The notes: generated by a model from the sequence alone, not told the origin. A stretch of DNA of 64,000 nucleotides from a virus (IMGVR_UViG_3300042887_002430:28483-92482); one strand, 5' to 3'; counted from the first letter of the stretch, positions 1 to 64,000 are shown. Made by a program: numbers and translations.

Positions 1-40
1 AGCTGCATCGGATAATGGGTCAGATAGCGATGAAACGTAA
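1..40 (+). CDS. C-terminal end of an unidentified protein (partial)
   Basis: The first bases continue a plus-strand reading frame that ends in Ser/Asp/Glu-rich codons (AASDNGSDSDET) and a TAA stop at 38-40. A strong hairpin terminator follows directly, which supports a real gene end. Only 12 residues are visible, so no function can be given. Confidence 0.45.
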   Translation, partial: AASDNGSDSDET

Positions 41-50
41 AAGCAAAAAA

Positions 51-90
51 AAATAATGATTTCCGTGCTGGATTAGGAAATCATTATTTT
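51..90. terminator. Bidirectional hairpin terminator between convergent genes
   Basis: A 14-base arm (51-64) pairs with its complement at 76-90 around an 11-base loop. An A-run lies on the left and a T-run on the right, so it can stop transcription from both sides. It separates the plus-strand gene at 1-40 from the minus-strand gene ending at 84. Confidence 0.75.
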
Positions 91-284
91 AAACCGCCGA
101 TTCCACTCTTACGATTTATATACTTCAATACTTCCATAATAACTAAAAATTCAAATACATTCCCAACTATACCAAAAAATAAACTACCGAAATATTGATA
201 TGGTTTATCCATTGTATAGGATAAAGAAATAGATATACTGGCGAAAGCCAAATATATAATAAATGAAAATCTATTTACATTCAT
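84..284 (-). CDS. Small two-helix membrane protein, unknown function
   Basis: The 66-residue protein has two hydrophobic segments (about residues 5-25 and 33-53) followed by a short basic tail, KYINRKSGIGG. The start is the ATG at 284 because a GGGGG ribosome-binding sequence lies 5 bases upstream; a longer version would need a TTG start. The last codons enter the downstream terminator. Small membrane proteins like this are common in T4-type genomes, with roles from superinfection exclusion to lysis control. Nothing in the sequence says which applies here. Confidence 0.55.
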   Translation of the reverse strand: MNVNRFSFIIYLAFASISISLSYTMDKPYQYFGSLFFGIVGNVFEFLVIMEVLKYINRKSGIGGLK

Positions 285-364
285 GATAACCCCCAATAAT
301 TAAACCATACTAAATGTAATAATATTATATATGATTTTATCATTAATCGGCTATTTTATTTACA

Positions 365-1468
365 TCATAACAACCTATTGATTGTTAAGAGATTATTAAT
401 ATTTGTTAACTGTTTGGAAACATTTAATTTCTCATTATCAAATACTGGTTGTTTATACCTGTTACACTTATCTTCAAACGTTTCAGCCTTGCTTTTTAAG
501 GCTTCTATACGGTCATAATGGTCAATAGATAAGGGTACTATTTTATCAATAGTTTCATCCAACCATTTAACAAATTCTAATTTATCATCATTACGTGGTA
601 TAAATGATAAAACTACACTATCAGTAATAGTAGTTATCTGTACAATGGTATAATAATTACCAAACACCATATTAAATTTATCATATATTTCATTTTCAGA
701 ATATGATAAATGATATGGATTATTTTTTACATCGTGAAGTCGGAAAAATGTTTCATTATCTTTTGGTAATATATAACATTCACTATAAAGATACTCATTA
801 ACACCTAAGATATTGTAAATATGCTGTTTAGTTATCTTAGGAACATGACCATCATAAAAGGCTTTCTTACGGTTAATAATAATATTTAGATTAGCATCAT
901 TATCAGCAAATATCTTAATATAATAACCATTCTTGGCTACTATCTTACGCATCTTAACCTTTAATTCTTCAATATATCCAGCAACATCTATTTCAAAAAA
1001 TTCTGGTCTAACATTGAAGATATATCTATCACCATTGTTGCACACTTTATGTACTACACTATTATAATAAACTTTAGGTATCCCTATCATAGATTCTAAA
1101 GTACCTATTGAGTAAATAGATGGTCCTGATGGGTTAGGTTTTTTTACTTTTGCTCTTCTAAAAGCATTAATAACATAACTAACCTTAAACAGTGAATTGT
1201 GTTGGGTAATTTCTACTTTTGGATGATGTTTAACTTCCATCAATACAAAATTATAAATTCTGGAATGCTTAGACATTCTTTTTAATTTTTTATTAATGAT
1301 TTCTGACGGAATCATTAAAGTAGTAATGACAGTCATATTAATACCTTTATGTGTCATTCCATTGTCTGTAGCTATTTCTACGATTTTATCAACATCATAT
1401 AAGGTATTTAACAATTTATATAAACTAATATTTCCTAGCTTATATTGGTCTAATTCATACATATTCAT
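365..1468 (-). CDS. Unknown phage protein, 367 aa
   Basis: Not recognised. The frame is long and uninterrupted on a strand where the neighbouring genes also run. The start was placed at the ATG at 1468, just after the stop of the preceding gene (1473), with GGGAG shortly upstream. An upstream in-frame ATG at 1495 would overlap the previous gene by 23 bases. The protein is rich in Lys, Ile and Asn, with no signal peptide, membrane segment or cysteine motif. It forms an operon with the 267-residue gene before it. Confidence 0.6.
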   Translation of the reverse strand: MNMYELDQYKLGNISLYKLLNTLYDVDKIVEIATDNGMTHKGINMTVITTLMIPSEIINKKLKRMSKHSRIYNFVLMEVKHHPKVEITQHNSLFKVSYVINAFRRAKVKKPNPSGPSIYSIGTLESMIGIPKVYYNSVVHKVCNNGDRYIFNVRPEFFEIDVAGYIEELKVKMRKIVAKNGYYIKIFADNDANLNIIINRKKAFYDGHVPKITKQHIYNILGVNEYLYSECYILPKDNETFFRLHDVKNNPYHLSYSENEIYDKFNMVFGNYYTIVQITTITDSVVLSFIPRNDDKLEFVKWLDETIDKIVPLSIDHYDRIEALKSKAETFEDKCNRYKQPVFDNEKLNVSKQLTNINNLLTINRLL

Positions 1469-1472
1469 ATTG

Positions 1473-2276
1473 TTACTCCCAATCCCATTCAACATTTTTT
1501 AATACTGAACCATATTCATAAATTTTTCTAACACCATCGGATATTTCTGATGGTTTTGAACGTATCCCAAAATAAACGTTATCACCATAGATTAATGGTT
1601 CAGAACAATTCTTAAACCAACAAGCAATATCATATCCTTTTGCTAAATCATCCTTCTTAAATTTAGCTACTGGAAAGTATCGTTCACCAAATATTGGACA
1701 TTCCGAATGATTCTGCTGTGCATATTCTATATAATCATCAGCAGTATCATAGGATTCACATTCATGACATTTTACGGCATAAGATTGAAACGCCTCCCCA
1801 TACCACTGTTTAGGTATAAAAGAATACATTTTATCTGCATCTTCACAATCATATCGATTAATGAATTCAAATGGTTTTCCATTGTATTCTAATTCCATAA
1901 AACATTCTAATTCGAAAGGATTACCAATTTCACCACTCTTCCATGATGGAGTTATATAAGATTGCACACATTTTAATTTTACATCAGGGTCATCAAAATA
2001 ATCTTCTACACTACGATATTCATTAATATTTCCCCTACCATTTTCTTCCATTTCCATAAATTTAACAGATGTAACATCTACATCTACGGAAATATTCAAG
2101 TATTGCTCATCATTACAATCATCATAGGTATATCCAAAGACATTAGGAACGAATCCATACATGGATACTTTTTTAATATCATCTTTATATATGACATATA
2201 CTCTTTGGGTATTATTATCTTCAGAATACCCAAAGTGAACTAAATTTAATTTAATTTTCATTATTTTTATACTCAT
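1473..2276 (-). CDS. Unknown acidic phage protein, 267 aa
   Basis: Not recognised. The sequence is acidic with many Tyr/Trp and several cysteines; CHEC near residue 169 and a later Cys near 193 could bind a metal, but the spacing fits no finger family I know. The start may be at 2276 or at an in-frame ATG at 2261; no strong ribosome site decides. An early-type promoter (TTGACA-N16-TACCAT, minus strand, 2296-2323) lies just upstream, so this operon is probably expressed early. Confidence 0.6.
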   Translation of the reverse strand: MSIKIMKIKLNLVHFGYSEDNNTQRVYVIYKDDIKKVSMYGFVPNVFGYTYDDCNDEQYLNISVDVDVTSVKFMEMEENGRGNINEYRSVEDYFDDPDVKLKCVQSYITPSWKSGEIGNPFELECFMELEYNGKPFEFINRYDCEDADKMYSFIPKQWYGEAFQSYAVKCHECESYDTADDYIEYAQQNHSECPIFGERYFPVAKFKKDDLAKGYDIACWFKNCSEPLIYGDNVYFGIRSKPSEISDGVRKIYEYGSVLKNVEWDWE

Positions 2277-2295
2277 AATTATGTTACGAAGGTAT

Positions 2296-2323
2296 ATGGT
2301 AGCATAACCGTATCATATGTCAA
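2296..2323 (-). promoter_or_regulatory. Early (sigma70-type) promoter, minus strand
   Basis: Read on the minus strand: TTGACA (2323-2318), a 16-base spacer and TACCAT (2301-2296). It points at the 267-aa gene starting at 2276. The -35 is perfect and the -10 is a four-of-six match. Confidence 0.5.
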
Positions 2324-2333
2324 TCTAAATTTG

Positions 2334-2340
2334 ATAAATA
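2334..2340 (+). promoter_or_regulatory. Putative late promoter (ATAAATA)
   Basis: GATAAATA, matching the T4 late promoter core TATAAATA at seven of eight positions, lies 26 bases before the ATG of the nucleotidyltransferase gene. It diverges from the early promoter at 2296-2323. Confidence 0.45.
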
Positions 2341-2366
2341 CATTCATTTGAAATCTGTTGGTTATT

Positions 2367-3320
2367 ATGCAAAACTTCATCGATTATTTGATTACTGAAT
2401 CAACCCTCCAATATCATCATTCATTAAACCAAGATATTTGGAATGGGGATACTCTTGACCCAGAAATTAGAGATAAAATGTTGGAGATTGCAAAGAATTT
2501 CCATGAACAGTTAGAATTGCCGGATTTCAAAATTTTAGATATTATTTTTGTTGGTGGTAACTGTGGTTACAATTATACCAAATATTCTGATATCGATTTG
2601 CATTTAGTGCTAGATACAACCAGCAAAAGATGTAAAGAGTGTGGTATAGATATGGATGATTTCTTAGATACTAAGAAAAAATATTTCAATCTAAAACATG
2701 ATATTAACATTTATGAATATGATGTTGAATTATATGCACAAACTAAAGATGATAAATTAGAATCAGCAGGTGTTTACAGTGTCCTGCATAACAAGTGGTT
2801 AAAACATCCAGAATTTAATAAAGACTATAAAATTGATAATAATTTAATTGACCGTAAGGCAAAACAATTAAAAATCAAAATCGATAGAATTATTAAAACT
2901 CATGATTATGATGAACTAAAAGCATTATCTACAAAAATAAAACATTATAGAAAATCTGGATTAGCCAAACATGGTGAAACAAGTATTGAGAATTTAGTAT
3001 TTAAAGAATTACGAAATACTGGATATATAGATAAATTGAAAGGTGCAAAATTAAAAGCTATCGATAATCAATTATCATTGAAAGAATCTGAAGGTGAAAA
3101 ACATAAAGATGATATTCATGCTAGTAAACGAAACTTATTTTATCTACACAAAAATAAACAATTAGGATTAAATGATTCATATCATAAGAAAATGCAACAA
3201 TTATTAAATGATGAAAAATTTATTAAGGATGCACATAAAGTGAAACATATTCAAAATAAATTAGAACAAGTGATTGATAAATATCTTAAAAATAGTAAAA
3301 CCACTACCCTACAAGGGTAG
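2367..3320 (+). CDS. Nucleotidyltransferase-fold protein with capsid-targeting-like N-terminus
   Basis: The 317-residue protein contains the nucleotidyltransferase signature: FVGGNCGYNYTKYSDIDLHL, with the GG at about residues 63-64 and metal-binding Asp at 75 and 77. Members of this fold move an NMP or similar group to RNA, protein or small molecules; the substrate here is unknown. The N-terminus MQNFIDYLITE ends in I-T-E, the kind of site cut by T4 prohead protease. The C-terminal half is basic and probably helical. It stands alone on the plus strand behind a late-type promoter, and its stop codon lies inside the terminator hairpin. A packaged, injected enzyme is a plausible inference, not shown. 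Confidence 0.7.
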   Translation: MQNFIDYLITESTLQYHHSLNQDIWNGDTLDPEIRDKMLEIAKNFHEQLELPDFKILDIIFVGGNCGYNYTKYSDIDLHLVLDTTSKRCKECGIDMDDFLDTKKKYFNLKHDINIYEYDVELYAQTKDDKLESAGVYSVLHNKWLKHPEFNKDYKIDNNLIDRKAKQLKIKIDRIIKTHDYDELKALSTKIKHYRKSGLAKHGETSIENLVFKELRNTGYIDKLKGAKLKAIDNQLSLKESEGEKHKDDIHASKRNLFYLHKNKQLGLNDSYHKKMQQLLNDEKFIKDAHKVKHIQNKLEQVIDKYLKNSKTTTLQG

Positions 3321-3325
3321 TGGTT
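3299..3325 (+). terminator. Terminator overlapping a stop codon
   Basis: AACCACTACCCT (3299-3310) pairs with GGGTAGTGGTT (3315-3325) around a four-base loop. The TAG stop of the nucleotidyltransferase gene (3318-3320) is in the right arm. No long T-run follows. Confidence 0.6.
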
Positions 3326-3395
3326 CCGATGATATTACTGCTGATTCATGTTTAGCAGACCCTGGTTCAAATTCTATTTGTTCTAATATGGTCAT
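3309..3395 (-). CDS. Possible 28-aa peptide
   Basis: A minus-strand frame from ATG 3395 to TAG 3309 encodes a short acidic peptide beginning MTILEQIEFEPGSAKHES. It fills the gap between a plus-strand terminator and a minus-strand terminator. No clear ribosome-binding site is present, and it lies just beyond the terminator at 3416-3434, so it may well not be expressed. Confidence 0.15.
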   Translation of the reverse strand: MTILEQIEFEPGSAKHESAVISSEPLPL

Positions 3396-3415
3396 GTCTT
3401 TATACCATAAAAAAA

Positions 3416-3434
3416 GCCCATGATAGTCATGGGC
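3416..3434 (-). terminator. Hairpin terminator for the minus-strand operon
   Basis: GCCCATGA (3416-3423) pairs with TCATGGGC (3427-3434) around TAG. On the minus strand it is followed by a seven-T run. It ends the operon whose last gene stops at 3452. Confidence 0.75.
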
Positions 3435-3451
3435 AGAGGAGAGGAGAACTA

Positions 3452-3910
3452 CTATGCAAAATGGGGGAAATGGTCATTTATATAATCAATATATTTAAAT
3501 CCTTTTTCGACCACAAAATCGGTAAAATCAAACGTACCATGTCTAATATCATCTGCATTTTTTATAAATTCAGATTGTTTTAACATAGCCAATACAGGAT
3601 ATGATTCCATAAAATCAATATGGTACTTAGTACCTCGATGTGCTTCTAACCAAAATATTAAATCGTAATTAACAATGGATTTAATATTCTTATCCAAAAT
3701 TGTCTCTAACTGTTTCTTATTTTTAAATTTTACAATATATGTACCATAATCAGGGGAATTAATCATATATCCTTGGTCAATGGTAAATTCTAATGACTTA
3801 TCCGGCATAACTGCATAGTGTATTTTATTCTTATCATATTTTATAAAATCCAACATATCTTGTAGCATATCATTGTCCATCAAATTGGTCACAGGATTAT
3901 TAAAGTTCAT
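3452..3910 (-). CDS. Unknown phage protein, 152 aa
   Basis: Not recognised. The protein is soluble, mildly acidic and rich in aromatic residues, without cysteine motifs or membrane segments. It has its own strong early promoter (TTGACA-N16-TATAAT, minus strand, 3949-3976) and a hairpin terminator behind it, so it can be made as a single-gene early transcript. That pattern is typical of small host-takeover proteins in T4-type phages, but this is inference from position only. Confidence 0.6.
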   Translation of the reverse strand: MNFNNPVTNLMDNDMLQDMLDFIKYDKNKIHYAVMPDKSLEFTIDQGYMINSPDYGTYIVKFKNKKQLETILDKNIKSIVNYDLIFWLEAHRGTKYHIDFMESYPVLAMLKQSEFIKNADDIRHGTFDFTDFVVEKGFKYIDYINDHFPHFA

Positions 3911-3948
3911 AATATTGTTAGTCCATAAGTATTTTTAATTAAAATATT

Positions 3949-3976
3949 ATTATACCTATATTATCCTAATTGTCAA
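3949..3976 (-). promoter_or_regulatory. Strong early promoter, both hexamers consensus
   Basis: Minus strand: TTGACA (3976-3971), a 16-base spacer, TATAAT (3954-3949). It overlaps the end of the 70-aa gene and drives the 152-aa gene starting at 3910. Confidence 0.75.
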
Positions 3977-4178
3977 CAATTATTTTTATATCTTCATCAT
4001 CAGATATTATATTACAACCAATCGGTAAATGAATACCATGAAAATACCATTCCTCTTTTATCTTATATAAGTGCAAAGCATCATTACCATGTAACGTAAA
4101 TTCAGATAATACGGCATCTGGATAATGGTTACTATTGACAAATAGTAAGAATTCATCAGTATCACCAGTAAATATCAT
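3966..4178 (-). CDS. Unknown small protein, 70 aa
   Basis: Not recognised. The acidic protein (start MIFTGDTDEFLLF) overlaps the upstream 128-aa gene by four bases (ATGA), which indicates translational coupling. Its 3' end carries the -35 of the next promoter. Confidence 0.5.
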   Translation of the reverse strand: MIFTGDTDEFLLFVNSNHYPDAVLSEFTLHGNDALHLYKIKEEWYFHGIHLPIGCNIISDDEDIKIIVDN

Positions 4179-4561
4179 ATCATTTTAAAGGCTCTAACGT
4201 AAAATTGCTTTTTCTTATCCCTAGAATTTTGGTAATACATCATACCTTTATAATAAAATGATATGGTTAACCCATAATCGGGGTTAGTATCAGTAACAGT
4301 CCAATATTCTTCTTCAAGATGCATATCATATCCATCAATCATATCATCCTTAATAATGGCATAATGTTGGAGAATATATTTCATAAAATCTGCATCAGGA
4401 ACAAACCATTCATTATAATCATCAATAATTAAAAATGATTCAAACATTGAAATATCCGAATAGGCTAACTTTTTTTCATATACCTTTGGTGATAATATTA
4501 ATCGTTTACCATCTGGAACTGTAGAAATATGTAAGCCACCTTCTAATATCTCTCCAATCAT
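4175..4561 (-). CDS. Unknown protein, 128 aa
   Basis: Not recognised. The soluble acidic protein (start MIGEILEGGLHIS) overlaps the upstream polymerase-like gene by four bases (ATGA) and the downstream 70-aa gene by four bases. The three genes thus form a tight operon with the polymerase-like gene, which suggests a related or co-regulated role. Confidence 0.55.
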   Translation of the reverse strand: MIGEILEGGLHISTVPDGKRLILSPKVYEKKLAYSDISMFESFLIIDDYNEWFVPDADFMKYILQHYAIIKDDMIDGYDMHLEEEYWTVTDTNPDYGLTISFYYKGMMYYQNSRDKKKQFYVRAFKMI

Positions 4562-6345
4562 ATATTATAATCATCATACTTCAATATCATCGGAGGTATA
4601 CCTAACTCTTCAAATACAGAATTATACACCTGATTAAAAATATCTAAATCATCAGGATGGAACATAACAGAATCATGTATAGTGATTGCCGGATACTTCT
4701 TAACCTTCATAAATCGTCTAAAAATTCTATTAACAAACAATTCTGATTCTACTTTTTGTAATAATTTAGGCAAATGTGGAACAAAGTCTTGTTTATTTAA
4801 ATATGATACTAACCCTACCATTGTTGGAAATTCTGTAGCTAATTTTGTTTTTAAGTCTTTGAATTGTATATCATTACTGAAGAATGTTTTAAAAACACAA
4901 CCTTTAGCTCCATCTCTATCTTTTTTAATGATAGATGCTATTTCTTCATACAACATACCAGCTTTAGATAATCCAATAAATTTATCTAAATCTTGTTTAT
5001 TCTCATCAGAATGATTTTTAGCATATTTTATAGCTTCCATAACATTAGCGAATGGTAACAAAATCTTATCATCATCTTCATGCTTTAACCATTCAACACC
5101 GTACATCATTTCAGAAATCTGTTTAGGATATTCAATAATCATGGAAAAAATAGCCATTTGAGAATTCTTAGCATCAGCACTAATATATTTTACACCATCA
5201 ATATTAATGAATTGTCTAACCCATGATTTGATATTGGTGAAAATACTATGGAATCGTCCACCAAATTTATCACAAACGTTAAAATAGGTATTACCTTGTT
5301 GGATAAATTCTACGGTATTAATGAATTCAGCAATCTTTATTTCGTCAGCATCCTTTAATTTTTTCTTTAATCCTTTATCATCACCAAATGATAAATTATA
5401 ATAAGCATAAGGATTTGAATTATAAGAAGAAAGCATTTCAGCAGTGTTCATTCTTTTGAATAATTCAATAGCATCATCAATCATTGGTTTATATTCAGCA
5501 CTATTCATCTTACGTTTGTTTCTGATTCTAATCTTATCAGCAGCAAATCTATGTTTTAAACGCCAATCTTGAACATTAAAAATATAATATTGTTTAACAT
5601 CTATAGTAGATGAATCAGTAGTGAATAAATGATTAGCTAATTTATAGCTTCTAGCCTTTTTACTATCTTCATAATGATACCATTTATCATCACATAGCAA
5701 TAATCCAGCATTAATATAGGCTAATCTATATGATTCAAAAGTATAACCTACCAATTGTTCAATATAATTACTTCTTAACTGTACGAAACTTTTAAAATGA
5801 TTAGAGAAGAATTCGTTATCAGTAATATATACTTTTCTAGTTCTTTTAGTTTTTTGAAACAAATATGTAAATGCTACTAAACCTATGAAAGCCTTAGCAA
5901 TTTCTAAATTATATTCAAAATTTTCATCATATTTTTCTTTATAATCCATCATAGCCTTATGAATCATATCATCTGTCAATAGGATAGGAATATATAAAGG
6001 TACTCTTTTATCCTCATCAGACCCTTCTAAAGATTCATATCTAATCTGTGAAGCACATTTCTTTTTTATAAATTTATAAGGTATGACATATTTCTTAGCA
6101 TTAAATTTTTTAAACTGATGTTTCATAGCCCCTACCATAGATTCAGGGCTTCTTTTTTGATAAGGTTCAAAAATTGTTAAATCATCCATAAATCTAAAGT
6201 ATGAAAGACTGTCAAAGAATGTTTGTGTTACAGGGTCATAATATCTAGCATTCTTAATATCATGAAAGCATACAGTCTTGGTAACAGTAGAGAAAACACA
6301 TCTAAACCGTGAATAATCATAGATTTCATTAGCAATAATATTCAT
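4558..6345 (-). CDS. Divergent family A / single-subunit polymerase-like protein
   Basis: The C-terminal half of this 595-residue protein carries the palm motifs of family A polymerases in order. GGRFHSIF (about 363-370) is followed by motif A as ISADAKNSQMAIF (about 387-399), motif B as RDGAKGCVFKTFF (about 476-488, with the conserved R and K four apart) and motif C as ITIHDSVMFH (about 553-562). GRxH...DxKNSQ...HDSV is typical of divergent polymerases of plasmids, transposons and viruses, and HDS also resembles T7 RNA polymerase. No 3'-5' exonuclease motif was seen; the N-terminal third is basic and unassigned. The phage has a separate family B replicase (26727-30431), so this is a second polymerase, perhaps for transcription, priming or repair. 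Both an early and a late promoter precede it. Confidence 0.65.
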   Translation of the reverse strand: MNIIANEIYDYSRFRCVFSTVTKTVCFHDIKNARYYDPVTQTFFDSLSYFRFMDDLTIFEPYQKRSPESMVGAMKHQFKKFNAKKYVIPYKFIKKKCASQIRYESLEGSDEDKRVPLYIPILLTDDMIHKAMMDYKEKYDENFEYNLEIAKAFIGLVAFTYLFQKTKRTRKVYITDNEFFSNHFKSFVQLRSNYIEQLVGYTFESYRLAYINAGLLLCDDKWYHYEDSKKARSYKLANHLFTTDSSTIDVKQYYIFNVQDWRLKHRFAADKIRIRNKRKMNSAEYKPMIDDAIELFKRMNTAEMLSSYNSNPYAYYNLSFGDDKGLKKKLKDADEIKIAEFINTVEFIQQGNTYFNVCDKFGGRFHSIFTNIKSWVRQFINIDGVKYISADAKNSQMAIFSMIIEYPKQISEMMYGVEWLKHEDDDKILLPFANVMEAIKYAKNHSDENKQDLDKFIGLSKAGMLYEEIASIIKKDRDGAKGCVFKTFFSNDIQFKDLKTKLATEFPTMVGLVSYLNKQDFVPHLPKLLQKVESELFVNRIFRRFMKVKKYPAITIHDSVMFHPDDLDIFNQVYNSVFEELGIPPMILKYDDYNI

Positions 6346-6374
6346 AAAGGAAATATACCATAGAAAAGGTCAAA

Positions 6375-6382
6375 TATTTATA
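6375..6382 (-). promoter_or_regulatory. Late promoter TATAAATA, minus strand
   Basis: A perfect TATAAATA on the minus strand, 30 bases before the polymerase-like gene and just downstream of its early -10 element. The gene may be expressed in two phases. Confidence 0.5.
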
Positions 6383-6388
6383 AGCATA

Positions 6389-6416
6389 ATTATACAGAAT
6401 ATTAAAATATTGTCAA
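6389..6416 (-). promoter_or_regulatory. Early promoter for the polymerase-like operon
   Basis: Minus strand: TTGACA (6416-6411), a 16-base spacer, TATAAT (6394-6389). Both hexamers are consensus. It drives the operon 6345-3966. Confidence 0.75.
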
Positions 6417-6780
6417 CTATTAAATTGTTAACAGGTAAAAAAAAAAAAAGTCTTGTAAGTCTTTAGGATAGAAAGGATTAAAGATGATAAAGTATTGAAA
6501 TAATTAAGAATAATTAAAGAAATAGGATAGTCTTTAGGATATTCATAATTAGGATAGTCTTTAGGATATTCATAATTAGGATAGTCTTTAGGATATTCAT
6601 AGAATACAATAATTAAGATATGAAGATATGATTTCATAATTACATATATAAAAGATGATTCATAGAATTATAATTTACAATGTAGAAAATCATTATAATG
6701 ATAATAATAATAGTTAATTAAAGAAGATAGTAAAATATCATAATAACAGACGATATGATAAAGAAGAATCAAAGGATTCT
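6417..6780. other. Gene-free AT-rich interval with repeats
   Basis: No convincing gene lies here. A minus-strand frame at 6428-6637 merely translates the 27-bp repeat as YEYPKDYPN units and is preceded by no ribosome site. The interval is dominated by A/G-biased sequence such as AAGAAT and TAATTAAAG, holds the tandem repeat at 6524-6601, and separates two divergent operons. Confidence 0.6.
6524..6601 (+). repeat. 27-bp direct tandem repeat, nearly three copies
   Basis: The unit AGGATAGTCTTTAGGATATT followed by CATAATT occurs at 6524-6550 and 6551-6577, and most of it again at 6578-6601. A partial related copy lies near 6450-6465. It is between divergently transcribed operons. Possible roles are a protein-binding array or replication-associated iteron; the sequence alone does not decide. 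Confidence 0.75.
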
Positions 6781-6787
6781 CCGCAAG

Positions 6788-6836
6788 CCCCGTATAATAA
6801 GGCATGCTGTGAAACGGCATTTCGGGAGCATATGCC
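6788..6836 (+). ncRNA. Possible structured RNA (pseudoknot-like) upstream of nrdA
   Basis: GC-rich paired segments stand out of very AT-rich DNA. GGCATGCT (6801-6808) can pair with AGCATATGCC (6827-6836, small bulge), GAAA with TTTC (6811-6814/6820-6823), and CCCCG (6788-6792) with CGGG (6823-6826). The last pairing crosses the first, as in a pseudoknot. It lies 64 bases before the NrdA start. No known riboswitch consensus was recognised. The promoter for it is unclear. Confidence 0.3.
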
Positions 6837-6860
6837 AATTTTTACATAAAAAATTAAAAA

Positions 6861-6888
6861 TTGTTGCAATTATGTTAAAATATATGAT
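6861..6888 (+). promoter_or_regulatory. Weak early promoter candidate before nrdA
   Basis: TTGTTG (6861-6866), a 16-base spacer and TATGAT (6883-6888). It would start transcription only a few bases before the NrdA ATG at 6900, which leaves little leader, so a promoter further upstream is equally possible. Confidence 0.3.
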
Positions 6889-6899
6889 AGGATATACCG

Positions 6900-9713
6900 A
6901 TGATTTTTAGGACTAAATATCATGCAAAAACAAAAATTCAAAACCCTTTAATGAGTATTACTATGACAAAACCTATTGATGTGATTAAAAGAGATGGAAC
7001 CTTAGAACTGTTGGATATTAATAAAATCCATACAGTGTTATCATGGGCATGTGAAGGTTTATCCAATGTTTCAGTATCAGACATTGAGATGAATTCAAAA
7101 ATTCAATTTTATAATAAAATCAAATCGTCCGATATTCATAACACCATGATTAAGGCGGCGGCAGATTTGATTGATGAAGAGTATCCTAATTATCAATATG
7201 TCGCCTCCAGACTGTTGTTATTCTCCTTACGTAAGCAAGTATTAGGACAATACGAGCCTATTCATGTAAAGGACCTATATTTAAGGAATGTTGAACTAGG
7301 ACTATATGAAGATATAACAAATCAATATTCAGATGAAGAATGGGCGGAATTTGATAATATTGTTGACCATGAACGAGATTTTTTAATTGCTTATGCAGGT
7401 ATGAAGCAATTAGAGGGTAAGTATCTTGTACAGGATAGAGTAACTAAAAAAATCTTTGAAACGCCACAGTATTCATTTATCATGATTGCTGCTAATGTGT
7501 TTATTAATTATCCTAAAGATACCAGAATGTCATATGTAAAAAAATTATATGACAACCTTTCAAAATTCAATATTAGTTTACCTACCCCTATTATGGCAGG
7601 TGTACGTACACCATCTAAACAATATTCATCATGTGTATTATTAGAATGTTCTGATTCTTTAGATAGTATCACTGCTACTACTGGGGCTATCATTAAATAT
7701 ATTTCTCAGAAAGCTGGTATTGGTTTAGGCGCAGGTTCTATCCGAGCATTAGGTTCATCTGTCGATAATGGTAGAGCAGAACACACTGGAAACATTCCAT
7801 TCTTTAAATTATTCGAAGCTGCAGTAAAATCGTGCTCTCAAGGTTCCTTGAGGGCAGGTTCAGCAACCTTACATACAGTAATTTGGCACTTAGAAATTGA
7901 AGACATTTTAGTGTTAAAAAATAATAAAGGTACTACTGAAAATCGGGTTAGAAAAATTGATTACAGTATTCAATATAATGGATTCATCTTGACCCGTTTA
8001 TTGAGAGGTGAAAAAATTACATTATTCTCACCGCATGATGTTCCAGATTTATATGATGCATTTTTCGATGACCAAGATAAATTTGCCGAACTATATGTCA
8101 AATATGAAAATAATAAACACATTCGTAAAAAACGTATTGATGCTAATGAATTGATTACTACATTCTTATTAGAACAATTCGAAACCGGTAGACTATATAA
8201 TATGTTTACTGACCATGCAAACACCCATAGTTCATTCTTGGAAGAAGTAGCACCTATAAAAATGTCTAATCTTTGCCAAGAGATTACATTACCTACTAAA
8301 CCGTTTGTATCGTTAGACGATACTAACGGTCAAATAGCATTATGTATCCTAGCAGCTATCAATCTTGGTAATGTTAAACAATTATCAGATATGGAAGAAT
8401 GGGCTGATATTTGTGTTAGAACCCTAGATGAACTAATTGATATTCAAGACTATCCCTTAGAAGCTGCTAGAATTTCTACTGTTAATAGACGGTCTTTAGG
8501 GGTAGGCGTTATCAATTATGCTTATTACCTTGCTAAAAATTCAGCAAAATATGATGAATCTGGTTTCGATTTAACCAATAAAACCTTCGAAGCATACCAA
8601 TACTATCTATTGAACGCATCAGTTAATCTTGCAAAAGAAAAAGGTAAATGTAATTGGTTCTACCAAACAAAATATTCTAAAGGCATTCTTCCTATTGATA
8701 CCTATAAATCTAATATTGATGAATTGGTAGGAAAAGATTTACAAATGGATTGGGAATGGTTAAGAAAAGAGATTCTTACACATGGTCTACGAAACAGTAC
8801 ATTATCATCTTTGATGCCTAGCGAATGTCAATTATATTCTAATAAATTAAATCTAGCCGATGGTAGACGATTAAATTTCCATGAATTATTAGATGATGTT
8901 GGGGTAGATTGGGAAAGTATCGAAACGTCTGGAATCCCACAACGATATTCATTCTTGAAACCTATTGTTATTAATACTCAACATGGTCCTAAAGAAGCAT
9001 TTGAATATTACTATAATGGCTTTATTGATGTTATTGAATTAGAATTCGATGATGGTGAAACATATGGTTTTACACCTAATCATAAATTATTGGTTCTGCA
9101 ACAAAATGTATCATTAATCAATGATATAGAATATACCAGACATTGGGAAAAGGTGGAAAATCTAACGGATGGTCATTTGATTATTTTCAAATCTGACGAC
9201 CAACATGAATATGGTGTTAGAACTATTCGTAAAATTACTCATTCTAAAAATCATACATGGGATATCTCAGTATTAGATGGTGAAGAATATATTTTACCAA
9301 ATGGTATCATTTCTCATAACACATCTTCACAAATCAGTAATGCTACTAATGGTATTGAACCTGTATTATCTACTGTTACCACAAAAGGTTCTAAAAATAG
9401 TACAGCTAAACAAGTTGTACCAGAAGTAGGAAAATTGAAAAACAAGTATGATTATGCATGGAATATGCGGACTAATGATGGATATATTAAGAATGTAGGC
9501 ATCATGCAAAAATATATTGACCAAGCAATATCTGCTAACAAGTATTACAATCCTGAACACTGGCCAGATGGCAAGATTCCTATGGATATCCTCATTAACG
9601 ACTTTTTGAATTCTTATAAGTATGGTCATAAAACTGCTTATTATTCAAACACTTACGATGGTAGAGGAGAATCGGAGGATGAAGGATGTGAAGGCGGTGC
9701 ATGTAAAATATAA
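6900..9713 (+). CDS. nrdA: Ribonucleotide reductase class Ia large subunit, with mini-intein
   Basis: NrdA reduces ribonucleoside diphosphates to deoxy forms together with NrdB. Visible parts: an N-terminal ATP-cone (IKRDGTLELLDINKIHTVLS, about 26-45), the cysteine of YSSCVLLECSDSLDS, the catalytic NLCQEITLP (Asn, Cys, Glu), the MPSE/TSSQISNATNGIEP site, and a C-terminal redox tail GCEGGACKI. The MPSE/TSSQ site is split by a 165-residue intein (residues 643-807); after splicing about 772 residues remain, a normal NrdA length. The start at 6900 is chosen because AGGA lies 7 bases before it; ATGs at 6951 and 6963 lack a ribosome site although NrdA similarity begins there. NrdB follows after a terminator. 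Confidence 0.95.
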   Translation: MIFRTKYHAKTKIQNPLMSITMTKPIDVIKRDGTLELLDINKIHTVLSWACEGLSNVSVSDIEMNSKIQFYNKIKSSDIHNTMIKAAADLIDEEYPNYQYVASRLLLFSLRKQVLGQYEPIHVKDLYLRNVELGLYEDITNQYSDEEWAEFDNIVDHERDFLIAYAGMKQLEGKYLVQDRVTKKIFETPQYSFIMIAANVFINYPKDTRMSYVKKLYDNLSKFNISLPTPIMAGVRTPSKQYSSCVLLECSDSLDSITATTGAIIKYISQKAGIGLGAGSIRALGSSVDNGRAEHTGNIPFFKLFEAAVKSCSQGSLRAGSATLHTVIWHLEIEDILVLKNNKGTTENRVRKIDYSIQYNGFILTRLLRGEKITLFSPHDVPDLYDAFFDDQDKFAELYVKYENNKHIRKKRIDANELITTFLLEQFETGRLYNMFTDHANTHSSFLEEVAPIKMSNLCQEITLPTKPFVSLDDTNGQIALCILAAINLGNVKQLSDMEEWADICVRTLDELIDIQDYPLEAARISTVNRRSLGVGVINYAYYLAKNSAKYDESGFDLTNKTFEAYQYYLLNASVNLAKEKGKCNWFYQTKYSKGILPIDTYKSNIDELVGKDLQMDWEWLRKEILTHGLRNSTLSSLMPSECQLYSNKLNLADGRRLNFHELLDDVGVDWESIETSGIPQRYSFLKPIVINTQHGPKEAFEYYYNGFIDVIELEFDDGETYGFTPNHKLLVLQQNVSLINDIEYTRHWEKVENLTDGHLIIFKSDDQHEYGVRTIRKITHSKNHTWDISVLDGEEYILPNGIISHNTSSQISNATNGIEPVLSTVTTKGSKNSTAKQVVPEVGKLKNKYDYAWNMRTNDGYIKNVGIMQKYIDQAISANKYYNPEHWPDGKIPMDILINDFLNSYKYGHKTAYYSNTYDGRGESEDEGCEGGACKI
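8826..9320 (+). other. Mini-intein in NrdA (165 aa, Cys1, no endonuclease)
   Basis: The NrdA block SLMPSE is followed by Cys1 (8826-8828) and the block resumes with TSSQISNATNGIEP after a terminal His-Asn (IISHN, ending 9320). The +1 residue is Thr. The HxxT-like block B region reads GFTPNHKLLVL, and block F/G reads WDISVLDGEEYILPNGIISHN (split here for description only at YILPNG/IISHN). No LAGLIDADG or HNH homing endonuclease is present. The insertion interrupts a strictly conserved active-site loop, a typical intein position in NrdA proteins. Confidence 0.88.
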
Positions 9714-9734
9714 TTAAATTTTTTACATAAATAG

Positions 9735-9770
9735 ATGCCCATTATATGAAAAGTATCATGGGCATTTTAT
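9735..9770 (+). terminator. Terminator after nrdA
   Basis: ATGCCCAT (9735-9742) pairs with ATGGGCAT (9758-9765), followed by TTTATT. It separates nrdA from nrdB. Confidence 0.65.
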
Positions 9771-9781
9771 TATAATTATGG

Positions 9782-9810
9782 TTGACATAATAACTGATAT
9801 ATTATAATAT
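9782..9810 (+). promoter_or_regulatory. Early promoter for nrdB
   Basis: TTGACA at 9782-9787 with TATAAT at 9803-9808 (15-base spacer) or TAATAT at 9805-9810 (17-base spacer). nrdB starts at 9864, giving a leader of about 50 bases. Confidence 0.6.
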
Positions 9811-9863
9811 TCTTCATAAATTCCGTTATCTTAACTTTTAACACATATAAGAAAAAAACTACT

Positions 9864-10994
9864 ATGTCCGTATTCTCAACTACAAAAACAGATTTTACAA
9901 AAGAATCCATGTTCTTCGGAGCTGAACCTAACCTAGCACGATACGATGTACAGAAATATCCAATATTTGAAAAGTTGACGGAAAAACAAATAGGATTTTT
10001 TTGGACACCCGGAGAAGTTGATTTATCAAAAGATGCTAGAGATTTCAAAGCCTTAACAAAAAATGAACAATTCATTTTTACACAAAATTTAAAATATCAA
10101 ATCCTACTAGATTCTGTTCAAGGTAGGTCACCTAATATTGCCTTATTACCATTCATTTCTATTCCAGAATTAGAAACCACCGTGATAACATGGTCATTCT
10201 TTGAAACTATTCATTCAAGAAGCTATACTCATATTATCAGAAATCTATATCCTAATCCTGGTGAGGTATTTGATACGATTCTTGATAATACAATGATTGT
10301 TGCACGGGCACAAACTGTTACTGATAAGTATGATGATTTCATTGAGTATGCTAATTATTATAAATTGTTAGGATATGGTTCCCACACAATCACCTCAGAT
10401 AATAAATCTAAAACCATTACAATCAACGAATATACCTTAAAAACTAAGTTGTATTTAACCTTAGCATCAATTTATATTTTAGAAGGTATTAGATTCTATG
10501 TAAGTTTTGCTTGTTCTTTTGCCTTTGGCGAAAATTCAAAAATGGAAGGAAATTCTAAATTAATTTCATTAATCGCCCGTGATGAATTCGTACATTTAGG
10601 TATCACCCAAAATATCATTAAAAATCTTCCTAAAGAAGATGATATGTTTGTCAAAATTATCCATGAGTGTACTGATGAAGTATATGCCATGTTTAATGCT
10701 GCTGCTGACCAGGAAAAAGAATGGGCTAAATATTTGTTCAATGATGGTTCAATTATTGGTTTAAATGAGATATTATTAAGTCAATATGTAGAATATATGA
10801 CCAATAAAAGATTAAAGACATTGGGGCTTAAAGCAGTATTTGCAAATATTTCTAACCCTCTACAATGGACGAATAAATATCTCGGTAGTAAAGACGTACA
10901 AACAGCTAAACAAGAAACTGAAAATAGTTCATATTTGGTTGGTTCTGTCGATACTAATGTCAATACCCAATTACTTTCATCTTTTGTTCTATAG
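9864..10994 (+). CDS. nrdB: Ribonucleotide reductase class Ia small subunit
   Basis: NrdB carries the diiron centre and the stable tyrosyl radical used by NrdA. The 376-residue length is normal. FFETIHSRSYTHIIRN contains the iron ligands Glu and His plus the radical Tyr, and matches the classical enzyme almost residue for residue. Further ligands appear in IARDEFVHLG. The C-terminus ends in hydrophobic residues (LLSSFVL), as needed to dock to NrdA. No intron or intein interrupts the gene. It has its own promoter at 9782 and is followed closely by a 66-aa gene. Confidence 0.95.
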   Translation: MSVFSTTKTDFTKESMFFGAEPNLARYDVQKYPIFEKLTEKQIGFFWTPGEVDLSKDARDFKALTKNEQFIFTQNLKYQILLDSVQGRSPNIALLPFISIPELETTVITWSFFETIHSRSYTHIIRNLYPNPGEVFDTILDNTMIVARAQTVTDKYDDFIEYANYYKLLGYGSHTITSDNKSKTITINEYTLKTKLYLTLASIYILEGIRFYVSFACSFAFGENSKMEGNSKLISLIARDEFVHLGITQNIIKNLPKEDDMFVKIIHECTDEVYAMFNAAADQEKEWAKYLFNDGSIIGLNEILLSQYVEYMTNKRLKTLGLKAVFANISNPLQWTNKYLGSKDVQTAKQETENSSYLVGSVDTNVNTQLLSSFVL

Positions 10995-11002
10995 GATTAT
11001 AA

Positions 11003-11203
11003 ATGATTAAATATCATTTTCAAAAATTGTTTACCGATATTTTGTGTACTATTGCTAGAATTATGCCAAAATCAGTAGTATTATATTGTGCAATATACGT
11101 TATGTCATATTCCACCTCTGGAAAATATTCTAATACCGTTGTCCCAGAATTATCAGGTATGGATGCTATTAAAAGATTTTCGGAAGATTATAAGATTAAC
11201 TAA
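11003..11203 (+). CDS. Small unknown protein, 66 aa
   Basis: Not recognised. It starts 8 bases after nrdB with AGGAT as ribosome site, so it is co-transcribed with nrdB. A hydrophobic stretch around residues 20-38 (PKSVVLYCAIYVMSY) could be a membrane segment. The gene ends just before a strong terminator. Confidence 0.55.
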   Translation: MIKYHFQKLFTDILCTIARIMPKSVVLYCAIYVMSYSTSGKYSNTVVPELSGMDAIKRFSEDYKIN

Positions 11204-11210
11204 ATATATA

Positions 11211-11237
11211 AACATCCCTACCTAAGGTAGGGATGTT
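11211..11237 (+). terminator. Hairpin terminator of the nrdB operon
   Basis: AACATCCCTACC (11211-11222) pairs with GGTAGGGATGTT (11226-11237) around TAA, with a short T-rich tail. Confidence 0.75.
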
Positions 11238-11271
11238 TCTCTTAACAACCTAGGTAAAACCGTTACACAGA

Positions 11272-11508
11272 ATGTCAAAAAAATATTTACAAACCTTAGA
11301 AACAAAAGTAAGAACGGATATAAAAACATGGGATGCTGACGACATATATTATGAATATAGTATTATTGTTCATGATGATGGTAAAGTATTCGATGATGTT
11401 AATAATAGATTATATTCATCATTAGATGAATGGTTAGACCACTATCTTGATGATAGTGAAGAAGATATTGATTTTTTATCATCACATAGAGGATATTTCG
11501 ATGACTAG
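11272..11508 (+). CDS. Unknown acidic protein, 78 aa
   Basis: Not recognised. It is very acidic (YLDDSEEDIDF near the C-terminus) and has no hydrophobic segment. It overlaps the next gene by 8 bases, so the two are likely translated together ahead of the primase. Confidence 0.5.
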   Translation: MSKKYLQTLETKVRTDIKTWDADDIYYEYSIIVHDDGKVFDDVNNRLYSSLDEWLDHYLDDSEEDIDFLSSHRGYFDD

Positions 11509-11716
11509 TTTTTTATTCAATAGTCCCAATGGCGAATTAGAAGTTGTATGTACAGGAAGATATGCTATTAAAAAATCATTGACTTCTAAGAATACATATA
11601 AGAAAATAGAGATAACCCCAACAGATGAACATATTGGGTGGAAGAAATTTGTTAATGAAGAAGATTTAATGGAGATACGTCGATTTGATGGATTGGAATC
11701 AGACGATACATTATAA
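11501..11716 (+). CDS. Unknown protein, 71 aa
   Basis: Not recognised. The start is taken as the ATG at 11501 (MTSFLFNSPNGELE), with AGAGGAT in good position inside the end of the upstream gene. A longer version beginning at 11447 would overlap the upstream gene much more. Beta-strand-like N-terminus, acidic C-terminus. Confidence 0.5.
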   Translation: MTSFLFNSPNGELEVVCTGRYAIKKSLTSKNTYKKIEITPTDEHIGWKKFVNEEDLMEIRRFDGLESDDTL

Positions 11717-11776
11717 AAAAATATGATATACTGTAACGACAGTTAAGATTAACTGTCACTAATTAATGACGAAATT

Positions 11777-12742
11777 ATGAAAAAAATTATAGAAAAATAT
11801 ATACCTTTACCATCCTTTCCTAATGCTAAAGGTTGGTATAGTTTAAAATGTAATGTATGCCACGATTATAAAGTTAGAGCAGGATTTAATTTTACTGATG
11901 ATAATGTGTCATATCATTGTTTTAATTGTAATTTTAAAGCATTTTATTTTGTTAATTCACGGGTTAATGATGATTTCAAAAAAGTATTAAATTCGTATCA
12001 TGTTCCAGAAGATGAGTTGTTGAAACTATCATTTGTTGCCTTAACCGCAGAACGTCCAACATATAAAAAAGTAGTAAAAAGTGATAACCCATTGGTAGAA
12101 ATAGATGTTCCTAAATGTTTTTATAAATTAATATCTGATGGTAGTGACAAACAGTCTAATATTGCTATAGAATATTTAAAAAATCGTGGAATAATAAATA
12201 ACTATAATTTTTATCTCTCAAGAGGTAATACCACACAGGATGAAAAATTGTGGGGTAACCGTTTGATAATCCCTTATTATAGGGAAGATAAATTAATCTT
12301 TTTTCAAGGTCGGACATTAAACAATGCAAGTAGAAGATATGTTAATTCAACAGTTGATAATGATGGTATTATTTTATACGGGTATCAAAACTTTCATACC
12401 GTATCTAATGACCTTCTTTTCATTGTAGAGGGTTTTTTTGATGCCTATCATTTGAATGGTGTTGCCATTGTAGGGAATAGTTTAACCGATAAAAAAATTA
12501 AAGTTATAAACGAAAGTAATAAAAGAAAAATATATGTCCCTGATAGATTCGGGAATGGTAAAGAACCTGCAATAAAAGCTATTGAGGCAGGATGGGAAGT
12601 ATCTATTCCTGATTGTGGTAATTGTAAAGATTTAAACGAAGCCATCATTAAGTATGGTCTACTATATGTAAAAAAATCATTAATGGATAATTGTAAAAAA
12701 GGTTTTGCAGCTACCATAATGGTTAATGCTATGTGCAAATAA
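11777..12742 (+). CDS. DNA primase, zinc-finger plus Toprim (gp61-like)
   Basis: It makes RNA primers for lagging-strand synthesis, normally with a gp41-type helicase that is not in this window. The 321 residues match T4 gp61 length. The zinc ribbon is C-x2-C near residues 25-28 (KCNVCHDY) and C-x2-C near 51-54 (HCFNCNF). The Toprim core shows IVEGFFDAYHLNG (catalytic Glu), then a strand with the acidic pair YVPDR (PDR) and a final IPDCGNCKDLNEAI motif. The gene lies between small early genes and the DnaQ-like gene; a possible -10 (TATACT) and a short inverted repeat (ACAGTTA/TAACTGT) precede it. Confidence 0.8.
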   Translation: MKKIIEKYIPLPSFPNAKGWYSLKCNVCHDYKVRAGFNFTDDNVSYHCFNCNFKAFYFVNSRVNDDFKKVLNSYHVPEDELLKLSFVALTAERPTYKKVVKSDNPLVEIDVPKCFYKLISDGSDKQSNIAIEYLKNRGIINNYNFYLSRGNTTQDEKLWGNRLIIPYYREDKLIFFQGRTLNNASRRYVNSTVDNDGIILYGYQNFHTVSNDLLFIVEGFFDAYHLNGVAIVGNSLTDKKIKVINESNKRKIYVPDRFGNGKEPAIKAIEAGWEVSIPDCGNCKDLNEAIIKYGLLYVKKSLMDNCKKGFAATIMVNAMCK

Positions 12743-12759
12743 TAAGGATAATAAAAAAA

Positions 12760-13317
12760 ATGAACAATATGTTAGTGGTTGCTATGGAAACCAGTGGGTT
12801 AAATGTTGCCAATTCTATTGGAGTGGATAGAAACCTATCAAATCATTATCAAATCCTATCCATAGGATTAATAGTTTGTAATTCCAAATATGAAAAAATT
12901 GATGAAATGTATATGGAAATTCAATATGATGGTAAAAGCCTATGGGATAAACAGGCAGAAAAACATCATGGATTATCAAAAGGGCGATTGAAAGAATATG
13001 GTTTAGTAGAAGTAAAAGCATTAGAAGAAATAGGGTCTTTTATATTCAATCATTTCGAAAATAATAAAATACCATTGGTCGGACACAATACCCACTTTAG
13101 CTTAACATTTTTAGATTCGTTATTTAGACGATATGATATTGTCTTACCATTTGATTGTCATTATTATGATTTGGCAACATTAGGAAAGGTGTTCTTAAAT
13201 ACCTGTAATAAAAATACCATCTTTGCACTATTAGAATTAAAAAATGATAAACGAAATGCATTGAATACTGCCCGTAATATATTAAAGGCATTCAATAGAT
13301 TTAAAAGTATTGTTTGA
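12760..13317 (+). CDS. DnaQ-fold protein lacking the catalytic aspartates
   Basis: The 185 residues follow the DEDD exonuclease layout, but the catalytic acids are mostly replaced. Motif I, usually DxETTG, reads AMETSG (Ala8, Glu10). Motif II, usually HNxxFDxxFL, reads HNTHFSLTFLD, with Ser in place of Asp. Motif III, usually HxALxDA, reads RNALNTARN, with Asn and Thr in the key places. The fold therefore looks kept while exonuclease activity is probably lost. The ATG at 12760 is chosen because AAGGAT precedes it. Its place directly after the primase suggests a structural or binding role at the fork; this is inference. Confidence 0.65.
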   Translation: MNNMLVVAMETSGLNVANSIGVDRNLSNHYQILSIGLIVCNSKYEKIDEMYMEIQYDGKSLWDKQAEKHHGLSKGRLKEYGLVEVKALEEIGSFIFNHFENNKIPLVGHNTHFSLTFLDSLFRRYDIVLPFDCHYYDLATLGKVFLNTCNKNTIFALLELKNDKRNALNTARNILKAFNRFKSIV

Positions 13318-13338
13318 TTAATATAATTGTTGTATAAT
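13310..13338 (+). promoter_or_regulatory. Early promoter before the 187-aa gene
   Basis: TTGTTT (13310-13315), a 17-base spacer and a perfect TATAAT (13333-13338). It would drive the run from 13358 through thyA and the dihydrofolate reductase gene. Confidence 0.55.
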
Positions 13339-13357
13339 TTATTATTTGGAGGTTAAT

Positions 13358-13918
13358 ATGTATAGAAAATTGAAAATGTATTTAAATAAAATTTCCGATG
13401 TCAAACCTATTGATATGGATGATGGTACTGAAAAATTAGCCTATTTTTCCAAATATGATGGGAGTTATATTACCTTAACAGGGTTGGAGAATTCGGTTAG
13501 ATATTTAATGAAACGTGGAATCACAAAAGATTTGGCGCATGGTGTTGGCTATTCTCCAAGAAAGAAAAAATGGTACGGATGGTCCCATAGGGCAATTTAT
13601 GGATTTAAAATTGGAAGTACCGTTACACAAGATGATTGTGCCTATTTTCCAACTAATAAACAAGACTACATAGATTCTTACATTGAATTTTGGACGGATG
13701 TTGATAATCATAAAACAGTTTCTGTTGAAGATATAACAGAAGAAGGATTTAATATTATTTTTAATTATAATGATACCGTTCCAAATGAATCACTTAAAAA
13801 TAAAATTTCTTCAGTATATCAAGAATTCCCAAAACAATGGGGACGTGGCGAATGGACTGCTAAAACCATGGATGATGCTAAACAAATGGCTATAGATTTT
13901 TGCGAAGGTGTTTCGTAA
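13358..13918 (+). CDS. Conserved phage protein of unknown function, 186 aa
   Basis: The start is set by a strong GGAGG five bases before the ATG at 13358. The central block KKWYGWSHRAIYGFKIG is distinctive and, from memory, recurs in hypothetical proteins of large myoviruses, but no function is known to me. No membrane segment or metal motif is seen. Its stop overlaps the thyA start (TAATG), so the two are translationally coupled, which hints at a link to nucleotide metabolism or replication. Confidence 0.65.
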   Translation: MYRKLKMYLNKISDVKPIDMDDGTEKLAYFSKYDGSYITLTGLENSVRYLMKRGITKDLAHGVGYSPRKKKWYGWSHRAIYGFKIGSTVTQDDCAYFPTNKQDYIDSYIEFWTDVDNHKTVSVEDITEEGFNIIFNYNDTVPNESLKNKISSVYQEFPKQWGRGEWTAKTMDDAKQMAIDFCEGVS

Positions 13919-14721
13919 TGAAACAATATCACGATTTATTACAAAAAGTATTATCAGAAGGTATAGAATCTTCTGATAGAACCGGTACCGGTACATTATC
14001 ATTATTTGGTGAAAAAATGGAATTTGACCTTAGTGAAGGTTTTCCATTATTAACCACTAAACACGTATCATTTAAAAATATTGCCACAGAATTAATATGG
14101 TTCCTTAAAGGGGATACCAATGCAAAATATTTAGATGATATGAATAATACCATTTGGAAAGAATGGACTAATGATGAAAATGATTTACCACATACTTATG
14201 CTAAACAATGGCGACATTTTGGTGGATTAGATTCTAATTATACTGTAGACCAAATTGCTAATGTTATTAAAAGTATTAACGATAATCCTTATGGTAGAAG
14301 ACATATTGTCAGTGCATGGAATCCTTTAACAGTAGAACATGCTGCCTTGCCACCATGCCATATGTTTTTTCAATTATACGTTAGAGATGACAAACTCTCA
14401 TTATTGTTCTATATGCGGTCTAACGACATGTTTTTAGGTAACCCTTACAATATAGCTAGTTATGCTCTTCTCGCCCATCTAGTGGCATTTCTGACAGGAT
14501 TTCAGGTAGGTAAACTAGTCTACATGTGTGGGGATTGTCATTTATATACAAATCATATTGAACAGGCTAAAGAATTGTTATCAAGAGATTATAACAAATA
14601 TAAATTACCTACTTTAAGTATACGTGATAATTTAACCAGTATTGATGATATAGAATTATTCCATTTAAAATTAAATGATTATGCATCATATCCCAGTATT
14701 AAGGCAGACGTAGCTGTATGA
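13918..14721 (+). CDS. thyA: Thymidylate synthase
   Basis: ThyA methylates dUMP to dTMP with methylene-tetrahydrofolate. The 267-residue length is normal. SSDRTGTGTLSLFG is the N-terminal phosphate-binding loop; LPPCHMFFQLYV holds the catalytic Cys; SNDMFLGNPYNIASY is the dUMP-binding region; and the C-terminus ends in DVAV. No group I intron (as in T4 td) interrupts the gene. The ATG at 13918 overlaps the previous stop as TAATG. It sits three genes before dihydrofolate reductase, its usual functional partner. Confidence 0.95.
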   Translation: MKQYHDLLQKVLSEGIESSDRTGTGTLSLFGEKMEFDLSEGFPLLTTKHVSFKNIATELIWFLKGDTNAKYLDDMNNTIWKEWTNDENDLPHTYAKQWRHFGGLDSNYTVDQIANVIKSINDNPYGRRHIVSAWNPLTVEHAALPPCHMFFQLYVRDDKLSLLFYMRSNDMFLGNPYNIASYALLAHLVAFLTGFQVGKLVYMCGDCHLYTNHIEQAKELLSRDYNKYKLPTLSIRDNLTSIDDIELFHLKLNDYASYPSIKADVAV

Positions 14722-14918
14722 CCACCAGTTATCATTGTTCATATAATAAGATTGGAACCTTATATACAACCTATCCATGTGGACATAGGGTAGAATCCAA
14801 TATTGACTATTTTTATTCAAATAATGAGATTAAACAATATTATACTACTTCGGAAAAATGTCCAACATGTCGTAAACATTCAAACTATACTTCAAACTTC
14901 GGTACCCGATACTTCTAA
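14718..14918 (+). CDS. Small zinc-ribbon-like protein, 66 aa
   Basis: The protein overlaps the end of thyA by four bases (ATGA). Cys and His residues are spaced as in a treble-clef or ribbon: YPCGHRVE in the first half and KCPTCRKH in the second. The function is unknown; such small zinc proteins often bind host RNA polymerase or DNA. The fold assignment rests only on the Cys/His pattern. Confidence 0.5.
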   Translation: MTTSYHCSYNKIGTLYTTYPCGHRVESNIDYFYSNNEIKQYYTTSEKCPTCRKHSNYTSNFGTRYF

Positions 14919-14932
14919 TAGGAGATTACAAT

Positions 14933-15427
14933 ATGATTCACATTATCGTAGCTTATGATAATAAAAATGGTTTTACAAAGAATAAAAATATTCCATGGTT
15001 AGCTGAGGAATGGTGTAAACAAGATTTACAAAGATTTAAAACATTAACAGATGGATGTGCATTAGTAATGGGTACTAATACATATAATGAGATTGCATCT
15101 TTAAGAAAAGTAAAAAAAGATTTATTACCAAATAGAACATCATATGTTGTAACCTCTAAGCCTGAAAAAACATTTCCCGGTGCTACTACTATTTCTTCAT
15201 TATCGGAAGTATATAAATTAGAACCCAATAGAGATATTTTTATTATTGGTGGTGAAAAATTATATCGAGAAGCTATGACACATTGTAAATCAGTCTTTGT
15301 TACCTATATTAACAAAGATTACGATTGTGACCAATACTTTCCAGTACCTATCAATAATTGGGAATTCTGGGACCATTCAGAAGAACCATTAAATGAATAT
15401 GTAACCTTTAAAACTTATTTTAAATAA
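14933..15427 (+). CDS. Dihydrofolate reductase
   Basis: It regenerates tetrahydrofolate, consumed by ThyA just upstream. The 164 residues show the family order: the N-terminal strand IHIIVAYDNKNGFTK, the substrate loop with IPW, LVMGTNTYNEI, LPNRTSYVVTS and FIIGGEKLYREAM (the NADPH-binding GG). The catalytic acid usually found after IPW is probably Glu in the LAEEW region. AGGAGA precedes the start. Corresponds to T4 frd in role. Confidence 0.9.
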   Translation: MIHIIVAYDNKNGFTKNKNIPWLAEEWCKQDLQRFKTLTDGCALVMGTNTYNEIASLRKVKKDLLPNRTSYVVTSKPEKTFPGATTISSLSEVYKLEPNRDIFIIGGEKLYREAMTHCKSVFVTYINKDYDCDQYFPVPINNWEFWDHSEEPLNEYVTFKTYFK

Positions 15428-15429
15428 TT

Positions 15430-15672
15430 ATGAAAAAAATATTAATATTAGTAAGCATCCTTTTATTATCTGGGTGTGCTGATAAAAATCCTAATCCTGA
15501 TGAGGTATTAGGATTTTGGTACGGTATGTGGCATGGTTTTACTATTATTTTAGCATTTTTGGCATCATGGTTTGATAATGATGTTGCTTTATATGCTACT
15601 AATAATACGGGATTCTGGTACAATTTAGGATATTTGTGTGGATTATATATCTTTTATGATACTACCAATTAA
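15430..15672 (+). CDS. Small lipoprotein with GFWYGxWHG motif
   Basis: The N-terminus MKKILILVSILLLSGCADK is a clear lipoprotein signal (lipobox LSGC, lipidated Cys at 16). It is followed by GFWYGMWHGFTIILAFLAS and a second hydrophobic segment with GFWYNLGYLCG. Proteins of this pattern are common in bacteria and are carried by some marine phages; their role is unknown, perhaps envelope modification or exclusion. It begins 2 bases after the dihydrofolate reductase gene and overlaps the convergent gene by a few bases. Confidence 0.7.
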   Translation: MKKILILVSILLLSGCADKNPNPDEVLGFWYGMWHGFTIILAFLASWFDNDVALYATNNTGFWYNLGYLCGLYIFYDTTN

Positions 15673-16079
15673 TGTTTATTAATACCTTTCCAGTACCCTA
15701 GCTTATTATCAAATACCAATTCTTCTGGTGCATAGAATTCACCCTCTGCACCAGTCACTTCTAAATCTCTAGGGTCTACAATAATCTTCATTATTGTATT
15801 ATTCTTTCCAAATTTTGGTTCAGAATGTTGTTTAGTAGATTTATCTGTTGGACCAAACCATGCACCCTTATTAAATCTTCCTAATAATTTAATATTTTCT
15901 GCATTATCTTTGGATGTTCCATGATATACAATAATAGTAGCATCACCAACTTTCTTTTCAACTTTTGAACCACGTTGTTTAGCTTCTTTAACAAAATCTT
16001 CCATAGCATTATATCGTTCAATATAATCTTGACGGTAATTGAAATTCTCTTTTAATGGTTTAATTTCTGATAGTTTCAT
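15669..16079 (-). CDS. ADP-ribosyltransferase-like protein with capsid-targeting-like N-terminus
   Basis: The 136-residue protein begins MKLSEIKPLKE, ending in L-K-E, the type of site cut by T4 prohead protease. IIVYHGTS resembles the first motif of ADP-ribosyltransferase folds (His-Gly-Thr). GAWFGP and the acidic segment GEFYAPEELVF could supply the later aromatic and Glu motifs. T4 packages the ADP-ribosyltransferase Alt in the same way. It is last in a seven-gene minus-strand run sharing this N-terminus. The fold call is moderate; the packaged role is inference. Confidence 0.5.
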   Translation of the reverse strand: MKLSEIKPLKENFNYRQDYIERYNAMEDFVKEAKQRGSKVEKKVGDATIIVYHGTSKDNAENIKLLGRFNKGAWFGPTDKSTKQHSEPKFGKNNTIMKIIVDPRDLEVTGAEGEFYAPEELVFDNKLGYWKGINKH

Positions 16080-16081
16080 AA

Positions 16082-16918
16082 TTATCTAAATTTTGATTGG
16101 GTTAATCTAATATTACCATCTTTATCTACATATGCATGGGCATACATTTTATCTGCACCGTGTTTATAAAAATCTACTGTAGTGGCATCTAATCCATAAT
16201 CCCATAAGTATAAACGATTATTAAACTTGCACCAATTTCTAGCGGTTGTTAAATCACCAATAGTCAATCCCGCATTTTGCATCAATTCTGTTAAGTATAA
16301 AAAATTTTCATTCTGTTCGTCATCCTGTTTACCTGCACGATATACTGTAGATGCTGCATCATGTAAATAATCTACTATATTACGAAATCGTCCACGATAA
16401 TATAAATCTGCATTGGTAAATTCATTAAAAATATCACCAAACTCTTCTTTGAACATTTTTTTAAATTCACCAGGCTTGATAGGTTCAGCAAGTGGCATTT
16501 GTATCCAGTTAGATAATGAAATATTATCAAAATGAATATCTTTATTTCTTGCACTAGTATCTAAAATAGGCAATAAAAATCTACCACTTTCCCAATGGGA
16601 ATAATTATAAAAATGTTCAATCTCTGCACGATTTTGAGCAATACCTTTACCATTTAATGCTAATTTAAATACGGTTTGTACCATACCCGATGTTGGTAAA
16701 TTATATTCCGATAATACATGATGGTCTAACATGGATGCATCTATAGCTACTTTAAAAACAATTCTCGATGACCCTTTACCAACCCGTTCACCAAATTCTT
16801 CAAATTTTTTAATAATAGCCACAGATGAATATTTTCCTGCCCGACTATCTAATGAACGTGCCTCAATTTCGGGAGGTAATGGAGCTTCAAATAATGGTAA
16901 TACTTCTTTTAGTTTCAT
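16082..16918 (-). CDS. Kinase-fold protein A with capsid-targeting-like N-terminus
   Basis: This 278-residue protein is paralogous to its neighbour at 16921-17757. After MKLKEVLPLFE (ends L-F-E) come protein-kinase-like landmarks: a glycine loop VGKGSSRIVF (46-55), a lysine in VFKLA (Lys85) followed by AQNRAEI (Glu99), a hinge-like SNWIQMPL (136-143), GDLTTARN as a degenerate catalytic loop (221-228), and LWDYG in place of DFG (Asp240). The layout fits an ATP-binding kinase or kinase-like fold. Whether it is active is uncertain because the HRD motif is not preserved. If packaged, it could modify host proteins right after injection. Confidence 0.55.
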   Translation of the reverse strand: MKLKEVLPLFEAPLPPEIEARSLDSRAGKYSSVAIIKKFEEFGERVGKGSSRIVFKVAIDASMLDHHVLSEYNLPTSGMVQTVFKLALNGKGIAQNRAEIEHFYNYSHWESGRFLLPILDTSARNKDIHFDNISLSNWIQMPLAEPIKPGEFKKMFKEEFGDIFNEFTNADLYYRGRFRNIVDYLHDAASTVYRAGKQDDEQNENFLYLTELMQNAGLTIGDLTTARNWCKFNNRLYLWDYGLDATTVDFYKHGADKMYAHAYVDKDGNIRLTQSKFR

Positions 16919-16920
16919 AC

Positions 16921-17757
16921 TTATGCCTTATATCGTTTTAGTGTAGGTGATAATTTCAATGTTATATTACCATCCTTATCCACCTTAGCAGTTGCCTTTT
17001 TAAATTTATTATATAGTTCATGGGTAGTAACATCAAAACCATAATCTAACAAATATAATCTATTGTTAAATAATCCCCAACTACTATTCTTAAAAATATC
17101 CCCAAACCCTAATTTCACGGTATCAATCATATCCATTAATGTATGAAAATTATGAGCTTGTAATCCTGTTGCTACACCATTCTTAACAGCATTATCTCTA
17201 ATCTCTTTCAATGCATCATGTAATTCCGCACGAGTTTTTATTTTAATATTAGATAAATCATCAAAGACCATACCAAATTCTGCTTCAAATATTCCTTTAA
17301 ATTCCAATGGTTTAATTCTTTTTACCATTGGTAATTGTATCCAATGTGACAATGGTTCATCATCTAAGGTAATATTCTTAGTTCTTGCACTAGTATCTAA
17401 TATAGGTAAGATATACCTTGCAAAATCATGAGATTTATATTTTTTAAATGTATTGATTTCTGCTTTATTCTGTGCAATACCATTAGCATTAGTAGCTACT
17501 TTAAAAACAGTATCTATTTTTCCAGATGTTGGGAAACCATAATGTGATAATATAGAAGTATCTAATAATTCTGCATCAATACTAACACTAAATGCTGCTC
17601 TTGACGAACCTTGACCTACCTTAACTCCACCAATTTTTGTAAATCTATACATTAAACTAGGTGAGGAATATGCACCAGGTTTAGGTTCTAAATATGATGG
17701 GTCAACATCTGGCGGTAATGGTGCTTCCAATAATGGTTTTAATTCTTGTAATTTCAT
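16921..17757 (-). CDS. Kinase-fold protein B with capsid-targeting-like N-terminus
   Basis: Paralogue of the preceding protein, same length (278 aa) and same order of motifs: MKLQELKPLLE, GQGSSRAAF (48-56), VFKVA (Lys86), AQNKAEI (Glu100), LSHWIQLP, FGDIFKNSSW, and LLDYG (Asp238). The repeated conservation of the Gly loop, Lys, Glu, Asp and DYG in two diverged copies argues that nucleotide binding is under selection. The gene was probably duplicated in tandem. It overlaps the next upstream gene by four bases. Confidence 0.55.
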   Translation of the reverse strand: MKLQELKPLLEAPLPPDVDPSYLEPKPGAYSSPSLMYRFTKIGGVKVGQGSSRAAFSVSIDAELLDTSILSHYGFPTSGKIDTVFKVATNANGIAQNKAEINTFKKYKSHDFARYILPILDTSARTKNITLDDEPLSHWIQLPMVKRIKPLEFKGIFEAEFGMVFDDLSNIKIKTRAELHDALKEIRDNAVKNGVATGLQAHNFHTLMDMIDTVKLGFGDIFKNSSWGLFNNRLYLLDYGFDVTTHELYNKFKKATAKVDKDGNITLKLSPTLKRYKA

Positions 17758-18122
17758 GATATGCCATTCTTAAAAATGTTATTTAAGTAATTAGAATCCA
17801 TATTTAAACCATTGTGTATTAATACATTACCTACAAACGTAGAACAATTTTCAGCATTAACGTTATTTACTGATGGTACTAATACTGGTTTAGATAGATT
17901 TATAATTTTTAATTGTTGTGGTGGGAAATTAGAATCTTCGGTAATGCTATTAGTAATATAAACCCCATCACCATGTTTATGTCCAGACATTTGTAATTGT
18001 TTACCACTATCAATAATAAATCCAACATGGTCATAATACCACAATTTCGGACATGAAGTAGAACGTGCAAAAAATATTGAATTAGATTTATATTCTTTAG
18101 ACAATAATTCTCTTAATAGCAT
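17754..18122 (-). CDS. Permuted papain-like (NlpC/P60-type) protein candidate
   Basis: In this 122-residue protein YYDHVGFIID is followed by ENCSTFVGNVL. A His in a strand before a Cys at a helix start is the order found in circularly permuted NlpC/P60 enzymes (YiiX/LRAT type). Members are amidases, thioesterases or acyltransferases. The N-terminus MLLRELLSKE is a variant of the MKL peptide of its neighbours and also ends in L-x-x-E/L-S-K-E. Assignment is tentative. Confidence 0.4.
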   Translation of the reverse strand: MLLRELLSKEYKSNSIFFARSTSCPKLWYYDHVGFIIDSGKQLQMSGHKHGDGVYITNSITEDSNFPPQQLKIINLSKPVLVPSVNNVNAENCSTFVGNVLIHNGLNMDSNYLNNIFKNGIS

Positions 18123-18123
18123 A

Positions 18124-18633
18124 TTAATCCCATCTCAATATTCTTAATTGTGTTAATTTATCAGCCAATGCTATTAAATGTTTGCATCCACCTAATGATT
18201 TGTTAGGATTAACCGGTGGTCTATTAGTCTTTTTAATATATGGAGGGGGAGGAGTTCCTTCTAAACTATTGTTGTTAAAGTGAAATGTTGCAAATCTATA
18301 ATAAAAATCTAAACAATCACAGGATAAATGAATATCATTATGTCTAGCATTCAATGGAATAATATTATGAATTTCATTATCATCACATTTAATAGCTATG
18401 CCACCATCATCTACATACTGAACATCATCAAATTGAATATCAGTTTTATAATGTTGACCACCACTACTCTGTGTATCTGCCTCAACCTTTAAATTATTGG
18501 TTTGGGTATATGGAGTGAATTTAAGACCACGTGCATTAACAGTATTTGTAATATGCTGACGTTTCTTAGTTGTTGGGAAACCAGTAATATTATTCTGGTT
18601 AACTTGGCTGACGGTAATCTCTGATAATAGCAT
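18124..18633 (-). CDS. SWIM-type zinc-finger-like phage protein
   Basis: The 169-residue protein has SCDCLDFYYRF (about 104-114) and GGCKHLIALADKL (about 147-159), giving C-x-C...C-x-H, the SWIM metal-binding pattern. Between them lies a proline-rich loop ending NPNKSLGG. SWIM domains bind DNA or proteins. The N-terminus MLLSEITVSQ resembles the MKL peptides of the cluster, though the L-x-E comes early (L-S-E). A late promoter TATAAATAG lies 30 bases upstream. Confidence 0.5.
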   Translation of the reverse strand: MLLSEITVSQVNQNNITGFPTTKKRQHITNTVNARGLKFTPYTQTNNLKVEADTQSSGGQHYKTDIQFDDVQYVDDGGIAIKCDDNEIHNIIPLNARHNDIHLSCDCLDFYYRFATFHFNNNSLEGTPPPPYIKKTNRPPVNPNKSLGGCKHLIALADKLTQLRILRWD

Positions 18634-18661
18634 AAAAATTCTTATATGATTTTTAAATCTA

Positions 18662-18670
18662 CTATTTATA
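18662..18670 (-). promoter_or_regulatory. Late promoter TATAAATAG, minus strand
   Basis: A perfect T4-type late element on the minus strand, about 30 bases before the SWIM-like gene at 18633. It probably drives the five genes down to 15669. Confidence 0.6.
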
Positions 18671-18673
18671 AAA

Positions 18674-18714
18674 ATACCCTCCTAATGATTGATTTTTAAT
18701 CATTAGGAGGGTAT
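18674..18714 (-). terminator. Strong hairpin terminator
   Basis: A 16-base arm ATACCCTCCTAATGAT (18674-18689) pairs perfectly with 18699-18714. It ends the 107-aa gene transcript directly before the late promoter of the next operon. Confidence 0.75.
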
Positions 18715-18725
18715 AAAAGAATATC

Positions 18726-19049
18726 TTAGTGTGTCAGGTGACTTACATGTGCTAAATGACCTGATGGATGTTCTTCTGCATTATCACCATGTTTAATAAC
18801 AATAGAATCATAATCATCCATCGTTAATTTTTCAGAATGTAATTTCAATGCATTCTCGGTAATTTTATGCAAATCCATATCAGATGCTGCTTCTTCTTTA
18901 GCATATTCTAATAATCTAATAAACAATGGAATATCCAATGTTAATGTGTCTTCAGGATTTCCAGGAACATCACCATGTGATGGTGGCATATCATGTCGGG
19001 TATCAGCACCATCCATTTCAAAGGATGATAAAACTTCACATAATTTCAT
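18726..19049 (-). CDS. Conserved T4-type phage protein, 107 aa, MKL-type N-terminus
   Basis: It begins MKLCEVLSSFE (ends S-F-E). The middle block IPLFIRLLEYAKEEA...MDLHKI with LTMDDYDSIV is a pattern I associate with hypothetical proteins in many T4-superfamily genomes; the function is unknown to me. The segment is helical and acidic, with a His-rich C-terminus (HLAHVSHLTH). The size, acidity and helicity would suit an internal head or core protein. Confidence 0.55.
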   Translation of the reverse strand: MKLCEVLSSFEMDGADTRHDMPPSHGDVPGNPEDTLTLDIPLFIRLLEYAKEEAASDMDLHKITENALKLHSEKLTMDDYDSIVIKHGDNAEEHPSGHLAHVSHLTH

Positions 19050-19076
19050 AATTGTTGACCTATATTGTAGAATGGT

Positions 19077-19085
19077 TATATTTAG
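19077..19085 (-). promoter_or_regulatory. Possible late promoter (CTAAATATA), minus strand
   Basis: CTAAATATA on the minus strand lies about 28 bases before the 107-aa gene. It has the AAATA core but not the full TATAAATA. Confidence 0.3.
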
Positions 19086-19090
19086 TACAA

Positions 19091-19546
19091 TTATTTAGCA
19101 ATACTGGGATTAATGTCAAATGTTTTAGGGTGTAAATCCTCACTACGCCCCGTATAATTTCTAGGATTCATCAATACATTACTATTTAATAATCGTTCAA
19201 CCGCCTTTCTAGTATCTGAAGATTGTATATTAATAGTAATAGTTCTAATACCATGAATATATAATTCTCTAATTAAATCTTTAAAGAATCCTCGTCTTTT
19301 AAATTTATATTCATCAGCAGAATATTTAAATTCGGATGGTACACTATTCATACCAATGATTCTAGCATTATCATCAACTATTTCGCCATAGGCTTTACCA
19401 CCAATAATATCAGAATATTTAAAACCAGTATAGGAAACATCTTTAACAACATCATCTCCAATGTCATCATCATATTCTTTTACCTTTTTAGTTTCTTTAG
19501 CTACAATAAATGATTCATCCAATGATTTAATTTCTAATAATTTCAT
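19091..19546 (-). CDS. Acetyltransferase-like protein with MKL-type N-terminus
   Basis: The 151-residue protein begins MKLLEIKSLDE (ends L-D-E). FKRRGFFKDLIRELYIHG followed by ITINIQSSDTRKAVE and LLNSNV resembles the GNAT acetyl-CoA loop, helix, strand and C-terminal helix. The match is weak because the Q/RxxGxG loop reads KRRGFF. The gene ends the MKL-peptide cluster on its upstream side and starts 3 bases after the RuvC-like gene. Confidence 0.4.
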   Translation of the reverse strand: MKLLEIKSLDESFIVAKETKKVKEYDDDIGDDVVKDVSYTGFKYSDIIGGKAYGEIVDDNARIIGMNSVPSEFKYSADEYKFKRRGFFKDLIRELYIHGIRTITINIQSSDTRKAVERLLNSNVLMNPRNYTGRSEDLHPKTFDINPSIAK

Positions 19547-19548
19547 AA

Positions 19549-20052
19549 TTATTCCACAATAGTTAGTTGATTATATTTAGCTATCCAATAGGCATCAACA
19601 ATATCATATAATCCACTAGATACTTTATATTTTGATTTAAATAATACTTTAACATCTTCCGGCAATGCAGCAAACATCATAGGCTTAGTTACTTTTGCCT
19701 TAGCACTGCCGCCACTACCAGTGGCGAATTTTTTAACAGTCTTAGGAGATATAATAGTAATATCACCAATCTTTAATTCATATTTAAACTTATTAATAAT
19801 AACATATTGTAATCCTGCCAAATTTCTAATAGCATTACCATTATTGCCAAATGATAAACCTTCCATAGATAATTTAACATTTTCATGATTATTATATATT
19901 TCTTCTAATTTATTAATGATGATATGCACCCTATCATGATTATCTCCATCCTCTGGATTTGTCTTAATAACGCCAAAATCTATAATATTGTCTTTATTTA
20001 AAATACAATATCCACTACTGGTAAACGATTGGTCTAATCCAAAATAAATCAT
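19549..20052 (-). CDS. RuvC-like Holliday junction resolvase
   Basis: The 167 residues show the RuvC RNase H-fold acids: Asp in YFGLDQSFTSSGY (about 6), Glu in SMEGLSFGNNG (about 64), and the C-terminal pair in YDIVDAYWIAKY (about 149-153). GGSAKAKVTKPMM is the loop usual before the last helix. Such enzymes cut branched DNA, needed before packaging; T4 itself uses the unrelated gp49. It begins with a late-type element (GTAAATAG at 20085-20092) upstream, which fits a role late in infection. Confidence 0.75.
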   Translation of the reverse strand: MIYFGLDQSFTSSGYCILNKDNIIDFGVIKTNPEDGDNHDRVHIIINKLEEIYNNHENVKLSMEGLSFGNNGNAIRNLAGLQYVIINKFKYELKIGDITIISPKTVKKFATGSGGSAKAKVTKPMMFAALPEDVKVLFKSKYKVSSGLYDIVDAYWIAKYNQLTIVE

Positions 20053-20084
20053 TTAATAATCCCAAATATTAATAATAGTAAGGA

Positions 20085-20092
20085 CTATTTAC
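20085..20092 (-). promoter_or_regulatory. Possible late promoter (GTAAATAG), minus strand
   Basis: Minus-strand GTAAATAG, close to the TATAAATA consensus, 33 bases before the resolvase start and immediately downstream of the gp46 terminator. Confidence 0.35.
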
Positions 20093-20093
20093 A

Positions 20094-20121
20094 AAAAAAG
20101 CCACCTTACGGTGGCTTTTTA
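20094..20121. terminator. Bidirectional hairpin terminator after gp46-like gene
   Basis: AAAAAAAGCCACC (to 20105) pairs with GGTGGCTTTTT (20110-20120) around TTAC. Its T-run on the minus strand makes it the terminator of the gp47/gp46 operon. Confidence 0.75.
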
Positions 20122-20128
20122 TTATGAT

Positions 20129-21886
20129 TTAATTATAAGTAATCTTACTAAAATCATTTTCGGTAGAGATATACATAACTTTTTCAAACATATCAATGGT
20201 TTCCGAACGATGGGATATTAAAAATAAGGACATCTCATCTTCACTAGCCTTCATCTTTAATAATTTGATGGCATCCGATACACTATTGGTATCTAAACTA
20301 GTATCCAAAATCTCATCCATGATACATAGATTAATAGGTGATGACATCTTCTGTCTAATATCTCTAAATGCAAATATTAATCCTAATGATATCTTACCTC
20401 TTTGACCATTAGATAAATTGGAGAATTTGATGTTTCTTCCTAAGTATCTAATATCGGCTGTCATATTAGCATTAAATTCTACCATATACGGCATTCTCAT
20501 ATCCTGCAAATACTTTTGTAATCTACTATTCAGATACTTCAAATTACTATCTAACAGATTCTTACGGATGAAAGAATCCTTCTTAGTCAATAACTTAACT
20601 AAGAATTCCTGATGATATAGGATATTTCTCAATTTATCTAATCCTTTATAATCAATAGGTTCTAATTTCATATCTTCTAATTCTGCTAATTGTTCCAAAT
20701 AAACATTTTTAGAATTATGTAATTCTTCAATTTTTTGCTTAATATTTTCTGAACGATTCTTAATATTAATCAATTCTTCAATATCATCTACCGTGATACT
20801 AGCCAATAATGAATCATGTTCTTCTTGACGTTTAACCATTTCATCATCTAATACCTGTAATTGTTCAATAGTTTCCGTTAAGGTTTTATCACATTCTTCA
20901 ATAACGGTTACACAATTTTGGATATCATCTTCATTGTGATAATGTTGTTTGCATCGTGGACAGATGCTTTTTTGTAAACTATCTAATTCTTGTTCGGTCT
21001 TTTGTTTCAACCTTACAATTTTATCCTTAGTATTAGACATGGATGATGCATCTGATTTCAGTGTTCTAATTTCGCCACGGACAACATTAGCCATTGATAA
21101 ATACTTTTTTTCTTCATCAACATTAACACCATCAATCTTACCCAATTCTTTTTTATAATTAAGAATTGTTTTTTGAACCTCATCATTATGAGTTTCCGAT
21201 TTTCTTCTAATATTGGCAATATGATTATCTAATCTTTCCTGTTCTTGAATAATCCTATTCGTTTCAAATTCTTGTTTATCAACATGTTTCTTAGTTTCAC
21301 TAATCGATGCTTTTAAGGAAACTGCCTTTTCATTAAGGATATGTAAATCAAACAATCTTTCAATAAATCCTTGTTGGGAGACACCATTAGTAGCAGTTAC
21401 CGGCAAATCTAAAAAATCTGTATTGGTGGCCAGAATTAATACCATCTGAATAAACATATCATAACTAATCCCCAATATATCAACAATCAGTTGGTCTGTA
21501 TTCTTAATGCTATCTAATGATACATTATGATGCTTCTCAAATACTCCTTCATCATTATTATGGAATAATTGTACATAATTGCCATCCGCCCCAGGTTTCA
21601 TCTTTCTACATCTAACAACCTTATAATATCCTGCCTCTTTTTTATGGAAGGTAACACTAACCTCCATTTGTTTAGCATTGATATTATTGATTAAATCATC
21701 TGCTGTAGTACCAGTATTCAATGCTTTATTATATAATGCATAGACTACCGCTGCCGCAATAGTGGTCTTTCCTGTACCGTTTTGACCCTGTATTAATATT
21801 ACATCACTATGGTTTAAACTTAATTCGGTAGCAACATTTCCATAGGATAAGAAGTTTCTTAATGTTAATTTTTCAAATGTTATCAT
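20129..21886 (-). CDS. Recombination endonuclease subunit, SbcC/Rad50-type ATPase (gp46-like)
   Basis: With the gp47-like nuclease it processes DNA ends for recombination-dependent replication. The 585-residue protein has the Walker A motif LIQGQNGTGKTTIAAAVVYA near residue 30-45, two coiled-coil arms around a zinc hook CPRC (about 313-316), the signature region FSNLSNGQRGKISLGL and the Walker B LCIMDEILDTSLD. The ATG at 21886 (MITFEKLTLRNFLSYG) is chosen because Rad50-type proteins start like this; an ATG at 21946 would add 20 unrelated residues. Confidence 0.9.
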   Translation of the reverse strand: MITFEKLTLRNFLSYGNVATELSLNHSDVILIQGQNGTGKTTIAAAVVYALYNKALNTGTTADDLINNINAKQMEVSVTFHKKEAGYYKVVRCRKMKPGADGNYVQLFHNNDEGVFEKHHNVSLDSIKNTDQLIVDILGISYDMFIQMVLILATNTDFLDLPVTATNGVSQQGFIERLFDLHILNEKAVSLKASISETKKHVDKQEFETNRIIQEQERLDNHIANIRRKSETHNDEVQKTILNYKKELGKIDGVNVDEEKKYLSMANVVRGEIRTLKSDASSMSNTKDKIVRLKQKTEQELDSLQKSICPRCKQHYHNEDDIQNCVTVIEECDKTLTETIEQLQVLDDEMVKRQEEHDSLLASITVDDIEELINIKNRSENIKQKIEELHNSKNVYLEQLAELEDMKLEPIDYKGLDKLRNILYHQEFLVKLLTKKDSFIRKNLLDSNLKYLNSRLQKYLQDMRMPYMVEFNANMTADIRYLGRNIKFSNLSNGQRGKISLGLIFAFRDIRQKMSSPINLCIMDEILDTSLDTNSVSDAIKLLKMKASEDEMSLFLISHRSETIDMFEKVMYISTENDFSKITYN

Positions 21887-21919
21887 AATTTTTTGATTTT
21901 CAATGTTAAAGAGGTTGAT

Positions 21920-21946
21920 GGTATAATATTCATATTCGAATGTCAA
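21920..21946 (-). promoter_or_regulatory. Early promoter candidate for the gp46-like gene
   Basis: Minus strand: TTGACA (21946-21941) with TATACC (21925-21920), 15-base spacer. The -35 is perfect, the -10 moderate. Confidence 0.45.
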
Positions 21947-21973
21947 TAATATAAATGTATAAATAGATTCACA

Positions 21974-22002
21974 AACCCCTATGACCTTTGGTCATAGGGG
22001 TT
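21974..22002. terminator. Hairpin between gp47-like and gp46-like genes
   Basis: AACCCCTATGACC (21974-21986) pairs perfectly with GGTCATAGGGGTT (21990-22002) around TTT. The T-tract on the minus strand is short, so termination may be partial. Confidence 0.6.
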
Positions 22003-22008
22003 ATATTA

Positions 22009-23031
22009 TTATAATTCTCCGTACAATTTTACCAATAATTTATTATTGACTTTATCACCTTCAATCTTTTTTAGCATATCAATAATCGCATCATTGATAG
22101 ATATGATAGAAGTATCATCAATTTGTTCAATATCATCAAAGACATAATTGATAGGTGGTTCTTCAATAGCTAGGGTAATAAGACCAAAATCATTTTGTAT
22201 ACGATTTTTAAATTCCATCAATTCTGAATAGTCCATTGCAATATCTGAAATTATTTTACAATTACAATTTTCAGGAATGGTTACTTTCTTATCGAGAACA
22301 TCTGAAAGATTGACTTTCATATATCGTGGACTATCGTCCCAATCATAAAATGATAATTTGTCAGTATCTAATTCATGGATAGCAAATCCTTTATTGGTAT
22401 CAGTTTCTGAAAAATCCATGGAGAATATATTACCAATATAATCAACGTTTCCTAATCTTTGCCGTTTATGAAAATGTCCTGATAGGATTCGTTGAAATTT
22501 GGCATATTTTTTATGGTCGGGACCACCTTCAAATTTATTATCGGCACCTGTTACAACAAAACCATTAAATTCTAAATGACCATACCAATAGGCTGCATCA
22601 TATTTAAGAATGGTTTCATATTCATCATGCATTAGATATGGTGTTAATAGTACATCTTCTATAAAATCTGATGATAATGTAATTTCATCAATGATAGTAA
22701 CATTTGAAAATTCTTTGAACATTACTAGAGAATGGATAGAACGGTCACTTTTTCTATACATATCATGGTTGCCGGTTAGCATATAGATAGGAATATTAAG
22801 ATTATTAAGATTCTTAATAGCTCTACAAGCATAATTGATTGTAGAGATATTGATGGCATTGCGAGTTTCAAAGAAGTCACCTAAGATGACGATATGGTCT
22901 ACCTTATGTTTGATAGAGCCATCACAGGCATAATCAATAAAGTCATAACATTTTTGATTATGTTCATCACTATTGTTTTTTCTACCGAAATGTACATCTG
23001 TAAAGTGCAACCCTTTCTTTAATTTTTTCAT
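22009..23031 (-). CDS. Recombination endonuclease, SbcD/Mre11-type phosphoesterase (gp47-like)
   Basis: Metallophosphoesterase motifs are in order in 340 residues: HFTDVHFGRK (Asp/His), ILGDFFETRNAI, MLTGNHDMY (GNHD), and ILSGHFHKRQRLG (GHxH). These coordinate two metal ions for nuclease action in the Mre11/SbcD family. The start at 23031 (MKKLKKGLHFTDVHFG) has AGGATAAT just before it. It precedes the gp46-like ATPase, as in T4, and has its own early promoter. Confidence 0.9.
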   Translation of the reverse strand: MKKLKKGLHFTDVHFGRKNNSDEHNQKCYDFIDYACDGSIKHKVDHIVILGDFFETRNAINISTINYACRAIKNLNNLNIPIYMLTGNHDMYRKSDRSIHSLVMFKEFSNVTIIDEITLSSDFIEDVLLTPYLMHDEYETILKYDAAYWYGHLEFNGFVVTGADNKFEGGPDHKKYAKFQRILSGHFHKRQRLGNVDYIGNIFSMDFSETDTNKGFAIHELDTDKLSFYDWDDSPRYMKVNLSDVLDKKVTIPENCNCKIISDIAMDYSELMEFKNRIQNDFGLITLAIEEPPINYVFDDIEQIDDTSIISINDAIIDMLKKIEGDKVNNKLLVKLYGEL

Positions 23032-23064
23032 GATTATCCTGAAATTTTTCAAAATTGAATAGTC

Positions 23065-23093
23065 ATGATACGTGATACAAAAAAAAATTGCAA
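23065..23093 (-). promoter_or_regulatory. Early promoter for the gp47-like gene
   Basis: Minus strand: TTGCAA (23093-23088), 17-base spacer, TATCAT (23070-23065), 34 bases before the ATG. Confidence 0.55.
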
Positions 23094-23099
23094 TAAGTA

Positions 23100-23220
23100 T
23101 TGACAGTTTTATTTTTTATGGTAAACTGTTATTGTCAATTGGGTGGGAGTCCAATTGATGGGAGATAGTAATGTTGTAAAATAACCCACTATATTAATAT
23201 GATATGGTGGGTTTCTTATT
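23100..23220 (+). ncRNA. Possible small RNA or operator in the gp55-gp47 gap
   Basis: Plus strand: TTGACA (23100-23105), 16-base spacer, TAAACT, then a hairpin CAATTGG/CCAATTG (23136-23142/23151-23157) and a terminator stem at 23183-23195/23201-23213 with TTTCTTATTTT. No gene fits inside. The same DNA also forms a broad inverted repeat (TTGACAGTTT against AAACTGT...TTGTCAA), so an operator for the divergent promoter is an alternative. The terminator also serves the gp55-like gene on the other strand. Confidence 0.3.
23183..23219. terminator. Bidirectional terminator after the gp55-like gene
   Basis: AACCCACTATAT and ATATGGTGGGTT form a long stem; T-rich tracts lie on both sides, so it can end the gp55-like transcript (minus) and any plus-strand RNA. 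Confidence 0.65.
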
Positions 23221-23703
23221 TTAATCTTCTACATTATCGTGATGTTCACTAGGTGCAAACATAACTTCGGCAGGATTGAATAATACTGAGGAGTCCACAA
23301 CATGATTTTCAGTTAATTGAGCTTTATAATCTTCTGCAAATGTTCGGCTAGGGTCTAATCCTTCATGGACTAAAAGACTATCACGAATATTACGTTGTTT
23401 CTTCTCAGCTTTAAGATATTGAATGAAGCTATTGAAAATATATGTGGATAGGTAGGAGAATACATTACTAGATTTTGTAGCATCGAATGACCTCCAATTT
23501 TTAACGATATTTAATAGTGCATAACTTTTCATATCATCAATATAAGTATATGCTGCAAAGTTAGGACGATTTGCTATTCGTTCACATAATAACATAACCA
23601 TTTTAGATAATTCATCGGTCATTTTATTCTGTTGTTTTGATAATTCCATTTGTTCTAAAAGATTATGATTACTTAAATAATTCCGTGCTGGTTTTTTTGC
23701 CAT
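23221..23703 (-). CDS. Late transcription sigma factor (gp55-like)
   Basis: The protein directs host RNA polymerase to late promoters, normally with the sliding clamp as activator. Its 160 residues are near T4 gp55 length. The region YTYIDDMKSYALLNIVKNW...SNVFSYLSTYIFNSFIQYLKAEKKQ is a sigma region 2-like helix pair, with the aromatic cluster used to open the -10 element. The many TATAAATA-like elements in this window and the clamp gene at 30628 fit. No sigma region 4 is present, as in T4 gp55. Confidence 0.8.
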   Translation of the reverse strand: MAKKPARNYLSNHNLLEQMELSKQQNKMTDELSKMVMLLCERIANRPNFAAYTYIDDMKSYALLNIVKNWRSFDATKSSNVFSYLSTYIFNSFIQYLKAEKKQRNIRDSLLVHEGLDPSRTFAEDYKAQLTENHVVDSSVLFNPAEVMFAPSEHHDNVED

Positions 23704-23809
23704 GTAGTATAATCCTAAAAAGAGTTATATAATATGTTATTAATAATATTAAATATTATTTTAATAACTATTAAAAAATAATTACTGGGAGTATACCATA
23801 AAAATTAAT

Positions 23810-23816
23810 AAATATA
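23810..23816 (+). promoter_or_regulatory. Late promoter candidate (ATAAATA) for the baseplate operon
   Basis: AATAAATATA, 34 bases before the ATG at 23850. It would drive the three baseplate genes through 26635. Confidence 0.5.
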
Positions 23817-23849
23817 TAATTAATTTAGGTATTTTAATAGTGTTTATAT

Positions 23850-24449
23850 ATGGCTGAAGATTTTAAAGTAAAATTGATTGGTAATGTTAGTGGATTATCT
23901 GTAATATTTGATGCTATGCCACAGATAGGGGTGCATCATACTGCAAAGTATTCTCCAATAGAACCATCTCATTTAATTGGTTCTTATTATGTATATGATA
24001 ACTCACCTAGTGCAACATATTCATTAAGTGATGTTAAATTAGTATCACGTAATCCCAAAGAGGCTGGTGAAAATTTAAAAAGGATTTTAACCTTAAAATC
24101 ATGGACAAAATCTTATTTTGGTAAGACCGATAATTTTGGTAGTGCTAATGATGATTTGTCGCAATGGTTGGGGTCACCACCAGAAGTATTAACATTTTCT
24201 GCTTATTCTACTGGCGATAGTCGTGGACATATATACAATATACCTGTAGTATTAACATCTTTAGATATTAGTTATCCTAATGATGTTGATTATATATTTA
24301 CTGGAAATGATACTGGTGATAAACTTAATGGAACACCATTTCCTAGTATATTGACAATATCATTAGCATTAAATGAACAACATTCTGCACAGGATTATGA
24401 ATCATTTAATTTACATAAGTATCGCAACGGCATTTTGGATAACTTCTAA
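23850..24449 (+). CDS. Baseplate / tail-tube junction protein (gp48/gp54-like)
   Basis: The 199-residue protein has VIFDAMPQIGVHHTAKYSPI near the N-terminus, then SATYSLSDVKLVSRNPKEA and LTLKSWTKSYFG. This layout, ending in a 'RSW..pyfG'-like element, is what I know from tail-tube cap and initiator proteins of T4-type baseplates. The next gene is gp53-like, which supports a baseplate role. It overlaps that gene by one base (TAATG). Confidence 0.5.
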   Translation: MAEDFKVKLIGNVSGLSVIFDAMPQIGVHHTAKYSPIEPSHLIGSYYVYDNSPSATYSLSDVKLVSRNPKEAGENLKRILTLKSWTKSYFGKTDNFGSANDDLSQWLGSPPEVLTFSAYSTGDSRGHIYNIPVVLTSLDISYPNDVDYIFTGNDTGDKLNGTPFPSILTISLALNEQHSAQDYESFNLHKYRNGILDNF

Positions 24450-24721
24450 TGAATAGTTATAGTAGACATGAAAAGGGTGGAGTAGTAACAGATGGTTTTT
24501 GGAAAAAAACTATTTTTACAAAATCATTAGATGATTTAAAAATTACTATTTCTGCTAAGTATGTAAAACGTCCAGATTTGGTAGCATATGATTTATATGG
24601 TAGACCAGATTTAATGTGGTTTGTTTTACAATATAATGATATTTTAAATATTAATGAATTTGTTTTAAATAAGCAAATTACTTTACCGTCACCATCTCGT
24701 TTTAGCATGGGCATGTTATAA
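24449..24721 (+). CDS. Baseplate wedge protein gp53-like
   Basis: The 90 residues contain YVKRPDLVAYDLYGRPDLMW followed by FVLQYNDILNINEFVLNKQI and LPSP. This is the compact wedge/LysM-like core (RPDL..YdlYG...Ww..N.I.....f..G..i.iP) found in gp53 and in tail X-type proteins. T4 gp53 is longer, so this may be the core only. Adjacent, non-overlapping with the next gene. Confidence 0.65.
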   Translation: MNSYSRHEKGGVVTDGFWKKTIFTKSLDDLKITISAKYVKRPDLVAYDLYGRPDLMWFVLQYNDILNINEFVLNKQITLPSPSRFSMGML

Positions 24722-26635
24722 ATGGCAACATATAATCCATTACATCAGTATAGAAGTTATCAATATCATTTTGTATTAATAGCTACTGATAAAATTAATA
24801 ATTTAGTAGGATTTGATGATAATGGTGATGGTGATTTAGATAGATATAAACATGCTGAAGATAATAAGTATGGTGCTAAAGAATTTGGGGGTATGAAGTA
24901 TGCCGTAATCTATAATTCTATGCAGGATGCCAATTTCTATATAGATTCATTAGAATTGACACATATTAACGGTTCATCGTCCGATAAAGGTGTTAGTGAA
25001 TCTGTACTAACACAAAAGATGAGTATGGTTATTAAAGAACCATATACTGCTGATTTTATTACTGCTATGCATATAGCATATCAAAATGTATCTAATAATG
25101 AAAATATTCCTAAATCTTTATCTATTCAATATATGAGATTTGGATTAAAAATTATTTTTACAGGATATACTGAAGATAATACTGCTAATAAACCAAATGT
25201 TATCACCAACATAAATTTAATACCCTTTAGCATATCTACATTAGATATGTCATTATCTAAAGATGGTGCTACTTATAATATGACCTGTATACCAATGATT
25301 AATTCTGCTGCATTTCGGTCACCAACAACCAATTTTGGTGGTATTAAAGTAACAGTTAAGAAAAAATTATCTGATGCTTTAAAAAAGTTGCAAGATACCA
25401 TCAATGATAATATGAAGAAAAAATATGACGAACATAAAAAATCTACTCCTGATGATACCAGTCCTTTATTAGAATATAATATATTATTGGACCCAGTATA
25501 TGCTGGTAATGAATATGTATTAGACCAATTTTCGAAAGACCAACATAATGGAGATGATGATAGTACAGTCAATTTTACTACTACAGATAGTGACACATTA
25601 ACAAAAATCCTAGAAAATATGATGAATATGTCACAGAAAGTATCTAAAGAAACGGAAATGGTTGATAATATTAGATATACTCATAGGATAATTAGTGGTG
25701 GTCCCTATTTTTCAAAAGATGGTAAAACCGAAAAATATGTATATTTAATATATCAACAGAAAATAGCTCCTCAAACTGCTGATGAAAGTTCTGGTAGTAA
25801 AGTAGTCACATTTCCGTTATCATATGACTATCTCTATACTGGGAAAAATTATGATATTCTGAATTTTGATATGAGAATAAAGGGGATGGCAACCTCCAGA
25901 GAATTGATTACGGTTATAAATCCTTCATCATATAGTGGTGATAATAAATCAACAGTAGAAGTTTCCAAAAAAGTATCCGATTCTGATAAAAAAGATGCCA
26001 GTAAATTGGTAACTAGTGAAAATGAAGAGGTGATGACTACTACTTATAATGATGATAAAACTCATGCAAAACCATTAACTAGAATAGACCCGCAACGTAT
26101 AGGGACTGGTGCTATAGCCCCTGATACTCTATATAGTGGCCGGAAAGCTATTTCTGCTGCATTGATTGGTACCATGAATGATAATCTAACCATTAGACTG
26201 ATTGGGAACCCGGCATTATTGCAAAATATGGTACCCGATTCGAGTATGTTTGTTAATACTGCTGGTGATGTTAAAAGTGCTGCAGAAGTAATACAGAATT
26301 TTAGTAAGGTAGTAAACAATCATTATAGTTCATATCCTTGTGTGGATATTAACGTAAGAGTACCAAAACCTAGTACCATGCAGGGTAATGTATACAGTTC
26401 TAGTGAGGCTGAAACATATTATAGCTTGCCATTCTTTGATGATAGGTATTATTATATCAAAGATACCATTAGTCGATTTAGCCATGGTGTCTTTGAACAA
26501 TCTATGGATTTGGTAGTAATGAATAAAGAAGATAGAGTATCTCATATCACTACTAATAAAATTGGTGATAAAAAATCAGATGATGGCGCAGCCGCAAAGG
26601 CAGAACCAACAGTTAAAAAAGCCACATTACTATAA
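24722..26635 (+). CDS. Large virion protein, probably baseplate hub or wedge, 637 aa
   Basis: The gene starts immediately after the gp53-like stop and ends at a strong terminator, so it belongs to the baseplate operon. The sequence is Asp/Asn/Ser/Thr-rich and beta-like, with no catalytic motif recognised. The segment YDEHKKSTPDDTSP and a Lys/Asp-rich stretch at about 410-445 look like flexible linkers between domains. I cannot match it to a specific T4 protein. Confidence 0.5.
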   Translation: MATYNPLHQYRSYQYHFVLIATDKINNLVGFDDNGDGDLDRYKHAEDNKYGAKEFGGMKYAVIYNSMQDANFYIDSLELTHINGSSSDKGVSESVLTQKMSMVIKEPYTADFITAMHIAYQNVSNNENIPKSLSIQYMRFGLKIIFTGYTEDNTANKPNVITNINLIPFSISTLDMSLSKDGATYNMTCIPMINSAAFRSPTTNFGGIKVTVKKKLSDALKKLQDTINDNMKKKYDEHKKSTPDDTSPLLEYNILLDPVYAGNEYVLDQFSKDQHNGDDDSTVNFTTTDSDTLTKILENMMNMSQKVSKETEMVDNIRYTHRIISGGPYFSKDGKTEKYVYLIYQQKIAPQTADESSGSKVVTFPLSYDYLYTGKNYDILNFDMRIKGMATSRELITVINPSSYSGDNKSTVEVSKKVSDSDKKDASKLVTSENEEVMTTTYNDDKTHAKPLTRIDPQRIGTGAIAPDTLYSGRKAISAALIGTMNDNLTIRLIGNPALLQNMVPDSSMFVNTAGDVKSAAEVIQNFSKVVNNHYSSYPCVDINVRVPKPSTMQGNVYSSSEAETYYSLPFFDDRYYYIKDTISRFSHGVFEQSMDLVVMNKEDRVSHITTNKIGDKKSDDGAAAKAEPTVKKATLL

Positions 26636-26637
26636 AA

Positions 26638-26662
26638 ATCACCATCCCGAAGGGATGGTGAT
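26638..26662 (+). terminator. Terminator of the baseplate operon
   Basis: ATCACCATCCC (26638-26648) pairs perfectly with GGGATGGTGAT (26652-26662) around GAA. The next base starts the polymerase promoter, so the T-run is short. Confidence 0.7.
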
Positions 26663-26690
26663 TGACAATACTTTATAATTATAATATAAT
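26662..26690 (+). promoter_or_regulatory. Perfect sigma70 promoter for the DNA polymerase gene
   Basis: TTGACA (26662-26667), a 17-base spacer and TATAAT (26685-26690): both hexamers and the spacing are ideal. The polymerase starts at 26727. Confidence 0.85.
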
Positions 26691-26726
26691 TTTTCAAAAT
26701 AATTTTAAATTTTACGAGAATAAACA

Positions 26727-29700
26727 ATGACATATATTAGTGCATTTATGCCAAGGGATGAAAAAGGATTTATTACTGAAGATGTGGTATATGTATATGA
26801 ATGCATTAATCATAAAAATATCTTAAAAAAGTATCCGGCAATCTTTGAATATTATACAAAATCAGAACGTGGACAATATACCAGCATCTTTGGGGAAACA
26901 TTAACAAAGGTTGTCTATAGTTCTACTAGAGAATTTAGAATAGCCAAGAAAGAGGCACTAGAAAATGGGGATAAGTTATATGAATCTGATATTCCGCCAG
27001 AAACTAAAGTTCTTATGGAACATTATTATGGTAAACCTGCCCCAGATTTGAATGTATTATTCTATGATATCGAGGTTGATTATGTTTCCAGAAAGTTTAA
27101 TGATGCCGATATTGTTACTATTCGTGCCAAAGGCGATGATGCAACACATAATGAAGAATTAAAATTAATTAGAGAATTAGAGCCGCAGAATAGGGAACTA
27201 TTTGAATTATATGATGATATGCTCAAACAATGGGTATCATATGAAGATTCAAGATTCTCCTATATGGGCGAAACAGGATTCTCATCACCATTAAATCCTT
27301 ATGCCCCTATTAATGCTATTTCTATTTTCAAACAATGGTTGGGAAAGTCTATTGTATTAGCAGTTCCTCCGAAAGGGTGGGACATATCTGAATTAGACCA
27401 ATCATTATCAGAATTAGCAGAAATTAGATTCTTTAAAACCGAAAAAGAATTATTGATGGAATTCCTTTCAGAATTGGAAGATGCTAATGTATTATCTGGC
27501 TATAACTCATCATACTTCGATGACCCATATGTTGCTAAAAGGGTAGAGATGGTATTAGGTGATTATTTCTTCAAGAAATTATCTATGAAAAAGGCAAATC
27601 TTGCCCAATTTAGAGAAGTGTTTGTTAAGGGTAAAAAACAATTACAAGTACAATTAGGTGGTCGTGCACAGTTAGATTATCTGGAATTATTCAAAAAGTT
27701 TGAACAGGCTGAAAGACCGTCCTATAAATTGGAAGCCATTTCTGCAGAAATTCTACCACATCTAACAAAATTAGAATATACCGGAACATTAGAACAATTG
27801 TATCATAATGATTTTAATCATTTTTTACGATATAACATTCGTGATACTGAAATCCTAAATGGGTTTGAGCAAAAATTGAATTATATTAAACTTGCTAATG
27901 ATATGATTCATTCTAATACCAGTAACTTTAATAATATTTTTGGTACGGTTAGGGTGGTTGATAATTCTATTATTAACTATTGTCACCATGTTAAAAATGT
28001 TATTGTTCCTGATAAATGGGATACTGCGGATGGTAGTATTCAAGGTGCATATGTATTATATCCTCAAAAAGGTATGCATAGATGGATATGTGCTATTGAT
28101 ATCAATAGTTTATATCCTTCTGCTATGAGAGCTATTAATATTAGTCCAGAAACCATGATTGGACAGTTTATTGATAATATGAAAGCCTGGAAATGTATCA
28201 GTGAACGAGTTGAAATCGATTTAGCATTCAAATATGAAAATGGTAGTATAGAGGTAAAAACCACGTCAGAATGGATAGAACTATTCTTAGCAAAGAAATG
28301 GGCTGTTAGTGGATATGGTACCGTATATGACCAGAATGAAGAGGGTGTTATCCCATCGTTATTATCATCATGGTATACATTACGTAAAGAATATCAAGCA
28401 TTGAAAAAGAAATTTGGTAACATGTGTGATGAATTAAAATTAGAACATGGTACATTGACGGCTAAACAGTTAAAAGAATATGATGCATTGGATGATAATC
28501 ATAAGAAAGAATATAAGTTAAAGAATGCTAAACTATCTAAAGAGAATAAAAAACAATATGATGAATATTATGAAGAATCTAAAAAGAATGACCGATTCCA
28601 ATATATCTATAAGATTTTGTTGAATTCTACTTATGGGTGTTTAAGTAATTATAATTTTAGATTCTTTAGATTAGAAGCTGGTGAATCGGTAACAGGTACA
28701 GGCAGAATGATTCTAAAACATCAATGTAGAGAAGTTAATAAAATGTTAGAAAATAATTATGATATTGAGTTTCCTCTATACGAAAGTAAGAAAGTCATTG
28801 ATAAAATGATTAAGGTTTATAATAAAAAAATGGCAGTTATCCATGCTGAAAATAAACCAGAGGTAGCTGAAGATGCTAGTTTGCATCAATATATTGAAAC
28901 ACTTAACCAAGAATATTATCATCCATCATTATTAACACATGATATTGCCTTAGATGGACCAGTGTTTAAAGGAAAATTTACTTCTAAATCAGTTATTTAC
29001 GGTGATAGTGTTGCTGGTGATACTATAATTTATTTGTCTGATAGATGTGTATTCATTGAAGATTTAATGACTGATGATATTATCTATCGGGAGGGTAAAG
29101 AGTATTGCAATTTAAATAATGTTCAAGCATTGACCTATGATAAATTATCAGATACTACTACATTTAGAGATATCAAATACGTCATGAGACATAAATGTGA
29201 GAAACAAATGTATCGGGTATGGACATCTAATAACAGTTATATTGATGTTACCGAAGACCATAGTTTAATGCATTTTGTTAATGGTGTGGTATCAGAAGTT
29301 AAACCATTTGAAGATATTGGAAAATTAATTTGTGTCAACGGTACAGATACTGTTATTGATACCTTAATATTTGATAGTAAAGATACTGCTATGATACAAG
29401 TATTTGATATGCTTAATAACGGTCAATATGCCACCGTTACCAGCATTGGAGATATGTTTATGGTTAATTCTGCAAATATTAAATCTGAAAGTATTGGTAA
29501 GGATTTTAATACTAGTGATGTTTATAAAATTGAAAAAATATCTTACGATGGGTATGTTTATGATATTGAAGTAGATGATACACATGTGTTTTATGCTAAT
29601 AATATATTAGTACATAATACCGATAGTACCTATTTTGTGGTTCCGGCAAAGGATAAAGAAGAAGCTGTGGAAATGTCAGATTTTATTGCAGAACGGGTGA

Positions 29701-30431
29701 ATAAATCCTATCCTAAATTTATGAAACATGCATTTTTATGTCAACCAGTATTTGATAAAATGATTGCATGTGGTCGTGAAATTGTCGGCGATAATTCTAT
29801 CTTTGTTAATAAAAAACTTTATACAATTCATGTAGTTGATAATGAGGGAAAGGCGGAAGATAAGATTAAAACAATGGGGTTAGCTATTAAGAAAACTACC
29901 TTACCTAAACCTATTGCAACAAAATTAACATCATTTGTTAAACGTTTATTAATCGGTGAAGATTGGTCAACTATTTCCCATGATGTTGTTGATTATAAAA
30001 AAGAATTGAAGAATTTGGATAATTTATTAGAGATGGGTCTCCCGAAAGGTGTGAATGGATTAGAAGATTATTATAAGAAATATTTAGATGATTCTGGTAC
30101 TAATCTTCCGGGACACGTAGCAGCATCTATATTCTATAATATTAATTTAAAAGAATATGCAGATTATGATAATGCTCCGATATCATCAGGTAACAAAATT
30201 AAGGTATATTATCTTAAAAAACCGGAAGGACGATTTAAAGCTATAGCATTGCCTACTGATTTGGAAACTGTCCCAGAATGGTTTACTGAGAATTTTATTA
30301 ATCGGTTAGATGTTGAATTACAGATTTCAAAATTAGTAGATGACCCATTAGAGAGTATCCTTAATGCTATTGATTATAAGGTACCTACCCAACAGTTGTT
30401 AATGATGGAAGATGCTTTCGTCTGGGATTGA
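26727..30431 (+). CDS. Replicative DNA polymerase, family B (gp43-like), with mini-intein
   Basis: The 1234-residue precursor loses a 204-residue intein (761-964) to leave about 1030 residues, a little longer than T4 gp43. Exonuclease motifs: VLFYDIEVDY, LSGYNSSYFDD and YNIRDTEIL. Polymerase motifs: A as IDINSLYPSAMRAI, B as KILLNSTYGCLSN, and C as YGD/TDSTYF, which the intein splits between Asp and Thr. It replicates the genome with the clamp encoded next. A perfect sigma70 promoter drives it. An ORF on the other strand at 27855-28264 is only a shadow. Confidence 0.95.
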   Translation: MTYISAFMPRDEKGFITEDVVYVYECINHKNILKKYPAIFEYYTKSERGQYTSIFGETLTKVVYSSTREFRIAKKEALENGDKLYESDIPPETKVLMEHYYGKPAPDLNVLFYDIEVDYVSRKFNDADIVTIRAKGDDATHNEELKLIRELEPQNRELFELYDDMLKQWVSYEDSRFSYMGETGFSSPLNPYAPINAISIFKQWLGKSIVLAVPPKGWDISELDQSLSELAEIRFFKTEKELLMEFLSELEDANVLSGYNSSYFDDPYVAKRVEMVLGDYFFKKLSMKKANLAQFREVFVKGKKQLQVQLGGRAQLDYLELFKKFEQAERPSYKLEAISAEILPHLTKLEYTGTLEQLYHNDFNHFLRYNIRDTEILNGFEQKLNYIKLANDMIHSNTSNFNNIFGTVRVVDNSIINYCHHVKNVIVPDKWDTADGSIQGAYVLYPQKGMHRWICAIDINSLYPSAMRAINISPETMIGQFIDNMKAWKCISERVEIDLAFKYENGSIEVKTTSEWIELFLAKKWAVSGYGTVYDQNEEGVIPSLLSSWYTLRKEYQALKKKFGNMCDELKLEHGTLTAKQLKEYDALDDNHKKEYKLKNAKLSKENKKQYDEYYEESKKNDRFQYIYKILLNSTYGCLSNYNFRFFRLEAGESVTGTGRMILKHQCREVNKMLENNYDIEFPLYESKKVIDKMIKVYNKKMAVIHAENKPEVAEDASLHQYIETLNQEYYHPSLLTHDIALDGPVFKGKFTSKSVIYGDSVAGDTIIYLSDRCVFIEDLMTDDIIYREGKEYCNLNNVQALTYDKLSDTTTFRDIKYVMRHKCEKQMYRVWTSNNSYIDVTEDHSLMHFVNGVVSEVKPFEDIGKLICVNGTDTVIDTLIFDSKDTAMIQVFDMLNNGQYATVTSIGDMFMVNSANIKSESIGKDFNTSDVYKIEKISYDGYVYDIEVDDTHVFYANNILVHNTDSTYFVVPAKDKEEAVEMSDFIAERVNKSYPKFMKHAFLCQPVFDKMIACGREIVGDNSIFVNKKLYTIHVVDNEGKAEDKIKTMGLAIKKTTLPKPIATKLTSFVKRLLIGEDWSTISHDVVDYKKELKNLDNLLEMGLPKGVNGLEDYYKKYLDDSGTNLPGHVAASIFYNINLKEYADYDNAPISSGNKIKVYYLKKPEGRFKAIALPTDLETVPEWFTENFINRLDVELQISKLVDDPLESILNAIDYKVPTQQLLMMEDAFVWD
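29007..29618 (+). other. Mini-intein in DNA polymerase (204 aa, Ser1)
   Basis: The conserved YGDTDS is interrupted after YGD by Ser1 (29007-29009), and resumes with TDSTYF after His-Asn (LVHN, ending 29618). Block A reads SVAGDTIIYLSD, block B reads VTEDHSLMHF, and block F reads YVYDIEVDDTHVFYANN. No LAGLIDADG pair is visible, although about 60 residues more than a minimal Hint domain remain. The site is the same as that of inteins in some archaeal and giant-virus family B polymerases, which also start with Ser and end before Thr. Confidence 0.9.
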
Positions 30432-30456
30432 CAATTGGTAAATAATAGTGTATCAT
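30428..30456 (+). promoter_or_regulatory. Early promoter for the clamp operon
   Basis: TTGACA (30428-30433), a 17-base spacer and TATCAT (30451-30456); the -35 overlaps the polymerase stop codon. It produces a leader of about 165 bases with two hairpins. Confidence 0.65.
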
Positions 30457-30479
30457 TTTTAAAATTTGTTAATGACTGT

Positions 30480-30556
30480 GCCGCCTAATCGGCGGCTTTG
30501 AATGTTTAAGCCTTACTGAATTCCAATTTCCAAATGTGGGCCGCCTAATCGGCGGC
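30480..30556 (+). repeat. Two identical 17-bp GC palindromes in the clamp leader
   Basis: GCCGCCTAATCGGCGGC occurs at 30480-30496 and again at 30540-30556. Each is a near-perfect hairpin with a TAA/TAAT loop, standing out from AT-rich surroundings. A related one (GCCGCCGTATAGGCGGT) is at 39372-39388. They lie between the promoter at 30428 and the clamp start at 30628. Followed by only short T-runs, so simple termination is not certain; RNA stability elements or protein-binding hairpins are alternatives. Confidence 0.75.
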
Positions 30557-30627
30557 TAATAATTAAAGAATTGAATAATATTAAATAATCAATTATAATA
30601 AAAGCTAATAACCTTTACAGGATTCAT

Positions 30628-31311
30628 ATGATTTTAGATAAGGAAACGATTACCATAATTAAAAATGCATTATTGGTATCGAAACAATTTGGGATAAGTG
30701 TTTTAAAAATTGATGATAATGGTATCAGAGGTACTGACGAGGATGGTACGGTAGCATTATTATCACCAATGTCTTTAAATATTGGAGGTACTGTTGGTAT
30801 CAATAGAATAGAATTTTTATTAAACCGTTTGAATATTTTAGATGAGCCTACGGTTGAAATTAATTATGATGCTACTAATATTTCAGAATCTATATCGTTA
30901 TATAATAAAAAGACGGTTATTGAATATAGAACTGCTAATGCTAATAGATTAAAGGTTCCATCTGTGCCTAAAGATGGTGATTTATATCAAATTAGTATTA
31001 CTGAGGATTTGAAGAATACTTTAACCAAAGGTAAGGCTGCAATGAAATCTGACATTATCACTTTACTTTGTAATGATAATAAATTATCATATAAGATTGC
31101 TGACGAAACTAGTGATACTTTATTATATAATGCAGAATATGTAGTAAATATGACAGATGATGAAGAACCAGCAAATTTTGTTAACGTTTATTCAATCAAA
31201 GCATTATTATATGCTTTTAACAGTTGTGATGAAGTTGTAGGTATCGATAAGAAAGGTATTTTACGATTCAACATAAACAATTCAAACATTTACTTATTAC
31301 CAAAAAAATGA
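30628..31311 (+). CDS. DNA polymerase sliding clamp (gp45-like)
   Basis: The 227 residues match T4 gp45 length. The N-terminal half (MILDKETITIIKNALLVSKQFG...VLKIDDNGIRGTDEDGTVAL) and the repeated beta/helix pattern with IKALLYAFNSCDEVVGID in the second half fit a processivity clamp. It holds gp43 on DNA and, in T4, also activates late transcription with gp55 and gp33. The clamp loader genes gp44/gp62 are not in the window. Its stop overlaps the next small gene (ATGA). Confidence 0.75.
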   Translation: MILDKETITIIKNALLVSKQFGISVLKIDDNGIRGTDEDGTVALLSPMSLNIGGTVGINRIEFLLNRLNILDEPTVEINYDATNISESISLYNKKTVIEYRTANANRLKVPSVPKDGDLYQISITEDLKNTLTKGKAAMKSDIITLLCNDNKLSYKIADETSDTLLYNAEYVVNMTDDEEPANFVNVYSIKALLYAFNSCDEVVGIDKKGILRFNINNSNIYLLPKK

Positions 31312-31439
31312 AAACATTTATTAACAAACTTATTACTTTTTTCAAAAAATGCAACTGTCAAACATTTCACGTTCATAAACATATTTCTGTACTGGAATGC
31401 AAGGATTGTGGTAGAATAGAATTTTCTAATTGTAGATAA
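31308..31439 (+). CDS. 43-aa zinc-ribbon-like peptide
   Basis: ATG at 31308 overlaps the clamp stop (ATGA). The product has CNC, then CKDC and a final C near the end (FSNCR), plus three His, so it could bind one zinc ion. It is positioned like a coupled small gene but its function is unknown. Confidence 0.5.
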   Translation: MKTFINKLITFFKKCNCQTFHVHKHISVLECKDCGRIEFSNCR

Positions 31440-31448
31440 GGTTTCAAT

Positions 31449-31745
31449 ATGAGCAATATATTAAACAAGCTATATACCACCTATAATAATTTCAAAGATA
31501 ATACTGATGCTACTGATAAAGAACAACCTCATTTTAGTATTAGTTGTAATAATATCGACCCTGTGCATGGCATTCAAATAGATTATGAATATAGAGACGA
31601 TTTTGTAATATATTTAAGAAAGAATGGATATACCGGTATTGACGATGAAACTATATTAAGAAATTTCTTTCTTAAAATGTATGCAGAAATGCATGATAAA
31701 TTAAAAACTAATGGGACTGCCCCTAATTATGGAGAGTTTGAATAA
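31449..31745 (+). CDS. Unknown protein, 98 aa
   Basis: Not recognised. An acidic soluble protein (start MSNILNKLYTTYNNFKDN), 10 bases after the zinc peptide and overlapping the next gene by one base (TAATG). It is part of the clamp-to-exonuclease operon, so a replication-linked role is possible. Confidence 0.55.
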   Translation: MSNILNKLYTTYNNFKDNTDATDKEQPHFSISCNNIDPVHGIQIDYEYRDDFVIYLRKNGYTGIDDETILRNFFLKMYAEMHDKLKTNGTAPNYGEFE

Positions 31746-32104
31746 TGATTATTACCGATATTGCACATGAAATTTTACTAACCTATGGTAAAATGTACTT
31801 TGTGGATAATTCAACAGATATTCATGTTGATGCAGTAGATATGGACGACCATGCTCATCATTTTGTAACACCGTATAAGAAAACCTATGCATTAGCATTT
31901 ATTCAATTATCAGAAGATTCTGATAAAAAATATGAATTAGTATTATTTGGCGACAATATTTATCCACTACATTATCAATATGCTTCTGATAATTTAGAAG
32001 AGTGTTATTCATTATTAGAACGACTACATCTAAAAGATTACCAAGTATTAGAAGAAATGACTTATGAATCTGGATTAACATATTGGCCAAAAGATGAAAA
32101 ATGA
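31745..32104 (+). CDS. Unknown acidic protein, 119 aa
   Basis: Not recognised. It is Asp/Tyr/His-rich (HVDAVDMDDHAHHF near the N-terminus) without known motifs. It overlaps the following exonuclease gene by 11 bases, which shows tight coupling. Confidence 0.55.
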   Translation: MIITDIAHEILLTYGKMYFVDNSTDIHVDAVDMDDHAHHFVTPYKKTYALAFIQLSEDSDKKYELVLFGDNIYPLHYQYASDNLEECYSLLERLHLKDYQVLEEMTYESGLTYWPKDEK

Positions 32105-33077
32105 TACTACCCATCATATTCTAATATTTGATATGTCTAATATGTTGTATAAGACATTTTATGTTAACAGTAAAGAAACGGATGAAACCACTTTAATACA
32201 GTTAGCATTTACTTCTAGCTTTGCAACATTAAACAAATATTACAAATTATATAAACCATCCAAAGTCATCTTTGCATTTGATAGGACTAATTGGAGGGCA
32301 TCATATACACAATCTGCAGAATGTTATTCTAAAAAATTGTATAAGGGGCATAGACGACAATCTATGACACCTACACAACAACAGATGTATTTGATTTTTA
32401 AACAGTTTATTACAGAATTTGAAAATGTTATTAGAGCCTGTACAGCTATAACATGTTTATCTGCTGATGGTTTAGAAGCTGATGATATTATTGCTGGTGT
32501 CTGTAGGATATATGGTGGTGAAGATACCGCTCCTGATAATGGATGTACATTTCATGATGTAATAGATGACCATAGTGTCACCATTGTCAGTGCCGATAAA
32601 GATTTACTACAGTTATTAAGATATAAGACTGTAGAATTGATTGACCCTGCCACTGGCAGAAATAGAACCGTTGAAAATACTGGTTTTGAATCGGTGGATT
32701 ATTATCTTTATGAAAAGTATATGACTGGTGATGCTGGTGATAATGTTGCCTCTGCATATCCTAGATATCGTAAGGCAAAGATTAAAGCTGCCTATAATGA
32801 TGAATATTTGCATAATAATTTAATGCAAACTGAATGGACCGATATTGAAGAACGAGTGATAGTGGTTGGTGAAATGGTTAAAGAAAACAAACTATTAACC
32901 AATTTAACACACCAACCACATGACATTCAGGATAAATTATGGAACACCATTTTAGAAGGATGTAATGCTAAAAAACGTTATGACCATTTCAAATTTTTAC
33001 AATTCTTGGGAAAATATGATTTGGTTATGGTAAGTAAGTATATAGATTCCTATATGCCTATGTTATCATTACGATGA
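32094..33077 (+). CDS. 5'-3' exonuclease / RNase H, FEN-like (T4 Rnh-like)
   Basis: The 327-residue protein removes RNA primers and flaps from Okazaki fragments. FEN/PIN-type motifs are all present: ILIFDMSNMLYKTFY (first Asp), VIFAFDRTNWR (Asp-Arg), LEADDIIAGV (Glu and Asp pair), IVSADKDLLQLL (Asp), and MTGDAGDNV (GDxxDN). Length and order fit T4 RNase H. It ends the replication operon and converges on the holin-like gene by nine bases. Confidence 0.88.
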   Translation: MKNDTTHHILIFDMSNMLYKTFYVNSKETDETTLIQLAFTSSFATLNKYYKLYKPSKVIFAFDRTNWRASYTQSAECYSKKLYKGHRRQSMTPTQQQMYLIFKQFITEFENVIRACTAITCLSADGLEADDIIAGVCRIYGGEDTAPDNGCTFHDVIDDHSVTIVSADKDLLQLLRYKTVELIDPATGRNRTVENTGFESVDYYLYEKYMTGDAGDNVASAYPRYRKAKIKAAYNDEYLHNNLMQTEWTDIEERVIVVGEMVKENKLLTNLTHQPHDIQDKLWNTILEGCNAKKRYDHFKFLQFLGKYDLVMVSKYIDSYMPMLSLR

Positions 33078-33413
33078 TTTAGCTCCTAACCACGTTGGTG
33101 GTGTTAATCCACGGTTTGTTGGAGTATCATCACCATTGGTTGTAGAATCAATAGTGTACCCCGTTGTTAGCCCTACATAAATTAAAGTCACCATTGACAT
33201 ATCAGCCGTTACTAGATTATTAGATAATGCACCAAATATTGCTATTGCGGCGGTGGATAATGATGATATTGTTCCAAAAAAATTAATGGTTCCAAACCAT
33301 TGATATATTGTGACTTGAGTTTCTGACCGTACTTTCTTTTTGGCATAATGCCCAATCATACCTAAAAGAGTTGATAACAAAAATATTAATTGATAAGTTG
33401 ATATGAATTCCAT
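33069..33413 (-). CDS. Small membrane protein, holin candidate
   Basis: Three hydrophobic segments in 114 residues: YQLIFLLSTLLGMIGHY (about 7-23), a Ser/Ala-rich one around INFFGTISSLSTAAIAIFGA (43-62), and MVTLIYVGLTTGYTI (74-88), with a basic loop HYAKKKVRSET and a polar Thr/Pro-rich tail. This topology suits a holin or a related lysis protein. A perfect late promoter (TATAAATA, 33438-33445) and AGGAGT are upstream, and the lysin gene lies nearby at 35438. The holin call is by topology and timing only. Confidence 0.45.
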   Translation of the reverse strand: MEFISTYQLIFLLSTLLGMIGHYAKKKVRSETQVTIYQWFGTINFFGTISSLSTAAIAIFGALSNNLVTADMSMVTLIYVGLTTGYTIDSTTNGDDTPTNRGLTPPTWLGAKSS

Positions 33414-33437
33414 CGATTATACTCCTTCAAATGTGTA

Positions 33438-33445
33438 TATTTATA
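33438..33445 (-). promoter_or_regulatory. Late promoter TATAAATA, minus strand
   Basis: A perfect TATAAATA on the minus strand, 25 bases before the holin-like gene at 33413. Confidence 0.6.
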
Positions 33446-33549
33446 TAATACTATAAAAAATCATAGACCCGGTAATTGTCAATATAATCAATAAGTTGAA
33501 AAAATTACAATAAAATTAATAATTTTTATCATGTTCACTTTTTTACATA

Positions 33550-33556
33550 ATAAATA
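33550..33556 (+). promoter_or_regulatory. Late promoter candidate (ATAAATA)
   Basis: AATAAATATCG, 42 bases before the 139-aa gene at 33598, which has AGGAG before its start. Confidence 0.5.
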
Positions 33557-33597
33557 TCGCCATAACAAATAGTTATTAATTTTTTTAGGAGTTTTTT

Positions 33598-34017
33598 ATG
33601 TCGCAACAAGGTTATAAATTTATTGAATGGATGGATTTGGATGGTAGTGGTCTGTTAACAGAAGTAGCTATCATGAAACGATTTCCATCTGGTGATGTTG
33701 TATTTTTTAAAGTAAATGATTTAGATGTTATTGATAAGCAAAGATTACGAAATATCATTACTAATCGTAATTCTTCATTATATGATGAATTGTGGAAATT
33801 ATGTGAAATTACTACATTAGGTAATGGTGTCAATGCTTTATCATTCTTTTCACAATTAGCACAAGTTAGACATCATAATGGTCAGATTTCACCGTTTAAT
33901 TCTGGTAAAATTTCAGCACCTCGCCAAGCAGCACCAGTTAATTTTTCAGAACCAACACCTGATGAAGTAGCACCCAGTTTTGACCAAGTAGCCAAACCAG
34001 CAGCAAAAACTAAGTAA
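33598..34017 (+). CDS. Conserved phage protein, 139 aa, unknown function
   Basis: It begins MSQQGYKFIEWMDLDGSGLL and includes ITNRNSSLYDELWKL and LGNGVNALSFF, elements I associate with conserved hypothetical proteins of T4-type marine phages. The last 35 residues are Pro/Ala-rich (APRQAAPVNFSEPTPDEV) and probably disordered. AGGAG precedes the start, and a late promoter element is upstream, so it may be a virion or assembly protein. Confidence 0.55.
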   Translation: MSQQGYKFIEWMDLDGSGLLTEVAIMKRFPSGDVVFFKVNDLDVIDKQRLRNIITNRNSSLYDELWKLCEITTLGNGVNALSFFSQLAQVRHHNGQISPFNSGKISAPRQAAPVNFSEPTPDEVAPSFDQVAKPAAKTK

Positions 34018-34035
34018 AATTATCGTCAAACATTC

Positions 34036-34042
34036 ATAAATA
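34036..34042 (+). promoter_or_regulatory. Late promoter candidate (ATAAATA)
   Basis: CATAAATACAG, 40 bases before the zinc-finger gene at 34082; AAGGAG is at the expected ribosome position. Confidence 0.45.
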
Positions 34043-34081
34043 CAGTAATTGATGGATTAACTTTGTACAAAGGAGTGTACT

Positions 34082-34348
34082 ATGTTTGATGAAGTTAATG
34101 ATGATGGCGATATTGCATCTATGTTTGAAGAACGTGACAGGGAAAGAGCCTTACACCAGGTGTTAGGTAACATTCCCCAAAAACGAGATATAGATGCATT
34201 GCTGGAAGATGGAAAACTTTGTGAATGGTGTGACGATATTATACCTATGGAGAGACAACGAATCGTGTTGACATTATTGAAATCATGTGATTATTGTGTT
34301 GAATGTCAAGCACTTATGGAAAAACAAGATTTATTATATTGGGGTTAA
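34082..34348 (+). CDS. TraR/DksA-type zinc-finger protein
   Basis: The 88-residue protein ends in a four-cysteine finger: LCEWCDDIIPMERQRIVL, then CDYCVECQ, i.e. C-x2-C-x17-C-x2-C, with the R and CVxCQ typical of DksA/TraR. These proteins enter the secondary channel of RNA polymerase; phage versions can alter host transcription. The acidic coiled-coil arm of DksA is largely missing, as in TraR. The N-terminus (FDEVNDDGDIASMFEERDRE) carries acidic residues suited to reach the active site. Confidence 0.65.
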   Translation: MFDEVNDDGDIASMFEERDRERALHQVLGNIPQKRDIDALLEDGKLCEWCDDIIPMERQRIVLTLLKSCDYCVECQALMEKQDLLYWG

Positions 34349-34356
34349 CCAGTTAT

Positions 34357-34812
34357 ATGAGTTGTAAACATTGTGGTAATTATTTAATCAACCTTTCAGC
34401 AAAATGCTATGATAATTTTTCATTATCATATGATGACCCTAGATTGGTTGATTATAATAATTTAGGGTTTAAATATGATGGCAAAACATTAGAAGTATCT
34501 TATTGTTTACACTGTGGCAAAGTAGATGGTGATTTTCCAGTAGTTATTAAAGAATTGGAAAGAATCGAATCTCCGGCAGTGTACATTGGTGAAATGATTA
34601 AAAAATTCTATGACTATGTTATGATAGGAGATACTAAACATGCTGATGGTATTATGAGGCAGTTAAGTGTCAGGATGTCCCCTACTGACGTATCCACATT
34701 AATCGAATTATGGGCAAATTACGAAAGTATCAAAAACGTATATCCACAATATCCAGAATTTGATGAATGTGTTAAAGAGTTTATTGGACGTTATAACAAA
34801 TACTTATTTTAA
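34357..34812 (+). CDS. Zinc-ribbon protein, unknown function, 151 aa
   Basis: The start at ATG 34357 (MSCKHCGNYLIN) is taken because it directly follows the previous gene; a longer frame from 34303 would overlap that gene in another frame. CKHC at the start and YCLHCGKVDG near residue 48 form a C-x2-C/C-x2-C ribbon, and a helical domain follows. A DNA- or RNA-binding function is possible, not shown. Confidence 0.55.
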   Translation: MSCKHCGNYLINLSAKCYDNFSLSYDDPRLVDYNNLGFKYDGKTLEVSYCLHCGKVDGDFPVVIKELERIESPAVYIGEMIKKFYDYVMIGDTKHADGIMRQLSVRMSPTDVSTLIELWANYESIKNVYPQYPEFDECVKEFIGRYNKYLF

Positions 34813-34820
34813 GGTATTAT

Positions 34821-35123
34821 ATGCTATTAAAAGAAATTGTAAATGGTTTAGATTATGAACATAATGAATTAATCAAAAAAACCATTAGAAAATACGTAAA
34901 TGACCCACATGTTACTATTGATAGTGCGGTAGGGTTAGTAAAAAAAGTCTATGCTGAATTAGGTATAGAAATCCCAAAGTTTGGTGATTCTGCAAAATAT
35001 AATGATTATGAGGATATTAATATTTTTGCAGTGAAAGAATTACAGAAATCTACCGAGAAAGGTGTTCGGGATGATAGTTGGAAAATCACTAAAGATGATA
35101 GTCCGTTTAATAAAGATGTTTAA
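34821..35123 (+). CDS. Unknown protein, 100 aa
   Basis: Not recognised. It starts MLLKEIVNGLDYE, faintly like the MKL peptides elsewhere in the window, but without a clear (L/I)-x-E site. A mostly helical, Lys/Asp-rich soluble protein. AAGG lies before the start, and a hairpin terminator follows the stop. Confidence 0.5.
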   Translation: MLLKEIVNGLDYEHNELIKKTIRKYVNDPHVTIDSAVGLVKKVYAELGIEIPKFGDSAKYNDYEDINIFAVKELQKSTEKGVRDDSWKITKDDSPFNKDV

Positions 35124-35128
35124 TACTT

Positions 35129-35166
35129 AAATTATTGATTATCAACGATAATCAATAATTTTTATT
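35129..35166 (+). terminator. AT-rich hairpin terminator
   Basis: AAATTATTGATTAT (from 35129) pairs with ATAATCAATAATTT (to 35161) around CAACG, followed by TTATTACT. Confidence 0.6.
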
Positions 35167-35218
35167 ACTATTTTGTACAAATAATTTAAAATAATTTGCA
35201 TTATTATACTAAAAATGG

Positions 35219-35226
35219 TATAAATA
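35219..35226 (+). promoter_or_regulatory. Late promoter TATAAATA for the lysin gene
   Basis: A perfect TATAAATA, 212 bases before the lysin ATG. The transcript would carry a long leader that includes the structured element at 35341-35424. Confidence 0.6.
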
Positions 35227-35340
35227 TAACTGTGAGGTTGTAAAAATCTTGCAAATGATATTATAAAAGTGACAACAAATGGAAAACGATTTAACCCAAG
35301 GTATAGATTCCTATACTTTGAATTTTTGTTTTAACGAATG

Positions 35341-35424
35341 GTGTTTACTTACGGTAGGTGAGAGTCCTACCAAACACTGTCCACCTCATGCTCCGAACCA
35401 TTGCTGTTTAATGGTCAGTAGCAT
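35341..35424 (+). ncRNA. Structured leader RNA before the lysin gene
   Basis: Two hairpins follow each other. First, GTGTTT/AAACAC (35341-35346/35372-35377) encloses GGTAGG/CCTACC (35353-35358/35366-35371) with loop TGAGAGT. Second, ATGCT/AGCAT (35388-35392/35420-35424) encloses ACCATT/AATGGT (35397-35402/35410-35415). The ribosome site AAGGAG begins two bases after the second stem. The interval 35124-35437 otherwise holds only the terminator and late promoter; a weak in-frame upstream ORF from 35279 crosses it. Confidence 0.4.
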
Positions 35425-35437
35425 AAAGGAGATTTTT

Positions 35438-35875
35438 ATGGTAAGAATTAGTTTTATATTGGGGTGTATGTTATTATCACCTATGGCATTTGCTAAAGAT
35501 GTTGCTAACAATTTAGATAATGATTTAAAATGTATAGTAAAAACAGTATTAGCAGAAGGTGAGAACCAATCAAGAAATGCAAAGGTTGGTATAATGTATA
35601 CAATCAAAAATCGAGTGAAATTATCACATAAGTCCTACTGTTCGGTAGTGAATGCTAAAAATCAGTTTAGCCACAGAATAGTAAAAATAATTCCAAAAAA
35701 GCATAAGCAGATTATAGAACTGGCTAGATTGGTAATGGCAGATAAAATTGCAGATGTGACAAATGGTGCCACATTTTTCAATGATGATTCACTCTCTAAA
35801 AATCCGTTTCGGCATACCGTCCGAACGGTCAAATATGATAATATGATTTTCTACAAATCAATATTACGAGCATGA
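35438..35875 (+). CDS. SleB-type cell wall hydrolase (endolysin) with signal peptide
   Basis: The 145-residue product begins MVRISFILGCMLLSPMAFAKD, a signal peptide with a likely cut after AFA, so it can reach the periplasm by Sec. The mature part matches the SleB hydrolase pattern: VLAEGENQSRNAKVGIMYTI (catalytic Glu in the AEG motif), YCSVVNAKNQFS, and GATFFNDDS. It would cut the peptidoglycan glycan strand during lysis. AAGGAG sets the start at 35438; an in-frame upstream ATG at 35279 would place a Cys-rich 53-residue extension before the signal peptide, which is unlikely. Confidence 0.75.
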   Translation: MVRISFILGCMLLSPMAFAKDVANNLDNDLKCIVKTVLAEGENQSRNAKVGIMYTIKNRVKLSHKSYCSVVNAKNQFSHRIVKIIPKKHKQIIELARLVMADKIADVTNGATFFNDDSLSKNPFRHTVRTVKYDNMIFYKSILRA

Positions 35876-35940
35876 CGTGCTTGATATTATAATTTAATCA
35901 TTTAATAATATCATCACAACACCCGTTTTCCAAAACATAT

Positions 35941-35976
35941 ACCGAACATGATAAATAGTATCATGTTCGGTTTTTA
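35941..35976 (+). terminator. Hairpin terminator after the lysin gene
   Basis: ACCGAACATGATA (35941-35953) pairs with TATCATGTTCGGT (35959-35971), followed by TTTT. A GATAAATA sequence is embedded in the stem. Confidence 0.8.
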
Positions 35977-35983
35977 ATAAATA
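35977..35983 (+). promoter_or_regulatory. Late promoter candidate (ATAAATA) for the prohead-core operon
   Basis: AATAAATACG, 33 bases before the ATG at 36016 and directly after the lysin terminator. Confidence 0.5.
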
Positions 35984-36015
35984 CGTTTTAATTTCAATGA
36001 AATAGGTACCCACAT

Positions 36016-36144
36016 ATGCAATTATTAAAAGAGCTATATGAAACATACGTTAGCGAGGCAAACATTAGCAAGGAACTTGCCCATAAGGTATATCATGTTG
36101 ATTATTTAAGAAAAAAAACAAAAAAGAAAAAATCTAAAAAATAA
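36016..36144 (+). CDS. Small basic prohead-core-like protein (gp67-like), 42 aa
   Basis: The product starts MQLLKELYETYVSEANISK and ends in a run of lysines (KKTKKKKSKK). Short proteins with this start and a Lys-rich end precede the capsid genes of T4-type phages (prohead core gp67). V-S-E and L-Y-E near the N-terminus are possible protease sites. The next genes look like core or scaffold proteins. The call is by resemblance and context. Confidence 0.45.
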   Translation: MQLLKELYETYVSEANISKELAHKVYHVDYLRKKTKKKKSKK

Positions 36145-36178
36145 TGACCATTTTTTATACTAACCCATGGAGTCCGTG

Positions 36179-37090
36179 ATGGAAAACATTGACATTAAAC
36201 AACCCTCAGCAAGCCCTGTCAATGACATCATGCGTCTGGCTGGGATTCAAAATATATTTAAACCAGATTTAACTGTTAATCATGAACAATCGGCAAATGT
36301 TAATAGCATTAAATATATTTTATTAGCTGTAATTGAAAAATATAATAATGCATCGGACCGTAGTAATACACCTAATGCTAGAGCATTATATTCTGAAATT
36401 ATTAATAAATTAGATAGTATTATTGGATATATTAATAGTAATAATAATGATGCTGCTAAACAAGCATATGATAGTTTAGATAGTAATGTGAAGAATAGTA
36501 TCTTAACATTTGATACTAATGACCAATTAGCATCCTTTTTCAAATCTCCAGATGATACACAATCTACTGCTGTCGTAGTCACAACCACTCCTACCTCAGT
36601 GGAAGTATGTGATAAAGATGATAACTCTTGTGATAAAGAAGAAAAAGCAGAAGATGAAGCTAAGGAATCTACAAAAGAGGAAGATGATGAACAAGAGAAA
36701 AAAGAAAAATCTTTGGTAAAGAAGAAAGATAAAGTATCTGAAAGTGTAAAGATAGAAAAAGAAGATAAGGTTACTGTACCAGCAAAAGTGATTGATGCTT
36801 TAAAAATGGCCATCAAAGAATTAAATGATGGTCATAATTTTGATTATGTATCACATTTATCAGGTGTTGAACAGAAATCTAGTAAACAAGCCTATCATCA
36901 AGAAATTTTAGAAACATTGTTAGGATACTTCACCACCCCACATAAAGAATCAGTAAACAATGCTACTACATATATTATGACATTAGATACTGAAGCAAAA
37001 CAACAAATTCCCCTAACTGTATGGGAATATCTCATTAAAGCTAAAGACCCTAAGGACAAAGACGATGAATATTATAAAGCAATTAAATGA
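36179..37090 (+). CDS. Prohead core / scaffold-like protein, 303 aa
   Basis: The ATG at 36179 has GGAG five bases before it. The protein consists of a helical N-terminal domain (IMRLAGIQNIF, VNSIKYILLAVIEKYNN), a highly charged Lys/Glu/Asp linker at about 150-200 (for example EEDDEQEKKEKS), and a helical C-terminal domain. It overlaps the next gene by 26 bases. Charged, helical, disordered-centre proteins of this type make up the T4 prohead core, but no specific homologue was recognised. Confidence 0.45.
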   Translation: MENIDIKQPSASPVNDIMRLAGIQNIFKPDLTVNHEQSANVNSIKYILLAVIEKYNNASDRSNTPNARALYSEIINKLDSIIGYINSNNNDAAKQAYDSLDSNVKNSILTFDTNDQLASFFKSPDDTQSTAVVVTTTPTSVEVCDKDDNSCDKEEKAEDEAKESTKEEDDEQEKKEKSLVKKKDKVSESVKIEKEDKVTVPAKVIDALKMAIKELNDGHNFDYVSHLSGVEQKSSKQAYHQEILETLLGYFTTPHKESVNNATTYIMTLDTEAKQQIPLTVWEYLIKAKDPKDKDDEYYKAIK

Positions 37091-37562
37091 AGAAATTGCA
37101 ATCATTGCACAAGAATTAGATGAAGAAGTTATTTCATTTAATGAAAATTGTTTATTTTTAAATGTAGATGCGGTTCAATTATCAGAATCTGCTATTTCAT
37201 TCTTAGATAAATTATCATCAGAAATTATTGAAAATAAATTAGATGAAAGTAGTGCAGCAAATAAAATTGGTGTCTTTTCAGTATTGCAATTAATGAGACA
37301 ACATCAAAAACATCCTGATAAACTATTAGAATCATCTTCTATTCGTGCATACATGAAAAAAAGTGAAGATGCTAATCAAGGGTTAAACGAAGCCGAATCA
37401 TTCCTGTTAGAATCATTATCACAATTAAAATCTGAGCATGATGAGAATGGATTGTCATTGAGACAGCATTACTTAAACATGCTAGAACATGATTCCACAT
37501 TTTTAAATGATGCTGTTGTTCAATTAAAATCGCAATACAAAAAAATTAAATCTAAACTTTAA
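37065..37562 (+). CDS. Helical acidic protein, prohead-core candidate, 165 aa
   Basis: The protein is almost entirely helical and acidic. It contains repeated L-x-E triplets (LNE, LDE, LSE, LLE, LNE, LLE), the site type cut by T4 prohead protease, which digests core proteins into peptides. It starts within the end of the previous gene. No homologue recognised. Confidence 0.45.
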   Translation: MNIIKQLNEEIAIIAQELDEEVISFNENCLFLNVDAVQLSESAISFLDKLSSEIIENKLDESSAANKIGVFSVLQLMRQHQKHPDKLLESSSIRAYMKKSEDANQGLNEAESFLLESLSQLKSEHDENGLSLRQHYLNMLEHDSTFLNDAVVQLKSQYKKIKSKL

Positions 37563-37565
37563 GAT

Positions 37566-38036
37566 TTAATTCGGTAGCCCGGTGATTTGCATAAATTGCC
37601 GGGGTACACTAGTCCACAATTCATACCGTTGAACATTATCAGGACTTGACCCAGTTTTATGGTCAATATCAGTACCATTCAAAATAGCATTTCTAATATT
37701 AAACTCATCCTTCAAACCTTTCTGTATATCATATGCCCATAATTCAGTATATGTACCGTCAATATCTTGACGTTTATATATAAGATGTGCATTTTGGATT
37801 TTTCTTAATACCCCTTGTTTATCAGGGTTTTCTTTTTTGTTTTTCTCATCATCTTTTTTATCATCCGATGATTTTTTATCATCACCATCATCAGTGGTTT
37901 TTTCATCTTGTTTGATATCTTTTTCATCCTTGTTATCGGAATTTATTGATTTTTCATCACTTTTTTTAGAATCTTTATCAAATTCTATCAGTTTGAACTT
38001 TTGTTCATATAAATATTGGCTAAATGTTTTATGCAT
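37566..38036 (-). CDS. Lys/Asp-rich protein with possible capsid-targeting peptide, 156 aa
   Basis: Convergent with the preceding gene. It starts MHKTFSQYLYE (L-Y-E site) and then has a long Lys/Asp/Ser-rich disordered segment (about residues 20-70), followed by a folded C-terminal domain with aromatic residues (YKRQDIDGTYTELWAYDIQKG). The lone orientation and the N-terminus resemble T4 internal proteins (MKTYQEFIAE). Function unknown. Confidence 0.5.
   Translation of the reverse strand: MHKTFSQYLYEQKFKLIEFDKDSKKSDEKSINSDNKDEKDIKQDEKTTDDGDDKKSSDDKKDDEKNKKENPDKQGVLRKIQNAHLIYKRQDIDGTYTELWAYDIQKGLKDEFNIRNAILNGTDIDHKTGSSPDNVQRYELWTSVPRQFMQITGLPN
38008..38015 (+). promoter_or_regulatory. Late promoter TATAAATA inside the divergent gene
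   Basis: A perfect TATAAATA on the plus strand, 58 bases before the 128-aa gene and within the first codons of the minus-strand gene. Confidence 0.4.
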
Positions 38037-38072
38037 GTTTAGTTTACCGTATCAATTATAGAAAGGACACAA

Positions 38073-38459
38073 ATGAAAATCAAATTATATTCGATTATAC
38101 ATAATGATATAATCAATGAACCTTATAACTTTATTTCTAAAGTTATATTTACTAATAATACAACAAATGATTGTATTATAGACCATGTAGACCAGAAGTG
38201 GATAATTCTATATGTTATTCCTAATTTTGAATATGTAGATACTGCAATATATAAAATAGCAGATAATTGGTATATAACTGGATATGATAGACCAGTATCA
38301 ATAGCCTTTGAACAATTAGGGGCAAAACATCTAGCAGCCCCATTATTAAAGAAAATAAATTTAAAAAATATACAACAAATAGATGGTCCTATCTTTTCAC
38401 ATATTAATAATAATGCTATTATAAAAAAAGCATCTGCTACTATTATTGATAAATATTAA
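38073..38459 (+). CDS. Unknown protein, 128 aa
   Basis: Not recognised. An Ile/Asn-rich soluble protein starting MKIKLYSIIHNDI with AAAGGA before the ATG. The stop lies inside the late promoter of the next gene. Confidence 0.5.
   Translation: MKIKLYSIIHNDIINEPYNFISKVIFTNNTTNDCIIDHVDQKWIILYVIPNFEYVDTAIYKIADNWYITGYDRPVSIAFEQLGAKHLAAPLLKKINLKNIQQIDGPIFSHINNNAIIKKASATIIDKY
38449..38455 (+). promoter_or_regulatory. Late promoter candidate (GATAAATA)
   Basis: TTGATAAATATT, 40 bases before the dUTPase-fold gene, which has GGAG before its start. Confidence 0.45.
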
Positions 38460-38494
38460 ACTTATTAATAGTAAAATTTTTTGGAGTAATAATA

Positions 38495-39187
38495 ATGTTT
38501 TTAAACCCTAGAGATATTAAAGAATTATTGATTAACGGTGAAAAACCATTAACCAGTGTTATAGATATCACAGCAGAACAATTATCATTAATTGATAATG
38601 CATTTAGTTATGTAACAGATAATGTTGCATCTAAACAAGACCAAGGAAAACATGCCGTACCATTGAGTGATTCATTAGAAGCTAATGAAAGATACGGTTT
38701 ACATAGAACCCCTACTAGAAATGAAGACCATGGTTGGTTTTTAAATGCTCAACAAGCATATGTGGTGGATAGTGGATTAACTATTACTGTACCTAACGAG
38801 GTAACAGCATTGTTGGTTAGTAGACCAGAATTAAATGATAATGCACTTAATGTATTGCAAAAAACATTCCCTTCTGGTTATACAGGTAACCTTTCATTTA
38901 TTTTACATAAAATTAATGGTAATTCTTTCTTAGAAAAAGGTACTAAAGTTGCCCAATTATTCTTCATTTCCTCACCAACAGTTGAAATTATTATTCCAAC
39001 TGTAGAAACTACTACGGAAGCACCTATTGTAGAAACTACTACGGAAGCACCTGCTGAAGCTCCTATTGCTATTGTAGAATTACCTACTGAACCAGTAGAA
39101 TCTATTATCGAAACAGTAGAAACTACTACTGAACCTGCGGTAGTAGCAGAAGAATCATCTACTCCTCGTCGTACCAGACCACGTTAA
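38495..39187 (+). CDS. dUTPase/dCTP-deaminase-fold protein with T/E/P-rich tail
   Basis: Residues 80-165 follow the trimeric dUTPase plan: AYVVDSGLTITVPNEVTALL, a motif II-like VSRPELND, then FPSGYTGNLSFILHKING and LEKGTKVAQLFFISS (GxxxAQLxF). The usual catalytic Asp of 'IDxGYxG' is replaced (FPSGYTG), and the SSL of motif II is absent, so enzymatic activity is doubtful. The last 65 residues are a Thr/Glu/Pro/Ala linker (VETTTEAP repeats) ending in TPRRTRPR. The tail resembles the linkers of the tail fibres, so a virion decoration role is possible. Confidence 0.5.
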   Translation: MFLNPRDIKELLINGEKPLTSVIDITAEQLSLIDNAFSYVTDNVASKQDQGKHAVPLSDSLEANERYGLHRTPTRNEDHGWFLNAQQAYVVDSGLTITVPNEVTALLVSRPELNDNALNVLQKTFPSGYTGNLSFILHKINGNSFLEKGTKVAQLFFISSPTVEIIIPTVETTTEAPIVETTTEAPAEAPIAIVELPTEPVESIIETVETTTEPAVVAEESSTPRRTRPR

Positions 39188-39196
39188 TATATTAAA

Positions 39197-39251
39197 ATAT
39201 TCCCAATGTTTGTAATTATTGAATTTAATAATTACAACCATATGGGAATAT
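39197..39251 (+). terminator. Long hairpin after the dUTPase-fold gene
   Basis: ATATTCCCA/TGGGAATAT (39197-39205/39243-39251) encloses TTGTAATTATT/AATAATTACAA (39210-39220/39227-39237). The stem is long but lacks a clear T-run. Confidence 0.5.
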
Positions 39252-39345
39252 TGATATACTAATGTCACTAGGATAATACCGTGGGCTATGCCCCACTACT
39301 ATATGATGTTTTAATACCGTTTATTGCCTTAAACGGTATTTTTAT
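39251..39345 (+). ncRNA. Promoter-terminator cassette without a gene
   Basis: TTGATA (39251-39256), a 17-base spacer and TAATAC (39274-39279) form a good promoter. About 30 bases after the expected start, AATACCGTTTA (39313-39323) pairs with TAAACGGTATT (39330-39340) before TTTT. A GTGGG/CCCAC hairpin lies at 39281-39296. A transcript of about 60 bases, or an attenuated leader for the gene at 39451, would result. Confidence 0.35.
39313..39344 (+). terminator. Hairpin terminator
   Basis: An 11-base stem (AATACCGTTTA with TAAACGGTATT) followed by TTTTATAT. Confidence 0.7.
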
Positions 39346-39416
39346 ATAAAATTTATAAATTATTATTAATGTGCCGCCGTATAGGCGGTAATAATCATTA
39401 CCAGCTTTTTTTGATA

Positions 39417-39423
39417 ATAAATA
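39417..39423 (+). promoter_or_regulatory. Late promoter candidate (ATAAATA)
   Basis: TAATAAATATC, 28 bases before the ATG of the W-repeat gene at 39451. Confidence 0.45.
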
Positions 39424-39450
39424 TCATTTTTGATTTAATGATTGGTAATT

Positions 39451-40917
39451 ATGAAAGAAGCTATTGAATTTATAAGAAAAAATAAAATTCATACATTGTT
39501 AGAATGGAAATTATATGTAAGTTGTCATTATAATAATGTCATATATTATAATTTAGATGGTGTACCATGCCCCGCATTACCAAGTTATGTTCCTCCTAAC
39601 ATTAAGACACAGTTAGCAAATTATCTTAAACTTAAAAAAAAATCAATAAAAAAACGTAACACTACTAAGACAATCAAAAATAGTAAAAGTAAAAAAACCC
39701 GTATTAAAAATGTTACTGTTCTCAATTTATTCCGTCCAGAACCTGACATACAGTTGAATGATTATCTATCATATAATGAATCTAGGGAATATATAAAACA
39801 ATACAATATTAAATGCTATCAGGATTGGTTACAACTAGTAATGAATGCTAGAAATCCTAATAATGCTTCATCGTTCAAACCATCTAATATCCCTGATAAT
39901 CCGAATGTTGTTTATCTTATGGATGATTCATGGTGCCATTGGGGACATTTTTTCAATATTAAGGAACGTGAGGTAAAATTAAAAACATATCATGTTCACA
40001 AAGACAAATATCTATCATATGAAGATGCAAAAATATTTGCACATACCTTAAAAATGAAAGGTTATTATGATTGGAAATTGTACACAGATTGTCCAAAGGC
40101 TAGAGATTATTATAACCAATTCGGGGAGGTATGTGCTAAAAAACCAATAACTATTCCTGTAAAGGTAAAAACCCATTATATGCAAACTGGAGAATGGGTA
40201 TCGTGGCCAGATTTTTTAGGATACGAAGAAAAAGTTAAAATTCCGCTGGAAACGTTACAACAATTAGCATTTGAAAATAATATCACTACCATTGCAGCAT
40301 GGGTAGTATTTGCAAGAAAAAATAAGTATCCGATGTATTTAAAAAACATTTATTATGATGTTTGGCAATCGTGGAAAATATTTTTCGGCACAGTACGATA
40401 TTCATATCTTGATTATTATGAAGCTAAGAAGTTTTTAAGTACCAAAAGTTTCCTTACCATCCAACAGTATACCAAATGGTGGGATAAAGAAATGCCAGAA
40501 TTCCTCCCTAGAGATTTAGCATTCTACCGAACCTTTTGTAAAGATAATGATATTACATTTAGTTCTAAAGATTTCCTAAGTTCTGGTATTGTTGAAAAAT
40601 TCAATAATATGGAAGATATTAGTGTTGTTTATATCAGTTGTTATAATGATGAATATGTTAATAATTTGATTAGTGTTTCTGTAGATAAACAAGGATTAGT
40701 GAATGCTGCATTAATTATGAAGAAAAAGAATCAACGGTTATTAGGTATGTTTAATTTAAAAGAAGATACTGAATTATTAAAAACTGTTATTAAGCAACAT
40801 TGTGTAAGATATTCGGGCGGCGAAAATAATCAATATTTGGTAACTAATTATCATAATTTTTTGAATGATATGAAAAATACTTTTGATGAAGTAATCATGC
40901 CATCTCTCATAACATGA
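39451..40917 (+). CDS. W-repeat ('SYEDAK...W..W..FLG') protein, 488 aa
   Basis: The protein is built from at least three diverged repeats of about 80 residues. Each begins with (Y)LSYxxxxxF/Y, as in YLSYEDAKIFAHTLKMKG, continues with a DWxxY element and ends with a GEWVSWPDFLG- or SWKIFFG-like block. Repeats of this type occur in large DNA viruses and integrase-associated proteins, where they are thought to bind DNA or proteins; the function here is unknown. A Lys/Thr-rich linker (KKRNTTKTIKNSKSKK) separates the first repeat. Late promoter upstream. Confidence 0.5.
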   Translation: MKEAIEFIRKNKIHTLLEWKLYVSCHYNNVIYYNLDGVPCPALPSYVPPNIKTQLANYLKLKKKSIKKRNTTKTIKNSKSKKTRIKNVTVLNLFRPEPDIQLNDYLSYNESREYIKQYNIKCYQDWLQLVMNARNPNNASSFKPSNIPDNPNVVYLMDDSWCHWGHFFNIKEREVKLKTYHVHKDKYLSYEDAKIFAHTLKMKGYYDWKLYTDCPKARDYYNQFGEVCAKKPITIPVKVKTHYMQTGEWVSWPDFLGYEEKVKIPLETLQQLAFENNITTIAAWVVFARKNKYPMYLKNIYYDVWQSWKIFFGTVRYSYLDYYEAKKFLSTKSFLTIQQYTKWWDKEMPEFLPRDLAFYRTFCKDNDITFSSKDFLSSGIVEKFNNMEDISVVYISCYNDEYVNNLISVSVDKQGLVNAALIMKKKNQRLLGMFNLKEDTELLKTVIKQHCVRYSGGENNQYLVTNYHNFLNDMKNTFDEVIMPSLIT

Positions 40918-40923
40918 TAAATA
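40917..40923 (+). promoter_or_regulatory. Late promoter candidate (GATAAATATA)
   Basis: TGATAAATATAAG, 34 bases before the start of the giant virion protein gene. It overlaps the stop of the previous gene. Confidence 0.5.
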
Positions 40924-40956
40924 TAAGATGTTTCTACAATTGGACAATTATTAAAT

Positions 40957-43900
40957 ATGGCAAACTTTGATTATCGTAAAGATTCATTAAAAGTAGATGA
41001 ATTACTACCTGAGAATTTACAGACAGAAATTATGGTTTCTGTTTTTAATAATGGGATTAATAGATTATTAACTTCTCCTGATACCGTTCGTTCTGCTGGT
41101 TCAATTGGGCAGAATTATAAAAAAGTGTATAAAAATAGAATAACAGAGGATGTTAATCATAAAGATTATATTCATCGTACTACATATCAATTACAACCAT
41201 TAGTATATTCTAAAATTGCCACAGAAGAGTTTATTACATCATATAAAGATATATTAACAAAATTACAATTCTTGTGTGGTGATGATATTGTAGACCGTCA
41301 AGATAAATGGGCTGATTGTGAACAATTTGATTTTGCACCACCCATTGATTTAGATAAATTTGTAAATTATCAAAATTACGTTTGGGTGGATAATACAGAA
41401 CCAGATTATATTACCATGAATAACTCTTTGACTAGAGCTAATTCTAGGGTTGCAGAATTATCAAAAAATTCGGCAACCGCAACGGTAATTCAACCATATT
41501 TAGATTCGGTAACAAATTTAACAAAACAAATATCAGATATAATGCATAAAACTATATGGGGCAATAATGTTATTGACCATAAGTACATGTGGATAGAATC
41601 TAATAAATGGGTACACAAATCTGATGCACCTGCGGGGTTTTTACCAGCAGAACGACCCATTATAGAATATTTTAGCAATATTGAAGTTAATGAATGGAAT
41701 TATACTAAACATAATTGGTTATACAGAAAAAACATTTTGTCACCATGGATACCATCTGATACCGGTCCAACCGATAGTGAACTATTAACTAGATATCCTA
41801 TTATTGATTGGAATCCTGCTGCTTCATCTATGACGATAGCCAACAATCTAACATCAGTTTTTGTAAAAAATTTAAAATTTACTATTAAAGAAGCTACCGA
41901 TTCCAGTAATAATAATTATTATACCGTAGTATCTAGTACAGTTGATACTACTAATGGTAATACCATTATCGTAGTTTCCGAAACTATTACGGCAATGGCA
42001 AAGCATAACATAGCACAGTCATATTCATATGTTGGTAATACCAATAATACTATGCCTGACGAAAATTTGGGAACTACTGGTGATTTCTATGGAATAATTG
42101 TACCTGTTGCTAAAACTAGTAAAGGGGATAATTGGTTAGGGTTGCATCAACATTGGGCTTGGGTATCACAAGAATTACAGACAGCAGTAAACCATCAAAT
42201 CCAAGATGCAGCACAATTTGAGCAAGTATTTGTAGTAGGAAATGAAGCATATGATACTCAAGCATATGATGCCGAATTAGGTTTTGATGGGAAAACCAGA
42301 TATACCTTCGACGTACCATACATTTATGATACCGATGATTTACAAGTATATATTAATGGTGTTAGACAATATGGTACATATAATGAAGTTATTGACGATG
42401 TAGATAGTAGATTCGATGATGACCCATTAGAATTCACACGATACGAATACCCTAATGTCCCAGTATTAGTATCATCATATAGCATTGATTTTACAATACC
42501 GTTAGCCAGACACGATACAATTCTTATAAAAGTTGGAGCACCATGTGAAAAAGATGTTAAAAAACATGGTATTACAGTAGGGTGTTATGATGAAACAAAT
42601 CCAAACACCCCAAAATTAAAATATAAAAATTTGGTTGAATATCGTTTACATGAACAAGTTAAAATAAATAAGAATCAATATTTGCATTTTGATTTGTATC
42701 ATCCAAATGAACAAACTGCTTATACCGCAAATCCTATATTTAAATATAAGGAAGATATTTCATTTAATTATGATAATCTCCTAATGGTTAGAACTAATAT
42801 AGTTGAAAGTAATGACCCCAATAAACCATATGATATTAATGCAATTTTCGAAAATTTGGCAGTAGATGATAATGGGTTATTATGCTATAAACAATATGAA
42901 AATAGTGTCGAGAATCTATATAGTATTTGGAGAAAATGTCCAGATAATTATGTACCCCAAAAAGTAGATATTTATAGAAATCCTGTTTTGGATACTACCA
43001 CACCATGTGACTGGGAACTTCCTGCTCCATTTATACATAATATCTATAATGAATGTAGGGTAGATGTTTTATATAAAGAATTAAAAAATCATTTTAATGA
43101 TATCCTTACATATCAAACATTATCTTCAGATTTTGCTAATGTAACTTACGTTGCTAAAATGTTAGAGAATTATGTATATTCTGGTGGATATATTAAAGTG
43201 TTCAACGGTAGATATGATTTATTAGTATCCTCTATTCATCAAAACATTGTTAACATAATAACATTAATAAATTATGCAAAACAACAATATTTTGACAATA
43301 TTGATAATTTAAAGACTACTATATTAAAAGATATATTAAGTAATGATAATTATGATTCTAATTATCACATATCGAATTTCGTAGAAAATACGTATCTAAA
43401 TAGAACCTTTTCTGATACTACTACTGTAAAAACAGTTGCCAATATTAAGTATGGTATTAAGAATTGGATTACTACATTGCCAATTCTTGGATTTATGGAA
43501 CCAGTAGAACCAAGACATATATACGATAGTAAATTAGGCATTAATAAAATATTACACCATGATGGGCATTATTCGGATATTTCACACGATACCTTAATTG
43601 ATGCTATTATCAGTAAATATAAAAAAAATAACCCAGCATATATTGAGGCTGATATCAATAGCCTAATTGATATTGTTAATAAAAATATCATCGAAACTGT
43701 ATTAATAGTAGAAAATAAACTATATGACCGTGCAAAATTAGAACAGATTAAATTCAATTTTGTAGATATTATTAATGGTGAGCAATCGTTATTTGATGAT
43801 AAATTAAATATTCTATTTTCTGAATATGCGAAATCATTAGACGATATGGCAATCACGAATGATTTTACTATCGGTGATGCTTTCACTTGGAATTATTCAG

Positions 43901-46900
43901 GGATAGAAACAGAACCAGCATTAACAATTTCACAAAACCCTACAAAATGGGGAGCACATTGGAAAGAGATATATAAACAACAATACAATACCTCTTATCC
44001 TCATTTAGAACCTTGGAAATTACAAGGATATACGGAAAAACCTACACATTGGGATAGTGTTTACTTAGATAGTGGTACATGGTCTCCACAAATGTGGACT
44101 AATATTAGAAATGGTATTATTGATTCTGGATTATCTGCTCCCCCATCTTCTCCACCTACATATACTATAATAAGTGTTAATGATACCGGGACTAAACATG
44201 GTTCATATGATGTTAATGAATTAATACCACCATATGTTAGTATTCCCGCATTATCACAGAATTCATTAATATTTGGTGATATGACTTCAGTAGAAGCCGT
44301 CAATATCATTTCAAAAGTTACTAATAATTATATTCGTCAACGATATGAAGAATCTATAAATTATAATTACGATAAATTTATGGTATTGTTCAAACTACAA
44401 CCATTAAAAATATTAAGATTAGCATTTGGTGATGAATATTATGATACTACCAAAAATGGAGGTTTGTTAATTAACAAAACTTCTAATGCGGTACCATCAC
44501 ATAAAGATATAATATTCCATGGTACATTAGTTAACAACGTATCATATTCTGCACATGGTATTAACCAATGGTATACTAATATCTTACGTTCAGAAAATAA
44601 TATTATTAGTATGGATGATTTTATAACTATGTGGACTGCATGGGAAAGTAAACTATCATACCAAACTAATTCTATCATAAATGACAAAACCTTGATGTTA
44701 GATAATGAATTTTTTAACATTTACCACCAAGATTACTCCGTACATGTAAAAAAATCACCATCTGTTATTGCCAAATGGTTGCATTCATTACTATTTTCTG
44801 TATATAGAAGTGGTACGTATGGATATAAAAATGGGGTTAAAATACCAACCGATGGGAACGATTGGTTATTTACTGTTGATATTCCAGTCACTGGTAATCA
44901 AGAATTGTATTACTACGGTACCAGAAATTATAAAATTAGAAGTGTGGATGTAGTGAATAATACTTTCTCACTAGATGTTTCTGAAGCCATTATGGGCAGC
45001 AATATTACCGAAACACAATTATTAGAAAATAATAAAAACATTTTATGGAACAATAATGAAACCGTATTTGTTGATTATGTTTCACCAACATTAAACAAAT
45101 CTTTCGATTATGCTATTGTAAAATATGATACCAATACATTTGGTCTTTCTAAGTATAATTCAAATACTAATACTACTGAAGTAATAGATTTGTACGATAC
45201 CATAAATTGTTATTATATCCCAGATAGTATTACTATAGGTAGTTTACGTATTGATAAAGATAATAATTTATATCAATACACCGCTAACGGTTGGGAAATA
45301 TTATCTAATAGTTCTAATGATTTTATAGTTTCCGCATTTACTGATATTAAATTATATAATAATGGGTTACCATTATTAATAGGTTACACCATTACGGGGA
45401 CTACTATATCTATCGATAAATCTATTACACTAAATGACTTTACTGTTGTTTTAGATTATACACATCCTGTACCAGTTTACACAATCCCAGTATTATTTAA
45501 TGATGGTGATTTGAAATATAATGCCTCTAATAAAATAATGCAATATAGAGCAATGGCCGGAGTTTGGGTATCATATTCAACTACAACCAATGATTTCATA
45601 TTACCAACTGATAGTAGTGATGTATATATCTACAATGATTCTAAATTATTATCATATGGATACACTATCACTGGTTCTAAAGTATCACTAGATTCTTCTG
45701 TTATTTTAAACAATTTGCATATTAAAATTGCAATTCCTAGCAATACTACAATACAACAAAGATTAGATGAATTTACAGTATTAGATAAATCAAATAATTC
45801 TGATATGTGGTATAATTTGGTATTGGATAAACAGAATGTTAAAAAGATAATTCTTAAAAATGATAAATTTATCGGAATTCAACCAATCATTGATTTTATA
45901 CAAGGATATTATGTATATGCTACTGATAACGGATTTGTGTTAACTGATGAATTAAATCCAAAAAATGATGTTGAATATCCAACCAGAATTAGAGGATGGA
46001 AACTAGAAATAGAAAAATTTATTCATACCTTATATTCTGGTGCTGATTTTACCACAATATTAGTGAATCCTTTTAGATATGAGTTTTGGGTAAACACTCC
46101 AGTGGGTGTAGTTTCTGACCTCCTCAGAGGCCCGTACAGAGATGTTAATCTATACCCTATAGTATATGATAGCCTTGGTAAATCTATCAAGAGTATGGAG
46201 AATCTGAAGCTATTTAGAACAGATAAAAGCTCTCATCTAACATATCCAGAAAACAGTGATAATTTCATCGGGGGCATACATATCTTCTTAGATTATTATG
46301 AACATGTCATCATGTTCAATGATTATACCATCAATTACAATATGATTTATGACCATTTTGTTGGTGTTAATAATGAAGATATTAAAATAAGTCTAAACAA
46401 ACATTACGAAACGAATGGTAGACCTAATATTGGTGGGGGATTCTTATCAAATAACAATATTATTGATAATATCGAAACCGATGCTATGAATTTCCAACAA
46501 CTATATGATATCTATGCTGATACTGAAGAAAATGAATATATTAATAATGTAAGAGCATTATTAGGATATGATAATTCGAAAGACTATGGTACTTTTAATG
46601 CTAAATCAAAATTCTTATTCTGGAAAGGGTTGATGCATCAAAAAGGAACATCTGATAGTGTTAATATGTTTGCTACACAAGGTCATTCTACCAATATCAA
46701 TATTGATGAGTATTGGGCATATCGTATTAGTGAATATGGTGATGCTAAAATAAAACGTGAACAATATGTGAACATTAAATCATCCGATTTTATCAATCAT
46801 AATATTTTGTATCAATTCGTTACTGATGGTTATATTAAAGATACCAAATTTATACAGATAGATAAAAATGATATTACCCGTTGGGATGATACTACCACAG

Positions 46901-49272
46901 ATAATAATGGAACTATTAATTTAGAGTTTTCATCATGTGTTAGAATAGAAATTAACAATTATAAAAAATCATCAAATCCTCACCCATTGACGACAATAAT
47001 AGATACTACATCGTATCCCTACTTGTATTTAGATAGTTATATTGATGATTGTGATATTTTTGTAGAAAACGAACATAATGAATACTTTAATTATCCAGTA
47101 TCATCATGTGTTATTACAGTTCCACAATACGCCGACATTTCATCGGTTATTATTGCTAAGGAAGCTGTTTCATATATAAAATTAACTAATACAACATTAG
47201 AACTTCCAATAACCGGAAATTATAAGGATGTTATAGTCACATATTCTGATGGGACTTCCGAGACCGCAGTAGCAGTACCATATACTGTGGTAGTAGAGAT
47301 ACCATTCCACATTCCTAATATTGGTATGATTACTGTATATGCTAATAATAGTGAAGTTAAATTTACTTCTATTGATAATACTCACATATCCATACACTTA
47401 TCAGATGTTAGCCAATTTTCAAAATTAGCAATATCGGTATTGTTCAATAGAGGTAAATTAGTAAAGGATGTTCATTTTACAATATTAAAATCGAATCTTA
47501 TTAAATTCCATATTTCAGAAATCATATTTCGTGATTTGGTAGTATGTGATGTAAATTTGTTAAATTATTATAATAAATTAACGGCTTCCGTTATTGATAC
47601 CAATAATGATATATTATTAAGTACGGTACCATATTATCATCCAGCATTAAAAATATATCCAACAAAAATATCATTGGTTGAATATATTTCTGATAGTGAC
47701 CCCGCAAACTATGCAGATTTCAAATGGAGTGACCCAGAATTAGGACAAAAATGGTTGGATGTTTCTAATTTAGGATATTATATGTACCACGATAAACAAA
47801 TTTATCCAAAATTAGAAGATAGAATAGCTTATTGGGGTTTAACTTCTGAATGGAGTAGAATCCAATGTTATGAATGGGTTAGCTCTACTGTCCCACCTAA
47901 TGTATGGGAAGATAATAATCAAATTGGTAAACCATTAGCTATATTGTATAAACAAGTTAAAAATACAATATTTGATTTTTGGGAAGATGAATATGTTGAA
48001 AAAACTACATACCAAATAATAAATTCATTTGACCATGCAACCACCGATGGTACATTAACGTTTCTAGTATCGTTGAATGTTAGTACAACTGATGTTTATA
48101 AGCTATATATTAATGAAATATTAACCACTGATTACAGTATTAATATTACCAATGGTGTTATTTCTTCTATTGTAGTTAACAATATTACTAACAAAGATAC
48201 TATCAGATTGGTTAGATTTGCCGATGATGTGACTACAAAAAATATAACATCTAAAAGTAATGATATGGTAAAATATCGTTTCGAATATCCGTATAATTCG
48301 ATTGTTACTTATGATAATATTGGTATTAACGGTGCAACAACCTATTATTTTTGGGCAACTAATCAGATATCCAGAAATTATAACAATCTGTCTACCTATG
48401 ATATAGAACAATTGTTTATATACAATAATAATCCATATCATTTTTACCAAGGATTGGATAAATGGGTTGTTAAGAATGTTAATGAATATTTAAATTACAA
48501 TGATATTGCATTACAGATTATTAAAAATGATACCATCACTTCTGATAATCCTATTGTAGATAATGTTAATAATGTATACAAAGAATGGACTTTAATTAAT
48601 GAAAAAGCTAATAAAAAGATACCATTTATGTTATGGATTCGAATTATAGAATCTATGGTTGGAAAATCTATCAATGATTATTCTGCGGTACCCGAATATA
48701 ATAAGGTAGTATTTGACAATATACATAATACTAACACTAGATATGGTATAAATCCTGGACAAGTTGTTGGTGATAAAGATAATGTTATTATATCTATATT
48801 TGATTTGTTATATGATGGTTCATTCAATATTGATAACATATTGACACCTACTGCAACAGTGACTAGTCTAGCTACCATTATAACATCTATTGCTACAGAT
48901 AAAGAGAATTTCCTGTATTATTATAAATTTAATGATAGTTCTAATTATAATATAAAATATAAGTTCTACGATGATAGAGATATTATACACGGACTTGCAT
49001 ATATTGATTCTGGATTATTAAACAATATATCCACCAAATTAACTACCATTGTATCAAAAGATGGTTTCTTGGATACCTATAAATTTAATGCTATGGATAA
49101 TATCATTGAAGGAATGTTATTATTATATTTAACCTGTTCAACAGAAACAGTAAATACAATATTCTTCCACATTTTTAAAGATATGGTTGCATATAATACT
49201 AAATTGGATGGTATCTTTAAAACATCATTAATTGTGGCAAATTGTGAAATTACATTGAATAAAACATCATGA
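40957..49272 (+). CDS. Giant virion structural protein, 2771 aa
   Basis: One uninterrupted frame of 8.3 kb, the largest in the window. The N-terminal region (NHKDYIHRTTYQLQPL and PIDLDKFVNYQNYVWVDN) is of a type I associate with very large structural proteins in T4-superfamily phages of marine and soil bacteria. The rest is beta-rich, with many Asp/Asn/Tyr/Thr and few cysteines. Around residues 1430-1600 similar segments recur (for example YTITGTTISIDKSI and YTITGSKVSLDSSV), pointing to internal repeats. Its stop overlaps the next gene (ATGA). A tail or baseplate-fibre role is likely by size and composition; no enzyme domain was recognised. Confidence 0.65.
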   Translation: MANFDYRKDSLKVDELLPENLQTEIMVSVFNNGINRLLTSPDTVRSAGSIGQNYKKVYKNRITEDVNHKDYIHRTTYQLQPLVYSKIATEEFITSYKDILTKLQFLCGDDIVDRQDKWADCEQFDFAPPIDLDKFVNYQNYVWVDNTEPDYITMNNSLTRANSRVAELSKNSATATVIQPYLDSVTNLTKQISDIMHKTIWGNNVIDHKYMWIESNKWVHKSDAPAGFLPAERPIIEYFSNIEVNEWNYTKHNWLYRKNILSPWIPSDTGPTDSELLTRYPIIDWNPAASSMTIANNLTSVFVKNLKFTIKEATDSSNNNYYTVVSSTVDTTNGNTIIVVSETITAMAKHNIAQSYSYVGNTNNTMPDENLGTTGDFYGIIVPVAKTSKGDNWLGLHQHWAWVSQELQTAVNHQIQDAAQFEQVFVVGNEAYDTQAYDAELGFDGKTRYTFDVPYIYDTDDLQVYINGVRQYGTYNEVIDDVDSRFDDDPLEFTRYEYPNVPVLVSSYSIDFTIPLARHDTILIKVGAPCEKDVKKHGITVGCYDETNPNTPKLKYKNLVEYRLHEQVKINKNQYLHFDLYHPNEQTAYTANPIFKYKEDISFNYDNLLMVRTNIVESNDPNKPYDINAIFENLAVDDNGLLCYKQYENSVENLYSIWRKCPDNYVPQKVDIYRNPVLDTTTPCDWELPAPFIHNIYNECRVDVLYKELKNHFNDILTYQTLSSDFANVTYVAKMLENYVYSGGYIKVFNGRYDLLVSSIHQNIVNIITLINYAKQQYFDNIDNLKTTILKDILSNDNYDSNYHISNFVENTYLNRTFSDTTTVKTVANIKYGIKNWITTLPILGFMEPVEPRHIYDSKLGINKILHHDGHYSDISHDTLIDAIISKYKKNNPAYIEADINSLIDIVNKNIIETVLIVENKLYDRAKLEQIKFNFVDIINGEQSLFDDKLNILFSEYAKSLDDMAITNDFTIGDAFTWNYSGIETEPALTISQNPTKWGAHWKEIYKQQYNTSYPHLEPWKLQGYTEKPTHWDSVYLDSGTWSPQMWTNIRNGIIDSGLSAPPSSPPTYTIISVNDTGTKHGSYDVNELIPPYVSIPALSQNSLIFGDMTSVEAVNIISKVTNNYIRQRYEESINYNYDKFMVLFKLQPLKILRLAFGDEYYDTTKNGGLLINKTSNAVPSHKDIIFHGTLVNNVSYSAHGINQWYTNILRSENNIISMDDFITMWTAWESKLSYQTNSIINDKTLMLDNEFFNIYHQDYSVHVKKSPSVIAKWLHSLLFSVYRSGTYGYKNGVKIPTDGNDWLFTVDIPVTGNQELYYYGTRNYKIRSVDVVNNTFSLDVSEAIMGSNITETQLLENNKNILWNNNETVFVDYVSPTLNKSFDYAIVKYDTNTFGLSKYNSNTNTTEVIDLYDTINCYYIPDSITIGSLRIDKDNNLYQYTANGWEILSNSSNDFIVSAFTDIKLYNNGLPLLIGYTITGTTISIDKSITLNDFTVVLDYTHPVPVYTIPVLFNDGDLKYNASNKIMQYRAMAGVWVSYSTTTNDFILPTDSSDVYIYNDSKLLSYGYTITGSKVSLDSSVILNNLHIKIAIPSNTTIQQRLDEFTVLDKSNNSDMWYNLVLDKQNVKKIILKNDKFIGIQPIIDFIQGYYVYATDNGFVLTDELNPKNDVEYPTRIRGWKLEIEKFIHTLYSGADFTTILVNPFRYEFWVNTPVGVVSDLLRGPYRDVNLYPIVYDSLGKSIKSMENLKLFRTDKSSHLTYPENSDNFIGGIHIFLDYYEHVIMFNDYTINYNMIYDHFVGVNNEDIKISLNKHYETNGRPNIGGGFLSNNNIIDNIETDAMNFQQLYDIYADTEENEYINNVRALLGYDNSKDYGTFNAKSKFLFWKGLMHQKGTSDSVNMFATQGHSTNINIDEYWAYRISEYGDAKIKREQYVNIKSSDFINHNILYQFVTDGYIKDTKFIQIDKNDITRWDDTTTDNNGTINLEFSSCVRIEINNYKKSSNPHPLTTIIDTTSYPYLYLDSYIDDCDIFVENEHNEYFNYPVSSCVITVPQYADISSVIIAKEAVSYIKLTNTTLELPITGNYKDVIVTYSDGTSETAVAVPYTVVVEIPFHIPNIGMITVYANNSEVKFTSIDNTHISIHLSDVSQFSKLAISVLFNRGKLVKDVHFTILKSNLIKFHISEIIFRDLVVCDVNLLNYYNKLTASVIDTNNDILLSTVPYYHPALKIYPTKISLVEYISDSDPANYADFKWSDPELGQKWLDVSNLGYYMYHDKQIYPKLEDRIAYWGLTSEWSRIQCYEWVSSTVPPNVWEDNNQIGKPLAILYKQVKNTIFDFWEDEYVEKTTYQIINSFDHATTDGTLTFLVSLNVSTTDVYKLYINEILTTDYSINITNGVISSIVVNNITNKDTIRLVRFADDVTTKNITSKSNDMVKYRFEYPYNSIVTYDNIGINGATTYYFWATNQISRNYNNLSTYDIEQLFIYNNNPYHFYQGLDKWVVKNVNEYLNYNDIALQIIKNDTITSDNPIVDNVNNVYKEWTLINEKANKKIPFMLWIRIIESMVGKSINDYSAVPEYNKVVFDNIHNTNTRYGINPGQVVGDKDNVIISIFDLLYDGSFNIDNILTPTATVTSLATIITSIATDKENFLYYYKFNDSSNYNIKYKFYDDRDIIHGLAYIDSGLLNNISTKLTTIVSKDGFLDTYKFNAMDNIIEGMLLLYLTCSTETVNTIFFHIFKDMVAYNTKLDGIFKTSLIVANCEITLNKTS

Positions 49273-50057
49273 TATATTCTAAATTAAATCCTATTATAAA
49301 AGATAGTATTACTGATTTCTACGAGAAATCAGTAATCTCTTATATTAACTTAACAAAACCATATCATACAAAATTAAAAGATATTATTGTTAATTTCAAA
49401 TTTGTTGAAAATATAAATGCAATAATTGATGAGACTGGTCAACCACCAGTTGATACAATAGTACCAGGAACTATCGGTCCTGTTAATTTATTTGATACCA
49501 TTAATGCTCTAACTAATGATAATATTATTAGCACAATAGGCTTCATTTTGGATTATAATAAAACAGAATATGTAGATGATTACGGTCAACCTTTAAAATT
49601 GTTGTCAAAATATAAAAAAGAAAGCTATGGCTATGAAATAGTGCCCTTCGGGCATTCTCCGTTAGGTGCTAACCTAGACCATACTGCTATAGGTGATGTG
49701 TATGATATGTTACATCCAACATATGAATATAATCAAAATAATAATGATACTACTATTAAGACCAGTATTAAAGAACGTTTGATTATTGATACTTCTCGAA
49801 CATTAGTATTAGGGTTCGATTATAGACCATATGATACCGATAAGTATGATACTATAGATACTACTGGCGTAACGATACCACCACCAAAAGTATTTGTACA
49901 TTCAGATACATGTGGTGATGAAAGTTTTGTTTGGGGTGGATTAGATACTGATATATTCCATAAATTCTTTACTGATTGGGATACGGATACTTTAGAATTG
50001 CCAAGAACTTTACCACCATTCGATACTGATATATTTGAAAAAATGTTTAAGAATTAA
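49269..50057 (+). CDS. Partner of the giant virion protein, 262 aa
   Basis: It is translated with the giant protein (ATGA overlap) and ends at a strong terminator. Acidic and Asp/Thr-rich; the C-terminus repeats FDTDIFEKMF-like units (LDTDIFHKFF, FDTDIFEKMF). PYHTKLKDIIVNFKFVENIN is a distinctive N-terminal block. Possibly a structural or assembly partner; not recognised otherwise. Confidence 0.55.
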   Translation: MIYSKLNPIIKDSITDFYEKSVISYINLTKPYHTKLKDIIVNFKFVENINAIIDETGQPPVDTIVPGTIGPVNLFDTINALTNDNIISTIGFILDYNKTEYVDDYGQPLKLLSKYKKESYGYEIVPFGHSPLGANLDHTAIGDVYDMLHPTYEYNQNNNDTTIKTSIKERLIIDTSRTLVLGFDYRPYDTDKYDTIDTTGVTIPPPKVFVHSDTCGDESFVWGGLDTDIFHKFFTDWDTDTLELPRTLPPFDTDIFEKMFKN

Positions 50058-50062
50058 AAAAA

Positions 50063-50088
50063 AAGCCCCTCGTTGAGGGGCTTTTTTT
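50063..50088. terminator. Bidirectional terminator (convergent genes)
   Basis: AAGCCCCTC (50063-50071) pairs with GAGGGGCTT (50075-50083), flanked by A- and T-runs, so it works for the plus operon and the minus gene at 50087. Confidence 0.85.
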
Positions 50089-50533
50089 AACGTTTTGACG
50101 TATGGTATTTCAATTCATCAATTTCTCGAAGCAATTCTTCTTGCTTCTGTTTTAATCCTTCCATATCATGATACAGTTGAGAAATATTATTAAATTTTTC
50201 ATCTGTAGTAGCTTTATATATAGCTAATTGATTCGTTGATTCAGTAATATTATTTTCTAAAACATTATATTGAGCAGCGGCTGCTAAAACTAATGCTAAT
50301 ACTTGTAATACTACCTCTACCGTAAAAGTTGATTTTTTAGGATTCATTTTTTCCACCGTCATAGGTTCTTCTCGTTGAATTATCACATTGGCGATTTGAC
50401 CATACTCGTTATAGTAAGTATTGTTATCTTCGTCATAAAATAAATTCATGTGAGGAACATATTTGCCGGGAGGAGATGCATCCGCATTTCCTGTATACAA
50501 ATGATTGTTTTTTATCCGTATTCTTGACATCAT
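50087..50533 (-). CDS. Membrane protein with C-terminal coiled coil, 148 aa
   Basis: A cytoplasm-like N-terminal part of about 70 residues is followed by a membrane segment (VVLQVLALVLAAAAQY, about 77-92) and a coiled-coil C-terminus (MEGLKQKQEELLREIDELKYH). This topology could suit a lysis-related or virion membrane protein, such as an inner-membrane spanin. A late promoter (ATAAATA, 50559-50565) and AAGGTGG precede the start; a second ATG is three bases on. Confidence 0.5.
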   Translation of the reverse strand: MMSRIRIKNNHLYTGNADASPPGKYVPHMNLFYDEDNNTYYNEYGQIANVIIQREEPMTVEKMNPKKSTFTVEVVLQVLALVLAAAAQYNVLENNITESTNQLAIYKATTDEKFNNISQLYHDMEGLKQKQEELLREIDELKYHTSKR

Positions 50534-50558
50534 ACCACCTTCCTTGCTACACCACTAA

Positions 50559-50565
50559 TATTTAT
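50559..50565 (-). promoter_or_regulatory. Late promoter candidate (ATAAATA), minus strand
   Basis: CATAAATATTAG on the minus strand, 26 bases before the coiled-coil membrane protein gene. Confidence 0.5.
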
Positions 50566-50585
50566 GGTTTTATGAGAAAATAAAA

Positions 50586-50614
50586 TTGCAACATAATAAT
50601 TTTTAAGATATAAT
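50586..50614 (+). promoter_or_regulatory. Early promoter (TTGCAA-N17-TATAAT)
   Basis: TTGCAA at 50586-50591 and a perfect TATAAT at 50609-50614 with 17-base spacing, just before the 162-aa gene with its GGAGG ribosome site. Confidence 0.65.
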
Positions 50615-50639
50615 TGTTATTTAAATATCAGGAGGCAAT

Positions 50640-51128
50640 ATGATTTTGCATGATGAACAGGGCGAACCATTTCTTATTAATAGTATCAAACAACCGATAC
50701 ATGCTAATCATATTTGGTGTTTAGATTTAAGTATATTAGATTATACGTTAAAACAAATTTCAGTATTAGAAGAGAACACATGCAATACAATTGTATTATC
50801 CATAAATAATAATATCGTAAAAATGCCTGCATTCTGGTATGTTCTTGTGTGTGACCCTGAGACCACACAAATAGATTGTGTTCAAGCCGCCACATTATCT
50901 AATAATACCTTTTATGCCTTAATATATGGTTCTCAAATGGCACAAACAGAATTAAAGCCTATTACTGTAGTAGATTGGATACCCACCGATGTAAATGTTT
51001 ACCCAACTATTACTAGAAATTTAATGTTATGTCATGATGTTGGTGATAATAAATGGGCTTCCATATCTTTTTCCGATACCTATTCTCGTTTTTTAAAAAA
51101 CAAATTTTCCATAGATTTAGTCTCTTAA
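50640..51128 (+). CDS. Unknown protein, 162 aa
   Basis: Not recognised. GGAGG lies six bases before the ATG. The protein (MILHDEQGEPFLIN...) is soluble and acidic with beta-like segments, including FWYVLVCDPETTQIDCV. It is the first gene behind a strong early promoter and followed by a small membrane protein. Confidence 0.6.
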   Translation: MILHDEQGEPFLINSIKQPIHANHIWCLDLSILDYTLKQISVLEENTCNTIVLSINNNIVKMPAFWYVLVCDPETTQIDCVQAATLSNNTFYALIYGSQMAQTELKPITVVDWIPTDVNVYPTITRNLMLCHDVGDNKWASISFSDTYSRFLKNKFSIDLVS

Positions 51129-51142
51129 CCAGGAGTTTCACC

Positions 51143-51346
51143 ATGTTTCAAGGAAGTGCTATAATTTTATTAATCGCCGTTTGGTATGCATCAATTACAC
51201 AAGCATTTGTTTATGCTTACAATTTTAATAATATCTATGCTTTTTGTATTGGTATTGTAATTGCTTATTTCCTACCATCTATTGCTATTCGACATGTTTC
51301 ACAATATTTTCATAATTCTAAACAACATAAAATTATTAATAAATGA
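51143..51346 (+). CDS. Small two-helix membrane protein, 67 aa
   Basis: The ATG at 51143 has AGGAG eight bases before it. Two hydrophobic helices (FQGSAIILLIAVWYASITQAF and the following FCIGIVIAYFLPSIAI region) and a basic tail. Co-transcribed with the preceding gene. Function unknown. Confidence 0.6.
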   Translation: MFQGSAIILLIAVWYASITQAFVYAYNFNNIYAFCIGIVIAYFLPSIAIRHVSQYFHNSKQHKIINK

Positions 51347-51355
51347 ACAAAGATA

Positions 51356-51383
51356 TTGACTAATGACAACAAATACATATAAT
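51356..51383 (+). promoter_or_regulatory. Early promoter (TTGACT-N16-TATAAT)
   Basis: TTGACT at 51356-51361 and TATAAT at 51378-51383. The transcript would begin near 51390 and give a leader of about 125 bases to the operon at 51514. Confidence 0.6.
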
Positions 51384-51432
51384 ACTATAACGTAACCGGA
51401 GAAACTAAGATTTCGTGAAATGTGTTTACATT

Positions 51433-51468
51433 AATACAAATCATCTTCGTTACATAGGGGATGATTTG
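51433..51468 (+). promoter_or_regulatory. Hairpin in the leader of the 51514 operon
   Basis: TACAAATCATC (51433-51443) pairs perfectly with GATGATTTGTA (51458-51468) around a 14-base loop. No T-run follows, so it is more likely a regulatory or stabilising stem than a terminator. Confidence 0.4.
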
Positions 51469-51513
51469 TATAATCATCAAAAAAATTAATGACTACCTTT
51501 CTAAACAATAAAT

Positions 51514-51828
51514 ATGGCTAAGAAAAAATCTAAAACCGAAATATCAGTATCAGAATTTAAATCATGGATTTCTGGTATTGAAGATATGCAAGAAGATGAT
51601 TGGGTACCTAATAAAGCACAATGGGATAAAATTAAGGCAAAAATTGAATTATTAACGGAAGATGTAGTGGAAAATACGATAGAACAAAATGTTTTACCAT
51701 CATACCCACAACAATATCATCAACCAATTCAACAATACCAACCACCCATGATGCCAACCTTCCACGCATCAACTCCCATGATGTCAGATATTACATACAC
51801 AAATGGCGATATGCCAGAATTTTTATAG
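51514..51828 (+). CDS. Conserved phage protein, 104 aa
   Basis: The N-terminal half VSEFKSWISGIEDMQEDDWV followed by PNKAQWDKIKAKIELL is a pattern I know from hypothetical proteins of T4-type phages; the function is unknown. The second half is Gln/Pro/Met-rich (YPQQYHQPIQQYQPPMMP), likely disordered. Preceded by a TTTCTAAACAATAAAT sequence without a clear ribosome site. Confidence 0.55.
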   Translation: MAKKKSKTEISVSEFKSWISGIEDMQEDDWVPNKAQWDKIKAKIELLTEDVVENTIEQNVLPSYPQQYHQPIQQYQPPMMPTFHASTPMMSDITYTNGDMPEFL

Positions 51829-51836
51829 GATTAAAT

Positions 51837-52163
51837 ATGTCTAAAGTTACAAGTTCCAGAGGCTCCATGGTAGATTTTGAATTGATGAATATTATGGCAA
51901 ATATCAATGCACCAAAAGCTCAAACAGTTTCACCATCAGCACCAAAATATTATAATGTTGAACACGATATTGCTTATGTGGAGGCCATTTCTACTGAACA
52001 ATTCCTTCGGGAACAATTAGCAAACAGTATTCCACCTACACCAGAAGTTACTGAAGAAGCTCCAGTAAAATTAGAAATTGTTGAACCGTCTACAGAATCA
52101 GATGATTTTGATGATATAAATGTTGACAATGTAACAGAAACAAAGAATAATAAACGAAAATAA
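51837..52163 (+). CDS. Unknown protein, 108 aa
   Basis: Not recognised. An acidic, Pro/Thr/Glu-rich, probably disordered protein (for example PPTPEVTEEAPVKLE) with a basic end (KNNKRK). It follows the 104-aa gene by eight bases with AGGA upstream. Confidence 0.5.
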   Translation: MSKVTSSRGSMVDFELMNIMANINAPKAQTVSPSAPKYYNVEHDIAYVEAISTEQFLREQLANSIPPTPEVTEEAPVKLEIVEPSTESDDFDDINVDNVTETKNNKRK

Positions 52164-52181
52164 TTTATTAACGAGGTTTTA

Positions 52182-52478
52182 ATGATTTCAACATTGCATA
52201 ATAACATCCTTTTTACTTTCAATGATGCCTCTGATTCACAAGGGTTTAATAATGTTTCCACTGGTGGGATTGTTTATAAATCCTTCGACCATGATGCTAA
52301 AACCCCACGATGGGCTACAGTATTAGTAGTAGGTCCAGATGTTAAAGATGTGAAAGCAGGTGATGAAATTCTTATTGAGAATCTTAGATGGTCTGAAGGA
52401 CACGAGATTGAAGGTTTGAAAATTTGGATGACACAAGAATCTGAAGTGATGTGCATCCGTGAACCAGATACAGAATAG
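52182..52478 (+). CDS. GroES-like co-chaperonin (gp31-like)
   Basis: The 98 residues follow the GroES plan: an N-terminal strand with NNILFTFND, then STGGIVYKSF as the mobile-loop-like segment, RWATVLVVGPDVKDVKAGDEILIENLRW (conserved VGPxV...GDxI) and a C-terminal strand. T4 gp31 replaces GroES to fold the capsid protein on GroEL; this is probably the counterpart. The sequence identity is low, so the call rests on the pattern. Confidence 0.65.
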   Translation: MISTLHNNILFTFNDASDSQGFNNVSTGGIVYKSFDHDAKTPRWATVLVVGPDVKDVKAGDEILIENLRWSEGHEIEGLKIWMTQESEVMCIREPDTE

Positions 52479-52986
52479 AACTCTTTGGTATGATGGGTCT
52501 ATATCAATAGACCCATCTGACATTTATCAATATCTTGATATTGATAATGTATTTGTTACTCATTTAAATGATGAAATAAAACAATACAATAATCATGTTA
52601 TTGATACTGAACAAATAAAAGTAAAAGATGGGTTAAATACATTCGATACATCATGGAATATTCCAGATACATATAAAGATTTAAATATGATGGAATATAT
52701 TATTGATAAATTATCCAACATATCCGATACATTATCAGATAATGATTTATTAATACGGTATAATAGAATAAAACAAGAATTTAAATTATATGAACAATTG
52801 GATTTGACTATTGTACTGCAAACTATGGTATATATTATTGATACTTTTAAAAAGAAAAATGTCGTCTGGGGTGTAGGTAGAGGTAGTAGTGTATCCAGCT
52901 ATATATTATACTTATTAGAAGTGCATGATGTGGATAGTGTCTTATATGATTTAGATTTTAATGAATTCTTGAGGACTGGCGAATGA
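52459..52986 (+). CDS. DnaE-fragment-like protein, 175 aa
   Basis: The C-terminal block WGVGRGSSVSSYILYLLEV...DVDSVLYDLDFNEFL matches the palm-domain signature of bacterial PolIII alpha (GRGSxxxSxxxYxLxIxxxDPxxxxLxFxRFL). The rest of a polymerase is absent, so it cannot be an active polymerase. Similar short relatives seem to be recurrent in large T4-type phages. It starts with GTG at 52459, overlapping the GroES-like gene by 20 bases; no ATG is available earlier. The role could be to bind a host replication protein; inference. Confidence 0.55.
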   Translation: MNQIQNRTLWYDGSISIDPSDIYQYLDIDNVFVTHLNDEIKQYNNHVIDTEQIKVKDGLNTFDTSWNIPDTYKDLNMMEYIIDKLSNISDTLSDNDLLIRYNRIKQEFKLYEQLDLTIVLQTMVYIIDTFKKKNVVWGVGRGSSVSSYILYLLEVHDVDSVLYDLDFNEFLRTGE

Positions 52987-53117
52987 TGAAAAAATATTCT
53001 ATGGAATATAAATCCAATAAATTATCTGGGGATTGGACACGATTAAATAATCCTTTATTAGGATTTCCAGATATGTACATAATGATTATTAACAATTATA
53101 GGGTATTGAAAAAATGA
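52983..53117 (+). CDS. Small protein, 44 aa
   Basis: The ATG at 52983 overlaps the stop of the DnaE-like gene (ATGA) and its stop overlaps the next ATG in the same way. The short basic protein begins MMKKYSMEYKSNKLS. Coupled on both sides, so it is probably translated; function unknown. Confidence 0.45.
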   Translation: MMKKYSMEYKSNKLSGDWTRLNNPLLGFPDMYIMIINNYRVLKK

Positions 53118-53278
53118 CAAGAGAACAAAAATTGAATGCAATTTTCTATATGGTAATCTCTATTACTGTATTTAATTTTATTGGATTATTAGCATTCTTA
53201 GATATTGCTTATCTAGTCTATGATAAAATTTCCGGCATCGGTGTAGATGTTGGGATTGTTGAAAAGACTAGTGTATAA
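53114..53278 (+). CDS. Small membrane protein, 54 aa
   Basis: The gene overlaps its predecessor by ATGA. A single hydrophobic helix of about 24 residues (starting IFYMVISITVFNFIG) is followed by a polar C-terminus. It ends just before a strong terminator. Function unknown. Confidence 0.5.
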   Translation: MTREQKLNAIFYMVISITVFNFIGLLAFLDIAYLVYDKISGIGVDVGIVEKTSV

Positions 53279-53280
53279 TA

Positions 53281-53307
53281 AAAAGCCCCTCTACGAGGGG
53301 CTTTTTT
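53281..53307. terminator. Bidirectional terminator (convergent genes)
   Basis: AAAAGCCCCTC (53281-53291) pairs with GAGGGGCTTTT (from 53295) around TAC, with A- and T-runs for both directions. It is nearly the same hairpin as at 50063-50088. Confidence 0.85.
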
Positions 53308-53310
53308 ATA

Positions 53311-54351
53311 CTATTTTAATAATAATTCAGTTTCGGAAGTATAATAAACGGTTATCATACTTTTAGGTGCAATAGTAACCGGACTAGTTTTAGCAGTAGT
53401 ATCACCATTTACAGTAATTACTAATGGTGATGCCCATGTAATATTTTTAGCACTGGTGGTTTTATTATATAATGAAAAATAAAATCCTTCACCCATTCCT
53501 GAAGATAATGTAATATTATTAGAAATGTTAATAAGTTTTCCTAAATCTGTAGCAACTATAGTATAAGCACTAGAAGGATTAGCCACAGTTAATCGTTTAG
53601 GAACATTAGCTACTAATAACCAATCTACTTGAGTCGTAGGATTTCCTGAAGAATCATTAATAAAACCATTACTAATTTTTAAAATATTATTGGTAATATC
53701 GTACCATAATTGTCCAATGGTATTATTTCCTGGACTTGTGGGGCTAACAGTAACACTATTGATAGATTTCCATGTTTTGGTACCACTCATGTTTACTAAA
53801 ATTTTACAAACATTATCATTAGTATCATACCAAATTTTCCCAGCAACCTCATCAGTAGTTAATGTTGGTTCCGTATCTACCGTGACTGCTCTACTATCAA
53901 CATATGCTTTATCCAATGTGAATACTGCTGTTGGTACTCCTGCAGATAGTGTTGTAGGATTAGCTACAATTTCTGACCATTCTGCACCACTTGAAAAGGT
54001 TTTAGGCTTTGTAATATATTCAGCATCTGTGATTAATGTTGTGGGATGCTTAGTACATATTAATAATTTTGTTCCAGTATACCATAATTGACCGATAATT
54101 GGATTTCTGGGTTCTTTTTCATGATTGAAATTTTCCAATAAATGAATCATATTTGCCCAAAAACCTTGTCCATATTCCGTAGATTGTTTTCCAAATAATT
54201 CTAACGATGTTGACACATCATGGTCGGTAAGAGGAATACTAATAGTGCCAGTATCATTAGCCAATACTACATTATAGTTAACATTAGTAGTTGTTGGTGA
54301 TGTTACTGGTAAGGCACTAGAATATGATAGAGTAATAACAGATGTTGACAT
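53311..54351 (-). CDS. Tail-fibre-like virion protein, 346 aa (array member 1)
   Basis: The N-terminal half shares the array's domain: VSTSLELFGKQSTEYGQGFW, NMIHLLENFNHEKEPRNPII and GQLWY. GQLWYD recurs later (IGQLWYDITNNILKI), so this protein is built of repeated small domains and has no Thr-rich linker. The C-terminus is beta-rich (VTIAPKSMITVYYTS). Such 'GQLWYD' proteins are virion components in T4-like marine phages. Late promoter upstream at 54386. Confidence 0.6.
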   Translation of the reverse strand: MSTSVITLSYSSALPVTSPTTTNVNYNVVLANDTGTISIPLTDHDVSTSLELFGKQSTEYGQGFWANMIHLLENFNHEKEPRNPIIGQLWYTGTKLLICTKHPTTLITDAEYITKPKTFSSGAEWSEIVANPTTLSAGVPTAVFTLDKAYVDSRAVTVDTEPTLTTDEVAGKIWYDTNDNVCKILVNMSGTKTWKSINSVTVSPTSPGNNTIGQLWYDITNNILKISNGFINDSSGNPTTQVDWLLVANVPKRLTVANPSSAYTIVATDLGKLINISNNITLSSGMGEGFYFSLYNKTTSAKNITWASPLVITVNGDTTAKTSPVTIAPKSMITVYYTSETELLLK

Positions 54352-54372
54352 TATATTTAACCTATTTAAAAA

Positions 54373-54537
54373 TTATCTAATACCATATTTATCATATAAT
54401 GGAATATGATTAATTAATACGGTATAAGACCCTAAAATTACTACTGGTATAATGAAAAAACTCAAAACTGTTGCGGCAAATGTCAATAAAATAACATTTG
54501 CGAGAATATATAAAATTCCCATAATAAAAATCCTCAT
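54373..54537 (-). CDS. Small membrane protein, 54 aa
   Basis: The gene lies between two fibre genes, right after the stop of the 730-aa fibre. Two hydrophobic stretches (FIMGILYILANVILLTFAA and FFIIPVVILGSYTVLI). Start at 54537, or at the ATG at 54522, which has AGGA eight bases upstream. The next gene's late promoter lies within its coding end. Confidence 0.45.
   Translation of the reverse strand: MRIFIMGILYILANVILLTFAATVLSFFIIPVVILGSYTVLINHIPLYDKYGIR
54386..54392 (-). promoter_or_regulatory. Late promoter candidate (ATAAATA), minus strand
   Basis: TGATAAATATGG on the minus strand, 35 bases before the 346-aa fibre-like gene. Confidence 0.5.
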
Positions 54538-54539
54538 GG

Positions 54540-56732
54540 TTAAGGAGTGAATTGTACCGCGCGGATAGCACGGGCTATATTACCAGAACCCCCCGTCAAA
54601 TCTATATTGCCGGTATAAGTTGCCCCGTCCGAGAAATTCAAACATTTGAAACCACCGGGAACCGAGTCCCAAGTAAATCCTATTGTTTGACTTGCAACTG
54701 CCGGAGTTTGGGACCAATATGCACTGGCTGATAATGGGGTGAATGGTGTGCCATATGTTGGTGGATATGGCGATTGTCGTAAAATGTCTAATTGTTCGAA
54801 TGTTGGTAACACCCAATCTTTCAAAACACTTCCATTATTTATGGATTTTATATATTGTATTCTATTTGCTAGTGGTAGACCGGATAAATATTTATTTACA
54901 ATAGCACTATCATACATGGTATAGTTGCCGGTACCGGCATATGGCCATTTAACATACAATTGGTCTTTATTCACATACAGATGATAACTTTTTCCATTAG
55001 TGGTAATATCTCCATAATAATATCCATATATTTTAGGGTCTAATGTAGTAGTTGTCGTAGTTGGGGCTGCTGTAGTTGTAGATGTGGTTGGAGCTGCTGT
55101 TGTCGTAGTCGTGGTAGGTTCTTCGGTAGTTGTTGTAGTTGGTTCCTCAGTTGTAGTGGTAGTTGGTTCTTCCGTTGTAGTCGAAGTAGTAGGTGCCACT
55201 GTAGTAGTCGAAGTAGTGGGTGTTGCTGTAGTCGTTGACGTAGTAGGTGCTGCTGTAGTAGTTGTACTAGTTGGTGCCGCAGTTGTTGTAGTAGGAGCTT
55301 CGGTTGTCGTGGTAGTAGGAGCTTCAGTAGTCGTAGTTGGAGCTGCTGTAGTAGTTGTACTAGTTGGTGCCGCAGTTGTTGTAGTAGGAGCTTCGGTTGT
55401 CGTGGTAGTAGGAGCTTCGGTTGTCGTGGTTTGACCAGCCACTGTTGTTGTGGTAGTTGGAGCTTCGGTTGTCGTGGTAGTTGGAGCTTCGGTTGTTGTG
55501 GTAGTAGGAGCTTCGGTTGTCGTGGTTTGACCAGCCACTGTTGTTGTGGTAGTTGGAGCTTCGGTTGTCGTGGTAGTTGGAGCTTCGGTTGTTGTGGTAG
55601 TTGGAGCTGCAGTTGTCGTAGTCGCAGGAGCTGCAGTTGTCGTAGTCGCAGGAGCTGCGGTTGTCGTAGTCGCAGGAGCTGCGGTTGTCGTAGTCGCAGG
55701 AGCTGCGGTAGTTGTTGAAGTTGGAGTAATAAACCCAGGGTCGCTAAAACCTTTAAGTCCAAAAATACTAAAAAATACTTGCTCATTTGCGGTTACTGTG
55801 TTTCTGTAAACCGTTATTGATGATGGAGAGGTTTTCTCAAAAAATATATCATCTATGATGTCGGCAGAAGCATTATTTTTATTAACATTATGCATTCCAC
55901 CAGATAATGTACAATAATATTTTCCGGTAAACGGCGGCTCCCAAGATACGATAATACTACTACTACCAGTAGTAAAAATTATATTCCCAGTAACATACAT
56001 CAACCCATCATTACCAGCATCGATAGAATAAACACATTTATTACTATCTACTAATGTAGTGGGACTATCTATATTATAAAATGATGATGTAATCTGTAGA
56101 TTTGTTTTGGTATCTATATAATTTTTGGTTGCACAATAACTAGAATCACTAAAATCTGATGGTAAGTATACCGTAGTTAATACAGTAGATGCACCAATCA
56201 ATGGGACATATGAACCTTCTTTAGTAGTGTCAGTAGAATTATTACATTTACATGCAGCATTATCAACATATTGTCTATTTGCTAATAATTGTCCATCACT
56301 ATCTGATGTCAATTCATTCAATTGTAATATTCCGTACATTGGTTTGGTATTACCAATTAACGGAATAAATCCCTCCATCGAAGACCCAAAAGTATCGGTG
56401 GTTAATATATTATTAAGAGTTTCTGTTGAAGAATTACTAATTATTGGCCAATCTTTGGGTGTATGTGATGTACACAATTTTAAAACTTTATTATATTTGT
56501 CAAACCATAATTGGCCTTCCAATATCTTGTCACCAAATTGTGGATAATAATCATTACAAAAATTTTCTAAAATGTGTAGAAAATTTTCATTTAAATATTG
56601 AGTCCATTTAGGGGTATTCCTACCAAATAATATTAATGTGGTAGCTTCTTCATTAATGGTGTTTTCTGGTATAACAATATCGTCTCTACCATAATTAAAT
56701 TTAATAGTATATGTAGGGCTTCTTGTTATCAT
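54540..56732 (-). CDS. Tail fibre with Thr-rich linker and C-type-lectin-like (DUF1566/Lcl) tip, 730 aa
   Basis: Three parts are visible. The N-terminal 325 residues carry the shared array domain (ENTINEEATTLILFGRNTPKW, HILENFCNDYYPQFGDKILE, GQLWFD). A Thr/Ala/Pro/Glu-rich linker covers about residues 335-560, built of TTTTEAP and TTTTAAP units. The C-terminal domain has DWVLPTFEQLDIL, AYWSQTP and ARAIRAVQF, which is the DUF1566/Lcl-C pattern, a C-type-lectin-like fold used for binding. It probably contacts the host receptor. It overlaps the next upstream gene by four bases (ATGA). Confidence 0.75.
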   Translation of the reverse strand: MITRSPTYTIKFNYGRDDIVIPENTINEEATTLILFGRNTPKWTQYLNENFLHILENFCNDYYPQFGDKILEGQLWFDKYNKVLKLCTSHTPKDWPIISNSSTETLNNILTTDTFGSSMEGFIPLIGNTKPMYGILQLNELTSDSDGQLLANRQYVDNAACKCNNSTDTTKEGSYVPLIGASTVLTTVYLPSDFSDSSYCATKNYIDTKTNLQITSSFYNIDSPTTLVDSNKCVYSIDAGNDGLMYVTGNIIFTTGSSSIIVSWEPPFTGKYYCTLSGGMHNVNKNNASADIIDDIFFEKTSPSSITVYRNTVTANEQVFFSIFGLKGFSDPGFITPTSTTTAAPATTTTAAPATTTTAAPATTTTAAPATTTTAAPTTTTTEAPTTTTTEAPTTTTTVAGQTTTTEAPTTTTTEAPTTTTTEAPTTTTTVAGQTTTTEAPTTTTTEAPTTTTAAPTSTTTTAAPTTTTEAPTTTTTEAPTTTTAAPTSTTTTAAPTTSTTTATPTTSTTTVAPTTSTTTEEPTTTTTEEPTTTTTEEPTTTTTTAAPTTSTTTAAPTTTTTTLDPKIYGYYYGDITTNGKSYHLYVNKDQLYVKWPYAGTGNYTMYDSAIVNKYLSGLPLANRIQYIKSINNGSVLKDWVLPTFEQLDILRQSPYPPTYGTPFTPLSASAYWSQTPAVASQTIGFTWDSVPGGFKCLNFSDGATYTGNIDLTGGSGNIARAIRAVQFTP
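55036..55715 (-). repeat. Thr-rich coding repeat (linker of the 730-aa fibre)
   Basis: The coding strand repeats short units for T-T-T-T-E-A-P and T-T-T-A-A-P, with many near-identical stretches and at least one longer duplicated block (two TVAGQTTTTEAP segments). It is the most GC-rich DNA of the region. Repeats of this kind invite slippage and recombination with the linkers at 57200 and 59215. Antisense frames across it (poly-Val and poly-Leu) are shadows. Confidence 0.8.
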
Positions 56733-58459
56733 TTAGGAACTCTTCTAATTGCACGAACGGTTGTATCCATATCAGATTTGGCTCTACTAATTTGACCACC
56801 AGAAATGCTGTAACACCAGACTTTATTACCAGCAACTGAACTTTGGGTACTAGACCAGTATACGGTGGAATCATCAACTTCATAAGCAGAAGTCAGGGTA
56901 TTTGACCATTCTTTTATTTTCATAAGTTCTGTAATGGATGGCAAATACCAATCAGTCATAACATATGACGCACTTCCTGGGGCTAATTTTGGAATTGGTA
57001 TTGATTGACAATGGCTTGCCGCCGGATGTTGGCCATTTATCATTTTCATGATACATGCAGTATTGGCTTTACCATCATTGGCATCAGCAGTATATCCAGC
57101 AACACCTTTTTCATTAGCATCAACACTCCCCCAATATTTTTCAACTTCCGAACTTTTTGGTGACAAATAATATTTATATTTGGCATCTTCACCCATATAT
57201 CCAGGCGGTTCTGCCGCAGTGGTAGTTGTGGTGGTCTGTGCTGCAGTAGTCGTTGTTGTAGTAGCCGGTGCTTCAGTAGTTGATGAAGTTGCGTTAGGTG
57301 CCGGTGCTGCAGTAGTTGATGAAGTTGCGTTAGGTGCCGGTGCTGCAGTAGTTGTTGTAGTAGGTTCTTCGGTAGTTGTGGTAGTAGGTGCTTCGGTAGT
57401 TGTGGTAGTCGGTGCTTCGGTAGTAGTTGTTGCAGGGGCAGCAGTAGTCGTGGTAGTAGTTGTAGGTAACACCATCCCAAATAATCCACATAATGAAAAA
57501 TATACTACTTCTGATGTATCTGATGTTTGACGTTGTATAGTTATTGATGATGTAGAAGTTTTTGAAAAATAAATATCATCTATAACATCTGATGATGCAT
57601 TACCTTCTAATACATTATGCATACCCCCAGATAAAACACAATAATAATTATCAGTATATGATGGTGTCCAATTAAATTCTTTAGTATCTTCATACTTATT
57701 AAATATGACACTACCATTAATATACATCATGGTATCATTACCAGACTGCATAATGTGTTGTGAATATGTAGCAGTTTCCAGTGCAGTTGAAGTATTATTA
57801 ATATCAAAATAATTAATATCATTATAAATTTTAGAAATACTATCAATATATTTTTTGTTAGCACCACTATTTTTATCGGCAGGTATCACCTTTTGCAAAA
57901 ATACTTTAGTAGAAACTGTTGCTTCGCCAACCATAGGGACATATACACCAGCTTTGGTATCAACCACTTTCCCACATTTTCCAGATTTTTCTTCAACATA
58001 TTTTTTAGTTGCTAACAATTGATTATTACTGGTGCTATCAATATGAACTAATCTCAATGTTCCATACATTGGAGTATCATTACCATCGATTGGGATGTAA
58101 TTATTTAAATAATTATCAATATTATCAGTGGTTAGAATATTAGTTAATACTGGAGCTTCAGCATTACATAATATATCCCATACCCTAGTATTTTTATCAG
58201 TACATAATTTTAATTTTTGTGTTGAATTGTCAAACCATAATTGTCCATCTAATAATTGATTACTATACCCAGGATAATATTCATTGTTGAAATTTTCCAA
58301 AATATGTACAAAATTTTCATTTATATGTTGTGCCCAATTTTCAGAATTTCTTCCAAATAGTGCTAATGGGGAATCAATCTCATTAACACTATTTTCTGGT
58401 ATAACAATATCTTGTTTACCATTTTTAAATTTAATAACGTATGATGATGGTTTTATCAT
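56729..58459 (-). CDS. Tail fibre with short Thr-rich linker and lectin-like tip, 576 aa
   Basis: Paralogue of the previous fibre. The N-terminal domain is close (ENSVNEIDSPLALFGRNSENW, HILENFNNEYYPGYSNQLLD, GQLWFD). The linker at about residues 330-420 has TTTTEAP units and a doubled APNATSSTTAAP. The C-terminal DUF1566/Lcl domain shows TDWYLPSITELMKI, VYWSSTQ and TTVRAIRRVPK. It differs from the neighbour tip, so the two may recognise different receptors. ATGA overlaps on both sides. Confidence 0.75.
   Translation of the reverse strand: MIKPSSYVIKFKNGKQDIVIPENSVNEIDSPLALFGRNSENWAQHINENFVHILENFNNEYYPGYSNQLLDGQLWFDNSTQKLKLCTDKNTRVWDILCNAEAPVLTNILTTDNIDNYLNNYIPIDGNDTPMYGTLRLVHIDSTSNNQLLATKKYVEEKSGKCGKVVDTKAGVYVPMVGEATVSTKVFLQKVIPADKNSGANKKYIDSISKIYNDINYFDINNTSTALETATYSQHIMQSGNDTMMYINGSVIFNKYEDTKEFNWTPSYTDNYYCVLSGGMHNVLEGNASSDVIDDIYFSKTSTSSITIQRQTSDTSEVVYFSLCGLFGMVLPTTTTTTTAAPATTTTEAPTTTTTEAPTTTTTEEPTTTTTAAPAPNATSSTTAAPAPNATSSTTEAPATTTTTTAAQTTTTTTAAEPPGYMGEDAKYKYYLSPKSSEVEKYWGSVDANEKGVAGYTADANDGKANTACIMKMINGQHPAASHCQSIPIPKLAPGSASYVMTDWYLPSITELMKIKEWSNTLTSAYEVDDSTVYWSSTQSSVAGNKVWCYSISGGQISRAKSDMDTTVRAIRRVPK
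57200..57462 (-). repeat. Thr-rich coding repeat (linker of the 576-aa fibre)
   Basis: Shorter version of the TTTTEAP-type repeat, with a 36-base unit coding for APNATSSTTAAP/EAP duplicated in tandem. Confidence 0.75.
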
Positions 58460-60588
58460 GGAATTGCTTTAATTGCGTCAATAATTAATGATGCATCAGT
58501 AATAGGTGTGGATACACTACCACCAGTTGTAGTAACCATATCAAAATATGCTTTCGCACCAGCAGTAGCACCGGTATTAGCAATCATTTCTGTAGTAGTT
58601 AGCATGGACATACGGATATTTTTGTCATAATATTTAGTCGCCAATGCATTTACTGCTGTTGTATCGGCAGCCTCATTTGAATCAGTTGTTCCACTAGGTG
58701 GAGCATCTGTAATTAATATGACTGTTTTGGCAACATTGTCTCTCCAAGTACCAGCAAAATTATTATAGGTTTTATCTAAGGCTATGTCACCAGGTTCTGG
58801 TGTGGTACAACCAAAACCAAGAAGGAATGTATTTGTATTAATTTTATTAAGTTGTGTTATAAAAGATGATTTATTATTTGATTGCATCATTTCCATAGCA
58901 GTAATCATTTGTACTCTACCACCTTGTGATGAACTGCTATTATTAAATTTTTGGGAGGCTGGTAATGATTTATAATCGGTACTGCTTAGATATCGTTCGA
59001 GTTTACCATATGAAAAAGTAGTAGTTTCGTCAAATAGTACCAAACCTAATCTATAATTAGTATTAGATTTACTGGAAATGGTATCCACAATATTAGAGAT
59101 AGTAGATTTCACCGATTCAATACTAGGACCCATACTTGATGTAAAATCTACCACGAAAACAACGTCCATCCCATCTTTTGCTAAAGATGGATTTCCTGGG
59201 GTTTCTGGTAATGATGCTTGTGTAGTTGTCGTAGTAGGCTCTGCAGTCGTAGTCGTAGTCGTAGTAGGCTCTTCAGTCGTAGTCGTAGTAGGCTCTTCAG
59301 TAGTGGTAGTAGTTGGAGCTTCAGTAGTAGTGGTATGCCCAAATAATGTAGTGGTAGTAGTTGGAGCTGAAGTAGTAGTCGTTGTGGTACCATTTACAGT
59401 AGTCGTAGTAGTTGGAGTTGAAGTAGTAGTCGGTGTGGTACCATTTACAGTAGTCGTAGACGTTACTGCTGTAGTAGTTGTTGATACTTCTGGTGGGGTT
59501 GTTGTTACTGGCGTAGTGGTATCACCACAACATACGGTTTGAACAGTCGCCACTACTGGATTAACTTTACTAGATAATGCCGCATCTGCATTAATATCAG
59601 CAATAGATGAAATATCTCTTGATACTGATACTAATGGTTGAGTAAATCCAAAAATCATACCATCTACTTTTACTGAACTTCCGGTCTTACGTTTAATAGT
59701 AACAGACTGACCATTTGCAATACTCGCATATACTGGAACATTAACATCTACTGATTTACATACTACCGTCATATCATAACCACTCGTCATATTTGATGAA
59801 GTGATAAATGTTACCGGTAACGGTATAGTTAATGAAGTATTTGTTAATAATGCACTAAAATATATAGCAGTGAAAGAATCAGTAGTATCCGGTTGTCTAT
59901 AATCATCTAATCGACCAGTAACATTATATGTTGTTACTACAAAATTATAGTCGGCAGCAATAACTGGATTGTTAGTAACATTCAAAACCCCTAATTCATT
60001 AACATATCCTACGGTAACAGCCTTTCTACTGTCATCTTTACGATATGGGGTTTTAAGTCTTAAAGCCCCTGTCATAGTTGCTGTTTCAGCAGCTATTGGT
60101 AAATATTTTATTGTACTTTTTTCTCTAAAAATCTCATCAACATAGGCTTTAGTGACAGCCTCATTTGAAATATCAAATGCAGTTTTTATAGTCGATACAC
60201 TAATTGGGGTATCATTTCCTGATAATGGAATATAATCATTTAATACCTCAGGTAATATGTTAGTACCATGTGGACCTTTAGAAGTTTCATCTAAATACAC
60301 TACATCTAAATAATCAGTATTAGGTACTAAATTAATCTCAGACCAACCATTCTTTTTATATACTGATATTTTTTTTGTAATATAGTTATAATATGTTTGT
60401 CCTAATATTGGATTAGTTGGTGCAGAAGCACTACAAAAATTATCAGTTAATCTGATTAAATTTGTTAATAATGCTTGCCCATAATTGGTAGAATCATTAC
60501 CATGTAATACCAACGATGATTCGTTATTCGTAGAACGATATGGGATATTAAACGATTTTCCCGAAACAGTTATATTATAATCTCTCAT
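58456..60588 (-). CDS. Tail fibre with von Willebrand A-type tip, 710 aa
   Basis: The N-terminal part is the shared array domain in a diverged form (NNESSLVLHGNDSTNYGQAL, LIRLTDNFCSASAPTNPILG, QTYYN). A Thr-rich linker follows at about residues 365-465. The C-terminal 240 residues are a von Willebrand factor A domain: DVVFVVDFTSSMG carries the metal-ion site as DxTxS, and VILITDAPP supplies its last Asp. VWA domains bind proteins through a metal ion, so this tip may bind a host surface protein. A VWA tip on a phage fibre is uncommon in my knowledge. Confidence 0.75.
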   Translation of the reverse strand: MRDYNITVSGKSFNIPYRSTNNESSLVLHGNDSTNYGQALLTNLIRLTDNFCSASAPTNPILGQTYYNYITKKISVYKKNGWSEINLVPNTDYLDVVYLDETSKGPHGTNILPEVLNDYIPLSGNDTPISVSTIKTAFDISNEAVTKAYVDEIFREKSTIKYLPIAAETATMTGALRLKTPYRKDDSRKAVTVGYVNELGVLNVTNNPVIAADYNFVVTTYNVTGRLDDYRQPDTTDSFTAIYFSALLTNTSLTIPLPVTFITSSNMTSGYDMTVVCKSVDVNVPVYASIANGQSVTIKRKTGSSVKVDGMIFGFTQPLVSVSRDISSIADINADAALSSKVNPVVATVQTVCCGDTTTPVTTTPPEVSTTTTAVTSTTTVNGTTPTTTSTPTTTTTVNGTTTTTTSAPTTTTTLFGHTTTTEAPTTTTTEEPTTTTTEEPTTTTTTTAEPTTTTTQASLPETPGNPSLAKDGMDVVFVVDFTSSMGPSIESVKSTISNIVDTISSKSNTNYRLGLVLFDETTTFSYGKLERYLSSTDYKSLPASQKFNNSSSSQGGRVQMITAMEMMQSNNKSSFITQLNKINTNTFLLGFGCTTPEPGDIALDKTYNNFAGTWRDNVAKTVILITDAPPSGTTDSNEAADTTAVNALATKYYDKNIRMSMLTTTEMIANTGATAGAKAYFDMVTTTGGSVSTPITDASLIIDAIKAIP
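59215..59520 (-). repeat. Thr-rich coding repeat (linker of the VWA fibre)
   Basis: TTTTTEEP/TTTTSAP-type units with an exact short duplication (coding for TTVNGT twice). Related to, but shorter than, the linker at 55036-55715. Confidence 0.75.
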
Positions 60589-61478
60589 TCCATAAATCCA
60601 ATAATAATGTAATGCACAGTTATATCCTTTGTGGTACTATTATGTTTAAGGATATCTAAGGTTAATAAATCACCTACTGATTTTACTTTTGCCGAAACCG
60701 TACATCCATAATCTTCACCAATGATAGTGACGTGACAACTGGTTGCATGTATTTTACCATATCCGGTAATATCAATTGATTTAATATAATTTTGTGATGC
60801 TATAGACGTTTCACCAAAAATATGATTCAGTTTGAGAGGCATTATCTTAACAATATTCATACCCTCAGCAGAATTAACAGCTTTTGAAATTATTACCTGC
60901 GGTATGGTAGCATCCGCATAGCCTTTAGTGGCTGCTTGCGTTGGAGCAATAAGGTCTGCTGACAAATATATCGGACCATCGGCAATGGTAGGATTCCCCG
61001 ATAATCGTATATAATCATCTTTTTCTATCGGTGCTTTACTATCTACATATTTTTTGGTAACAGCACTAGATTCACTATCGGTTTCTAAAGTATCTTTTAA
61101 TAATAATGACCCCATCATTGATGGGGTACCTTTATTTGGTAAATATTGGGTTAATTCTGATTTTAAGGTTGTGAACAATATTACATTATCTGGTAATACT
61201 GGTGGTTTAGTATATCCTAATTCTACATAGGTATCAGACCCAGTATTAACCTTTAACTTATCCTTACCACTATCAAACCACAACTGTCCCTGAACACCAT
61301 TTAACGGTTGGTTAATCCCCGAAAAATGTGAGAGTAAAGTTAATAAATTGGTATTAATATCTTTCCCATAATTAATACTGTTTGAACCATATAATGCTAA
61401 AGGTGTCTCAGCATTGACCGAACGGTCTGGTACATTCAATGGTGTGTTATGAGTGTCGGAAAATAATATGTTTGTCAT
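60585..61478 (-). CDS. Fibre-array member without Thr-rich linker, 297 aa
   Basis: The first gene of the array operon. It has the shared N-terminal domain (SVNAETPLALYGSNSINYG, NTNLLTLLSHFSGINQPLNG, VQGQLWFD) and a beta-rich C-terminal domain without linker or lectin motif. It may be the adaptor that joins the fibres to the tail, or a short spike. A perfect late promoter precedes it. Confidence 0.65.
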   Translation of the reverse strand: MTNILFSDTHNTPLNVPDRSVNAETPLALYGSNSINYGKDINTNLLTLLSHFSGINQPLNGVQGQLWFDSGKDKLKVNTGSDTYVELGYTKPPVLPDNVILFTTLKSELTQYLPNKGTPSMMGSLLLKDTLETDSESSAVTKKYVDSKAPIEKDDYIRLSGNPTIADGPIYLSADLIAPTQAATKGYADATIPQVIISKAVNSAEGMNIVKIMPLKLNHIFGETSIASQNYIKSIDITGYGKIHATSCHVTIIGEDYGCTVSAKVKSVGDLLTLDILKHNSTTKDITVHYIIIGFME

Positions 61479-61509
61479 TGTTCATAATATTGTATAGGAA
61501 GACATGACA

Positions 61510-61517
61510 TATTTATA
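61510..61517 (-). promoter_or_regulatory. Late promoter TATAAATA of the fibre array
   Basis: A perfect TATAAATA on the minus strand, 32 bases before the ATG at 61478. The overlapping starts and stops suggest one transcript through at least the three big fibres. Confidence 0.65.
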
Positions 61518-61675
61518 CTTTTCAGAGATAAATATACATTATTTTATAAAGTATTATATTGTTAACTGCCACCCGAAGGGGTGTTTTTTGAACATCCATA
61601 TAATTCGTGGCTTGTAGACGGACCTTTTCAAATCCTTTAACCATAGTATATCTTTATCCTATAATATATTCTATC

Positions 61676-61682
61676 ATAAATA
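61676..61682 (+). promoter_or_regulatory. Late promoter candidate (ATAAATA)
   Basis: CATAAATATTC, 24 bases before the MKL-type gene at 61706. A second ATAAATA is at 61528-61534 in the same direction. The gap 61479-61705 holds these elements and a small CACCCGAAGGGGTG hairpin near 61569. Confidence 0.5.
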
Positions 61683-61705
61683 TTCTATTTGAAATATGGT
61701 TTATC

Positions 61706-62881
61706 ATGAAATTATCAGAAATTCTCCCATTATTAGAAGCTAGGGTTAATCCTATACAGAATCCTAAAGTATCTGCCTATGATGCTCTTTTACCTTATAA
61801 AGATAATCCTAATGTGTTTATACACTTTTCAGATTATAATAAATTAGGATTAAATCCTCTTTCAGAATTTGCAACACCTTTAGGAATTTATGGGTATCCT
61901 TTAAAAGATATTTGGAAAAAATATGATATTGATGAAGTTAAAACTTTTAAATATCTACCTTTTGCCAGTGATAGACAATTTATCATAGTCTATTCTTGGA
62001 ATGGTAAAGGAACATTTATTAATGATATGGAATATCATTATAATACTACCAATTTAAATAATGATATTGAAAAATTAAAGGTTATGTATTCTAAGAAATC
62101 ATCTCATGATTATTATGGTGATTTAGATAAATTATTGAAAAAATATGCTATTAATTATGATAGTTTAGATATTCATAACTTAGAGATAGCTGCTATTATG
62201 ATTGAACCTAATAGAGATTCCCCAAAATATAACCAGATATATTCTGAAATCAACAAGGCTAAGAATAATTTTTATCAATCTACTATTGATATTGATGATG
62301 TTATTGAAAAGGCTATTGAAGATGCCAGAGGATATGAACCTATATCTAAATTTTGGAATATTACACGATGGTTAGCTAATCATGGTGATAATCCGGAGGA
62401 TGATAATATTCATTATCATAGTAAATTAACCATTATTGGTGACTATGACAGTTTAAAAGTTTCTTATGATATGTGTAAGAATTGGAATACCATTTTACGA
62501 AAATTAGGATATGCAGGATTCGCAGACCGTACAGGACAAGGTTTTATTCACGGTAATGAACCTATTCAATGTGTATTACTATCTACCCAATTCTGTAATA
62601 GAATTGATGTTATTCATAATAAGGATTATAAAGAACCTATTAAAAAATCTGAACCACCTAAAGAAGGTAAAGTAATTTATATAGGGGATAATCCATATGA
62701 TTTAAATAATGGATATGCTATTTCAAATTATCTTAAAATAGAGATGAAATATGAAAAACCTATACCCATAACACAACAACAATATGATAAATTAATGAAG
62801 GATACTACATGGAAACCCGTTATCCTAGATTTATTAAAACAATCCGATTATAAATGGATTAATCACCAGGAAGCATCATGA
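61706..62881 (+). CDS. Large MKL-peptide protein, possible toxin-like fold, 391 aa
   Basis: The start at 61706 gives MKLSEILPLLEA, almost the same peptide as in the 15.7-19.5 kb cluster and ending in L-L-E. The body has HFSDYNKLGLNP, FATPLGIYGYPLKDIW and, far later, GFADRTGQGFIHGNEPIQ. Paired H..Y..E motifs of this kind recall ADP-ribosyltransferase-like enzymes but I cannot confirm the fold. It lies outside the cluster, next to the fibres, and overlaps the next MKL-type gene (ATGA). Confidence 0.5.
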   Translation: MKLSEILPLLEARVNPIQNPKVSAYDALLPYKDNPNVFIHFSDYNKLGLNPLSEFATPLGIYGYPLKDIWKKYDIDEVKTFKYLPFASDRQFIIVYSWNGKGTFINDMEYHYNTTNLNNDIEKLKVMYSKKSSHDYYGDLDKLLKKYAINYDSLDIHNLEIAAIMIEPNRDSPKYNQIYSEINKAKNNFYQSTIDIDDVIEKAIEDARGYEPISKFWNITRWLANHGDNPEDDNIHYHSKLTIIGDYDSLKVSYDMCKNWNTILRKLGYAGFADRTGQGFIHGNEPIQCVLLSTQFCNRIDVIHNKDYKEPIKKSEPPKEGKVIYIGDNPYDLNNGYAISNYLKIEMKYEKPIPITQQQYDKLMKDTTWKPVILDLLKQSDYKWINHQEAS

Positions 62882-64000
62882 AACTATTTGAATTATTTGA
62901 GGCTCTGAAGCCTAGTGAATATCGTGCATTCGTTAAAGGATATGCCGGTACTGATAAAGTATTTGAACCAGGATATAAGAAGGCTGATAACAGTTTTAGA
63001 GAAGAATATAAGAAACGATATTCTAATATTTTCGGTGACAAATATAGAATTTTTATACCATTGGTAGAGAAAGATGTATCTATTAAAGATGCTATTGATT
63101 ATGAATTATTGGCTAAAAAAATATCATCTATTAATGTTAGAATAGGTGCTAAAGTATCAGAAGTGGATGGTAAGAAGGTAAAATCCGGTGGTAGAATTAT
63201 TAAAGATTATGAAGGATTAGTAGATAATTATAAAGATATTGAATATACCCTAGTTAAAAATGGTTATAAGATTGTTGATTATATGCAAGGTTTAGCCACT
63301 AAGGATGAAAAGAATAATGTTAATATTGGTAAATTATTAGCACCTTATCCAGAATTGAAACAATTTTATGATTTAGACCCTGTTAGACAATCTGTTACTA
63401 AAAAACAAGAGGTTTGCATATCTCGACATCCTTATGATATTGCAGGTATGACTACGGGTAGAGGATGGTCTAATGAAAGTTGTATGAATATCGATAGTAA
63501 AAATGGTGGGAAATATTTACCAGTGGATGTTAAGGCTGGAACATTAGTAGCCTATTTAATTGATAAAACTTTAAAAGATGCTAATGGTAATCCTGTTGAT
63601 AAGAATGGTAGAAAGGTTGAACCATTAAAGAGTCCTACTGCTAGGGTATTAATTAAACCATTTGTAAAATTAGATAATGGTAAAATGTCTAAAGATGGTG
63701 AAGTAGTATTTGGAGTAGAAGGTAAAATATATGGTGCAGCAGGTGTTACATCATTTGTAGATACTGTTGTAAAATGGGCTGATAATATTAATGCTTCTCA
63801 TGAATTAGAAGGAGCATATGTATTATTTCCAGGATTATATAATGACGACATTGAAGATATTAAACATTATGGTAGAAAGGATATATTGCAAAGTGGTGCA
63901 TTGATGGTTGGTAATGTTCGTGGTAAGAATTTTTTCTTATCACCAAAATCTACTGAAAAAGAATTAAATTGGGATGAAGCTGATAAGTATTGTAAAAATT
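62878..64000 (+). CDS. Large MKL-peptide protein, cut by window end
   Basis: The frame runs from ATG 62878 past the window edge (at least 374 residues). The start is MKLFELFEAL, with L-F-E as a possible protease site. The region ISRHPYDIAGMTTGRGW followed by SNESCMNI and GTLVAYLIDK is a conserved block I associate with hypothetical proteins of large phages. The function is unknown. It is coupled to the upstream gene (ATGA). Confidence 0.55.
   Translation, partial: MKLFELFEALKPSEYRAFVKGYAGTDKVFEPGYKKADNSFREEYKKRYSNIFGDKYRIFIPLVEKDVSIKDAIDYELLAKKISSINVRIGAKVSEVDGKKVKSGGRIIKDYEGLVDNYKDIEYTLVKNGYKIVDYMQGLATKDEKNNVNIGKLLAPYPELKQFYDLDPVRQSVTKKQEVCISRHPYDIAGMTTGRGWSNESCMNIDSKNGGKYLPVDVKAGTLVAYLIDKTLKDANGNPVDKNGRKVEPLKSPTARVLIKPFVKLDNGKMSKDGEVVFGVEGKIYGAAGVTSFVDTVVKWADNINASHELEGAYVLFPGLYNDDIEDIKHYGRKDILQSGALMVGNVRGKNFFLSPKSTEKELNWDEADKYCKN

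Follow-up and report, generated by a model that had tools for sequence, protein, structure and literature searches.

The gene array under study lies in an IMG/VR virus fragment of 92,482 bases. The right-hand 64 kb of this record (64,000 nucleotides) form the stretch of DNA analysed here, in the following called the window. The 92.5-kb record also encodes a family-B DNA polymerase, a ribonucleotide reductase, SbcC/SbcD and a very large virion protein (phrog_10938). The array consists of five adjoining ORFs between positions 53311 and 61478, all on the minus strand (Table 1). Four of them (54540-61478) are linked into a chain by 4-base ATGA overlaps. A strong hairpin followed by a T-run, recognised by its consensus, closes the array on its 3' side and is likely its terminator. 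Giant virion proteins near base-domain genes were also observed in PA5oct, RaK2 and 121Q.

Table 1. Features of the array and its surroundings (positions counted from the first nucleotide of the window).
Feature	Position	Strand	Description
Giant virion structural protein	40957..49272	+	2771 aa; phrog_10938 family
Putative terminator	53280..53306	.	strong hairpin and T-run (AAAAAGCCCCTCTACGAGGGGCTTTTT) at array 3' end; consensus match only
Array gene 1	53311..54351	-	346 aa; repeated G-x-LW-YD motifs in the base domain, different beta-rich C-terminal end; without tether
Array gene 2	54540..56732	-	730 aa; weakly Lcl_C-like tip on the longest of the Thr-rich tethers, preceded by base, repeats and beta domain
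Gene 2 tip, Lcl_C-like	54543..55013	-	PF07603, below cut-off: 21.7 bits vs 34.9, E 2.6e-4
Gene 2 tether, residues 327-573	55014..55754	-	Thr-rich, 247 aa, 54% Thr
Array gene 3	56729..58459	-	576 aa; Lcl_C/DUF1566 tip on a Thr-rich tether, preceded by base, repeats and beta domain
Gene 3 tip, Lcl_C/DUF1566	56732..57190	-	PF07603, 36.0 bits trimmed (31.8 whole protein) vs cut-off 34.9
Gene 3 tether, residues 324-423	57191..57490	-	Thr-rich, 100 aa, 44% Thr
Array gene 4	58456..60588	-	710 aa; VWA tip on a Thr-rich tether, preceded by base, repeats and beta domain
Gene 4 tip, VWA, residues 475-710	58459..59166	-	PF00092, 34.2 bits vs cut-off 23.8
Gene 4 tether, residues 344-473	59170..59559	-	Thr-rich, 130 aa, 50% Thr
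Array gene 5	60585..61478	-	297 aa; base at residues ~3-82, then two YVD-type repeats and a beta domain at the C-terminus; without tether

Each array protein starts with an N-terminal domain of approximately 85 aa, called the base here. A base HMM was built from 211 base domains of other phages, with the window sequences excluded. Using this model, exactly the five array ORFs were matched in the 92.5-kb record, with E-values from 2.9e-29 to 9.1e-17. As a model free of window sequences picked exactly these five ORFs, the base is shared far beyond chance. The sequence-only reading of the window had proposed five neighbouring genes with a common N-terminal domain, and it was borne out for all five ORFs at the positions listed in Table 1. 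The profiles of PHROG 14394 and PHROG 15511 matched four of the five genes (E about 7e-6 to 1e-8), PHROG 14394 being categorised as a "head and packaging" virion structural protein. An AlphaFold model of the base reached a pLDDT of about 85 for residues 1-100. In a fold search with this model, no PDB entry reached an E-value under 1e-3; the best matches were R-pyocin tail fibres (E 6e-3), a weak result that may reflect the beta domain described below. No solved relative of the base was found at the sequence level.

As a virion domain, the base is widespread among jumbo phages (RaK2, 121Q, PA5oct). In profile searches, RaK2, 121Q and Atu_ph07 each showed a single copy, Vibrio phage 2.275.O two, PA5oct five and RAS14 six. 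Mostly 3-5 adjoining base genes were present in 21 IMG/VR relatives where the stored stretch was long enough, and array sizes across environmental viruses ranged from 2 to 9 base genes. A search with the base motif written as a DNA pattern matched at least 120 stretches; the base was confirmed in all 80 examined, with at least two base genes in 47 of these 80. Since base arrays occur in many stretches, arrays as such are common and not new. Base-attached tethers were rare among the stretches sampled with the DNA pattern.

Behind the base, genes 2-5 encode YVD-type repeats, which are common in phage fibres, and then a beta domain. A comparison of this middle beta domain with Pfam found no family; judged from its position, the sequence ending and weak fold matches, it appears to resemble a terminal fibre knob. 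The flanking genes 1 and 5 have neither a tether nor an additional tip. In Thr content, genes 2, 3 and 4 far exceed every other ORF of the record. Their Thr-rich linkers had been noted from the sequence and were confirmed by the analysis (Table 1), which also supports several different fibres per genome. In gene 2, the tether DNA is built of tandem repeats whose periods are 24, 48 and 96. Glycosylated tethers were considered; Glycos_transf_2 was not found in G000. Xanthomonas phage XacN1 was reported with at least two virion glycoproteins (PMC5852040).

For the tips, one VWA and two DUF1566/lectin-like domains had been expected. The VWA domain of gene 4 and the Lcl_C/DUF1566 domain of gene 3 were recovered above the Pfam cut-offs, while the tip of gene 2 stayed below and can only be called Lcl_C-like. 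A remote similarity links the gene 2 tip to that of gene 3 (24%, E 8e-5). An AlphaFold model of the gene 2 tip, based on two sequences, had a pLDDT of 33 and was unusable. The gene 3 tip resembles tips of an environmental relative (G016, see below) with E 8e-10. In IMG/VR, no close ortholog turned up for the whole gene 3 protein, the giant protein or either Lcl_C-type tip. An adhesive role of the VWA and Lcl_C tips would follow from their family only. As a tether and an extra tip come after a knob-like beta domain, the design resembles a fibre to which an adhesion domain has been leashed.

Judged by DNA polymerase, the nearest cultured phages were XacN1 and the Stenotrophomonas phages CM1 and RAS14. 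XacN1 contains six base genes (ORF232-237), all annotated as hypothetical. Its array and the RAS14 array WAX21721-21726, to which the CM1 array is identical, are orthologous gene by gene, with the six bases 57-65% identical, and every gene in both arrays keeps a T/P/S-rich tether. Among the six tip pairs, four correspond with 37-54% identity; the other two (ORF234/WAX21724 and ORF233/WAX21725) are unrelated, with scores no better than shuffled sequence. Within XacN1, ORF233 and ORF234 carry tips that are 75% identical on bases that are 61% alike, a pattern that a tip copied between bases would produce. In the description of XacN1, tail fibre homologs were not detected and fibres were not visible in EM (PMC5852040). 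The comparison suggests that an adhesin array was overlooked in XacN1, a phage reported without tail fibres. The PA5oct record flags its five base-domain proteins as detected in virions by ESI-MS/MS. Two of its base-domain proteins are named tail fibre protein and tail protein, and one ends in a T4 baseplate Gp10_C domain (E 9.8e-24). An absence of the array proteins from virions would be contradicted solely by their homology to these PA5oct proteins.

Tip replacement was also found among environmental relatives. Comparing gene 1 of the IMG/VR relatives L042 and L060, the base agreed to 76% and the middle to about 55%, and the ends differed, with Collar in one (weak, E 0.008) and Peptidase_S74 in the other (E 1e-13). 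Gene 3 of the same two viruses was similar throughout (67-100% per 60-residue block). The last 150 residues were then compared for 189 complete base genes. As pairs are not independent, the following counts are descriptive: the ends were unrelated in 125 of the 778 pairs whose bases were 65-80% identical, and in 955 of the 2198 pairs whose bases were 55-65% identical.

The VWA tip of the window led to a second anchor family. Full-length relatives at 62-63% identity were found in L182 and L183, where the tip likewise follows a (T)5-KAP tether; the N-terminus is phrog_11259, the family of 121Q gp576 and PA5oct gp357, and not the base domain. DNA similarity starts within the tether. G000 showed no member of the phrog_11259 family (121Q gp576 type). 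In G016, the record to which L182 belongs, nine base-domain genes lie near a terminase gene, four of them with a long tether before the tip. Its tips include two Lcl_C domains and one glycine-rich domain, and the Lcl_C tips sit on the base domain. Given VWA on phrog_11259 and Lcl_C in G016, related phages deal the same tip kinds over different anchors, and tether plus tip can move between anchor families. An ortholog of the exact window array was not seen, phages with a related VWA tip having another anchor. From the replaced tips in the relatives together with the VWA tip on phrog_11259 it follows that tips are exchanged on fixed bases. The sequence-only reading had proposed this for the window and found its support in relatives, namely in the two unrelated tips of XacN1/RAS14, the gene 1 ends of L042/L060 and VWA on phrog_11259. 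Tips identical in all relatives would have spoken against exchange; those of XacN1/RAS14 and of L042/L060 differ.

Three other explanations were weighed. The array proteins might be head fibres or capsid decorations which stick the particle to surfaces or mucus and are not tail receptor-binding proteins. Capsid-displayed Ig-like or lectin-like domains are known in other phages, and PHROG 14394 is classed as head and packaging. However, homologues end in the baseplate domain Gp10_C, the tail domain Collar and the fibre chaperone domain Peptidase_S74, PA5oct uses tail names for two of them, and the top PDB fold matches, though weak, include R-pyocin tail fibres. We therefore regard a location on the head as unlikely. 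The array might also be a DGR target set, with Lcl_C/DUF1566 C-termini hypermutated by a reverse transcriptase encoded elsewhere, so that tips vary within the lineage. Array tips indeed end in a layout of DW-LP, YWSS and RAIR, which we take to be typical of the DGR variable protein family. C-terminal DUF1566/C-type-lectin-like domains are known DGR variable proteins (PMC4159848). Nevertheless, the 92.5-kb record and 17 related ones, all of them fragments, gave no match to a reverse transcriptase (RVT_1, PF00078), and blastn revealed neither a template repeat nor a second copy of tip DNA within the 92.5-kb record, itself a fragment. As neither component was found in the fragment, DGR switching is not supported, and we rate it as very improbable. 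That the paralogues are duplication relics or a passive reservoir, with tethers as functionless simple-sequence expansion, would suit the low-complexity tandem repeats of the tether DNA, which are prone to expansion, but is the least credible explanation in view of five open frames out of five with four chained by start-stop overlaps, the tether kept in all six orthologous genes of XacN1 and RAS14, and the recurrence of tethered tips in G016, L183, RAS14 and XacN1.

Most probably, the five genes encode paralogous virion adhesins (receptor-binding proteins) with a docking base and replaceable tips, in a jumbo-type myovirus from the neighbourhood of XacN1 and RAS14. In such adhesins the N-terminal domain would dock each protein to the particle, most likely to the tail baseplate; this docking is deduced from position, repetition and homologues. 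YVD-type fibre repeats and a beta domain resembling terminal fibre knobs come next, beyond which a flexible Thr-rich tether (100-247 aa) in genes 2, 3 and 4 would hold the extra adhesion domain. Recombination replaces tips, or tether plus tip, while the bases stay, as the comparison with relatives shows; a probable route of exchange is recombination within the repetitive tether DNA. Several different tips may be displayed per particle and may bind several surface ligands; the wide or changeable host range suggested by the sequence-only reading would be a possible consequence. A more far-reaching proposal, which we put forward tentatively and consider somewhat doubtful, treats the Thr-rich tether plus adhesion domain as a mobile cassette which jumps between unrelated anchor families (base and phrog_11259) by recombination in tether DNA, such tips being the main, EM-invisible receptor-binding system of "fibre-less" jumbo phages like XacN1.

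It is textbook knowledge that receptor-binding proteins can combine a conserved N-terminal anchor with an exchangeable C-terminal part. Recent shuffling of tail fibres has been documented (PMC10684548), jumbo phages with many fibres are known (RaK2, phiKp24; PMC10253068, PMC9700779), and VWA domains in fibre or baseplate genes, swaps included, have precedent (PMC2147016, PMC12923769). XacN1 (ORF232-237) and RAS14/CM1 share with the window a base family in adjoining genes, six there, with different tips on tethers, T/P/S-rich and roughly 80-120 aa long. Their tethers, however, are Pro/Ser/Thr-mixed, whereas those of the window consist of Thr runs, and their tips belong to other families, with VWA or Lcl_C not recognised among the tips inspected. 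PA5oct (gp358/gp359 and gp316-318) likewise has the PHROG 14394/15511 base in neighbouring genes with differing C-terminal domains, but lacks Thr-rich tethers and has Gp10_C and other fibre-type ends. The branched fibres of RaK2 and phiKp24 resemble the array in N-terminal attachment and variable C-terminal receptor or enzyme domains, many per jumbo phage; they differ by T4gp10-like branching and depolymerase domains, and RaK2 has a single base copy. In 0305phi8-36 gp164 and eCIS eBAP4, VWA occurs in a fibre or baseplate gene and is swapped between relatives or sits on a baseplate anchor (PMC2147016, PMC12923769); the anchors are different, and a Thr-rich tether array was not seen described for them. 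What appears new is the base family as a tethered-adhesin array, its presence in XacN1, and tether plus tip crossing anchor families; no description was found in the open-access literature, which is weak evidence of absence.

The array is likely the set of receptor-binding proteins in a jumbo-phage lineage that includes the cultured phage XacN1, which was published without tail fibres. It offers a testable rule, namely that such phages exchange tips at the tether. Furthermore, the base profile provides a handle on candidate receptor-binding proteins that are annotated as hypothetical in many environmental viruses.

In the cultured Xanthomonas phage XacN1, six base-domain genes (ORF232-237) with T/P/S-rich tethers were found to form an array; the publication on this phage describes it as lacking tail fibre homologs (PMC5852040). 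In a stretch of a related phage (L183), three adjacent genes were found to share the phrog_11259 anchor, which is distinct from the base domain, with a Thr-rich tether and a VWA tip carried by the middle gene. This trio is a second kind of array. A base-domain gene of Stenotrophomonas phage RAS14, WAX21725, is labeled D-alanyl-D-alanine carboxypeptidase, an annotation that its base-tether-tip sequence does not suggest.

Coordinates of the features in the window and in related phage stretches
Feature	Stretch	Position
Ribonucleotide reductase large subunit	window	6900-9713
Family-B DNA polymerase	window	26727-30431
dUTPase/dCTP-deaminase-like protein	window	38495-39187
DNA polymerase III alpha-related piece	window	52459-52986
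phrog_11259-anchored trio	L183	3494-7551
ORF232-237	L201 (XacN1)	1549-10605
WAX21725	L011 (RAS14)	9965-11008

Adjoining the fibre array of the window, a stand-alone 175-aa piece was observed that is related to the alpha subunit of bacterial DNA polymerase III (PF07733, E 1.8e-11; phrog_11127). The dUTPase/dCTP-deaminase-like protein ends in a C-terminal tail rich in Thr/Glu/Ala/Pro (TTTEAP...), similar to the fibre-array tethers. A weaker, intein-like signal below the cut-off was observed in the ribonucleotide reductase large subunit (residues 699-807, E 1.4e-4). An apparent intein lies in the family-B DNA polymerase, where Intein_splicing (PF14890) is matched at residues 780-964 (48.9 bits versus a cut-off of 35.8).
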